Notes under the pieces: generated by a model
Seen by the model: the letters and a program-made list of their open reading frames with translations, nothing else
Database searches by the model: none
Told to the model about the DNA's origin: nothing
Translations under genes and position numbers: made by a program
Assembly (NCBI RefSeq): GCF_020179405.1
Contig: NZ_JAICBZ010000035.1
Location: 1-39,969, forward strand
DNA from: Xinfangfangia pollutisoli
GTDB lineage: Bacteria > Pseudomonadota > Alphaproteobacteria > Rhodobacterales > Rhodobacteraceae
Length of the DNA stretch: 39,969 nucleotides
Reading direction: 5' to 3'
Shown here: one piece after another, positions 1 through 39,969 of the stretch
Position numbering within the stretch: position 1 is the stretch's first letter
How the letters are laid out: every line of letters begins with the position of its first letter

Positions 1-1
1 G

Positions 2-784
2 GTGGAGGGCGATCTGGCCGATCTGGCCCCCTGCGACGCGGTGCTGCTGGCGATGCCGATGCAGTCTCTGGCCGGGTTTCTGGCGGCCGAGGGCGGCCTG
101 CTGCTGGACCGCGCGCTGATCGCCTGCTGCAAGGGCCTGGACCTGACCACGCTGGAAGGCCCGGCCGAGGTGATCGCGGCCGCCGGGGCGCGCGGCGAGT
201 TGGCGGTGCTGACGGGCCCCAGCTTTGCCGCCGATATCGCCCGCGGCCTGCCCACGGCGCTGACGCTGGCCTGCGCCGGGCCGGGGGCCGAGGCGCTGCA
301 GGCGCGGCTGTCGACGCCGGCGCTGCGGCTTTATCGCACGGCGGATGTGATCGGCGCGGAACTGGGCGGGGCGATGAAGAATGTCATCGCCATTGCGGCG
401 GGGGTGGTCATCGGGGCCGGTCTGGGAGACAGTGCCCGCGCCGCGCTGGTGACGCGGGGCTATGCCGAGATGCTGCGGCTGGCCGAGGCGATGGGCGCGC
501 GGGCCGAGACGCTGGCGGGACTGTCGGGACTGGGCGATCTGATCCTGACCTGCACCTCGGCGCAGTCGCGCAACTTTGCCCATGGTCTGGCGCTGGGGGC
601 GGGGAAAGCGCCGCCCGCGGCAACGGTGGAAGGGGTGGCGACAGCCCGGGCCGCGGTGCGGCTGGGCCTGTCGAAAGGCGTTGAACTGCCGGTCGCGGCC
701 ATGGTGGCGCGACTGGTGCAAGGCGAAATCGGGGTGGCAGAGGCGGTGAAAGCGCTGATGACCCGCCCGCTGAAAGAGGAATGA
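2..784 (+). CDS. gpsA: Glycerol-3-phosphate dehydrogenase [NAD(P)+], 3' part (cut by window edge)
   Basis: The enzyme reduces dihydroxyacetone phosphate to sn-glycerol 3-phosphate in the cytoplasm, the first step towards phospholipid backbones. The window holds the last 260 codons. The N-terminal half of the NAD-binding Rossmann fold lies before base 1, so no start is called. The visible frame has the family's TGPSFAADI stretch, the GGAMKNVIAIAAGV segment with the catalytic Lys, and the C-terminal GLSGLGDLILTCTS and S-R-N region that binds the phosphate. The protein ends in a short KEE tail, a normal length for GpsA. The next gene starts 3 nt after the stop, so they are probably co-transcribed. 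Family assignment is certain; only the 5' part is missing. Confidence 0.96.
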   Translation: MEGDLADLAPCDAVLLAMPMQSLAGFLAAEGGLLLDRALIACCKGLDLTTLEGPAEVIAAAGARGELAVLTGPSFAADIARGLPTALTLACAGPGAEALQARLSTPALRLYRTADVIGAELGGAMKNVIAIAAGVVIGAGLGDSARAALVTRGYAEMLRLAEAMGARAETLAGLSGLGDLILTCTSAQSRNFAHGLALGAGKAPPAATVEGVATARAAVRLGLSKGVELPVAAMVARLVQGEIGVAEAVKALMTRPLKEE

Positions 785-787
785 CCC

Positions 788-1060
788 ATGCGCGTTGCGC
801 TGATCTGTACCGACAAGCCCGGCCATCTGGACCTGCGCAAGGCCAATCGCGACGCGCATCTGGCCTATATCGCCGAGACCGGCGTGGTCGAGATGGCGGG
901 TCCGTTCCTGGATGCCGAAGGCGGCATGTGCGGATCCTTGGTGGTGCTTGACGTGGCCGATCTGGCCGCCGCGCAGGCCTGGGCCGCGGGCGACCCCTAT
1001 GCCAAGGCCGGGCTGTTCGACAAGGTCGAGATCCGGGAGTGGAAGAAGGTGGTCGGATGA
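788..1060 (+). CDS. YciI-like protein
   Basis: A 90-residue protein of the YCII-related (dimeric alpha/beta ferredoxin-like) family. It starts RVALICTDKPGHLDLRKANRDAHLAYI, with the conserved His of the DAHLAYI segment, followed by the usual glycine-rich loop GPFLDAEGGMCGSLVVLD and the ending DPYAKAGLFDKVEIREWKKVVG. These are family hallmarks (the D-PY-KAGLF stretch especially). The molecular function is not established; related proteins include a small dehydrochlorinase, but no reaction should be assumed here. It lies 3 nt after gpsA and its stop overlaps the next ATG (ATGA), so it sits in the middle of a three-gene transcript. The gpsA - YciI - EVE order is, from memory, common in Rhodobacterales. 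Confidence 0.9.
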   Translation: MRVALICTDKPGHLDLRKANRDAHLAYIAETGVVEMAGPFLDAEGGMCGSLVVLDVADLAAAQAWAAGDPYAKAGLFDKVEIREWKKVVG

Positions 1061-1476
1061 GCCGCTGGCTGTTCAAATCCGAACCGAACGTCTGGGGCTG
1101 GGATCACCAACTGGCCAAGGGCGACGAAGGCGAGGAATGGCACGGCGTGCGCAACTATCAGGCCCGCAACAACATGCGGGCGATGAAGATCGGCGACCGC
1201 GGCTTCTTCTACCATTCGAACATCGGCAAAGAGATTGTCGGCGTGGTGGAGGTTTGCCGCGAAAGCACGCCCGACAGCACGACCGAGGATCCGCGCTGGG
1301 ACTGCGTCTGGATCAAGGCGGTCGAACCGCTGAAGCGGCCGATCGGCCTTGACGAATGCAAGGTGACGCCGGGGCTGGAACAGATGGTGCTGGTGAACAA
1401 CTCGCGCCTGTCGGTGCAGCCGGTCAGCGATGCCGAATGGGATATCATCTGCCGGCTGGGCGGGATCGAGCCCTGA
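1057..1476 (+). CDS. EVE domain-containing protein
   Basis: A 139-residue protein that is almost entirely one EVE domain (PUA-like fold). It begins with the typical MSRWLFKSEPNVWGWD, then WHGVRNYQARNNMRAMKIGDRGFFYHSN and GIVGVVEVCRES-type strands, and closes with LSVQPVSDAEWDIICRLGG. EVE domains bind modified bases in DNA or RNA. The bacterial stand-alone proteins (thymocyte-nuclear-protein-1 type) have no settled role. I place the start at the ATG overlapping the YciI stop (ATGA). An in-frame GTG six codons upstream lies inside YciI and would add MEEGGR, which is not part of the family. Last gene of the gpsA transcript. Confidence 0.92.
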   Translation: MSRWLFKSEPNVWGWDHQLAKGDEGEEWHGVRNYQARNNMRAMKIGDRGFFYHSNIGKEIVGVVEVCRESTPDSTTEDPRWDCVWIKAVEPLKRPIGLDECKVTPGLEQMVLVNNSRLSVQPVSDAEWDIICRLGGIEP

Positions 1477-1887
1477 GCCGAGGTCTGGGCCGAGTGCTGG
1501 GCGAAGTCCTGGGCCTACCCCCTGTGCAAGCGGCGGGCGCTGTTCCGCGCGCGCCCTGCGCGCAGCGTCAAGCCAAGGCGGCCGCAGGACGGCCGCGGGA
1601 CGCGATCCGCGCCAGGTCTGCCGGGGTCTGGCTCGGGCGCTTCCTTCGGAGACTTCCTCCGGGGTCTGGCGCCTGTGCGGCAGGTATCGGGTCGGCGCGA
1701 AACGGAAATGGAGGGCCCTGCACCCCTACAGAACCCTCCATCCACCCCACATGCTCCCCTAGCACCGCATGTGTCAGAAAAAGGGTCCTGGGCGGTTCTG
1801 CCCTGTTGATCTGACCTTACACCCGTTCGCGGGGCGCAGGCAAAGCCGAAGCGCCGGGCATTTGACACGAATGGGACGGGTTCGGCC
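1477..1887. other. Convergent intergenic region, 411 bp, no gene seen
   Basis: The region lies between the EVE gene (+) and LuxR1 (-), which converge. Open frames across it have no recognisable family composition and are Ala/Arg/Pro-rich. GC-rich dyads are present: GCGGCC at 1578-1583 against GGCCGC at 1591-1596 (7-nt loop), a GCGCGC pair near 1547-1564, and a longer-range ATGGAGGG/CCCTCCAT pair at 1708-1715/1734-1741. None is followed by a clear T tract, so termination is possible but not proven. The stretch 1700-1890 is less GC-rich than its neighbours. I see no small RNA or conserved protein here. Confidence 0.6.
1708..1741. other. Perfect 8-bp inverted repeat, possible hairpin
   Basis: ATGGAGGG at 1708-1715 is exactly matched by CCCTCCAT at 1734-1741 with an 18-nt loop. 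It lies in the convergent gap about 230 nt after the EVE stop. There is no run of T on either side, so it is only a weak terminator candidate. Confidence 0.3.
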
Positions 1888-2658
1888 TTAATGCGGCCGG
1901 GACGGCGCGGTCGGGCCCAGAAGCCCGTAATGCGCGGCGCGGGCCACCGCCTGGGCACGGTTGCGCGCGCCCAGCTTGTGCATCACCGATTGCAGATGCA
2001 TGACCACGGTCGACAGCGACCGGCCCAGCAGATGCGCAACCTGCTTGTCGGGATGGCCTTCGGCGCAAAGCCGCAGGCATTCCAGCTCGCGCGGGGTCAG
2101 GCGGACGGCGGTGGTCATCCGGTCCTCGGGGGTCAGATCCGCCAGGATCTCGTCCTGCAGCGCATGGGCCATCATCAGGAATTCGGCCATCAGCGGGCCC
2201 TGCAGCATCCGCGCGGGCGGGCGGGCGCGCCAGATGCCGGTGACGGTCGCCACCCCCTGGCCGCGGCTTTGCACCGACACGGTCACGCCGCGCGCCAGGC
2301 GATGATCGCAGAGATAGGTCGCGACCGGGCCCCTGCCCGCTTCGCTGCCCTGCAGGGCCGAGGGCTCTTCGGTGTGATACGACCAGTAGATCGGGCGGGT
2401 GCTGCGCAAGACCCGGTGCTGCACCGGGTCTTCCTGATACAGACCCGCGCGCCACAGCTGCGGCATGTCTGCCGGCATGTTGCGCAGCGCCAGGACCGAG
2501 GGCGTGATCAGCGCGCCTTCGGGGGTGAAGGGCACGGCGGCGAAATCGTAGATCACCGCCTCCATCCCGAAACGGTCGACGCTGCGATGCGCGGCGTCGA
2601 TCTGGCGATCGAAGCGGCCTTGCCCGGTCTGGCGCGCGCCGCGGCCCTGGCTTTGCAT
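1888..2658 (-). CDS. LuxR-family solo regulator, OryR/PipR-like (LuxR1)
   Basis: A 256-residue regulator with an N-terminal autoinducer-binding domain (about 15-165) and a C-terminal GerE/LuxR helix-turn-helix (about 190-250: LTPRELECLRLCAEG, KQVAHLLGRS, VVMHLQSVMHKLGARNRAQAV). The pocket keeps Asp77-Pro78 and Trp92 (TraR D70, P71, W85) and the GVTV glycine. It has Met65 and Trp69 in the MPQLW motif where AHL receptors carry Trp57 and Tyr61. Those two changes mark the plant-signal LuxR solos. The Trp-to-Asp spacing is one residue shorter than usual. No luxI is nearby. I use ATG 2658 (AGAGGG upstream) rather than the ATG 19 codons earlier. It ends a ten-gene same-strand series and follows pip1 and nitrilase genes, as pip-linked solos usually do. 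Ligand unknown. Confidence 0.88.
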   Translation of the reverse strand: MQSQGRGARQTGQGRFDRQIDAAHRSVDRFGMEAVIYDFAAVPFTPEGALITPSVLALRNMPADMPQLWRAGLYQEDPVQHRVLRSTRPIYWSYHTEEPSALQGSEAGRGPVATYLCDHRLARGVTVSVQSRGQGVATVTGIWRARPPARMLQGPLMAEFLMMAHALQDEILADLTPEDRMTTAVRLTPRELECLRLCAEGHPDKQVAHLLGRSLSTVVMHLQSVMHKLGARNRAQAVARAAHYGLLGPTAPSRPH

Positions 2659-2749
2659 GGCGCCCTCTGCGGAAATCCTGGCTGGACTCAGCGCATAGCT
2701 TGCCAGCCCCGTCAAGTTTGCCCCGCCCGCATGGCGCCGTCGCGGCCCG

Positions 2750-3589
2750 TCAAAAGCCGCGGACCAGGCGGGGCTGCCCGATCTGGCGGCGCTGCTGCCG
2801 CACCGGCAGGCGGCGACGGGTCTCGGCGATCAGATCGCTGTCGAGATCGACGATCAGCCCCTCGGGCGCATCGCCCGCCTCGGCCAGAATCTCGCCAAAG
2901 GGCGAGACGATCATCGAATGGCCATGCACCCGCACCCCGTCGCGCATGCCGCATTGCGCCGCCGCGACCACATAGGCGCCGCTTTCGATGGCGCGCGCCT
3001 TCAAGAGCGGCTCCCAATGCACGGGGCCGGTGACGGGCGAGAACGAGGCCGGGATCATAAGCACATCCGCCCCGGCCTGGACCAGCGCGTCGAAAAGATA
3101 GGGAAAGCGCAGGTCGTAGCAGATCGACAGGCCCAGCCGGAAGGCGCCCAGATCCACCACGACGGCGCTGTCGCCCGGCGCGACCGCGGCGGATTCGCGG
3201 AAATCCGCGCCATTGCCCAGGGCCACGTCGAAGGTGTGCAGCTTGTCATAGGTGGTGACGATCCGTCCGTCCGGCGCGATCAGATAGGCGCGGTTCCACA
3301 CCCTGTCGCCGCTGTCCTGGCGGATCAGCAGCGATCCGGCATGCAGCCAGATCCCCAGCTCGGCCGCCAGCGCCCGGCACAGGGCAAGCGTGCTGTCTTC
3401 GGCCTCGACCCGGCAGGTGGCGGGATAATCCAGATTGTTGCGCAACAGGATATTCGCGGCCTCGGGCAGGCTGACCAGATGCGCGCCCGCCGCGGCAGCC
3501 TGGCGCACCAGCGTCTCGATCTGGCGATTGTTGGCCGCCACATCGGCGGTGGTGCAAAGTTGCAGGGCTGCGGTTTTCCAGATGGCCAT
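2750..3589 (-). CDS. Carbon-nitrogen hydrolase (nitrilase superfamily, Nit1-like amidase)
   Basis: A 279-residue cytoplasmic amidase. The nitrilase-superfamily triad is complete: Glu43 in SLPEAAN, Lys116 in TYDKLHTFD and Cys157 in LSICYDLRFPYLF. The segment PASFSPVTGPVHWEPLLKARAIESGAYVVAAAQCG is typical of the Nit1/Nit2 branch, whose known members are the deaminated-glutathione amidase and omega-amidase. The reaction is therefore hydrolysis of a primary or small secondary amide to acid plus ammonia. The start is ATG 3589, five nt after the pip1 stop, with GGAG inside the pip1 end. A longer frame upstream would run into pip1. Its pairing with pip1 and LuxR1 suggests use on the same imported amide or peptide-like compound (inference). 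A housekeeping glutathione-repair role is the alternative. Confidence 0.9.
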   Translation of the reverse strand: MAIWKTAALQLCTTADVAANNRQIETLVRQAAAAGAHLVSLPEAANILLRNNLDYPATCRVEAEDSTLALCRALAAELGIWLHAGSLLIRQDSGDRVWNRAYLIAPDGRIVTTYDKLHTFDVALGNGADFRESAAVAPGDSAVVVDLGAFRLGLSICYDLRFPYLFDALVQAGADVLMIPASFSPVTGPVHWEPLLKARAIESGAYVVAAAQCGMRDGVRVHGHSMIVSPFGEILAEAGDAPEGLIVDLDSDLIAETRRRLPVRQQRRQIGQPRLVRGF

Positions 3590-3594
3590 CGGTC

Positions 3595-4494
3595 TTACTC
3601 CAGTCGGTCCAGAAAGCGGGCCACGGTCTGCATGTAAAGCGCGCGCTCCTCGACATGCGGCATATGGCTTGAGTTCTCGAAGATCACCCATTCCGCCCCG
3701 GGAATGCGCTCGGCAAAGGGGCGAACGGTGATCGGCTGCGCCTCGTCATGGCGGCCCGAGATCACCAGCGTCGGCGCCTGCACCTGCGGCAGCCGGTCGA
3801 CCACCGACCAGTCGCGCAGGCTGCCGATGACGCGAAACTCGCTGGGCCCGTTCATCGTATGATAGACGGTCGGGTCGCGGTCGATCCAGTCGAAGGTGCG
3901 GGTCACCTCGTCCGGCCAGGGCAGTGCCCGGCAGACATGGCGTTCATAGAACAGGCGCGAGGCGTCCAGATAGGCGGGATTGCGGTAGTCGCCCGTCGCA
4001 TCGCCCGCGTCCAGCGCCCGGGCTGCCTCGGCCGGCAGATCGCGGCGCAGCGCATTGCAGCCCTCGACCCAGGTCGCCATGGACGAGGGCGAATTGGCGA
4101 TCACCAGCCCGTGCAGCCCCTTGGGCTGGCGCACCGCATGTTCGGCCCCCAGCATGCCGCCCCAGGACTGGCCCAGCAGGGCGTAGCGCCCGGCAATGCC
4201 CAGATGCGCCAGAAGCGCGTCCAGCTCGGCCAGGAACAGATCGACGGTCCAGAACCCGGCCGGCGCCTCGGGCCGGTGGGTCGAGCGGCCATTGCCGATC
4301 TGGTCGTAATGCACCACGGCGCGGCCGGTGGCGGCCAGATCGGTCAGGCTGTCGATATAGTCATGCGTGCAGCCCGGCCCACCATGCAGCGCGACCAGCG
4401 GCACCTTGCCCGAATGCAGATCGCCGGTGACGCGATACCAGGTCTGGCAATCGCCAAAGGGCGCATAGCCTTCGCGGTGGGTCGGGTCGGTCAT
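3595..4494 (-). CDS. Proline iminopeptidase-like alpha/beta hydrolase (pip1)
   Basis: A 299-residue alpha/beta hydrolase of peptidase family S33. It has the HGGPG oxyanion motif (37-41), nucleophile Ser110 in GQSWGG, acid Asp250 in SGRHDE and His277 in NSSHMPH. The cap carries the [15 protein letters not shown] and [12 protein letters not shown] segments seen in proline iminopeptidases and the related L-amino-acid amidases. It should remove an N-terminal proline, or hydrolyse a small amide, in the cytoplasm. ATG 4494 has GGAGG just upstream and replaces an ATG 28 codons earlier. It is a close paralogue of the protein at 34089-35003 (by eye about 60% identical in the first half). It is followed 5 nt later by the nitrilase gene and then LuxR1. 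The substrate is not known. Confidence 0.9.
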
Positions 4495-4546
4495 TCTATC
4501 CTCCGGGCAGGTCACCGGATTATCTGCACGGGTGGCGGGCCCGCGG

Positions 4547-5347
4547 CTATCTGCAAGAAATTTCAGGGCAACTGTCACGGGCGGTGGTCAGGCGGCTGGC
4601 CAGCGCTTCGGCCATCAGCGCGTAATCCCAGCCCAGGCTGATCAGCCGGTAGCCCTGCGCCAGCCGCGCCGGCACCTCGGCGCCCGCGGCTGTTACCGCC
4701 GCCAGCACCCCATGCTTGCGGCACAGATCCAGCACATGCGCCTCGGCTTCGGGCGACAGATGCACGGGTTCCACCGCGCCCAGACCGGGGGTCGAGATGA
4801 TTTCTTCGGCATGGGCGACGCCGGCCTCGGATTCGATCATCGCCACCAGCAGATATTCGCCGCGCGGGTTCAGCGGCCAAAGATCGCGGCGGTCGGGATC
4901 CAGCGTGTTCAGCCCGGCATAGGCAAAGCCTTCGACCCCGCGCATGGCCGAGAGGGCGCGGTCCAGATCGGCGCGGCTTTCGACGAAGGGCAGCCAGATG
5001 CCCATGGCGGGGCCCAGCTTCAGCACGGTCGCGATCTCTTGCCGCGGGTCCCAGCCGGCGCGGCCGGCGACCTTGACGATCACCGCGGGCGCCTGTCCGG
5101 GCGGCGCGAAAGGCGCCGAGACCGGGCCGAAACGGCGGGCGAAATCCTGCACCCCGGTCAGGAAGCCACGCAAAGCGGCAGGATCGGGGATCTCATGTTC
5201 CAGATCGGCGACGATGAAATCCACCCCGCTGGCGGCCAGAACCTTGGCCATGCGCGGCGCGGCCAGGGCGGCGGTCCAGACGCCGATGGCGGGGCGGCCC
5301 TGGTCCAGCAATGCGATCAGCGGGTTCATGCGGGGGGCGTCAGTCAT
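4547..5347 (-). CDS. HpcH/HpaI aldolase-family protein, divergent (second of a pair)
   Basis: A 266-residue TIM-barrel protein of the HpcH/HpaI aldolase / citrate lyase beta family. Members cleave 2-keto-4-hydroxy acids to pyruvate or glyoxylate plus an aldehyde, using a divalent metal. His51 (VADLEHEI) and Glu172 (MIESEAG) are in the expected places. The loop that should read GPxDLS, which supplies the metal-ligand Asp, is replaced by [13 protein letters not shown] at 191-203. The FVESRADL region also differs from the usual VNT. The protein may have a changed metal site, act only in complex with its neighbour, or be inactive. Its ATG overlaps the end of the preceding, intact aldolase gene by 8 nt, so the two are translationally coupled. 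Confidence 0.8.
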
Positions 5348-6131
5348 GGCCGGGGGCCCTTTCGTTCAAGCTTTGCGCGGCCGCAACCGCCGCCCGCGCC
5401 GCATCGCGCAACAGCACGGTGTCGCAGGCCGAGGTCACCAGCCCATAGCCGCGCGCAAACAGCGCCGGCACGGCCTGCCCCGGCAGGGTCGGCCCGCACA
5501 GAAGCCGGCCCGAGGCGCGGATCAGCGCCTCGGCCCGCGCGATGGAATGGGCCAGATCGGGATGGGTCAGATCGCCGAACCGGCCGAAATCGGCACTCAG
5601 GTCCAGCGGGCCGATGAACAGCCCATCCATCCCCTCGACCGCGGCGATATCGGCAATCGCCTCAAGCCCCGCGCGGGATTCGATCGAACCGATCAGCAGC
5701 GTGCCCGCGCGCGCCCGGGCGACCGGATCGGGATCCAGCCCGAAACGCGCCGCGCGCGAGACGGTGAATTGCGCGCCGCGCCGGCCAAGCGGCGGGTAAT
5801 GCGCGGCCTGAACCAGCGCCCGCGCCTCGTCGACGCCGCGCAGATCGGCGGCGATCAGACCGTCGAACCCGGCATCGAGAAGCGGCTTCACCTCGCCCGG
5901 GGTGACCGCGTTCAGCCGCGCCAGCACCGCGATGTCTGGATTGACCGAGCGGATCGCCCGCAGCGCCGCCAGCGCCGCATCGGGGCCCGCGGCGACATGT
6001 TCGCGATCGACGATCAGAAAATCATAGCCCGCCAGCGCCATGACCTCGGCCACTTCGGCCGAACCGAGAAACAGAAAGGCGCCATGCGCCGCGCGGCCGG
6101 CCAGCAGCCGCTGTCTGAAAGAGGAAGGCAT
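5340..6131 (-). CDS. HpcH/HpaI-family aldolase (first of a pair)
   Basis: A 263-residue class II pyruvate-type aldolase. All family residues are present: His45 in VDREHVAAG, Arg72 in LARLNAV, Glu151 in GSIESRAGL and Asp177 in FIGPLDLSADFG. These align with His45, Arg70, Glu149 and Asp175 of the E. coli HpcH/HpaI enzyme. The YPPLGRRGA phosphate/carboxylate-binding segment is also present. The likely reaction is reversible retro-aldol cleavage of a 2-oxo-4-hydroxy acid (substrate unknown) to pyruvate plus an aldehyde. The gene follows GntR1 after 69 bp and overlaps the second aldolase. Its position behind an importer and regulator suggests catabolism of the imported compound. Confidence 0.9.
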   Translation of the reverse strand: MPSSFRQRLLAGRAAHGAFLFLGSAEVAEVMALAGYDFLIVDREHVAAGPDAALAALRAIRSVNPDIAVLARLNAVTPGEVKPLLDAGFDGLIAADLRGVDEARALVQAAHYPPLGRRGAQFTVSRAARFGLDPDPVARARAGTLLIGSIESRAGLEAIADIAAVEGMDGLFIGPLDLSADFGRFGDLTHPDLAHSIARAEALIRASGRLLCGPTLPGQAVPALFARGYGLVTSACDTVLLRDAARAAVAAAQSLNERAPGHD

Positions 6132-6164
6132 GGTCCGATCCCGCTTATGGCATCAGGCAGGCTA

Positions 6165-6186
6165 GACCGGCGCCCGAAGCGCGGTC
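6165..6186 (-). terminator. Hairpin between GntR1 and the aldolase pair
   Basis: GACC-g-GCGC at 6165-6173 pairs with GCGC-GGTC at 6179-6186 around a 5-nt loop, with one bulged base. It begins about 15 nt after the GntR1 stop. There is no T tract, so it may be a pause or mRNA-end stabilising structure rather than a full terminator. Confidence 0.35.
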
Positions 6187-6200
6187 AGATGCAATTTCTT

Positions 6201-6824
6201 CTAGGTCTGCGCGGCGCGCCAGGCCGTCAGATGCGCGGCGATGCTGTCGCGCAGCGCCGTCTCGTCGCGCTGGCGCATGGCCTGAACGATGCGCAGATGG
6301 TCTTCGCCCGAGCGCTGCAGCTGCGCGGGGCCCGCCTGCCAGGCGCCGGGCAGATTGCGCTCGCGCAGCGTATGCACGAGATTGCGCATCGTCTCGTTCG
6401 GGCAGGGCTGCAAAAGCCTTCGGTGGAAGGCGTGATTGGCCTGCCGGATCTCGGCCCAGGGCCGCCCGTCCAGCGCCCGCATATAGGCCTGGGCGGCGGC
6501 CTCGATCTGGTCCAGATCCTCGGCCGTCGCATGCTGCATCGCCGCCAGGCTGGCCGGGATTTCCAGATTCAGCCGCACCTCGGTGATCTCGATCCGCTTC
6601 TCGACGCTGGGCTCCGAGATGCGGAAGCCCCGGTTCGGCACATGTTCCAGCACTTCGGCGATGGTCAGCTCGGCCAGAACCTGGCGCACCGCGAAACGCG
6701 GCATGTCGTAGCGGGCTTCCAGGTCGATCTGACGCAGCCATTCGCCGGGCCGGAACTGGCCCGCGCAAATGTCGTCATACAGCCTTTCCCGCAGCAGCAC
6801 GCTGGCCTTTGGGGCAGCAGTCAT
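6201..6824 (-). CDS. GntR-family transcriptional regulator, FadR/FCD type (GntR1)
   Basis: A 207-residue regulator. Residues 8-68 form the winged helix (LLRERLYDDICAGQFRPGEWL, then RFAVRQVLAELTIAEVLEHVPNRGFRI). Residues about 75-200 form the all-helical FCD effector domain. That domain has NHAFHRRLL, EDHLRIVQAMRQRD and IAAHLTAW, the His positions that usually hold a metal and a carboxylate ligand. The recognition helix is slightly unusual, with RFAVRQVL in place of the common RTPVREAL. It sits 4 nt after the ATPase gene and upstream of the aldolases. A repressor of this import/aldolase cluster relieved by an organic acid is the likely role (inference). Confidence 0.9.
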   Translation of the reverse strand: MTAAPKASVLLRERLYDDICAGQFRPGEWLRQIDLEARYDMPRFAVRQVLAELTIAEVLEHVPNRGFRISEPSVEKRIEITEVRLNLEIPASLAAMQHATAEDLDQIEAAAQAYMRALDGRPWAEIRQANHAFHRRLLQPCPNETMRNLVHTLRERNLPGAWQAGPAQLQRSGEDHLRIVQAMRQRDETALRDSIAAHLTAWRAAQT

Positions 6825-6828
6825 CGGA

Positions 6829-7908
6829 TCAATCCTTGCGGAAAACCAGAAGATCGGCCGCCGCGACCTGAATCCTGCCCGGCCCTTCGGTCATCGCCCG
6901 CTCTCCCTTGCGCCGCAGGCTCTGGCCGGCAAGGTCCAGCACCTGTTCGTACCCCTCGCCCAGATAGCTGACCGCCCCGGCCTGGACAATGATTTCATTG
7001 ACCGGCCCCGGCCCGGCCACCGGCGCCAGCCCGATCCGTTCCGGCCGCAGCACCAGCGAAACCGGCCCCGCGCCGGTCAGGGGCAGCGGCGCATGGCCCA
7101 GGATCTCGGGCCCATTGGGCAGGCGGACGCGGGCCAACCCATCGTCGCCGACAGACAGAAGCTCGGCCTCCAGCAGATTGGCGCTGCCGACGAATTGCGC
7201 CGAGAACGGGTGCAGCGGCGTGCCGTAAATGTCTTCGGGCCGGCCCATCTGCACGATGCGGCCCTGTTTCATCACCACGATCCGGTCGGACATGGCCAGG
7301 GCCTCTTCCTGATCATGGGTGACATAGATCGTCGTCAGGCCAAGGCTGCGCTGGATGTCCTTCAGCCAGCTGCGGGCCTGCAGGCGCAATTGCGCATCCA
7401 GGTTGGACAGCGGCTCGTCCAGCAGAAGAAGCGGCGGCTTGAAGACGATGGCCCGGGCCAGGGCGACGCGCTGCTGCTGGCCGCCCGACAATTCGCCCGG
7501 ATAGCGCCTGGCAAAGGCCGCAAGCCCCACCAGCTCCAGCGTTTCGGCCACCCGCGCCCGACGTTCGGCCGCGGGCACCCGGCGCAGCTCCAGCGGCATG
7601 GAAACGTTCTTTTCAACCGTCATATGCGGCCACAGCGCGTAGGATTGGAACACCACGCCGAAATTCCGCGCCTCGGGCGGCAGGCACAGGCCGGTCTCGG
7701 CATTGTAAAGGTCGCGGCCCTGAAAGGTGATCCGCCCGCCGCTGGGCACATCCAGCCCGGCAATCGCCGCCAGCGTGGTGGATTTCCCGCAGCCCGACGG
7801 GCCGAGAAGCGTCAGGAACTCGCCCTGCTCGACCGTCAGGTCGGTGCTGTCGAGTGCGACGAAATCGCCATAGGTCTTGCGCAGGCCGGTCAGGACCAGA
7901 TCAGTCAT
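6829..7908 (-). CDS. ABC importer ATPase (PotA/FbpC class)
   Basis: A 359-residue ATPase. It has Walker [10 protein letters not shown] (36-44), a Q-loop [13 protein letters not shown], the signature LSGGQQQR, Walker [14 protein letters not shown] and the H-loop [10 protein letters not shown]-terminal TOBE domain (from about 240) is typical of the spermidine/putrescine, ferric-iron and 2-aminoethylphosphonate importers. It energises the permease encoded just upstream, overlapping that gene's end by 8 nt. The ATPase does not itself reveal the substrate. Confidence 0.94.
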
Positions 7909-9613
7909 AAAGCTTCACCCCCATCAGGATGCGCGCCGCGGTCAGGAAGACGGCGATGCCAAGGATTTGCAGGCTTGCGAAGGCAGCGGTGACGCCCACT
8001 TCGCCATTGGTCCAAAGCGTCAGCATCGACACGCCCATGACCTCAAGCCCCGGAGCCATCAGGAAAATCGCGATGACATAGGATTTCAGGTAGGACACGA
8101 AGAGCAGAACGAAACTGCCGGCCATGGCGGCGCGCAGCAAGGGCAGCATGACCCGGCGCATCGCGGCCAGCCAGTCGGCGCCGGAACTGCGGGCCGCCTT
8201 GTCCAGATCGGCGCTGATCTGCGCCACGGCGGGCTGGATGACGCCCAGGCCCAAAGGCAGCGCCGCCATCACATAGGCGATGACCAGGATCCACAGGCTG
8301 TCGCGCAGCCAGCCCATCGGCGGCAGCACGATGGCCGCGTAGAAAACGCCGATCCCGGTGATCATCCCCGGGATGACCCGGGGCGAATAGGCCAGCGCCT
8401 CAAGCGAGCCCTTCAGGCGGAAGTTCGACCTTTGCACCACCAGCGCGATCATCACCGCCAGAAGCGTGGCGATCACCGCCGCGGCGATGGACACGAAGAA
8501 CGTGTTGCCGATCGACCGGACCAGCGTGGCATTGCCGAACAGCTGGCGGAAATTGTCCAGCGTCAGCACATGCCAGGGCGCGATCAGCGGCGACAGGAAA
8601 CTGGTGAAGGCGCGCAGCACGATGCAGATCACCGGCACGATCACGCCCAAGGCCAGGAAGGCCCACATCGCCAGCGCCAGCGGCCAGCGCCAGGGCCCCA
8701 GCCGCAGCGGCGCCGTTCGCACGCCCTTGCCCTTCACCGTCTCGTAGCGGTGGCTGTGGCGCAGGATCAGCCGCTGCAGCATCAGCGTCGCCGCGACCAG
8801 CACGATCAGCAGCAACGAGGACGAGGCGATCAGCCCGTATTGCGGCGTCGAAGAGGCCACGCCCAGCATGTAAAGCTGGGTCGAGATCGTCTCGATCTTG
8901 GCCGGGCGGCCCAGGAACAGCGGGATCGACAGGGTCTCGACCGCGATGATCAGGTTCAGCGCGGCCGAAGTCACGATCGAGGGCAGCATCAGCGGCAGCG
9001 TCACCCGGCGCAGCACGGCAAAAGGCCCGGCGCCCACGGTGCGCGCGGCGGATTCCAGCGCCGGATCGACCGATTTCACCGCGCCATACAGGCAGTACAG
9101 ATAGGCCAGCGGCGCCTGGCTGACGCCTGCGACCACCGCCATGCCCAGAACCGAATACAGCGTCCAGGGCGCGCCTCCGGCGATCTGGGTGGCGAATTGC
9201 GTCACCAGACCCGAGGGGCCATAGGCGATCAGCCAGCCCACGGCAAAGATCAGATGCGACAGGTACAAGGGCCACATCAGCACCCCGCCGATCAGGCTGC
9301 GCCCCGGCAGGTCGGTGCGGCCCAGCACGATGGCGGCGAAAATGCCGATGGCCTGGGCGATCACCACGGTCAGCGCGGCAAAGACCAGCGTGGTCAGCAG
9401 CGCGCGGCCAAAGGCCGGGCTTGTCAGAAGCGCGGTGATATTGCCGAAGCCATACTGCCAGCCGCTGTCGTAAAGCGGACGGTCGACAAAGACCTGCAAC
9501 AGGATCGGCAGGGCCGGCGCCAGCATCAGCACCGCCGTCACCAGCCAGATCAGCCATTGCACCGCCTGAGACCGGCCGCCATCGGTGGCGCGAAGCGCGG
9601 AAGATGCTGCCAT
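7901..9613 (-). CDS. ABC importer permease, two fused inner-membrane halves (FbpB/ThiP type)
   Basis: A roughly 570-residue inner-membrane permease with two repeated binding-protein-dependent transport domains and about twelve hydrophobic segments (for example WLIWLVTAVLMLAPALPILL near the N-terminus). Each half carries an EAA-like coupling loop: ESAARTVGAGPFAVLRRVTLPLMLPS in the first and DKAARSSGADWLAAMRRVMLPLLRAA in the second. One chain therefore forms the whole channel, as in FbpB, ThiP and related systems. I start at ATG 9613, which has AAGGA eight nt upstream. The ATG at 9622 has that same AAGG directly against it. Partners are the binding protein at 9740-10834 and the ATPase that follows. 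Confidence 0.92.
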   Translation of the reverse strand: MAASSALRATDGGRSQAVQWLIWLVTAVLMLAPALPILLQVFVDRPLYDSGWQYGFGNITALLTSPAFGRALLTTLVFAALTVVIAQAIGIFAAIVLGRTDLPGRSLIGGVLMWPLYLSHLIFAVGWLIAYGPSGLVTQFATQIAGGAPWTLYSVLGMAVVAGVSQAPLAYLYCLYGAVKSVDPALESAARTVGAGPFAVLRRVTLPLMLPSIVTSAALNLIIAVETLSIPLFLGRPAKIETISTQLYMLGVASSTPQYGLIASSSLLLIVLVAATLMLQRLILRHSHRYETVKGKGVRTAPLRLGPWRWPLALAMWAFLALGVIVPVICIVLRAFTSFLSPLIAPWHVLTLDNFRQLFGNATLVRSIGNTFFVSIAAAVIATLLAVMIALVVQRSNFRLKGSLEALAYSPRVIPGMITGIGVFYAAIVLPPMGWLRDSLWILVIAYVMAALPLGLGVIQPAVAQISADLDKAARSSGADWLAAMRRVMLPLLRAAMAGSFVLLFVSYLKSYVIAIFLMAPGLEVMGVSMLTLWTNGEVGVTAAFASLQILGIAVFLTAARILMGVKLYD

Positions 9614-9663
9614 CTTTGACATCCTTGAAGGTTGGGCCCGCAGGGGCTGCGGGCGCGAAGAAG

Positions 9664-9689
9664 GGGCCGCGCGTCGGCCGGCGCGGCCC
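9664..9689 (-). other. Strong GC hairpin between binding-protein and permease genes
   Basis: GGGCCGCGC at 9664-9672 pairs perfectly with GCGCGGCCC at 9681-9689 around an 8-nt loop, inside the 126-nt gap after the binding-protein gene. Such hairpins commonly protect the upstream message or partly stop transcription, giving more binding protein than membrane parts. It is followed on the minus strand by CTTCTTC. Confidence 0.6.
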
Positions 9690-9739
9690 GGCGCCGGGGC
9701 GGGCGGGCCCGTTGACCGGGCCTCGTCCCGCCCTGCCGA

Positions 9740-10834
9740 TCACATCTTGAAGGCCGCGGCCCAGCGGGCGGTGAAGCTGGCCTCATCGGCCAGCATGGCG
9801 CGGTCATAATCGATCAGGATCATGTTTTCCGCCCCGCCAATCGCCGCGATCACCTCATCCAGCGAATAGCGGGTCTCTCCCTCGGCGATCACGCCGGGGC
9901 GATAGGCGGTCAGGCCGCCTTCGGCGATCGCCTTCTGGCCGGCTTCGGACAGAAGGAAATCCAGAAAGACTTCGGCCGCGGCGGGGTGGCCGGCCTTGGC
10001 GGCGATGCCCATGCCGCGAAGGAAGACCGGCGTGCCGTCCTTGGGGAAGGTCCAGGAGATCATCTGGGCGGTGGCGCCGGTCAGCTTGGGGAACAGCGAG
10101 GCGCCCGAGACGAAGAAGGCCGAGGTCAGCTCGCCGGTCAGGGTCTTCTCGATCATGCCGCCCGCGCCGCCGCCGGGCCGGGTCAGCGGGCCCGCGGCCT
10201 CGAACCAGGTCCAGGCGGCATCGCCATGCTTGCGCACGAAAGCATAGTTGATCGACCCGCCAAAGGCATAGCGGCCGTCATAGCTGCCGACCTTGCCGTC
10301 GAAAACCTCGGGATGGGCGGTGATATTGGCGAAATAGCCTTCCATCGTATCGGCGCGCAGATCTTCGGGCACCAGAACCGTGTTGAAGATCGTCACCATC
10401 GGATCGGCCGAGAAGGTGTAGACGCCGGGCAATGCATGGCTCCAGCCCGGCAGATGGCCGGCCTCGACCGAGGTATAATCGGACAGCATCCCTTCGTCCG
10501 AGGCATGGATCCAGTCGACGACCGATCCTGCCACCATCAGATCGGCCGAGGCGATGCCGGTGGCGGTTTCGGCGCGGTAGCGCGAAAAGACCTCGGCCGG
10601 GCCCATTTCCAGGTTTTCAACCGTGATGCCGGGGAAGGCGGCCTCGAAAGCGGCGATCACCGGGCGCCAATTGTCATCGCCCATGTTGGAATAGATCAGC
10701 AGCGACCCCTCGGCGCGGGCGGCCTTTAGCTTGGCGGCGTAATCGGCGGGATAGCCCGCGGGCACCCCTTCGGCCAGGGCCGGGCCTGCGACCATCAAGG
10801 CCAGGGCAAGGGTGCGGATGAAGGCGTTCTGCAT
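9740..10834 (-). CDS. Extracellular solute-binding protein of the Fe3+/polyamine-type importer
   Basis: A 364-residue periplasmic binding protein with a cleavable signal peptide (MQNAFIRTLALALMVAGPALA, cleavage near residue 21). The mature part (KLKAARAEGSLLIYSNM, then ITVENLEMGPAEVFSRYRAE, IASADLMVAGS) is of the FbpA-like cluster that binds ferric iron, phosphonates or other small ligands. The usual paired tyrosines of true ferric-binding proteins are not evident to me, so an organic ligand is at least as likely (inference). Its ATG shares one base with the hydrolase stop upstream (TAATG), with AAGGAG at good spacing, so the two are coupled. The nearby aldolases and amidases suggest the ligand is catabolised. 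Confidence 0.9.
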   Translation of the reverse strand: MQNAFIRTLALALMVAGPALAEGVPAGYPADYAAKLKAARAEGSLLIYSNMGDDNWRPVIAAFEAAFPGITVENLEMGPAEVFSRYRAETATGIASADLMVAGSVVDWIHASDEGMLSDYTSVEAGHLPGWSHALPGVYTFSADPMVTIFNTVLVPEDLRADTMEGYFANITAHPEVFDGKVGSYDGRYAFGGSINYAFVRKHGDAAWTWFEAAGPLTRPGGGAGGMIEKTLTGELTSAFFVSGASLFPKLTGATAQMISWTFPKDGTPVFLRGMGIAAKAGHPAAAEVFLDFLLSEAGQKAIAEGGLTAYRPGVIAEGETRYSLDEVIAAIGGAENMILIDYDRAMLADEASFTARWAAAFKM

Positions 10835-11658
10835 TATGGTCTCCTTCTTCTCTCTGTTGGATATAGATCGCCAAGCCAGCCGGCCATCACCGGCAAGGCA
10901 GCCTGGACATTGGGCAGCAGGTCATGACCTGCGCCGGGGATCTGGATCAGCGCCGCGGCGACGCCCTGATCGGCCAATGCGCGTTGCAACGCCTGGGCGC
11001 GGGCGATCCGGTCTGCCCCGGCGACGCCGGCCTGGGCCGAGAAATGGCGCTGCGAAGGGTCGCTGCGCAGGATGCCCGTGGCGCGATCCTCGGCGCCGAT
11101 GGTCAGCAGCACCGGAATCGCCCGCAGCGATGGCAGATCGGGCGTGTAGCCGGTGGCGGCCTTGGCCCCGTCCAGACCCGGCCACCAGGGCAGATCGGCC
11201 CGCGGCAGGGTGACGGCGCCGGGCGCGGCGATCACCAGGCCTGACAGCTGCGCGGCGCGGAACAGCGCATAACGATGGGCGAATTGCGCCCCGCCGGAAA
11301 AGCCGAACAGCAGCGGCCGGCCCTGCACCGGGCCATGATCGGCCGCGAAGCCGGCGATCATCCCGTCCAGCAGCGCGACATAGTCGATCCCAGGTTCCGA
11401 CAGGAACTTGTAGCCGTCGCCATATCCGGCCTCGGTCAGGCCTTCGGGGAACAGCGGCGCCAAGACATGCAGCGGCCGGGATTCCGCCAGGGGAAGGAAG
11501 GCGTCACGCGTGGCCAGATGGTCGCGATGCGAGCCATGAACGGCCAAGACCAGCGGCGCCGCCTGCCCCGGCGCGGCCGAAGACAGCCAGGCCAGGCCAA
11601 AGCGCGGATCCTGCGCCGCGCGGGTTTCACCCTGACGAAGGGAAAGCTGAAGCGTCAC
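10834..11658 (-). CDS. Alpha/beta hydrolase (esterase/phospholipase-carboxylesterase-like)
   Basis: A 274-residue alpha/beta hydrolase. Motifs are LVLAVHGSHRDH (oxyanion region), nucleophile Ser in FGFSGGAQFAHRYAL, a probable acid in LLTIGAEDRATG and His in IPGAGHDLLPNV. No signal peptide is visible, so it is probably cytoplasmic. It begins with GTG at 11658 (AAGG upstream); an ATG two bases away is out of frame and hits TGA at once. It is the first gene of the ten-gene minus-strand series and overlaps the binding-protein start. It could release an ester-linked part of the imported molecule, but no substrate is identifiable from sequence. Confidence 0.85.
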   Translation of the reverse strand: MTLQLSLRQGETRAAQDPRFGLAWLSSAAPGQAAPLVLAVHGSHRDHLATRDAFLPLAESRPLHVLAPLFPEGLTEAGYGDGYKFLSEPGIDYVALLDGMIAGFAADHGPVQGRPLLFGFSGGAQFAHRYALFRAAQLSGLVIAAPGAVTLPRADLPWWPGLDGAKAATGYTPDLPSLRAIPVLLTIGAEDRATGILRSDPSQRHFSAQAGVAGADRIARAQALQRALADQGVAAALIQIPGAGHDLLPNVQAALPVMAGWLGDLYPTERRRRP

Positions 11659-11678
11659 ATCGCACCTTTATCGCACAT

Positions 11679-11690
11679 ATTGGCGCCAAT
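11679..11690. promoter_or_regulatory. Perfect 12-bp palindrome, possible operator
   Basis: ATTGGCGCCAAT is self-complementary over all 12 bases. It lies 21-32 nt before the GTG of the hydrolase gene and downstream of a TTGACA element, where a repressor would block initiation. No regulator can be assigned; GntR1 of the same cluster is one candidate. Confidence 0.4.
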
Positions 11691-11963
11691 TTTTGGTGAC
11701 GAAAGCCCGCCCCTGTCAACCCGAATTCGGGCGCTGCGGGTTTGGGGCGCAAGGTCAGCCGCATCTGCCCCGACCGGGGCAGACCGAACGGCCCCCGGGC
11801 ATGCGGCGTGCAAAACGCGAAAGGCGACCCCAGCCCAAGGCGGGATCGCCGGTTGCAGCGCGTATTCTGCCCAGAACTGCCGGTCCAAGCCGTCCCCCGA
11901 TGGTCAATCCGCCAATCGGGTCAGGCTAGGGCATTATGCGGCAGCGGCCCAGCTGGTAGAAAT

Positions 11964-11981
11964 TGCAGGGTCGGCCCTGCA
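11964..11981 (-). terminator. Small tetraloop hairpin, second of a terminator pair
   Basis: TGCAGGG (11964-11970) pairs with CCCTGCA (11975-11981) around a 4-nt loop. On the minus strand it is followed by ATTTC. It lies about 50 nt after the DJ-1/PfpI stop and just behind a larger hairpin. Confidence 0.45.
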
Positions 11982-11992
11982 GCGGCCCGCAT

Positions 11993-12027
11993 GGGGCGCA
12001 GAGGCGGGGCGGGCCCGCCTGCGCCCC
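11993..12027 (-). terminator. Long GC hairpin after the DJ-1/PfpI gene
   Basis: GGGGCGCA-ga-GGCGGG at 11993-12008 pairs with CCCGCCTGCGCCCC ending at 12027, with a 2-nt bulge. It begins 5 nt after the DJ-1/PfpI stop. With the following tetraloop hairpin it probably ends the sugar-importer operon. Confidence 0.6.
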
Positions 12028-12032
12028 TGCGA

Positions 12033-12620
12033 TCAGCTGTGGCGGATCTCGGTGCCCAGCACCTTCAGGCATTCGCGCATGAAGGCGGCCAGCCCGGTCC
12101 AGCCCTTGGCCGAGACCATCGTGCCGTCGACATAGGCCTCGTGCGGCTTGACGTCGATATAGGTGCCGCCCGCCAGGATCACCTCGGGCTCGCAGGCGCC
12201 CAGCGCCGCCACCTTCTTGCCGCGCACCACGCCATCGACCGCGATCAGGATCTGTACGCCGTGGCAGATGGTGAAGATCGGCTTCTTCGCCTCGTGGAAA
12301 TGCCGCACCATCGCCTGGATGCGCTTGTCGGTGCGGATGTATTCCGGGCCCCGGCCGCCGGCGCAATAGACCGCGTCATACTCGTTCAGATCGACTTCCG
12401 AGAAGGTCTTGTTGATCTCGGCCAGATGGCCGAACCGCTCGATATAGGTCTGGTGACCCTCGAAATCATGCAGGCTGGTCTGGATCATCTCGCCCTTCTT
12501 CTTGTCGGGGCAGATCACATGGACGGTGTGGCCCACGGCCTCCATCCCCTGCTGGAAGACGTAGATTTCATACTCTTCGGTAAACTCGCCGCAGAGCATC
12601 AGGATTTTCTTGCCGGCCAT
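12033..12620 (-). CDS. DJ-1/PfpI family protein
   Basis: A 195-residue flavodoxin-like protein of the DJ-1/PfpI superfamily. The nucleophile elbow Cys sits in IFTICHGVQILIA and the partner acid in CGEFTEEYE near the N-terminus; the GGRGPEYIRTD strand precedes the elbow. Superfamily members act as glyoxalases, deglycases, isonitrile hydratases or (disputed) peptidases. Sequence alone does not decide between them. It is the last gene of the GntR2 - ribose-type importer series, 65 nt after the binding-protein gene. One possible task is handling a reactive carbonyl formed during catabolism of the imported sugar (inference). Confidence 0.88.
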   Translation of the reverse strand: MAGKKILMLCGEFTEEYEIYVFQQGMEAVGHTVHVICPDKKKGEMIQTSLHDFEGHQTYIERFGHLAEINKTFSEVDLNEYDAVYCAGGRGPEYIRTDKRIQAMVRHFHEAKKPIFTICHGVQILIAVDGVVRGKKVAALGACEPEVILAGGTYIDVKPHEAYVDGTMVSAKGWTGLAAFMRECLKVLGTEIRHS

Positions 12621-12647
12621 TGGTTCCTCCTGTCGGCTTTCGGGAAT

Positions 12648-12679
12648 GCCCCCGGCGCGGCCCTTCGGGCGCCGGGGGC
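12648..12679 (-). other. Perfect 11-bp hairpin between sugar-binding-protein and DJ-1 genes
   Basis: GCCCCCGGCGC at 12648-12658 pairs with GCGCCGGGGGC at 12669-12679 around a 10-nt loop, starting 6 nt after the binding-protein stop. It lacks a T tract, so message stabilisation or partial termination before the DJ-1 gene is more likely than a full stop. Confidence 0.6.
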
Positions 12680-12685
12680 GAAGGC

Positions 12686-13648
12686 TTAGAACGGGCTGTC
12701 GGGGAAGTAGAACTGCTCGGCATTCTCGGGCGTGATCAGCGGCGCATCCAGCTTGAACGAGCCGCGCATCGGCGCCTGGCCCGAGAACTGCGCCGCGGTC
12801 ATGTAGATCGCCGACTTGATCATCGAGGGCGGATAGGGGGTCGAGATCGGGGTGACCGGATCGCCCGCCATCACCATCTCGATCACATCCTTCATCCCGT
12901 TGCCGCCGAGCGCATATTTGATCTCGGTCCGGCCCGATTGCTTGACCGCTTCCAGAACGCCCAGCAGCATGTCGTCATCATTGGCCCAGACCGCGTCGAT
13001 CTGCGGGTATTTGGCCAGATAGTCCTGCATCAGGGTGAAGGCCTCGTCCTGGTTCCAGTTCGCATACTGGATGTCGAGGATTTCGATATTCGTGCCCTTG
13101 ATCACATCGGTGAAGCCCTGGATGCGTTCATCGTCGATCACCGTCGGGATGCCGCGCAGCACCACGATCTTGCCTTCATTGCCCAGCTTCTCGGCCAGCC
13201 ATTTCGCGGTATTGGCGCCCACGGCGATGTTGTCGCCCGCCACATACAGATCCTGAATCGCCGGATCGGTCAGGCCGCGGTCGACGACGGCGATGAACGT
13301 GCCGCCCTCTTTCACCGTCTGCACCGGCCCGGTCAGCTCTTCCGAGGTGAAGGGCAGGATCACCAGCGCATCCAGCTTCTGCGCCGCCGACAGGTCTTCC
13401 AGCGCCGAGACCTGCGCCTCGGCCGAGGGCGAGGTCTTCACGATCACGTCGATATTCGGGAAGGCCGCCTCGATTTCCTTTTCCGCCTGTTCGGCATGAT
13501 AGACCACGCCGCCGGTCCAGCCATGGGTGGCGGCCGGGATCGACACGGCGATGATCTTCTTGTCCTGCGCCAAGGCGCCGGTCGCGGTCAGAGCGACAAG
13601 GCTTGCCGCCGTCAGAGCCCCAAGCGCCCGTCTGGTGATGATCGTCAT
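12686..13648 (-). CDS. Ribose/sugar-type periplasmic binding protein (PBP type 1)
   Basis: A 320-residue secreted binding protein. Residues 1-28 form a signal peptide (TIITRRALGALTAASLVALTATGALAQ). The mature part has the two-lobe PBP-1 pattern: KIIAVSIPAATHGWTGGVVYHAEQAEKEI, LVILPFTSEELTGPVQTVKEGGTFIAVVDRG, GKIVVLRGIPTVIDDERIQGF and AVWANDDDMLLGVLEAV. It delivers a sugar or polyol to the RbsC/RbsA-type partners encoded upstream (48 nt gap). The exact ligand is not predictable; divergent dehydrogenase genes suggest a polyol or sugar acid (inference). Confidence 0.93.
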   Translation of the reverse strand: MTIITRRALGALTAASLVALTATGALAQDKKIIAVSIPAATHGWTGGVVYHAEQAEKEIEAAFPNIDVIVKTSPSAEAQVSALEDLSAAQKLDALVILPFTSEELTGPVQTVKEGGTFIAVVDRGLTDPAIQDLYVAGDNIAVGANTAKWLAEKLGNEGKIVVLRGIPTVIDDERIQGFTDVIKGTNIEILDIQYANWNQDEAFTLMQDYLAKYPQIDAVWANDDDMLLGVLEAVKQSGRTEIKYALGGNGMKDVIEMVMAGDPVTPISTPYPPSMIKSAIYMTAAQFSGQAPMRGSFKLDAPLITPENAEQFYFPDSPF

Positions 13649-13696
13649 TTCTCTTCTCCTCCTCGGTTGGAATTCTCCGCCCCTCCCGCTGGGCGG

Positions 13697-14686
13697 TTAT
13701 CTGATGAAGCGATGGGCCAGCATGGCGAGGATGATGATCACCCCCTGCACCGCGGCCACGAGGTATTCGGACACCATGTTCGACAGGACCATCAGGTTGG
13801 CGATGACCTCCAGGATCAGGGCGCCGGCCACGGTGCCCCAGATCCGCGCCTTGCCGCCGCGCAGAAGCGTGCCGCCGATGACGACCGCAGTGATGACCTG
13901 CAATTCCCACAATTGGCCGGTGGTCGGGGTCGCTGCGCCCAGCCGGGGGATATAGCAGATCGCGGCGATGGCGACGCAAAGCCCCTGGATCACGAAGGCC
14001 AGCGTGCGCACCCGCGCCACCGAGACGCCGGAAAACCGCGCCACTTCGGAATTCGACCCGGCAGCCATGCAGCGGCGGCCGTATTTGGTGCGGTACAGAA
14101 GGAAGGCCCCCGCCAGCACCACGATCAGGGTGATCACCACCGGCAGCGGCACGCCCAGCACATTGCCGAAATAGACCGGCCGGTAGGGATCGCGCAGCGC
14201 CCGGTCGATCGGGATCGAGCCGCCGTCGGACATCCATGTGATCAGCGCCCGGAAGATGCCCATCGTGCCCAGCGTGGCGATGAAGGGCTCGATCTTGCCC
14301 AGGGTCACGATCAGCCCGTTGGCCAGTCCGCACAGCGCGCCGACGACAAGCCCGACCAGGGCGCCGGCAAAGATCGCATTGGCGCCCAGCGACGGCTCCA
14401 GCCGGTTCATGGTCAGGATCATGATCCCGGTCACGAAAGCCATCATCGAGCCGACCGACAGGTCAAGGCAGCCCGACGAGATCACGAAGGTCGCGCCCAC
14501 GGCGATGATCGCGATGAAGGCCGAGCGGGTCACGACATTGGCGATGTTCGTGCCGGTCATGAAGCTGGAATTCATCACCACGCCGATCAGAACCACCAGC
14601 GCCAGTGCAAGGAATGGCCCTGCATCGGCCCAGCGGAAGCGGCGCGGCGCCTCAGCCCGGGCGATGTTGGTGGTGGTGCTTGTCAT
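13697..14686 (-). CDS. Ribose-type ABC importer permease
   Basis: A 329-residue inner-membrane permease of the RbsC/AraH family with about eight to ten hydrophobic segments. It has the family strings SGCLDLSVGSMMAF, GLANGLIVTLGKIEPFIATLGTM and GGTLLRGGKARIWGTVAGALILEVIANLMVL. It pairs with the twin-cassette ATPase and the binding protein. ATG 14686 has GGGAGGAGA just upstream; an earlier in-frame start lies inside the ATPase. The first 35 nt overlap the 3' end of the ATPase gene. Confidence 0.94.
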   Translation of the reverse strand: MTSTTTNIARAEAPRRFRWADAGPFLALALVVLIGVVMNSSFMTGTNIANVVTRSAFIAIIAVGATFVISSGCLDLSVGSMMAFVTGIMILTMNRLEPSLGANAIFAGALVGLVVGALCGLANGLIVTLGKIEPFIATLGTMGIFRALITWMSDGGSIPIDRALRDPYRPVYFGNVLGVPLPVVITLIVVLAGAFLLYRTKYGRRCMAAGSNSEVARFSGVSVARVRTLAFVIQGLCVAIAAICYIPRLGAATPTTGQLWELQVITAVVIGGTLLRGGKARIWGTVAGALILEVIANLMVLSNMVSEYLVAAVQGVIIILAMLAHRFIR

Positions 14687-16274
14687 CAGGGTCTCCTCCC
14701 CCTTCTTCTGCAGGCGCGGCCGACTGGCCCTCGCCGCTGGTCGCCGCATAGACGACGCTGTGTTCGGAAATCTCGTCGCCGGTCAGCTCGGCGGTGATGC
14801 GCCCCCCGCGCATCACCAGCACCCGGTCGGACAGGCCCACCAGTTCGGGCAGTTCCGACGAGATGACGATCACCGCCTTTCCCGCCCGCACCAGCCGGTC
14901 GATGAAATCGTAGATCTGGCTCTTGTTGCCGATGTCGATGCCGCGGGTCGGCTCGTCGATGATCACCACCGACGGGTCGGTCAGCATCACCTTGGCCAGC
15001 AGCAGCTTCTGCTGGTTGCCGCCCGACAGCTGGCCCGCGTTCAGATCCAGCGCGCGGACGCGAATGTCATATTCGGCCACCGCCTGCTCCAGGGCCCGCA
15101 ACTCGCCGCGCCGGTCCAGGGCCGGGCCGGGATGCAGGCTGTCCAGCGCCTGCAGCGTCAGGTTGGTGGCCAGGGATTCGTCCAGCAGCAGGCCTTTGCC
15201 CTTGCGGTCCTCGGTCAGATAGACCAGCCCCGCCGCCTGCCAGCCGCGCACTGTCCGGTCGCTGACCGGCTTGCCCGCCAGCGCAATCCGCGCCGCATGC
15301 GACGGGCGCAGGCCCATCAGCCCCTCGAACAGTTCCGTCCGGCCCGAGCCGATCATGCCGCCGATGCCCAGAACCTCGCCCGGGCGGACCGACAGGCTGG
15401 CCTCGACCGCGCCGTGATCGACGCTGAGCCCTTCGATCTGCAACAGCGGCTCGGCCGTGGCCGGGGGCCGCTTGTGCGGGTACAGCATGTCCAGCTCGCG
15501 CCCCACCATCAGCTCGGCCATGCGGCGCTGCGACAGGCCGGCGGCGGGCCAGGTGCCGATCTTGCGGCCGTCGCGCAGAACGGTGATCCGGTCGGCCAGC
15601 GCCTCGACCTCATCCAGCCGGTGCGAGATGTACAGAACCGCCACCCCCTGCGACCGCAGGCCCCGCACGACGTTCAAAAGCGCCGCGACCTCGTCATTGG
15701 CCAGAACCGCGGTCGGTTCGTCGAAGATCACCACCCGGCGCGGCTCCAGCAGGGCGCGGGCGATCTGCACCAGCTGCCGCTGCGCCAGCGGCAGGCCGCC
15801 CACCCGGTCGCGCGGATGGCAATGCGCCCCGATCGAGGCCAGAACCTCGGCCGTGCGCCGGTTCATCGCCCGGTCATCGACCATCGGCCCGCGGGTCAGC
15901 TCGCGACCCAGGAACAGGTTTTCGGCCACGGTCAGATCGGGGGCGAGCAGGATTTCCTGATGCACCAGCACCACGCCCGCCGCCTCGGCCGCAACCGCAT
16001 CGGCAAAGGCCACCTGCTGGCCGGCCAGCGCGATCTGGCCTTCGGTCGGCGCGACATAGCCCGACAGAAGCTTCATCAGCGTCGACTTGCCGGCGCCATT
16101 CTCGCCGATGATGGCGTGAACCTCGCCCGGCAGGATGTCCAGCGTCACATCGGAAAGAACCGTGATCGCGCCATAGGTCTTGCCCAGCGCCTCGGCCTGC
16201 AAGGCCGGCACGACCAGGGCGGCGGGCGCCGCGGGCTGGGCCGGCGCGGAAGGCAGGATCGCGGCCATCGTCAT
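14652..16274 (-). CDS. Ribose-type ABC importer ATPase, two cassettes (RbsA-like)
   Basis: A 540-residue protein with two ABC cassettes, as in RbsA, XylG and AraG. The first (about 25-265) has Walker A GENGAGKST (57-65) and Walker B VVIFDEPTAVLA, with LPLAQRQLVQIARAL in the signature position. The second (about 275-520) has the expected weak Walker A (GGMIGSGRTELFEGL), a standard signature LSGGNQQKLLLAKVM and VVIIDEPTRGIDIG. An Ala/Pro-rich stretch of about 20 residues precedes the first cassette. The ATG overlaps the GntR2 stop (ATGA). A start two codons later (MAAIL) is also possible. Confidence 0.94.
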   Translation of the reverse strand: MTMAAILPSAPAQPAAPAALVVPALQAEALGKTYGAITVLSDVTLDILPGEVHAIIGENGAGKSTLMKLLSGYVAPTEGQIALAGQQVAFADAVAAEAAGVVLVHQEILLAPDLTVAENLFLGRELTRGPMVDDRAMNRRTAEVLASIGAHCHPRDRVGGLPLAQRQLVQIARALLEPRRVVIFDEPTAVLANDEVAALLNVVRGLRSQGVAVLYISHRLDEVEALADRITVLRDGRKIGTWPAAGLSQRRMAELMVGRELDMLYPHKRPPATAEPLLQIEGLSVDHGAVEASLSVRPGEVLGIGGMIGSGRTELFEGLMGLRPSHAARIALAGKPVSDRTVRGWQAAGLVYLTEDRKGKGLLLDESLATNLTLQALDSLHPGPALDRRGELRALEQAVAEYDIRVRALDLNAGQLSGGNQQKLLLAKVMLTDPSVVIIDEPTRGIDIGNKSQIYDFIDRLVRAGKAVIVISSELPELVGLSDRVLVMRGGRITAELTGDEISEHSVVYAATSGEGQSAAPAEEGGGDPDDKHHHQHRPG

Positions 16275-16960
16275 TCGAAAGCCAGCATCAGCCGATCGCG
16301 CGAGCGCGAGATATGTTCGCGCATCGCCGTCTCGGCGGCGGCGGCATCGCCGGCGCGGAAGGCGGCCAGCAGGTTTTCGTGTTCTTCCAGCGCCTCTTGC
16401 GTGACGCGGGTGTGGAACATCAGCCGGAACAGATGCAGATGCACATGCTGGTCGGCCAGCGCATGGCGCACCACCGCATTGCCGGCGATCTTCAGGATCG
16501 CATCATGGAAATGCGCATCCGCCCGGGCAAAGCGCGAATAGCGGCTGGTGCGGTCGACCGGCGCCTCGCCATGGCCCATGTCGGCCGCCGCCTCTTCCAG
16601 CTGGCGCAGGCTGTCCGGCGTCAGGTTCAGCGTGGCCAGACGGGCGCATTCCGGCTCTAGCAGCAGGCGGAAGGCGAACAGGTCTTCGAATTCCTTGCGC
16701 GACAGCTGGGGCGAGGCGCTGTAGCCGATCAGATGCGCCTTGCGCACCAGCCCTTCGCGCTCCAGCCGCGACAGCGCCTCGCGCACCGGGGTTTGCGAGA
16801 CGTTCAGGTCGCGGGCGATCACGTCGATCGGGATCCGCGCGCCGGGGGCGATTTCCAGCGACATGATGCGTTCGTAGATGCTGTCATAGACGCCATCCAC
16901 CACGCTGGCCGGCCGCAGCGATGCTGCCCCACCTGCGCCCGTTTCGGCAACGATTCCCAT
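16271..16960 (-). CDS. GntR-family transcriptional regulator, FadR/FCD type (GntR2)
   Basis: A 229-residue regulator. The winged helix (about 20-85) reads VDGVYDSIYERIMSLEIAPGARIPIDVIARDLNVSQTPVREALSRLEREGLV, a textbook GntR recognition helix. The FCD domain (about 92-220) has FEDLFAFRLLLEPECA, ADAHFHDAIL, EEHENLLAAFRAGD and MREHISRSRDRLM, the Asp/His set that binds metal and an acidic effector. I start at ATG 16960; a TTG 15 codons upstream opens the frame but is a poor start. It lies at the head of the sugar-importer operon, divergent from the dehydrogenase genes, and is the natural candidate to control both from the AT-rich gap. Confidence 0.92.
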   Translation of the reverse strand: MGIVAETGAGGAASLRPASVVDGVYDSIYERIMSLEIAPGARIPIDVIARDLNVSQTPVREALSRLEREGLVRKAHLIGYSASPQLSRKEFEDLFAFRLLLEPECARLATLNLTPDSLRQLEEAAADMGHGEAPVDRTSRYSRFARADAHFHDAILKIAGNAVVRHALADQHVHLHLFRLMFHTRVTQEALEEHENLLAAFRAGDAAAAETAMREHISRSRDRLMLAFE

Positions 16961-17075
16961 TCTCACGCCCCGCCCTGACTGTGTGCAGCAGCCGTCTTGC
17001 TGCAAGCGGATGGTTTACAAACGTCCTATCAAATGTCAAATACAATATCGTATATGATCGCATATAGGATTTTGG
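16961..17075. promoter_or_regulatory. Divergent AT-rich promoter/operator region between GntR2 and the dehydrogenase operon
   Basis: Bases about 17010-17075 are strikingly AT-rich against the GC-rich surroundings. They contain GTTTACAAAC (17013-17022), a minus-strand TTGACA (17039-17034) and TATATG-atcg-CATATA (17051-17066). The last lies against the AGGA ribosome-binding site of the dehydrogenase gene. FCD-type GntR proteins bind short AT-rich dyads, so 17013-17022 and 17051-17066 are the candidate GntR2 operators. Confidence 0.55.
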
Positions 17076-18164
17076 ATGCGAGTCCCGGAACACCGTCTGC
17101 GACGGCTGGCGACAGCCCTTCTCGACCAGCGCGGCGCCCCGGCGGCCGCGGCCTGGCTGCAGGCCGATCTGCTGATCGAAGCGGAATTGCGCGGCCTGCC
17201 CTCGCATGGGCTGATGCGCCTGCCGCGGCTTTTGGCGCGGATCGACGCGGGCCTGGCCGATCCGGCGGCCAAGGGGCGGCACCGCTGGCGCTCGGCCGGG
17301 GTTCTGCAGGTTGACGGGCAGCGGGCGCTGGGCCCCGTGGCGCTGATGGCGGCGCTTGAGGCGCTGACGACGCGACTGGGCACCACCGGCATCGCCATGG
17401 CGGCGCTGCGCGACACCAATCATCTGGGCATGCTGGCCTATTACGTCGAAGAGGCCGCGGCGCGCGGGATGATCGGGATCGTCCTGTCCACCAGCGAGGC
17501 CCTGGTCCATCCGCAGGGCGGCACCCAGGCGCTTCTGGGCACCAATCCCGTTGCCATCGGCATTCCGACCGGGGCGGCGCCCTTCGTGCTGGATCTGGCG
17601 ACCAGCCAGGTGCCGATGGGCCGCATCCATGCCCATGCGCTGCGCGGCGAACCGATCCCGGAAGGCTGGGCGGTCGATGCCGCGGGCCAGCCGACGCAGG
17701 ATGCCGAAGCGGCGAAATCCGGGGCGCTGGCGCCCTTTGGTGGGGCCAAGGGCTATGGGCTGGGCCTGGCGTTCGAATTGATCGTGGCGCTTCTGGCCGG
17801 GTCCGAGCTGGCGCCGCAGGTCCGCGGCACGCTGGATGCCAGCCATCCCGCCACCAAGGGCGACCTGCTGATCCTGATCGACCCCGGCGCGGTTTCGGGC
17901 GTGATCGGCGGTGCGGCCCGGCTGACCGCCTATCTCGACCTGCTGCGCGCCTCGCGCCCCGCCTGCCCCGACACGCCGGTTGCCATTCCGGGCGATGGCG
18001 CGCGGCGGCGCAAGGCGGCGGCGCAGCGCGACGGCATCGATATCCCCGAGCCCCTGCTCGACGAATTGCGCGGGCTGTGCAGCCGCGGACTCAGCCCCAG
18101 AAAGACCAACGGAGGAGAAGAAGAATGGAGCATTTCGGCACGATCAGGCCGCCGCGAGAGGTGA
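17076..18164 (+). CDS. Malate/L-lactate dehydrogenase family (type-2) oxidoreductase
   Basis: A 362-residue NAD(P)-dependent oxidoreductase of the Ldh2/MDH2 family. The family also includes malate, sulfolactate, ureidoglycolate and 2,3-diketo-gulonate enzymes, all interconverting 2-hydroxy and 2-oxo acids. Hallmarks are AELRGLPSHGLMRLPRL, LRDTNHLGMLAYYVEEAA, GTNPVAIGIP, LDLATSQVPMGRI and FGGAKGYGLGLAFELI. The ATG has AGGA at good spacing. The family core ends near IDIPEPLLDELRGL. The last 25 or so residues (Ser/Arg/Glu-rich) are extra, and their codons run 40 nt into the next gene. First gene of a four-gene operon opposite GntR2; the exact 2-hydroxy acid is unknown. Confidence 0.9.
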   Translation: MRVPEHRLRRLATALLDQRGAPAAAAWLQADLLIEAELRGLPSHGLMRLPRLLARIDAGLADPAAKGRHRWRSAGVLQVDGQRALGPVALMAALEALTTRLGTTGIAMAALRDTNHLGMLAYYVEEAAARGMIGIVLSTSEALVHPQGGTQALLGTNPVAIGIPTGAAPFVLDLATSQVPMGRIHAHALRGEPIPEGWAVDAAGQPTQDAEAAKSGALAPFGGAKGYGLGLAFELIVALLAGSELAPQVRGTLDASHPATKGDLLILIDPGAVSGVIGGAARLTAYLDLLRASRPACPDTPVAIPGDGARRRKAAAQRDGIDIPEPLLDELRGLCSRGLSPRKTNGGEEEWSISARSGRRER

Positions 18165-19324
18165 TCTACGGGCCCGGCCAGCGCCGGGCGCTGGGGCGGA
18201 TCGCCCGGGGCCTGGGGCGGCGGGCGCTGGTCGTCACCGATGCCCGGCTGGCGGCCGAGGCCGATTTTCAGGCCATGGTGCAGGATCTGGCCGATCACGG
18301 GCTGGTGGTGCGGGTCGAAAGCGGCACGCTGCCCGATGTGCCCGTCGACAGCTCGCTTGCCGCGACCAAGGCCGCCCGCGACTTTGCCGCCGATCTGGTG
18401 ATCGGCATCGGCGGCGGCTCGGCGCTGGATATGGCGAAATGCATCGCCCTTCTGCTCAGCCATGGCGGGCGCCCGCAGGATTATTACGGCGAGTTGAAGG
18501 TGCCCGGGCCCATTCTGCCGCTGATCGCCCTGCCGACCACCGCCGGCACCGGGTCGGAAGTCACCCCGGTCGCCGTTCTGTCGGATGCCGAACGCAGCCT
18601 GAAGGTCGGGATCTCCAGCCCGCATCTGATTCCCACCGCCGCGATCTGCGACCCGGAACTGACGCTCAGCTGTCCGCCCGGCCTGACCGCCATTGCCGGC
18701 GCCGATGCGCTGACCCATGCGATCGAGGCCTTCACCGCCACCCGCCGCCCGGTCACGCCACATCTGACGCAAGAGCGGGTGTTCATCGGCAAGAACGCCA
18801 TCTCCGACACATTCGCGCTTGAGGCGATCCGGCTGTTGTGGCGCGGGCTGGAACAGGCCTGCAGCGATGGCGCCGACATCGGCGCCCGCGCGCAGGTGAT
18901 GCAGGGCGCCAGCCTGGCGGGTCTGGCCTTCGGCGTGGCGGGCACGGCGGCAGCGCATGCGATCCAGTATCCGGTCGGCGCGCTGACCCATACCGCGCAT
19001 GGCCAGGGCGTCGCCTGCCTGATGCCCTGGGTCATGGAATGGAACCGCCCGGCCATCGGGCCCGAACTGGCGCAGATGGCCGAAGCCATGGGGCTGGACG
19101 GCCCGGATGCGGTGATCCCCGCCATCGCGGCCCTGTTTGCCCGCATCGGCATTCCGCCCACGCTGGCGGCCCTGGGCCTGGCCGAAGACCGGATCGACTG
19201 GGTGGCCGAGCAATCCTGCGGCATCGAGCGGCTGATCCAGAACAACCCCCGCCCGCTGGACCGGGCAGACATGACCCGGCTTCTGCGCGCGGCCTTCTTC
19301 GGCGATGCGCGGCTGATCCAATGA
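18125..19324 (+). CDS. Iron-containing alcohol dehydrogenase
   Basis: A 399-residue group III (iron-dependent) alcohol dehydrogenase that interconverts an alcohol and an aldehyde or ketone with NAD(P). The nucleotide loop is GIGGGSALDMAK (94-105), followed by PTTAGTGSEVTPVAVLSD. Metal ligands by comparison with FucO are Asp194, His198 (GADALTHAIEAF), His278 (AAHAIQYP) and His292 (TAHGQG). ATG 18125 follows a strong GGAGGAGAAGAAG purine tract; an earlier in-frame start lacks this and sits in the upstream gene. The neighbouring aldehyde dehydrogenase could take the product to an acid. Confidence 0.94.
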   Translation: MEHFGTIRPPREVIYGPGQRRALGRIARGLGRRALVVTDARLAAEADFQAMVQDLADHGLVVRVESGTLPDVPVDSSLAATKAARDFAADLVIGIGGGSALDMAKCIALLLSHGGRPQDYYGELKVPGPILPLIALPTTAGTGSEVTPVAVLSDAERSLKVGISSPHLIPTAAICDPELTLSCPPGLTAIAGADALTHAIEAFTATRRPVTPHLTQERVFIGKNAISDTFALEAIRLLWRGLEQACSDGADIGARAQVMQGASLAGLAFGVAGTAAAHAIQYPVGALTHTAHGQGVACLMPWVMEWNRPAIGPELAQMAEAMGLDGPDAVIPAIAALFARIGIPPTLAALGLAEDRIDWVAEQSCGIERLIQNNPRPLDRADMTRLLRAAFFGDARLIQ

Positions 19325-19341
19325 CCCCGAAAGGACCCGAC

Positions 19342-20808
19342 ATGACCCTTGATGCCGCCCCCCTTGCCGATTTCGCCGATCCCGCCCTGCATGCGGCCGG
19401 GCTTTACATCGGCGGCGACTGGCTGCCCGGTTCGGGCATTCCGGTGCTGAACCCCTCGACCGGCGGGGTGCTGGCCGAGGTGGCCGATGCCAGCCCCACC
19501 GATGCGCTGCGCGCGGTCGATGCGGCCCATTCCGCCGCCGCCGGCTGGCGCGCGACCCCGCCCCGGCAGCGGGCCGAGATCCTGCGGCGCTGGTTCCAGA
19601 TGATGACCGAGCATGCCGAGGATCTGGCCCGGCTGATCGCGATGGAAAACGGCAAGGCGCTGGCCGATGCCCGCGGCGAAGTGGCCTATGCGGCGGAATT
19701 CTTCCGCTGGTATGCCGAGGAAGCCGTGCGCATTCCCGGCGAATTCCGCCATGCGCCCTCGGGCGCCAACCATATTCTGGTCGACCATGACCCGATCGGC
19801 ATTGCCGTTCTGATCACGCCCTGGAACTTCCCCGCCGCCATGGCCACGCGCAAGATCGGCCCCGCTTTGGCGGCCGGCTGCACGGTGATCCTGAAACCCG
19901 CCTCGGAAACCCCGCTGACCGCCTATGCCATGGCGCGACTGGGGGCCCAGGCGGGCGTGCCGCCCGGGGTGGTCAATGTGCTGACCACCGCGCAGCCGGG
20001 CCCGGTGACCAACGCGATGCTGGCCGATCCGCGGGTGCGGAAACTGTCTTTCACCGGATCGACCGGCGTGGGCCGGGTGCTGCTGGCCGAGGCGGCCAAG
20101 AGCGTGGTCTCCTGCTCGATGGAGCTGGGCGGCAACGCGCCCTTCCTGGTCTTCGACGATGCCGATCTGGACGCCGCGCTGGATGGCGCGATGATCGCCA
20201 AGATGCGCAACGCGGGCGAGGCTTGCACCGCGGCCAACCGCTTTTACGTGCAATCCGGCATTCATGATGCCTTCGTCGCCGGTCTGGCGGCGCGGATGGC
20301 GGCGCTGAAGGTTGGCCCCGGCACCGATCCTGCAAGCCAGGTCGGCCCGATGATCACCCCGCGCGCGGTGCAGAAGATCGACCGGCTGGTCACCCAGGCC
20401 GTTAATCTCGGCGCCAGGCTGGTGACGGGGGGCACGCCTTTGCCCGGCTCGGGCTATTACTATCCGCCCACCGTGCTGGCCGATGTCTCGCCCCAGGCCG
20501 AGATCGCGCATGAGGAAATCTTCGGCCCCGTCGCGCCCGTCTATCGTTTCGACACCGAAGACCAGGCGATTGCGCTGGCCAATGAGACCGAATACGGGCT
20601 TGCCGCCTATGTCTATTCGCGCGACCTTTCCCGCGCGCTGCGGGTGGGCAAGGGGATCGAGACCGGCATGGTCGCGATCAACCGCGGGCTGATGTCCGAT
20701 CCGGCGGCGCCCTTCGGCGGGGCCAAGCAAAGCGGGCTGGGGCGCGAAGGCGGGGTGACCGGGATCCTGGAATTCATGGAGCCCAAGTATTTCGCGGTGA
20801 ACTTCTGA
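19342..20808 (+). CDS. Aldehyde dehydrogenase, succinate-semialdehyde-dehydrogenase-like
   Basis: A 488-residue NAD(P)-dependent aldehyde dehydrogenase. The active site is complete: Asn162 in TPWNFPAAM, Lys185 in VILKPASETPL, the coenzyme loop FTGSTGVGR (238-246), Glu261 in MELGGNAPF and catalytic Cys295 in NAGEACTAANRFYV. MENGKAL and the FGGAKQSGLGREGG ending resemble the GabD/succinate-semialdehyde group, although other short semialdehydes are possible. The start at 19342 has GAAAGGA upstream; an ATG seven codons earlier overlaps the alcohol dehydrogenase stop. It converts an aldehyde from the preceding steps to a carboxylate (pathway inferred from order). Confidence 0.94.
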   Translation: MTLDAAPLADFADPALHAAGLYIGGDWLPGSGIPVLNPSTGGVLAEVADASPTDALRAVDAAHSAAAGWRATPPRQRAEILRRWFQMMTEHAEDLARLIAMENGKALADARGEVAYAAEFFRWYAEEAVRIPGEFRHAPSGANHILVDHDPIGIAVLITPWNFPAAMATRKIGPALAAGCTVILKPASETPLTAYAMARLGAQAGVPPGVVNVLTTAQPGPVTNAMLADPRVRKLSFTGSTGVGRVLLAEAAKSVVSCSMELGGNAPFLVFDDADLDAALDGAMIAKMRNAGEACTAANRFYVQSGIHDAFVAGLAARMAALKVGPGTDPASQVGPMITPRAVQKIDRLVTQAVNLGARLVTGGTPLPGSGYYYPPTVLADVSPQAEIAHEEIFGPVAPVYRFDTEDQAIALANETEYGLAAYVYSRDLSRALRVGKGIETGMVAINRGLMSDPAAPFGGAKQSGLGREGGVTGILEFMEPKYFAVNF

Positions 20809-20826
20809 CGGCGCCAGGGGGGGCGG

Positions 20827-21672
20827 ATGGCACAGGATCTGTATCGCAACCGGGATTTCATTCCCGATTTCGACGCGCTGATGGCCGAGACGGCGGCGCG
20901 GTCGCGCGACCTGGCGGCGCGGGCCGATCTGCGCGCCGATCTGGCCTATGGGCCGGGCCCGCGCGAGAGGATGGATCTCCTTCTGCCCCCCTCGCCCCGC
21001 AAGGGCGCGCCGCTGCATCTGTTCCTGCATGGCGGCTATTGGCGCTCGGGCCGGAAAGAGGATCACTGGCTGGTCGCGGCGCCGGCTCTGGCGGCGGGCG
21101 GCATCGCGGCCGTGGCCACCTATGATCTGATGCCGGGCACCCGCCTGCCCCGCATCGTCGCCCAGATCCGCGCCGCGGCGCGCCACGTTCTGGCAGTTGC
21201 GCCAGAATTCGGCGCCGATCCGGCGCGTTTCACCGCCAGCGGCCATTCCGCCGGCGCGCATCTGGCCAGCTACCTGGCCGCCCATGGCCCGGACGAGACG
21301 CCTGGCGCGGCGTCTGGCCCCCTGCCCGCCCCCCGCGCCCTGCTGCTGGTCAGCGGCATTTACGACCTGTCGGGCATTCCGGGCAGTTTCCTGAAGGATG
21401 AAGCCAAGATGACGCCCGAAGAGGCCGCGGCCTGGTCGCCGCTGACCTCGGATCAGCTGCCGGGCCCGCGCCGCATCCTGACCTGTGGTGCCGCCGAAAC
21501 CGCGCCATTCCATGATCAATCGGCCGCGCTGGCGGCCCGGCTGCAGGGCCAGGGCGCCGCGGTGGAATTGCGCCGCGAGCCGGGGCTGAATCATCTCAGC
21601 GTGGTTCTGGCCCTGGCCGATCCCCAGGCGCCGCTGGGCCAGCGTCTGGCCGACATGGTGGCCGAGGCCTGA
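20827..21672 (+). CDS. Alpha/beta hydrolase, arylformamidase/esterase-like
   Basis: A 281-residue alpha/beta hydrolase. The HGGYWRSGRKEDH oxyanion motif and nucleophile Ser in ASGHSAGAHLASYLA are characteristic of the kynurenine-formamidase-like branch. His near LNHLSVVLAL completes the triad. No signal peptide is present. Family members cleave N-formyl groups or small esters and lactones. The gene lies 18 nt after the aldehyde dehydrogenase and before the thiamin operon's promoter, so it belongs to the oxidation operon. No other kynurenine-pathway gene is nearby, which argues against assuming a tryptophan role. Confidence 0.87.
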   Translation: MAQDLYRNRDFIPDFDALMAETAARSRDLAARADLRADLAYGPGPRERMDLLLPPSPRKGAPLHLFLHGGYWRSGRKEDHWLVAAPALAAGGIAAVATYDLMPGTRLPRIVAQIRAAARHVLAVAPEFGADPARFTASGHSAGAHLASYLAAHGPDETPGAASGPLPAPRALLLVSGIYDLSGIPGSFLKDEAKMTPEEAAAWSPLTSDQLPGPRRILTCGAAETAPFHDQSAALAARLQGQGAAVELRREPGLNHLSVVLALADPQAPLGQRLADMVAEA

Positions 21673-21706
21673 GCCGGGAGCCTGAGACGGGGCCCTGAGA
21701 CGGGGC
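21668..21706 (+). repeat. Tandem 13-bp repeat, about three copies
   Basis: CCTGAGACGGGGC occurs twice exactly in tandem (21681-21693 and 21694-21706). A 10-of-13 copy stands just before (21668-21680) and covers the stop codon of the hydrolase gene. It may be replication-slippage sequence at a gene end; no function is evident. Confidence 0.7.
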
Positions 21707-21729
21707 CTTCCCGCAACCGCAACGCTGCC

Positions 21730-21758
21730 TTGACACGGCCCCGCCCAGATCGCATGGT
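21730..21758 (+). promoter_or_regulatory. Candidate sigma-70 promoter of the thiamin operon
   Basis: TTGACA at 21730-21735, a 17-nt spacer and CATGGT at 21753-21758 (3 of 6 matches to TATAAT). Transcription would start near 21765, just at the front of the TPP riboswitch. Confidence 0.55.
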
Positions 21759-21767
21759 CGGCCCGTA

Positions 21768-21853
21768 ACCAGGGGTGCTCCGACCGGGGCTGAGATGCGC
21801 GATGACGCGTGAACCCTTCACAGCTGATCCGGGTAATACCGGCGGAGCGAGGA
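21768..21853 (+). ncRNA. TPP riboswitch (thi box)
   Basis: The leader has the thi-box core: GGGGTGC, then GGGGCTGAGATG, then GAACCCTTCACAGCTGATCCGGGTAATACCGGCG and a closing GCGAGG. CTGAGA and the CTGATC..GGTAATACC.GCG motif are the universally conserved thiamin pyrophosphate contacts. The 3' closing strand includes the GAGG (21849-21852) that serves as ribosome-binding site for the ATG at 21858. TPP binding should therefore hide that site and shut off translation. It controls the five-gene operon that follows. Confidence 0.95.
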
Positions 21854-21857
21854 AACC

Positions 21858-22481
21858 ATGTTCATCGGCGCGCAGGTGTCGCTTTATCCCATGACGTCCG
21901 ATTTCGTCGGCGTCATCCTGTCGGGGCTGGAAGCCCTTGCCCCCTATCGCGACCAGCTGCGGATCGAGACCGACGATATCTCGACCCTGATGGTCGGCGC
22001 GCCAGGCCCGCTGTTCGATGCGATCCGCGATCTTTTCGCCCGCGCGGCCCAGCAGCCCCCCCAGCAACCCGCCCATGTGACGCTGCACGCCACCCTGTCG
22101 CGCGGCTGCCCCGGAGAGCCCGACGATCCGTCCTGCCGCTGCGAGATCCTGGCCGTGGCGCAGGATCAGCCACTGGCCGAACGCCAGGCCCAGGCCCAGG
22201 CCGCCGTGGCCGCGGCCCCGGTGCTGGGCGTGGCGATCGACGTGCAATTCTCGCTCTATGTGCTGGGCGCTGGCGGCCATATGGACGAGATCTATGGCTG
22301 CATCGACTTTCTGAAAACCTCGGGCACATTCCTGAAATCCAAGAATTTCTGCACCCGGCTGCGCGGCGATGCCGGCGCGGTGTTCGAAACGCTGCGCCAG
22401 GCCTTCCTGCGCTTCGGCCCGGCGCAGGGCCATGTGACGATCGACCTGACCTGCTCCGCCAACAGCCCCTCGGCGCGCTAA
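21858..22481 (+). CDS. YkoF-like thiamin/HMP-binding protein
   Basis: A 207-residue protein with two copies of the YkoF ligand-binding ferredoxin-like domain. Copy one is MFIGAQVSLYPMTSDFVGVI..LRIETDDISTLMVGAPGPLFDAIRDLF..HVTLHATLSRGC (1-90); copy two is GVAIDVQFSLYVLGAGGHMDEIYGCIDFL..NFCTRLRGDAGAVFETLRQAF..HVTIDLTCSANSP (125-207). B. subtilis YkoF binds thiamin and hydroxymethylpyrimidine and is linked to the YkoEDC transporter. Here it is the first gene after the TPP riboswitch and precedes thiX. No signal peptide is visible, so a cytoplasmic capture or hand-over role is likely. The reaction, if any, is unknown. Confidence 0.9.
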   Translation: MFIGAQVSLYPMTSDFVGVILSGLEALAPYRDQLRIETDDISTLMVGAPGPLFDAIRDLFARAAQQPPQQPAHVTLHATLSRGCPGEPDDPSCRCEILAVAQDQPLAERQAQAQAAVAAAPVLGVAIDVQFSLYVLGAGGHMDEIYGCIDFLKTSGTFLKSKNFCTRLRGDAGAVFETLRQAFLRFGPAQGHVTIDLTCSANSPSAR

Positions 22482-22507
22482 GCGCCGCCGGAGAAGGGGC
22501 TTTGCCG

Positions 22508-23266
22508 ATGCTGATGCGTGTCCTGACGCCGCTTGCGGTCTTTGCCGCCCTTCTGGCCGGATGGGAGGCCTATTGTCGCCTCGCCGGCGTGTCGCCGCTG
22601 GTGCTGCCGCCGCCGTCGGGCGTGCTGCGCGCGCTGGTGCAGAACCGGGCCGAGATCGCGCCGCATGCGCAGGCCACGCTGAGCGTCGCGGCGCTGGGCT
22701 TTTCGCTGTCGGTGGCCTTTGCCTTCCTGACCTCGGTCGTGCTGCAGGCGCTGCCCCGCGCCGAGCGGGCGCTGATGCCGCTGTTCGTGGCCAGCCAGAC
22801 CGTGCCGCTGGTGGCGCTGGCGCCGCTGATGATCCTGTGGTTCGGCTTCGGGCTTCTGCCCAAGGTGCTTCTGGTGGTGCTGGTCACCTTCCTGCCGATG
22901 CTGATCAGCCTGCTGTCGGGCTATCGCCAGGTGCCGCAGGCCTTTGTCGACCTGCTGCAGGCGATGGGCGCGGGGCGCTGGACGGTGTTTCGCCGCGCCC
23001 GCCTGCCCTCGGCCCGGCCGGCCTTTCTGGCCGGGCTGCGCATCTCGGCCACCTATGCGATCGTCGCCACGATCTTTGCCGAATATGCCGGCGCCCGGCG
23101 CGGGCTGGGGATCTATATCCTGGCGGCGAAGAACAATTTCCGCGCCGATCTGGTGCTGGCGGCGGTCGTCGTCTCGGCCGGGCTGACGCTGGCCCTGCTG
23201 GCGCTGCTGCATCTGGCCGCACGGCTGACCGCCCGCGGCCCCGAAGGGCAGGCCCCCGATGCTTGA
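22508..23266 (+). CDS. thiX: ThiX, thiamin-precursor ABC importer permease
   Basis: A 252-residue inner-membrane permease (BPD_transp_1 fold) with about six hydrophobic helices. A coupling loop GYRQVPQAFVDLLQAMGAGRWTVFRRARLPSARPAF is typical of the SsuC/ThiX group, and the ATYAIVATIFAEYAGARRGLGIYI motif is a hallmark. ATG 22508 has GGAGAAGGGG upstream; ATG 22514 is a poorer choice. It lies between the YkoF-like gene (26 nt) and thiZ (8-nt overlap). ThiXYZ imports formylaminopyrimidine and related pyrimidines for thiamin salvage. Here the substrate is inferred from the riboswitch and ThiY. Confidence 0.87.
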   Translation: MLMRVLTPLAVFAALLAGWEAYCRLAGVSPLVLPPPSGVLRALVQNRAEIAPHAQATLSVAALGFSLSVAFAFLTSVVLQALPRAERALMPLFVASQTVPLVALAPLMILWFGFGLLPKVLLVVLVTFLPMLISLLSGYRQVPQAFVDLLQAMGAGRWTVFRRARLPSARPAFLAGLRISATYAIVATIFAEYAGARRGLGIYILAAKNNFRADLVLAAVVVSAGLTLALLALLHLAARLTARGPEGQAPDA

Positions 23267-24002
23267 GGTTCAGGGCCTGACCATCCGCGCGGATGGGCGC
23301 GATCTGGTGCGCGATCTGGCGCTGCGCCTGCCCGCACAGGGCATCACCGCGCTGATCGGCCCCTCGGGCTGCGGCAAGACCTCGGTGCTGAAATGGCTGG
23401 CGGGCATCCTGCCCCAGGGGCTGGGCGCGACAGGCACGCTGCGGCTTGACGGCGCGCCCATCGCGCCGCCGCACCGGGCGCTTTCGTATCAGCCGCAGGG
23501 CGATGCGCTGTTTCCCTGGCTGACCATCGCCCAGAATGCCGCCCTTGGCCTGACCGTCGCAGGCCTGCCCCGCCGCGCCGCGCACGCCCGGGTCGCCCCG
23601 CTGTTTGCCGCCTTCGGCCTTGCCGGCTGCGAGGCGCTGTATCCGGCCCAGCTGTCGGGCGGCATGCGCCAGCGCGCGGCCTTCCTGCGCACCATGGTGC
23701 AGGACAGCCGGCTTGTGCTGTTGGACGAACCCTTCTCGGCACTGGATGCGGTCACCCGGCTGAGGATGCAGGACTGGCTGCGGAGCCGGCTGCAGGCCGC
23801 CCCGCGCGCGGTCCTGCTGGTGACGCATGACCTGCACGAGGCCACGGGCCTGGCCGACCGCATCCTGGTCATGGCCGCGGGTCCGGGCCGCATCCGCGCC
23901 GAAATTCCGGTTCCGATCCCGCAAGACCAGCGCAGCGAGGCCGCCCTGGCGCCGCTGCGCGAGACCCTGAAAACCCTGCTTCTAGAGGACCCGCCCCGAT
24001 GA
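23259..24002 (+). CDS. thiZ: ThiZ, thiamin-precursor ABC importer ATPase
   Basis: A 247-residue ATPase with Walker A GPSGCGKTS, a Q-loop in YQPQGDALFPWLTI, signature LSGGMRQRAAFLR, Walker B LVLLDEPFSALDA and the H-loop VTHDLHEA. It resembles the SsuB/TauB/ThiZ group. It overlaps thiX by 8 nt and thiY by the ATGA junction, so the three subunits are translated together. It powers ThiX. Confidence 0.88.
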   Translation: MLEVQGLTIRADGRDLVRDLALRLPAQGITALIGPSGCGKTSVLKWLAGILPQGLGATGTLRLDGAPIAPPHRALSYQPQGDALFPWLTIAQNAALGLTVAGLPRRAAHARVAPLFAAFGLAGCEALYPAQLSGGMRQRAAFLRTMVQDSRLVLLDEPFSALDAVTRLRMQDWLRSRLQAAPRAVLLVTHDLHEATGLADRILVMAAGPGRIRAEIPVPIPQDQRSEAALAPLRETLKTLLLEDPPR

Positions 24003-25003
24003 TCCGCTTCGCTTTCCTGGCCGCCTGCCTGTCCCTGTCGGCGCCCGCCCTGGCCGAGATACCCGCACCAACCGACGCGCAAACCCCCGTCACCATCGCG
24101 CTGGACTGGACGCTGAACACCAACCATATCGGCCTGATCGTCGCCCGCGACCGCGGGTTCTACGCCGAGGCCGGGCTGGAGGTTGAGATCCTGCCCTATT
24201 CCGATACCAGCTCGGCCGCGCTTCTGGCCTCGGGCGCGGCGGATTTCGGCTATCTCACCTCGCTGGGCTTCCTGTCGGCCCGGGCCGGCGGCGCAGATCT
24301 GGTGGCGCTTTGGGCCACGATGCAGCATGAAACCGGGCGGCTTGTGTATAACAGCGACAATGCCGCCATCACCCGGCCCGCCGATCTGTCGGGCAAGACC
24401 TATGCAGGTTTCGGCAGCGCCTGGGAAACCGCGCTGATCGGCACGATGATCGCCCATGACGGCGGCGATCCGGTCTGGGATACGGTGACGCTGGGCACCG
24501 GCGCCTATGAGGCGCTTGCGGCCGGACAGGTGGATTTCACCCTGGAAGTGGCAACCTGGGAAGGCGTGAACGGCGCGCTTCTGGGCCGTCATCAATCGGC
24601 CTTCCGCTATGCCGATTACGGCATTCCCGATCAGCAGAACGGCTATATCGCCACCCGGGCCACGGTTCTGGCCGCCGATCCCGACCTGGTCACCCGCTTC
24701 ATGCGCGCCACCCAGGCGGGCTATGCCTGGGCGGCCGATCACCCGGATGCGGCCGCCGAGATGATGATCGCCGCCGGCGATTTTCCCAATCCGGCGCTGG
24801 TCCATGGCTCGATGCAGGCCATCGTCGAGGGCGGCTATCTGCGCGACGGCGCGGCCCCGGTGGGGGCGATCGACGCCGACCGTTTCGCCGCGATGGCGCG
24901 TTTTCTGTTCGACAGCGGCGTGCTGAAGGATGCCGGCGGCGCGGTGCTGGCCTGGCCGGGCGATGTCTCGGCCTGGTATGACCAAAGCTGGATGGCGAAG
25001 TGA
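23999..25003 (+). CDS. thiY: ThiY, thiamin-precursor periplasmic binding protein (NMT1/THI5-like)
   Basis: A 334-residue binding protein with a signal peptide ending near SAPALAEI (about residue 20). The mature part begins TPVTIALDWTLNTNHIGLIVARDRGFYAEAGLEVEILPYSDTSSAALLASGAADFGYLTS, the NMT1/THI5-like fold that binds 4-amino-5-hydroxymethyl- or formylamino-pyrimidine. KTYAGFGSAWETALI and VDFTLEVATWEGVNGALLGRH line the cleft by family comparison. As the third importer part under a TPP riboswitch, it captures the pyrimidine in the periplasm. It shares GTGA with the following gene. Confidence 0.88.
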   Translation: MIRFAFLAACLSLSAPALAEIPAPTDAQTPVTIALDWTLNTNHIGLIVARDRGFYAEAGLEVEILPYSDTSSAALLASGAADFGYLTSLGFLSARAGGADLVALWATMQHETGRLVYNSDNAAITRPADLSGKTYAGFGSAWETALIGTMIAHDGGDPVWDTVTLGTGAYEALAAGQVDFTLEVATWEGVNGALLGRHQSAFRYADYGIPDQQNGYIATRATVLAADPDLVTRFMRATQAGYAWAADHPDAAAEMMIAAGDFPNPALVHGSMQAIVEGGYLRDGAAPVGAIDADRFAAMARFLFDSGVLKDAGGAVLAWPGDVSAWYDQSWMAK

Positions 25004-26238
25004 TCCTGAACGCCGTCCTGTTCGGCCATGGCAGCCATGAATCCGCCTGGCGCGCGCCGGGCGCCGATCCGATGGCGCCCCTGCGGCTGGACCATTGGCT
25101 TGCCTGCGCCCGCGCGGCCGAGACGGCGGGCTTCGACGGGCTGTTCCTGGGCGATATCCTGTGCCTGCAGGACCGGCCCGAGCAGCACCCGTCCGAAGCG
25201 CTGGACCCGTTCCTGGTGCTGGCGGCGCTGACTGGCGCGACCCAGCGGCTGACGCTGACCGGCACCGCTTCGACCAGCTTCACCCATCCCTGGACGCTGG
25301 CCCGCCGGATCCTGTCGCTGCATCACCTCAGCGGCGGGCGGGCGGGCTGGAACATCGTCACCTCCTCTTATCCGCAAGAGGCCGCGAATTTCGGCTGGCC
25401 CGAGATGCCGCCCACGGCCGAACGCTATGCGCTGGCCGAGGATGTGGTGCAGGCGGTGCGGGCGCTGTGGGCGGGCTGGGATGGGATCACCCGGCTGGGC
25501 GATGCCGCTTCCGGCCGCTATCTGAACCGGGCGCCCGACCCGATCCGCCATCAGGGCCGCTATGGTGCGACCGGCGGGCCGGTGAACCTGTCGCCCGCCC
25601 CCTACGGTCCGCCGCTGCTGGCGCAGGCCGGGTCCTCGGCCGAGGGGCTCGCCTTCGCCGCCCGCCATGCCGATCAGGTGTTCACCGTGCAATCCGACCT
25701 GGCCGAGGCCCGCGCCTTCCGGGCCCGCCTGCGCCAGCAGGTCCAGGCCTGCGGCCGCGATCCCGATACGGTCAAGCTGCTGCCCGGGGTGGTGATCTTT
25801 GCCGACGAAACCCGCGCGAAGGCCGAGGCCCAGCTTCAGGCCCTGACCGCGCGGCTTGAGATCGACCATATCCTGGCCAAGCTTGCGCGCTTTACCGGGC
25901 TGGACCTGGCCAGCGCGCCGCTGGACAGACCGCTGCCCTTCGGGCCCGACGATCTGCAGCCCAACCGTTTCAGCAATTCGCGCGCGCATCTGTTGCTGGG
26001 CCAGGCCCGACGACAGGGGCTGACCCTGCGCCAACTGGCCGCGCGCTTTGCCGCGGGGCGCGGGCATCTTCTGCTGGTCGGCACCGGGGCCGAGGTGGCG
26101 GCGGTGTTGCGCGACTGGCTGGCCCAGGGCGCGGCCGACGGGTTCAACGTCATGCCGCCGCTTCTGCCGCAGGGCTTGGTGGATTTCGGCCGCCATGTCG
26201 CCCCGCATCTGCGCGGCCAGGGCCCTGCCCCGCTATGA
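25000..26238 (+). CDS. Flavin-dependent monooxygenase (NtaA/SnaA/DszA branch of the luciferase-like family)
   Basis: A 412-residue flavin monooxygenase of the bacterial-luciferase superfamily. Motifs are HESAWRAPGADP near the N-terminus, FDGLFLGDILCLQ, TASTSFTHPWTLARRILSLHHLSGGRAGWNIVTS (reduced-flavin site) and LAQAGSSAEGLAFAARHADQVFTVQ. The NtaA/DszA/SnaA branch oxidises nitrilotriacetate, dibenzothiophene sulfone and similar N- or S-compounds with FMNH2 from a separate reductase; none is encoded nearby. It begins with GTG overlapping the thiY stop and is the last gene of the TPP-controlled operon. A role opening a damaged thiazole or pyrimidine precursor is plausible (inference). It ends against the M20 gene with no terminator space. 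Confidence 0.88.
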   Translation: MILNAVLFGHGSHESAWRAPGADPMAPLRLDHWLACARAAETAGFDGLFLGDILCLQDRPEQHPSEALDPFLVLAALTGATQRLTLTGTASTSFTHPWTLARRILSLHHLSGGRAGWNIVTSSYPQEAANFGWPEMPPTAERYALAEDVVQAVRALWAGWDGITRLGDAASGRYLNRAPDPIRHQGRYGATGGPVNLSPAPYGPPLLAQAGSSAEGLAFAARHADQVFTVQSDLAEARAFRARLRQQVQACGRDPDTVKLLPGVVIFADETRAKAEAQLQALTARLEIDHILAKLARFTGLDLASAPLDRPLPFGPDDLQPNRFSNSRAHLLLGQARRQGLTLRQLAARFAAGRGHLLLVGTGAEVAAVLRDWLAQGAADGFNVMPPLLPQGLVDFGRHVAPHLRGQGPAPL

Positions 26239-27573
26239 CGACAGGCCGCACCAGCCGATCATGCTGCGGGCATAGATCCGCGCCGCGTCGATCAACTGCG
26301 CCAGCAGCACATGTTCATCCACCGCATGGGCGCAGCCCAGATCGCCCGGGCCGAAGGCCAGGGCCGGAATGCCGCGCTGGGTGAAATAGGTCGCGTCGCA
26401 AGAGGCGATGAACCCATGCGTCTCGCGCAGCCCCGCCGGCACCGGGCCCAGAACCGCGGCCCGGTCGGCGATCAGCCGGCGCACCAGCGGCGCCTCCTCG
26501 GGCGTCTCGAAAGCGGGCCAGTTGCTTTCCCAGACCAGCAGCGGCGGATGATCGCGCAGCCAGCTGTCCAGCTGCGCCGCATGCCGGACCTGCGCTTCGA
26601 TTTCAGCCTTGATCGCCTGCGGGTCGACCGCCGGCGGATACCAGACCAGAACGCCGATCCGGGCGCGATGCGCCAGATAGCCCACACTTGGCACACCGGA
26701 ATCGGCATGGAAGAAGGCCGGGGTCAGGGTGAAGACGCCGGGCGGGAAGGCGGGGTTGCGTTTCGTCAGCCCCCATTCCTGTTCCAGCTGCTGCAGCGCC
26801 TGCACGACCAGCATGCCCTTTTCCACCGCATTGACCCCGGCCGCATTGCCCGCCCCGCCGGCCCGGATCGAAGACCCCCGATTGCCGACATGGGTGCCAT
26901 AGCCCTGCACCTCGATCTGCAGCACGAAATTCCCGACCGAGACCGGCGCGATCGCCAGGGGGCCGGGCACGCTGGTCGGCTCGGCGATGATCGCGGCATC
27001 GGCGGTATAGCCCGCTTCCAGCAGCGCATCGGTGCCCAGATCGCCATGGCCGGTTTCCTCGCCCACCACGGCCTGGATCTGCAGATCGCCCTTCAGCGCC
27101 AGGCCCAGCCGGTCCAGCGCCGCCGCCGCCAGCGCGGCCGAGATCAGCCCGCCCTTCATGTCGGTGGCGCCCAGCCCATAGAGCCGGTCCTCGGTCAGTT
27201 CGGCCGACCACGGATCGCCGCCCCGCCATTCCTGCGGCCGCACCGGCGGAACCGTATCCAGATGGCCGTTGACGATCAGCGACCGGCCGCCGCCGCGGCC
27301 CTTGCGGATCAGCACGTAATTCGGTCGCTCGGGGTCGGGTGCCAGGGTTTCCAGCCCGAAGCCGAAGCGCGTGACGTAATCGGCATAGATCCGGCCCGAG
27401 GCCGCCTCGCCGCCGATCACATCCGCCCGCGCGATGCCCGGAAACAGCGGATTGACGCTGTTGACCCGCACCATCTGGCGCAGCACCTCCAGCGCTTCGG
27501 GGAACAGGGCGTCGATCTGGGCGTCGATCCGCGCCGCCAGATCGGGCGGCAGGTCATAGGTCTCGGCGGTCAT
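26233..27573 (-). CDS. M20-family metallopeptidase/deacylase (ArgE/DapE-like)
   Basis: A 446-residue zinc enzyme of peptidase family M20. Probable metal ligands and catalytic residues are His104 and Asp106 in VNGHLDTVPP, Asp138 in GATDMKGG, Glu172-Glu173 in VGEETGHG, Glu198 in IIAEPT and a late His in GDLGCAHAVDEH. Relatives deacylate N-acyl amino acids, cleave dipeptides, or deformylate pyrimidines (YlmB). ATG 27573 overlaps the previous stop (ATGA). As the last gene of the pip2 - amidase - importer operon, it probably hydrolyses the imported compound. Since it also abuts the thiamin operon, a YlmB-like task is a second option. Its stop codon lies directly beside the stop of the opposing gene. 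Confidence 0.9.
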   Translation of the reverse strand: MTAETYDLPPDLAARIDAQIDALFPEALEVLRQMVRVNSVNPLFPGIARADVIGGEAASGRIYADYVTRFGFGLETLAPDPERPNYVLIRKGRGGGRSLIVNGHLDTVPPVRPQEWRGGDPWSAELTEDRLYGLGATDMKGGLISAALAAAALDRLGLALKGDLQIQAVVGEETGHGDLGTDALLEAGYTADAAIIAEPTSVPGPLAIAPVSVGNFVLQIEVQGYGTHVGNRGSSIRAGGAGNAAGVNAVEKGMLVVQALQQLEQEWGLTKRNPAFPPGVFTLTPAFFHADSGVPSVGYLAHRARIGVLVWYPPAVDPQAIKAEIEAQVRHAAQLDSWLRDHPPLLVWESNWPAFETPEEAPLVRRLIADRAAVLGPVPAGLRETHGFIASCDATYFTQRGIPALAFGPGDLGCAHAVDEHVLLAQLIDAARIYARSMIGWCGLSS

Positions 27574-28373
27574 GCAAGCGTCTCCATCGGGGTGCTGCCC
27601 GTGCCGGTGCGGCGCCGGCCGATCCGGGGAATGGCCTCCAGCAGGGCGCGGGTATAGGGGTCGCGCGGGTTGGAAATGATCTGCGCGGTGGGGCCCGTCT
27701 CGACCACCCGGCCGCGGTTCAGGACCAGGATCCGGTCGCACAGGCTGGCGACCGCGGCCATGTCATGCGAGATGAACAGACAGGCGGTGTGCCCCTTCAT
27801 CTGCCGCATCAGATCCAGGATCTGCCCGCGGATCGACACATCCAGCGCCGAGACCGGCTCGTCCGCGACGATCACCGCCGGATCGGTGGACATCGCCCGC
27901 GCAATGGCGATGCGCTGACGCTGCCCGCCCGAGAATTCGTGCGCATAGCGCTGCAGCGCGTCGGGCGGCAGGCCGACCCGGGCCAGCAACTCGGCCGCGC
28001 GGGCCAGATTGGCGACCCGGTCGCGATGGCCGCTGCCGCGCAGGGTTTCATGAATCTGCAGGCCGATCGGCATGCGCGGGTTCAGCGAGGCATAGGGATC
28101 CTGGAAGATCATCTGCACCTTCGCCGCCGCCCCGCGCGCCCCGCGCAGATCCTGCCCGGCCAGCCGGATCTCGCCGCCGGTTGCGGTTTCCAGCCCGGCC
28201 AGGATGCGGCCGATGGTGGATTTGCCCGAACCGCTTTCGCCGACGATGCCCAGCGTCTCGACCGGGGCCAGGGTCAGATCCACCCCGTCCAGCGCGCGGA
28301 TCTGGCGCCCGGCGGCGCGGAAGGTCTTGGTCAGGCCGCGGATGTCCACGATCGGAGGTGTCGCGTCAGCCAT
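27570..28373 (-). CDS. Dipeptide-type ABC importer ATPase 2 (DppF/OppF-like)
   Basis: A 267-residue ATPase with Walker A GESGSGKST, Q-loop MIFQDPYASLNPRM, signature FSGGQRQRIAIARA, Walker B AVIVADEPVSALD and H-loop ISHDMAA. FQDPYASLNPRM is specific to the oligopeptide/dipeptide/nickel group. It is short: it ends soon after SNPRDPYTRALLEAIP, without the roughly 50-residue C-terminal extension found in typical DppF/OppF. ATG 28373 has GAGGAAAG upstream and overlaps the preceding ATPase by 8 nt; an earlier ATG 13 codons upstream lies within that gene. Confidence 0.93.
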   Translation of the reverse strand: MADATPPIVDIRGLTKTFRAAGRQIRALDGVDLTLAPVETLGIVGESGSGKSTIGRILAGLETATGGEIRLAGQDLRGARGAAAKVQMIFQDPYASLNPRMPIGLQIHETLRGSGHRDRVANLARAAELLARVGLPPDALQRYAHEFSGGQRQRIAIARAMSTDPAVIVADEPVSALDVSIRGQILDLMRQMKGHTACLFISHDMAAVASLCDRILVLNRGRVVETGPTAQIISNPRDPYTRALLEAIPRIGRRRTGTGSTPMETLA

Positions 28374-29181
28374 GGCTTTCCTCGGGCACAAGCGCCGCTT
28401 CCAGCGCGGCATGGGCGCCGATCAGCGCGGCGGTATAGGGGTCGCGGGGGGCACGGATCACCTGCTCCCAGGGGCCTTCCTCGACGATCCGGCCGCCTTT
28501 CATCACGATCACCCGGTCGGCCACCTCGGCCACGGCGCCGATGTCATGGGTGATCAGCAGCACGGCCTTGCCGGTGCGGTTGCGGATATCGACCAGCAGT
28601 TCCAGCACCTGCGCCTGCACCGTCACATCCAGCGCCGTCGTGGGTTCATCGGCCAGCAGCAGCGCCGGGTCCAGCGTCAGCGCGGCCGCGATCATCACCC
28701 GCTGGCGCATGCCGCCCGACAATTCATGCGGATAGCTGCCCATCACCCGCGCCGGTTCGGGAATGCCCACATCGGCCAGGGCGGCCAGCGCCCGCACCCG
28801 CGCCTCGGCCCGGGTCAGGCCGCGATGGCGGATCAGCCCCTCGGTCATCTGCCGGGCGATGGACAGGACCGGGTTCAGACAGGTCATCGGTTCCTGAAAG
28901 ATCATGCCGATGCGGGCGCCGCGGATATCCTCCATCCGGCGATGGTCCAGCGCCGCCAGATCGGCGCCCTCGAACAGGATTTGGCCCGAGACATGGGCCT
29001 GCCCCGGCAAAAGCGCCATGATCGCCAGCGAGAGGCTGCTTTTGCCGCTGCCGGATTCGCCCACCAGCGCCAGAATCTCGCCCGGGCGGACATCGAAGCT
29101 GACCGCCTCGACCGCCGCCGGCCCCTGGGGCCCGCCATAGCGGACCCACAGGTCGCGCAGGGAAATCAGGGGATCGCTCAT
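28366..29181 (-). CDS. Dipeptide-type ABC importer ATPase 1 (DppD/OppD-like)
   Basis: A 271-residue ATPase with Walker A GESGSGKSS, the family Q-loop MIFQEPMTCLNPVLSI, signature LSGGMRQRVMIA, Walker B LLLADEPTTALD and H-loop ITHDIGAVAE. Like its partner it is shorter than classic DppD (about 325 residues), ending in RDPYTAALIGAHAALEAAL without the Cys-rich C-terminal extension. It starts at ATG 29181, sharing ATGA with the permease stop. The two ATPases form the heterodimeric motor of this importer. Confidence 0.93.
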   Translation of the reverse strand: MSDPLISLRDLWVRYGGPQGPAAVEAVSFDVRPGEILALVGESGSGKSSLSLAIMALLPGQAHVSGQILFEGADLAALDHRRMEDIRGARIGMIFQEPMTCLNPVLSIARQMTEGLIRHRGLTRAEARVRALAALADVGIPEPARVMGSYPHELSGGMRQRVMIAAALTLDPALLLADEPTTALDVTVQAQVLELLVDIRNRTGKAVLLITHDIGAVAEVADRVIVMKGGRIVEEGPWEQVIRAPRDPYTAALIGAHAALEAALVPEESHG

Positions 29182-30041
29182 CCGCGCCTCCGCCGGCCTT
29201 TGGGATCGGTCAGGTCGCGAATGCCGTCGCCGATCAGGTTGAAGCTGAGGACCGTCAGGCAGATCGCCAGACCGGGGAAGATCAGGATCCAGGGCGCCCG
29301 GGCAATGTAATTGCGCCCCGAGGCCAGGATCGAGCCCCATTCCGGCGAGGGCGGCTGCACGCCCAGCCCCAGGAAGGACAGGCCCGCAGCCGACAGGATC
29401 GCCGAGGAAAAGCCGATGCTGCCGATGACGATCAGGCTTTGCAGGATGTTCGGCAGCACCTGCACCCGCATGATCCGCGTGGGCGCGGTGCCGGCGATCT
29501 GGGCCGCCTCGACATAGGGTTTCGCCCGCTCGACCGCGGCCAGGCCATAGGTGACGCGGGCATAGAAGGGGATTAGGCTGATCGCGATGGCCAGCGTGGC
29601 GTTCTCGGCGCCGGGGCCCAGAAAGGCCACCAGCGCCAGAGCCAGCAGGGTGTCGGGGAAGGAATAGACCACATCGACGATGCGCAGCAGCAGGCCCTTA
29701 AGCCGCGCGGGGCAGAAGGCGATGACCAGGCCGAAGCTGACGCCCAGACCCAGCCCCGCCACCACTGCGGCCAGCCCGATCCCCAGCGAGGCGCGGGCGC
29801 CCAAGAGCACCCGGCTGAACAGATCGCGGCCCAGTTCATCGGTGCCGAACCAATGCGCGGCACCGGGCGGCGACAGGCGCGGCCCCGATCCCATGCGGAA
29901 CGGATCATAGGGCGCGACCCAGGGCGCCAGGATCGCGGCCAGAACGACCACGGCCAGGATCACGGCGCCGGTCGCGATCGACCAGTGGCGCAGCGCGGCA
30001 GGCAGGCGGAAGCGGCGGGGCGGCAGGGCGGTATCGGTCAT
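29178..30041 (-). CDS. Dipeptide-type ABC importer permease 2 (DppC-like)
   Basis: A 287-residue inner-membrane permease of the DppC/OppC family. An N-terminal helix (HWSIATGAVILAVVVLAAILAPWVAPYDP) is followed by the short periplasmic loop with HWFGTDELGRDLFSRVLLGARASL, a motif unique to this family. Further helices and the coupling loop EAAQIAGTAPTRIMRVQVLPNILQSLIV follow. It pairs with the DppB-like protein, and its start overlaps that gene's stop by 4 nt. Confidence 0.95.
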   Translation of the reverse strand: MTDTALPPRRFRLPAALRHWSIATGAVILAVVVLAAILAPWVAPYDPFRMGSGPRLSPPGAAHWFGTDELGRDLFSRVLLGARASLGIGLAAVVAGLGLGVSFGLVIAFCPARLKGLLLRIVDVVYSFPDTLLALALVAFLGPGAENATLAIAISLIPFYARVTYGLAAVERAKPYVEAAQIAGTAPTRIMRVQVLPNILQSLIVIGSIGFSSAILSAAGLSFLGLGVQPPSPEWGSILASGRNYIARAPWILIFPGLAICLTVLSFNLIGDGIRDLTDPKGRRRRG

Positions 30042-30961
30042 CTGCGGCGGACCCTTGGATCAAGCAGACCGTAAAGCAGGTCAAGCGCTGTGGTGACAAG
30101 CACGATGGAGGTGGCGAAGATCACGATGAAGCCCTGCACCAACGGATAGTCGCGCTGCAGCATGGCCTGAATGGCCAGCCGCCCGATGCCGTTCCAGGAA
30201 AACACATTCTCGGTGATGACCTGCCCGCCCAAGAGATGCGCGAAGACCAGGCCGACCACGGTGACGATCGAGATCATCGCCGGGCGCATCGCATGCACCA
30301 TCAGCACCTCGCGTTCGCGCAGGCCGCGGGCGCGGGCGGTGCGGATGTAATCCTCGTTCAGGATGTCGATCAGCGCCGAGCGGGTCATCCGCGCCACCAG
30401 CGCCGAATGCACGATGCCCAGCGTCAGGGCCGGGAGCACGATGTTGCGCGCGCTGGTGCCGGCGACCGGGAACCAGCCCAGATGCAGCGAGAAGACCTGG
30501 ATGAATGTCAGCCCCATCCAGAAGCCGGGGATCGACACGCCCAGGATGGCGATCAGCATCACCGCGAAATCCGCGGCCCGGCCGCGGTTCACCGCCGCGA
30601 TCACCCCCATCGGAATGCCCAGCGCCAGCGCCGTGCCCAGCCCGGCCACCGCCAGCGCGATGGTATTGGGCAGCCGGCCCAGCAGCAGCGGCGCCACGGG
30701 TTCATTGCCGCGGATGGTCGTGCCCAGATCGCCCTGCAGCACATTGCCCACATAGATCAGCGCCTGCTGCCAGACCGGCCTGTCCAGCCCGTATTGCTGT
30801 GTCAGGCGCGCGATGTCGGCAGCACTGGCATTGCCCGATTGCGCCAGCATGGCCGTGATCGGATCGCCCGGCACAAGATGGATCAGCACGCCGGCCAGAA
30901 ACACCACCACAAGGATGGTGATCGCGGCGGTCAGCAGGCGTCTGGCGACAAAGGTCAGCAT
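30038..30961 (-). CDS. Dipeptide-type ABC importer permease 1 (DppB-like)
   Basis: A 307-residue inner-membrane permease. It starts LTFVARRLLTAAITILVVVFLAGVLIHLVPGDPI and has YGLDRPVWQQALIYVGNVLQGDLGTTI, both characteristic of DppB/OppB. The coupling loop is YIRTARARGLREREVLMVHAMRPAMISIV, and a last helix precedes LLYGLLDPRVRRR. Gene order SBP - B - C - D - F is the classic one for peptide importers. The gene follows its binding protein after an 85-nt gap containing a hairpin. Confidence 0.95.
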   Translation of the reverse strand: MLTFVARRLLTAAITILVVVFLAGVLIHLVPGDPITAMLAQSGNASAADIARLTQQYGLDRPVWQQALIYVGNVLQGDLGTTIRGNEPVAPLLLGRLPNTIALAVAGLGTALALGIPMGVIAAVNRGRAADFAVMLIAILGVSIPGFWMGLTFIQVFSLHLGWFPVAGTSARNIVLPALTLGIVHSALVARMTRSALIDILNEDYIRTARARGLREREVLMVHAMRPAMISIVTVVGLVFAHLLGGQVITENVFSWNGIGRLAIQAMLQRDYPLVQGFIVIFATSIVLVTTALDLLYGLLDPRVRRR

Positions 30962-30984
30962 GGGCGATCCGCTTGGTTCAAGGC

Positions 30985-31014
30985 GGGCCGGCGCAGCCTT
31001 TGCCGCGCCGGTCC
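30985..31014 (-). other. Hairpin between dipeptide-type binding-protein and permease genes
   Basis: GGGCCGGCGC at 30985-30994 pairs with GCGCCGGTCC at 31005-31014 (one mismatch, 10-nt loop), about 32 nt after the binding-protein stop. It probably stabilises the binding-protein message and reduces read-through to the membrane genes. Confidence 0.5.
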
Positions 31015-31046
31015 ATGGTCAGGCCCTCTCGTCCGGGCCGCGATGC

Positions 31047-32591
31047 TCAGTCGATCTTCTTCACGTCATTGAAGATCAGCGAGGCGACGAAGCCGGTCTT
31101 GAAGCCTTCGATCTTGTCGGTCGAGGCCCAAAGCCAGTTCCAGCCCGGCGATACCAGCGGCACGGCATAGGTGTTTTCCAGCAGATATTTCTGCACCTCC
31201 TGCAATTTGGCCACCCGCGCCTCGCCGGTCAGCATGCGCTGGTCGGCAAGCATGGTGTCCAGCTCGGCCCCGACGCCCATGTTCACGAAGCCCGGCTGCT
31301 GCCACATCACGGTCATGTAGTCGGAATCGACGCCCGAATAGCCCATGGTCCACAGGACCGGCATGCCTTCGGTGCGCTGGTTTTCCTGCGACATCTGGTC
31401 GAAGAAGGCCGCGACTTCGCGCGTCTCCAACTCGGCCTCAACACCGATCTCGGCCAGGTGCTGCTGCATCATCTGATGCATCTGGTCAAAGCCCGGCAGC
31501 GCATGCACCGACAGCTTGATCTTCAGCGGGTTCTGCGGCGTATAGCCCAGCCCTTCCATGATCGCCCGCGCGGCATCGGGATCGTATTTGGTGCCCCATT
31601 CGGCGCATTTTTCCTGATCGACGCCGATCAGGCCGGGGGCTGCCGGGCAGGTCGTCGGGCTGACCAGCCCTTCATAGGCGATCGCGGCATAGGCGTCGCG
31701 GTCCAGCGCCATGCCGATGGCGCGGCGTACCTCGGGATTGTCGAAGGGCGGAAGCTTCCAGGTGAAGGCGGCCATGACCTGCTGGCCCGACAGATCGGCG
31801 GAATAGATCTTGAAGCCCGGCTCGCCCGACAGCATCGCCGCCTCTTCCAGCGAGGGTTCGGCCAGATCGACCTCGCCCGAGCGCAGCGCGGCCATCCGCG
31901 CCACCGCTTCGGGGATCACCACCAGCTTCAGCGTGTCGATATGGGGCCGGCCCTTGTTTTCGACCAGCTGGCCGAAGCCCTGATAGGCATCGTTCGCCTT
32001 CAGGGTGATATGGTCGTTGCGCACCCATTCGACCAGGCTGAAGGGCCCGGTGCCGATGGGCGCGAAAGCGCCATCCGCCGCGACCGAGCCTTTGCACAGC
32101 ATCGGAAGCGCGAAAGAGCCAAGATAGGACAGGAAGGGCCCATAGGGTTCCGTCATCTTGACGGTCACCACATTGCCCTCGGCCGTGACGCTTTCGATCG
32201 GGCCATATTGCGACAGGCGGGGGTTCATCGTCTCGGGCGCGACCGCGCGGGTGAAGGTGAAGACCACATCCTCGGGGCCGAAAGCCGCGCCGTCATGGCA
32301 GGTCAGGCCCTGCCGGATGGTGAAGCTGTAGGTCAGGTTGTCCTCCGAGATGGTCCAGCTTTCCGCCAGCGCCGGATGCGGCGCGCCGGTGGCGTCCAGC
32401 GAGACCAGCGTGTCGAAGATCAGGTCGGTGACCTGGCTGGACTGGGTGGTGGAAACCTTCTGCGGGTCAAGCCCGTCGGCATCGACGCTGCGCGCAACGG
32501 TCAGCGTGGTTTCGGCAGCCAGCGGCAGGGCGGTCAGCGCGCTGGCGCCAAGAAGCAGGGCGGAAAGGGTCAATCGGGGAAGAACGGTCAT
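31047..32591 (-). CDS. Dipeptide-type periplasmic binding protein (SBP family 5, DppA-like)
   Basis: A 514-residue binding protein of family 5. A signal peptide (PRLTLSALLLGASALTALPLAA, cleavage near residue 26) precedes TTLTVARSVDADGLDPQKVSTTQSSQVTDLIFDTLVSLD. Later come AESWTISEDNLTYSFTIRQGLTCHDGAAFGPEDVVFTFTRA and NPEVRRAIGMALDRDAYAAIAYEGL, all standard for the group. Members bind dipeptides, but also opines, glutathione, nickel chelates and other small polar molecules, so peptide is not assured. AGGA lies upstream of ATG 32591. It follows the amidase after 43 nt and feeds the DppB/C-like permease. Confidence 0.93.
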   Translation of the reverse strand: MTVLPRLTLSALLLGASALTALPLAAETTLTVARSVDADGLDPQKVSTTQSSQVTDLIFDTLVSLDATGAPHPALAESWTISEDNLTYSFTIRQGLTCHDGAAFGPEDVVFTFTRAVAPETMNPRLSQYGPIESVTAEGNVVTVKMTEPYGPFLSYLGSFALPMLCKGSVAADGAFAPIGTGPFSLVEWVRNDHITLKANDAYQGFGQLVENKGRPHIDTLKLVVIPEAVARMAALRSGEVDLAEPSLEEAAMLSGEPGFKIYSADLSGQQVMAAFTWKLPPFDNPEVRRAIGMALDRDAYAAIAYEGLVSPTTCPAAPGLIGVDQEKCAEWGTKYDPDAARAIMEGLGYTPQNPLKIKLSVHALPGFDQMHQMMQQHLAEIGVEAELETREVAAFFDQMSQENQRTEGMPVLWTMGYSGVDSDYMTVMWQQPGFVNMGVGAELDTMLADQRMLTGEARVAKLQEVQKYLLENTYAVPLVSPGWNWLWASTDKIEGFKTGFVASLIFNDVKKID

Positions 32592-32634
32592 GGCGGTCTG
32601 TCCTGTTGGGGGTGAGGGGCGGCTTTGCCTGTTG

Positions 32635-34062
32635 TTATGAGGATGCGGGATGGATCGGCGGGCGCAGCTGCGCCCAGGGCCGGGCGGTTTCAAGCTGGCG
32701 CGCCAGGCGGAACAGCAGCGCCTCGGCGCCGGGCCTTGCGGCAAACTGGCAGCCGATCGGCAGGCCTTCGGCATTGCGCATCCCTGGGATCGACATGGCC
32801 GGGGCGCCGGCGATGTTGAAGGGATGGGTATAGGGCATCCAGTCCAGATAGGCGCTGTAATGCGCCTCGGCCGAGACGGAAAGATCGAAGCGGCCCAGGG
32901 GAACCGGCGGCTGCGCCAGCGTCGGCGACAGATACAGGTCATGGCGGTCGAACAGGGCCAGGATCTGCCGCGCCGTGCGATGCGTGCCGGTCAGCGCCTG
33001 GACATAATCGGTCGCGCGCAGGGCACGGCCGCGCTGGACGATCTCCCAGATCACCGGCGCGAAATCGGCAGGCGAAAGCGGGCGGCCCAGGATCCGTTCC
33101 TCGGCCTGCATCTCGGCGGCATATTCGGCCATGGCCAGGCACAGGAAATCGCGCCAGCCGTCTTCCGGCAGGTCCAGATCCTGCGGGACGCAGACATGGC
33201 CCAGATCCTCAAGCAGCGCGACCTGATCCTCGACCGCACGGATGCAGTCGGGATGGGTCGGCGCACCGTAGGGCGCCTGCGTCGACACGGCGATGCGCAG
33301 CCGGCCGGGATCGCGGCCCAGTTCGGCGGCAAAGTCGCGGCCGGCGGGGGCGTTGTAGAATTGATGCGGATGCGGGCCGGCGGTCGCGTCCAGCAGCGCG
33401 GCGCTGTCGCGCACCGTCCAGGTCAGCGCATGTTCGCACAGCATGCCCATCCAGCGGTCGCCATCGGGCGCCGTGGGCAGGCGGCCCCGCGTGGGCTTCA
33501 GCCCGAATGTGCCGCAACACGCGGCCGGCACCCGGATCGAGCCGCCGGCATCATTGCCATGCGCCATGGGCACGATCCCCGCCGCCACCGCCGCGGCACT
33601 GCCCCCCGAAGAGGTGCCGGTGGTATGGCCGGGCGACCAGGGGTTGCGGGTCGGGCCATGGGCGCGGGATTCCGTGCTCCAGTCCATCGCCAGTTCCGGC
33701 ACGGCCGTCTTGCCGAAGATCACCAGCCCCGCCGCCTTGTAGCGCCGGACCAGTTCGGTATCCGCCGCGGCCGGGCGGGTCAGCCGGGGGCCCCAGGCCG
33801 AGCCGGTCGGCTCGCCCCCGTAATGCGCGGTCAGATCCTTCAACAGGAAGGGCACGCCGGTGAAGGGCCCGTCCGGCAGTCCGGCCCGGATCGCGGCACG
33901 GGCCTTGTCTTCAAAGGTCGAGACGACGGCATTCAGCACGCCATTCACGGCGCCCACCGCCGCCAGGGCGGCATCCAGCAACTCGTCCGGCGTGACCTCG
34001 CCCGCCCGGACCAGCGCCGCAAGCCCGACCGCATCCTGCGCCAGATAGGCTTCAGGCGTCAT
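32635..34062 (-). CDS. Amidase-signature family amidase
   Basis: A 475-residue cytoplasmic amidase with the Ser-cisSer-Lys triad: Lys75 in PFLLKDLTAHYG, Ser151 in TGTSSGGSAAAVAAG and nucleophile Ser175 in DAGGSIRVPA. The 24-residue Ser-Ser spacing equals that of FAAH. AACCGTFGLKPTRGRLP follows as expected. No gatB/gatC partner or GatA-type context is present, so tRNA amidation is unlikely; hydrolysis of a carboxamide is predicted. GGAGG precedes ATG 34062. It lies 26 nt after pip2 and before the importer genes, so it should process the imported molecule (inference). The substrate is unknown. Confidence 0.93.
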   Translation of the reverse strand: MTPEAYLAQDAVGLAALVRAGEVTPDELLDAALAAVGAVNGVLNAVVSTFEDKARAAIRAGLPDGPFTGVPFLLKDLTAHYGGEPTGSAWGPRLTRPAAADTELVRRYKAAGLVIFGKTAVPELAMDWSTESRAHGPTRNPWSPGHTTGTSSGGSAAAVAAGIVPMAHGNDAGGSIRVPAACCGTFGLKPTRGRLPTAPDGDRWMGMLCEHALTWTVRDSAALLDATAGPHPHQFYNAPAGRDFAAELGRDPGRLRIAVSTQAPYGAPTHPDCIRAVEDQVALLEDLGHVCVPQDLDLPEDGWRDFLCLAMAEYAAEMQAEERILGRPLSPADFAPVIWEIVQRGRALRATDYVQALTGTHRTARQILALFDRHDLYLSPTLAQPPVPLGRFDLSVSAEAHYSAYLDWMPYTHPFNIAGAPAMSIPGMRNAEGLPIGCQFAARPGAEALLFRLARQLETARPWAQLRPPIHPASS

Positions 34063-34088
34063 CGGCGCCTCCGTCGCGGATCAAGGGG

Positions 34089-35003
34089 TCAGGCCGCATC
34101 GCGCCCCCGCAGATAGTGGCTGACCGCTTCCATGCAGGCGGCGCGTTCCTCGTAATGCGGCATGTGGCTGGAGTTTTCGAACAGGATCCAGCGGTTGTCC
34201 GGGATGCGTTCGACAAAGGGGCGCACGACTTCGGGCGTCGCCTCGTCATGGCGGCCCGAGATCACCAGCGTCGGCACCTGGATCAGCGGCAGCCGGTCCT
34301 CGATCGTCCAGTCCTTCAGCGTGCCGATGACGTGGAATTCGGTCGGCCCGTTCATCGCGGCATAGACCGTGGGGTCTTCGGCCATGGCGTCGAAGGTGCG
34401 CTGCACCTCGGCCGGCCAGGGATCGCAGCGGCAGACATGCTGGCGATAGAACACATCCGTCGCGGCCAGATATTCGGGATCGGTCATCGTGCCGGCGGTT
34501 TCATGCTTCAGCAGCACCTCATGAATGCCGCCGGGCAGGGCCTTGCGCAGCCGGTTCGCCTCGGCCACCCAGGTCTGCATGCTGGCCAGCGAATCTGCCA
34601 GAACCAGCGCCTTCAGCCCAGCCGGCCGGCGCACCGCATGTTCGGCCCCCAGGATCCCGCCCCAGGACTGGCCCAGCAGCGCATAGCGATCGGCGATGCC
34701 CAGCGTGGCCAGCAGATTGTCCAGTTCTGCCAGGAACAGATCCACCGTCCAGAAGCCCGGCCCCTTGTCGCGCAGCCGGGTCGAGCCTCCGCAGCCCAGT
34801 TGGTCGTAATGGATCACCGCCCGGCCATCCAGCGCCGCCAGATCCTTGAAACTGTCCACATAGGCATGGGTGCAGCCCGGCCCGCCATGCGCCACGACCA
34901 GGGGCAGCGGCCCCGCCTTCAGATCGCCGGTCACCCGGTACCAGGTCTTCCAGTCTTTGAATGCGGCATGGCCTTCGCGTACCGCTTCGCTGTGCATCGT
35001 CAT
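34089..35003 (-). CDS. Proline iminopeptidase-like alpha/beta hydrolase (pip2)
   Basis: A 304-residue family S33 hydrolase, paralogue of pip1. It has HGGPG (39-43), Ser113 in GQSWGG, Asp253 in SGRHDEA and His280 in [28 protein letters not shown] and [13 protein letters not shown] match the pip1 cap. It is predicted to remove N-terminal proline or hydrolyse a short amide in the cytoplasm. Start ATG 35003 is used; ATG 34997 (MHSEAV) has better spacing from GGCGGA and may be the true one. First gene of an eight-gene operon and next to LuxR2, the classic pip - LuxR-solo arrangement. A lux-box-like dyad at 35068-35083 precedes it. Confidence 0.91.
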
Positions 35004-35067
35004 TCCGCCGTCCCGTCGCCTGCGCTGTCGCGGACAAGGCTAGGGGCGGGGAAGGACGGTCGTATAG

Positions 35068-35083
35068 CTGTCACAAATGATAG
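35068..35083 (-). promoter_or_regulatory. Lux-box-like dyad in front of the pip2 operon
   Basis: CTGTCA-CAAA-TGATAG, that is CTG-N10-TAG, close to the CTG-N10-CAG core of lux boxes. The same arms with a different centre recur at 35914-35929. Its centre is 72 nt before ATG 35003, fitting an activator site near -42 of a leader of about 30 nt. The -10 candidate (TAGCCT on the minus strand, 35042-35037) is weak, as is common at LuxR-activated promoters. Confidence 0.65.
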
Positions 35084-35107
35084 TGCCGCGCCGGGGCGCG
35101 TGGCGGC

Positions 35108-35857
35108 CTAGATCAGCCGGCGGCGGCTGGCCAGACAGACCGCATGGGTGCGGTTGCGCGCGCCCAGTTTCCGCACCGCCGCATTCAGATGCATGATCAC
35201 CGTGGGGATGGAACGGTCGATGATCCGCGCAATCTCTTTCGCCGAATTGCCCTCGGCGGCCAGGCCCAGACATTCCTGCTCGCGCGCGGTCAGGCCGATG
35301 GCCAGCGTATCGTCGCCGATCAGCTCGATCGCCGACTGGTTGAACAGATGCGCGATCAGCCCAAGATCGGCCACCACGCGCGAGGCGCCGCTGCGCCGCA
35401 GCCGGCCCCGGCCGATCGTCACCCCCGTGACGGTGGCGAAATCGCCCGAAGGCAGATGGATCGGCACGGTCACCCCGGAATAGACCTGCCGCTCGGCCAG
35501 ATAGGCCACGACCGGGGCGATATCGGGGGTCAGCAGCGGGCGGATCACGCTGTCGATCTCGGGGTCATAGCTCCACAGGAACGGGGCCGAGGTCGACAGC
35601 GCCACCATCTGCACCGGGTCCATGCGGATATATTCGTCGCCTGACCAGCGCGTCCACATCTCGTCGCCCAGATTGCGCTGCGCGAAGACCGAGGGGATCG
35701 GGATGCGCTTGTCGGCCCGTGCCGCCCGCGGGGTGTAATCGTAGATCATCCCGTCAAAGCCCAGGCCGCGCATGTGCCGGAAGGCGGCATCCACCCGGTC
35801 TTCAAGCCCGGCGCTTGCATCGAAGCTGCGCCGGATGGTTTCCAGATCGCTGTTCAT
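35108..35857 (-). CDS. LuxR-family solo regulator, OryR/PipR-like (LuxR2)
   Basis: A 249-residue regulator. It has an autoinducer-binding domain (about 15-160) and a LuxR helix-turn-helix (about 187-247: LTAREQECLGLAAEGNSAKEIARIIDRSIPTVIMHLNAAVRKLGARNRTHAV). Aligned on Asp80-Pro81 (TraR D70-P71) and Trp95 (W85), Met67 and Trp71 occupy the TraR Trp57 and Tyr61 positions at exact spacing. Those two substitutions define the plant-compound-responsive LuxR solos that do not bind AHLs well. No luxI is present. I use ATG 35857; an ATG seven codons earlier (MGRRGRP) is possible. The gene is flanked by two matching dyads and by pip2 and acylase operons, its probable targets. It is a distant paralogue of LuxR1. 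Confidence 0.92.
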   Translation of the reverse strand: MNSDLETIRRSFDASAGLEDRVDAAFRHMRGLGFDGMIYDYTPRAARADKRIPIPSVFAQRNLGDEMWTRWSGDEYIRMDPVQMVALSTSAPFLWSYDPEIDSVIRPLLTPDIAPVVAYLAERQVYSGVTVPIHLPSGDFATVTGVTIGRGRLRRSGASRVVADLGLIAHLFNQSAIELIGDDTLAIGLTAREQECLGLAAEGNSAKEIARIIDRSIPTVIMHLNAAVRKLGARNRTHAVCLASRRRLI

Positions 35858-35913
35858 CGGTCTGCCACGTCGTCCCATCCCCCTGCGGCAATTGGCGGGG
35901 ATCGGGGGGCACC

Positions 35914-35929
35914 CTGTCAAGGGTGATAG
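35914..35929 (+). promoter_or_regulatory. Lux-box-like dyad between LuxR2 and the acylase gene
   Basis: CTGTCA-AGGG-TGATAG; with flanks, ACC-CTGTCA against TGATAG-GTT forms an imperfect 22-bp dyad (7 of 9 arm positions pair). The arms equal those at 35068-35083. A GATAAG hexamer at 35953-35958 is a plausible -10, putting the dyad's centre at about -42 of a start near 35964, the standard activator position for LuxR proteins. It could also affect LuxR2's own promoter. Confidence 0.7.
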
Positions 35930-36033
35930 GTTACGCAGGGCCGGCTGGCGCGGATAAGCTGGGGCCGATGGCCTGGATTGAGACAGGCTGACCCTTTCCT
36001 GTGCAGCAGGACAAGACCGCCCGAGGAAGACGC

Positions 36034-38307
36034 ATGACCGCCCAGACCAGCCCGCCGGCGACGCCCCCCTTCACCCTCTGGCGCGAGTCGAACGGCATCC
36101 CGCATGTCCACGCGGCCAGCGATGCGGGGGCCTGGGCCGGCTTGGGCCTTGTGCATGCCCGCGACCGGCTGTTCCAGATGGACCACACCCGCCGCCGCGC
36201 CCAGGGCCGGCTGGCCGAATGGCTGGGCCCCGCGGCGCTGCCGGGCGACGTTCTGGCGCGCCAGCTGGGCGGGGCGGCGGTGGCGCGCGCCAATGTTCAG
36301 GCGCTGGGCCCCGAGGCGCGGGCGATGCTGCAGGCCTATTGCGCCGGGGTGAATGCCGAAATCGCCCGGCTGCGCGCGACGGGCGCCCTGCCCGAGGAAT
36401 ATGCGCTGCTGGGTCAGCCCGAAGGGCCCGCGCCCTGGACCGAGGCCGATTGCATCGCCGTGACGCGGCAGATCGGCCTGGCGATGGGGTCGTTCTGGAT
36501 GAAGCTGTTCCGCGCCGCCGCCCTGCCGGCGGTGGGCGCCGATCTGATATCCTCCCTGCGCCATGACGATGGCGGCGCCGACCGGTTCGTGCTGCCGCCC
36601 GGGGCCGAGGGGCAGCGCTGGGTGGCGGGCCTTGCCGATCTGGCGCCTGCCACGCAGGCGCTGCTGGCGCTGGGCTCGGATGCGACGGCGGGCGGGGGCA
36701 GCAACAATTGGGTGGTCTCGGGCGACCATACCGAAACCGGCCTGCCGATCCTGGCCGGCGATCCGCATCGCGAGCTGGACGTGCCGGCCATGTATGCCCA
36801 GGCGCATCTGCGCGGCGCCCAGTTCGACGTGATCGGCCTGACCATCCCCGGCGCGCCGGGCTTTCCGCATGTCGGGCACAATGCCGATGTCGCCTGGTGC
36901 GTCACCCATGCGATGGCCGATCTGCAGGACCTGTATCTTGAACGGTTCGACAAGGACGCGCGCCAGGTTCTGCATCGTGACACCTGGCATCCGGTCGCGC
37001 ATCGGCAAGAGCGGATCGCCATCCGCGGCGGCGCCGATGCGACGGTGGATATCTGGACCACGCCGCATGGCCCGGTGATCTGTGGCGATCCGCGCAAGGG
37101 GCATGCCATCGCCTTCGCCTCGCCCCAGTTGGCGCCGGAGGATCGCAGCTTCGACTGCCTGCCGCGGATGCTGCGGGCGCGCGGCGTGGCCGAGTTGCAC
37201 CAGGCGGTGCGCGGCTGGGGCCTGATCGACCACAATCTGGTGGCGGCCGACCGCGCGGGGCGGATCGGCCACCGGGTGCGCGCCACCCTGCCGCGGCGGG
37301 GCCGGCTGAACGGCTGGCTGCCGGTGCCGGGCTGGACCGGCTTGCACGATTGGCAGGGCATGGTGCCGTTCGAGGACATGCCCGCCGCGATCGACCCGGC
37401 CGGGGGGCGGATCATCACCGCGAACAACCGCGTCGTGCCGGATGACGGTCCCTATCACTTCTGCACCGATGCGACCCCGCCCTGGCGCGCCAGGCGCATT
37501 GCCGCGCTTCTGGATGCGCTGCCGGTGCTGTCGACCAGGACCATGGCGCCGATCATGATGGATTGCGAAAGCGGCGCTGCGCCGGTCTTTCGCGCCCATC
37601 TGGCCGCGCATCCGGCCGCCAGCCCGGACACGGCGCAACTGGCCGCCCGGCTGGCGGGCTGGGACGGGCAGATGCAGGCCGACCGGGTCGAGCCCACGCT
37701 TTACGCCCGCTTCCGCCTGGCGCTTGCAGTGCAGGTCACCCGCGCCGCGGGGCTGACGGCGCCGCAGGGAATCGCCTCGGGTCTGGTCGCGCCGGGCGAC
37801 ATGCTGACCCAGATCTGGTGGATCCTGCCGGGCCTGCTGCGCGCCGGGAATGCCGCGCTGCTGCGGGGCGAAAGCTGGGCCAGTCTGACCGAGGCCGCCC
37901 TGCGCGAGGTGCTGGACCAGGGCCCGCCGCTGCCCTGGGGGCAGGCGCATCGCGCACAGCTGCGCCACCCGCTGTCGGCGGCCTTTCCCGAGGCCGCGGC
38001 GCGGCTTGACCCGCCCTGTGCGGAAATCGGCGGCGACAATGACTGCGTCTGCGCCACCGGCATCGTGCCGGCCAAGGGGCTGGCCACCGGCTATGCGGCG
38101 CTGGCCCGCTATGTCTTCGATCTGGCCGATTGGGGCAATTGCGGCTGGACGGTGATCTCGGGCAGCGGCTCGGCCCCCGACGATCCGCATCGCAGCGACC
38201 AGAACGCCGCCTGGGCCGAAGGCGCGCTGGCACCGATGCTGTATGACTGGGACGTGATCCGCGCGACCTGCCGGCAGCAGGAGGACCACGGCCCCGCGGC
38301 CGACTAA
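36034..38307 (+). CDS. Penicillin-acylase-family Ntn hydrolase, apparently cytoplasmic
   Basis: A 757-residue precursor of family S45 (penicillin G acylase, cephalosporin/AHL acylases). The alpha region begins [54 protein letters not shown] spacer then leads to Gly-Ser223 in [11 protein letters not shown], where self-cleavage frees the N-terminal Ser nucleophile of the beta chain. [36 protein letters not shown] and [10 protein letters not shown] are beta-chain hallmarks. Known enzymes are exported; here the N-terminus ([12 protein letters not shown]) has no signal peptide. ATG 36034 has GAGGAAG upstream. It removes an acyl group from an amide, substrate unknown. Its promoter carries the putative LuxR2 box. 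Confidence 0.9.
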
Positions 38308-39968
38308 TCCGCCCAGAGCCGCTGCAGATCGCCGGCCCGGTGGGTCGGCCCGGACAGGCGCGCCAGGGCGGCCTGCGCGGCGGCGATCTGCGCCCGGTCC
38401 TGCCCACGCATCCAGAAGACCGGCCCGCCCCGCCAGCGCGGGAAGCCATAGCCATGCACCAGCGTCACGTCGATATCGCCGGGCCGGGCCGCGATGCCGT
38501 CTTCCAGAACGCAGGCCGCCTCGTTCAGGATCGCCGCCATCAGCAGCGCCTGAATCTCGTCCGCCGCGATGGGCCGCGCGACGATCCCTGCCAGGGCGCG
38601 TTCCTCGGCGATGATGTCGGCGGTGATCGCCGAGGGGCTGCGCCTGCCCTCGGCATGGTCGTACCAGCCGCCGCCCGTCTTCCGGCCAAGGCGCCCCCGT
38701 TCGCACAGACGGTCGGCGATGCGGCAATAGCGCTCGTCCGGCGGGCGGGTGGCGGCCCGGCGCTTGCGCATGGCCCAGGCGATGTCCAGCCCCGACAGGT
38801 CGCTGACATCGAACACCCCCATGGCAAAGCCGAAATCGACCAGCGCGGCATCGACCTGGTCCGGGCTTGCGCCTTCCAGAACCAGAAGCTCGGCCGCGCG
38901 CCGATAGGCGGCATAGATGCGATTGCCGATGAAGCCTTCGCCCAGGCCAGCCAGAACCGGCTGCTTGCCCAGGCGCCGGGCAAAGGCGAAGGCCCGGCCC
39001 AGGGCTGCGTCCGAGGTCTGGCTGGCGCGCACGATCTCGATCAGGCGCATCACCTGGGCGGGGCTGAAGAAATGCAGGCCCAGCACCCGGTCCGGATGGG
39101 GCAGGTCCGCGACCATCCGGTCGATGTCCAGATACGAGGTATTGCTGGCCAGAAGCGCATCGGGGGCGACGATCCCGCCCAAAGCGCGCAGCAGCGCGGT
39201 CTTGGCGCTCAGGTCTTCATAGATCGCCTCGATCACCAGATCGCAACCGGCCAGACCGGCCAGATCGACGCCCTGCAGCCGCGCCATTCGCTGGGCCAAA
39301 GCTGCCGCGTCAAGCCGCCCGCGCTGATGATCGTGGACCAGCCCATCGCGCAGATGCGCCAGGGCTGCGGCAAGCGCCTGCGGGTCGCGTTCGGCCAGGC
39401 GCAAGGACAGGCCCGCATCCAGAACCGCCCGGGCAATGCCGCGGCCCATCGTGCCGCCGCCCACCACCCCGACGGTGGCGATGCCGGCCTGGGCGGAACG
39501 CACCAGCCCGGGCGGCGCGGCCGCCGCGCGTTCGGCAAAGAACAGATGGCGCAGGGCGAACGCATCCGCGCCCAGGCGCAGGCGCTGGAAGGCCGCACGT
39601 TCTTCGGCCAGCGCGGCGGCGCCTTCGGCCGTTGTCGCCAGCCGGGTCAGGCGCAGGGCTTCCACCAGATTGGGCCGCACCCCGCGACGGCGGATCAGCG
39701 CGGCCTCGGCGGAAGCGATCTCGGCCTCGGGCTCGGGCGGGGGGCGGCGGTCCATGACCCGCCGTTTCTGCCCGGCCAGACGGCGGGCCAGATCCTGCGC
39801 CTCGGCCAGCAGATCGCCGCGGGCGATCGCGTCGATCAGCCCGATCTGCAGCGCCTCTTCTGCGTCGATCCGCGTGCCGCCGGCTATCAGCCGCAGCGCG
39901 CACGCCACTCCGACCAGCCGCGGCAGGCGCTGCGTTCCGCCCGCGCCCGGCACGATGCCCAGCGTCAC
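38304..39968 (-). CDS. 3-hydroxyacyl-CoA dehydrogenase / enoyl-CoA hydratase fusion (FadJ/FadB-like), N-terminus beyond the window
   Basis: The visible 554 codons cover the end of a crotonase domain ([18 protein letters not shown], 1-60) and the 3-hydroxyacyl-CoA dehydrogenase part. The latter has NAD loop [21 protein letters not shown] (167-187), [51 protein letters not shown] and a C-terminal domain with MRKRRAAT and [14 protein letters not shown]. The bifunctional enzyme hydrates 2-enoyl-CoA and oxidises the 3-hydroxyacyl-CoA in beta-oxidation. No thiolase gene is visible; it may lie further right. The stop overlaps the acylase stop by 4 nt. The true start is outside the window. Confidence 0.93.
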
Positions 39969-39969
39969 T

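Follow-up and report, generated by a model that had tools for sequence, protein, structure and literature searches.

Outward-facing lux-type boxes on both sides of a luxR gene with the marks of a plant-responsive solo in Xinfangfangia pollutisoli

The closest described systems are LuxR solos that adjoin genes for proline iminopeptidases (pip). In Pseudomonas sp. GM79, the pipA gene is preceded by an inverted repeat centred at −71.5 from the start codon, and changing two conserved bases of this repeat was reported to abolish PipR-dependent expression (PMC4981722). The same report describes a transporter mutant of this strain that was unresponsive, peptidase mutants that responded more strongly, and an aapA promoter that carries a second candidate PipR site and gave a weak response only (PMC4981722). 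The sequence CT(N12)AG is the published hallmark of the lux-type, or pip, box (PMC4471428, PMC4338825), and 'pip boxes' of this form beside pip genes have already been published for OryR and its relatives (PMC4471428, PMC4399327). The pip promoter adjacent to psoR is reported to be without a lux-box palindrome (PMC7683790), and in environmental and marine strains several solo units of Alphaproteobacteria are described as preceded by palindromes without CT(N12)AG (PMC4338825). OryR and LasR were each reported to activate the other's promoters, LasR also activating a pip promoter (PMC4471428), so the regulator cannot be read from a lux-type box alone.

The window analysed here is the whole 39,969-nucleotide stretch of X. 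pollutisoli DNA that forms contig NZ_JAICBZ010000035.1 (contig C118 of our set). It contains a luxR gene, luxR2, with the sequence CTGTCA-N4-TGATAG in each of the two gaps that touch it, and the following features surround these two boxes.

35068–35083, minus strand: left box, an exact motif match (plus-strand letters CTGTCACAAATGATAG; pip2-direction letters CTATCATTTGTGACAG)
35914–35929, plus strand: right box, an exact motif match (acylase-direction letters CTGTCAAGGGTGATAG)
35037–35042, minus strand: −10-like hexamer TAGCCT of a predicted pip2 promoter, 25 bp beyond the left box
35953–35960, plus strand: −10-like sequence GATAAGCT of a predicted acylase promoter, containing TAAGCT 25 bp beyond the right box
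35108–35857, minus strand: luxR2, autoinducer-binding domain and GerE helix–turn–helix (Pfam PF03472 and PF00196, above cut-off)
34089–35003, minus strand: pip2, proline-iminopeptidase-like alpha/beta hydrolase (Pfam Abhydrolase_1)
32635–34062, minus strand: amidase gene (Pfam PF01425)
31047–32591, minus strand: family 5 solute-binding protein of a peptide-type ABC transporter (Pfam PF00496)
30038–30961, minus strand: ABC transporter permease 1 (Pfam BPD_transp_1)
29178–30041, minus strand: ABC transporter permease 2 (open reading frame; 36–39% identity to permease-coding stretches beside luxR of the relatives compared)
28366–29187 (start approximate), minus strand: ABC transporter ATPase 1 (Pfam ABC_tran)
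27570–28376 (start approximate), minus strand: ABC transporter ATPase 2 (Pfam ABC_tran, oligo_HPY)
26233–27573 (start approximate), minus strand: M20-family peptidase (Pfam PF01546)
36034–38307, plus strand: penicillin-amidase-family acylase, divergent from luxR2 (Pfam PF01804, E=3.3e-169)

The left box lies 64 bp before the pip2 ATG, with its centre 72.5 bp from it. The right box is upstream of two genes, 56 bp from the luxR2 ATG and 104 bp from that of the acylase gene. Both copies possess CT(N12)AG and dyad symmetry, with 10 of the 12 arm positions palindromic (12 of 12 in, for example, locus L010). Exact copies of CTGTCA-N4-TGATAG number two in the whole genome (4,408,679 bases, 188 contigs), both at luxR2; the number expected from a first-order Markov model built on the window (GC 0.689) is 0.066 per genome, both strands counted, and 2.6e-6 for the second gap. 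The initial annotation had located identical arms at these two places, had seen no other copy in the gaps that it examined and had judged chance unlikely. Its coordinates are confirmed and its observation extends to the entire genome; its placement is refined in that the left box is assigned to the promoter of pip2 on the minus strand and the right box to the gap from which luxR2 and the acylase gene diverge. Looser matching makes the motif less special, the window holding 26 matches with up to three mismatches against 11.85 expected. The genome-wide one-mismatch scan that had also been proposed yielded six further copies, five of them inside open reading frames of at least 100 aa, and none of the six is followed by TANNNT 23–25 bp beyond the box. 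The family consensus CTRTMA-N4-TKAYAG, derived below, occurs in the source genome only at the two luxR2 flanks (as a control, the backward pattern matched once on each strand). A wider regulon under this consensus in the source genome was considered and rejected, there being no third site and no −10 hexamer at the six one-mismatch sites. One one-mismatch copy (C123:130331, approximately 260 bp past the LuxI-family match of the genome) is inside a 444-aa open reading frame and is taken as chance.

Compared by design and position, the boxes resemble those of PipR–pipA in GM79 and of OryR/XocR in Xanthomonas, where a CT(N12)AG dyad is likewise described before a pip gene beside a LuxR solo (PMC4981722, PMC4399327, PMC4471428). 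The distance from box centre to pip start codon is almost the same (71.5 bp in GM79, 72.5 bp in the window), and GM79 is also reported to have a second candidate site across pipR, before aapA, together with peptidases and a peptide-type ABC transporter (PMC4981722). In the window the half-site is CTRTMA, with G in one half, and the gene order differs, with the ABC operon on the pip2 side and the penicillin-amidase-family acylase as the divergent gene. The putative pip box of Kosakonia PsrR, as published, does not fit the window consensus (PMC7301841).

A nearer match is provided by rhizobial pip–luxR–pip loci of the NesR type (for example, p42b of Rhizobium etli CFN 42, locus L045), whose LuxR is approximately 50% identical to LuxR2 and whose downstream pip shares 65–72% identity with pip2 across the five loci compared. 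These loci contain two CTATAA-N4-TGATAG boxes in the same places and with the same outward spacing as in the window. Unlike the window, they carry CTA...TAG on both halves, and their divergent side is occupied by a second pip and an ABC operon, with no acylase. The classical Vibrio fischeri lux box has CTG/CAG ends. With such lactone-responsive boxes the window copies share the 16-bp core, CT(N12)AG, dyad symmetry and a position near −42.5 (PMC4471428); they are set apart by the CTA/TAG ends of most relatives and by the receptor pocket described below. Searches of open-licence literature did not find spelled-out forms of the box or a 'luxXc box' (the rhizobial boxes may stand in print outside it), the combination of LuxR, penicillin acylase and proline iminopeptidase, or the Rhodobacterales half-site and acylase target.

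Next to the R. etli luxR, a gene annotated as a proline iminopeptidase-family hydrolase has a product 68% identical to that of pip2. The solute-binding protein matches AapF, the solved binding protein of the Pip system, with E=3.4e-21 (7kz8), and other family 5 proteins score higher (best 1uqw, 9.4e-36). In the nearest relative, the Rhodobacterales metagenome-assembled genome bin_273 (L046; LuxR 89% and acylase 81% identical), both boxes are kept, as is the gene order pip2–amidase–binding protein–permease. Beside the end of the pip2 operon, approximately 21809–26238 of the window encodes a transporter-like permease, an ATPase and a solute-binding protein, followed by a luciferase-like monooxygenase frame, as named from their translations.

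The −10-like hexamers make both boxes point away from luxR2. On the pip2 side TAGCCT agrees with TATAAT at three of six positions. Read outward, pip-side boxes are followed by TANNNT at 23–25 bp, a range chosen after the loci had been viewed, in 29 of 32 non-redundant sequences (below 70% mutual identity, drawn from 88 of the 89 loci with a box at up to two mismatches), compared with 0 of 22 when read inward and, for the other three-offset windows, a mean of 0.2 and at most 1. Upstream boxes show the same signal outward in 7 of 17 sequences (background mean 0.5, maximum 3) and inward in 0 of 44. Many rhizobial upstream boxes have the A/T-rich TAAAAATT in place of the hexamer, and TANNNT near this distance is absent at the upstream boxes of L010, L039 and L129 and at the pip-side box of L011. 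Given the hexamer spacing, box centres would lie at about −43 to −46 from the predicted starts, which for both window boxes is close to the class II position of lux boxes, reported near −42.5 (PMC4471428). The earlier placing of the right copy near −42 from a GATAAG-based acylase start agrees with the 25-bp spacing found. The data thus point to two predicted promoters directed away from luxR2, with no sign of a box-driven luxR2 promoter.

The same measurements bear on whether the right box mainly controls luxR2 itself. It includes TTGACA, a perfect −35 hexamer in the luxR orientation that recurs inside the upstream boxes of the Rhodobacterales loci L046 and L047, so that bound LuxR2 might block or modulate its own transcription. 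This role is doubtful as the main one, given that an inward −10 signal at fixed spacing was seen in none of the 44 non-redundant sequences and that TTGACA is missing from the rhizobial boxes compared; autoregulation could, however, coexist with outward activation.

The regulator most probably served by these boxes has a distinctive ligand pocket. A profile alignment places M67, W71, D80 and P81 of LuxR2 opposite W, Y, D and P of LasR, which we take to be W57, Y61, D70 and P71 in TraR numbering, and pairs query position 70 of LuxR2 with TraR 60. In this numbering LuxR2 has the substitutions W57M and Y61W and retains D70 and P71. The W57M/Y61W pair together with a neighbouring pip gene is described as marking the plant-responsive solos NesR, OryR, PipR and others (PMC10134790, PMC4338825), and PipR and OryR are reported to show no AHL response (PMC4981722). 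In the window, pip2 adjoins luxR2. With a pip neighbour, a peptide-type ABC transporter and W57M/Y61W, LuxR2 by its sequence has the marks of a PAB (class D) plant-responsive LuxR solo of the PipR/OryR type. Twelve other genomes of the genus contained no LuxR2 match at E 1e-30, which suggests acquisition or patchy loss of luxR2.

The window carries a second LuxR solo gene, luxR1 (1891–2658, minus strand), near a second pip gene, pip1 (3595–4493, minus strand); its product is approximately 36% identical to LuxR2. A box common to the two regulators was rejected, as there is no CTRTMA box at luxR1/pip1. The palindrome CTGCAAGAAATTTCAG at 4551–4566 before pip1 has CT(N12)AG with five of six arm positions paired, and may be luxR1's own box.

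A rival reading would assign the boxes to ordinary quorum sensing, with LuxR2 or another LuxR as an acyl-homoserine-lactone receptor and the acylase as a quorum-quenching enzyme. The genome does contain one LuxI-family gene (C123:129569–130072, locus L151), the acylase family includes PvdQ, and LasR can reportedly act on a pip promoter, as noted above (PMC4471428). Yet no luxI is linked to luxR2: the LuxI-family match is the sole one in the genome, and the two genes would be at least approximately 9 kb apart even were their contigs joined, because both lie 4–5 kb from a contig end. The acylase is far nearer to glutaryl-7-ACA acylase, its closest solved relative (4hsr, E=2.6e-153), than to PvdQ (E=4.2e-5), the gene neighbourhood is of the peptide type, and the W57M/Y61W pocket is that of solos described as plant-responsive (PMC10134790), of which PipR and OryR are reported not to respond to AHLs (PMC4981722). 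We consider the quorum-sensing reading very unlikely.

Conservation was assessed with a profile scan of genome contigs from one genome per species (84,980 species), which gave 448 confirmed LuxR2 relatives, the best 80 of which were analysed. Counting sites with up to one mismatch to CTRTCA-N4-TGAYAG, a degenerate consensus fixed after the loci had been viewed, a box is present upstream of luxR in all of these 80 best loci (starting 40–88 bp before the luxR match) and a second one in the luxR–pip gap in 78, the loci being mostly Rhizobiaceae, heavily Rhizobium, and thus not independent. Across the 80 loci, 158 such sites fall in the two luxR gaps and 2 elsewhere (841,314 bases). One of the two loci missing from the 78, L115, has a pip-side box at two mismatches. 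In Salipiger thiooxidans (L047, LuxR 66% identical) the luxR–pip gap holds no recognisable box (the best has three mismatches); one of the two sites outside the luxR gaps, CTATCAGTTCCGATAG at 6773–6788, is found instead just past pip2 and ahead of the amidase gene, and TACCCT follows it at 23 bp. Apparently the second box has moved by one gene.

Outside this set, 19 further loci, including luxR1 of the window, were compared. In seven, one or both gaps contain CTRTMA-N4-TKAYAG without a mismatch, and L011 and L131 have it with one mismatch. L130–L133 (one genus outside the class) and L134 carry CTA-N10-TAG variants with a pip-side TANNNT 23 bp beyond, and L040 and L041 have CTATAAGATTCCCTAG after luxR, three mismatches off consensus. 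No such box was found in the luxR gaps of L012, L042, L043 and L135, of which L012, L042 and L135 are more distant relatives. In eight more whole genomes, picked for containing a LuxR2 relative, CTATMA-N4-TKATAG occurs 13 times, 11 of them at luxR flanks (backward control, 1); the two non-flank sites (G906 contig C8 and G098 contig C1) have no TANNNT at the fixed spacing, and the luxR of G098 has no site by this strict pattern. Over the nine whole genomes together, 13 of 15 consensus sites are at luxR flanks, a distribution suggesting that any one regulator has few targets outside the two transcription units next to it.

These comparisons alter the motif as it was first written. CTGTCA-N4-TGATAG is real in the window but fails as the family consensus, because in 76 of the 80 relatives it has two mismatches to each flank site and ties with other two-mismatch sites are common, the luxR-flank sites being the two best in only 33 of the 80 loci. 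The element is an imperfect palindrome with the family form CTATMA-N4-TKATAG, of which the window, with G at position 3, carries a half-site variant. The initial annotation's 'new lux-type box' is therefore lux-type, as conservation and near-confinement to luxR flanks in the whole genomes searched indicate, and new only in part, pip boxes having been published; the lux-box geometry that it described holds, with CT(N12)AG and a −10-like hexamer at nearly the class II distance, and the corresponding gaps of related species, which it had singled out for comparison, hold the box as given above.

The divergent gene changes across lineages while the box persists. In Salipiger the upstream box is preserved before an acylase remnant. 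This N-terminal remnant (approximately 4452–4823 of L047) stands beside an intact-looking box; an intact orthologue was rejected, as only about 140 N-terminal residues align and later frames hold stops. That the sites track luxR whether the divergent gene is an acylase, as here, or a second pip with an ABC operon, as in Rhizobium, and that they have lux-box design, makes it very unlikely that some other regulator binds them and luxR2 is just their neighbour. A chance repeat without function is scarcely credible: the element is short and a widened degenerate consensus could overfit, but its whole-genome rarity and its conservation at two fixed places argue otherwise, as does a comparison on 18 chosen loci, 8 of which were reached by CTGTCA-N4-TGATAG and no more than 6 (mean 0.045) by any of 200 letter-shuffled motifs.

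Since the boxes combine CT(N12)AG, conservation, near-confinement to luxR flanks and near class II spacing with the marks borne by LuxR2, they are best regarded as real lux-type boxes of the pip-box kind. A real and conserved element of this kind, with a lineage-specific half-site and with the acylase gene as predicted divergent target, is well supported by the comparisons. Very probably the boxes are operators for LuxR2, a solo of the plant-signal (PipR/OryR) type, that drive both outward units. Each box, centred about 43–46 bp upstream of a predicted start, would take the place of a −35 element, the arrangement of class II lux-box promoters. LuxR2, as a dimer carrying its ligand, would occupy the dyad and bring in RNA polymerase to transcribe outward on either side, activating rather than repressing. 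The left box would drive a predicted pip2–amidase–peptide ABC transporter–peptidase operon and the right box the divergent acylase gene. By analogy with GM79, an imported amide or peptide-like signal, the ligand class we infer, would raise its own uptake through the transporter, and the peptidase, amidase and acylase would degrade it and limit the response.

More tentatively, the box and −10 hexamer that flank a PipR-type regulator on either side may form a fixed two-way promoter module with exchangeable outward cargo. Within one Rhodobacterales lineage the divergent slot would have been taken by a penicillin-amidase-family acylase acting on an imported amide signal, and the altered half-site would set TTGACA over the regulator's promoter, adding autorepression. 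We hold this extended picture to be possible rather than probable.

The acylase is a possible signal-processing enzyme. Within the subgroup formed by relatives of LuxR2 the boxes have CT(N12)AG, in contrast to the palindromes without it in the alphaproteobacterial solo units surveyed in a published comparison (PMC4338825). Paired boxes stand beside related sensors in many root-associated bacteria, and the X. pollutisoli locus is a variant of this known control system in which the controlled enzyme is apparently a different one. The element is well explained rather than mysterious, and its value lies in an explicit operator and promoter rule, CTATMA-N4-TKATAG followed at 23–25 bp by TANNNT, covering a broad group of LuxR solos of the plant-signal type.
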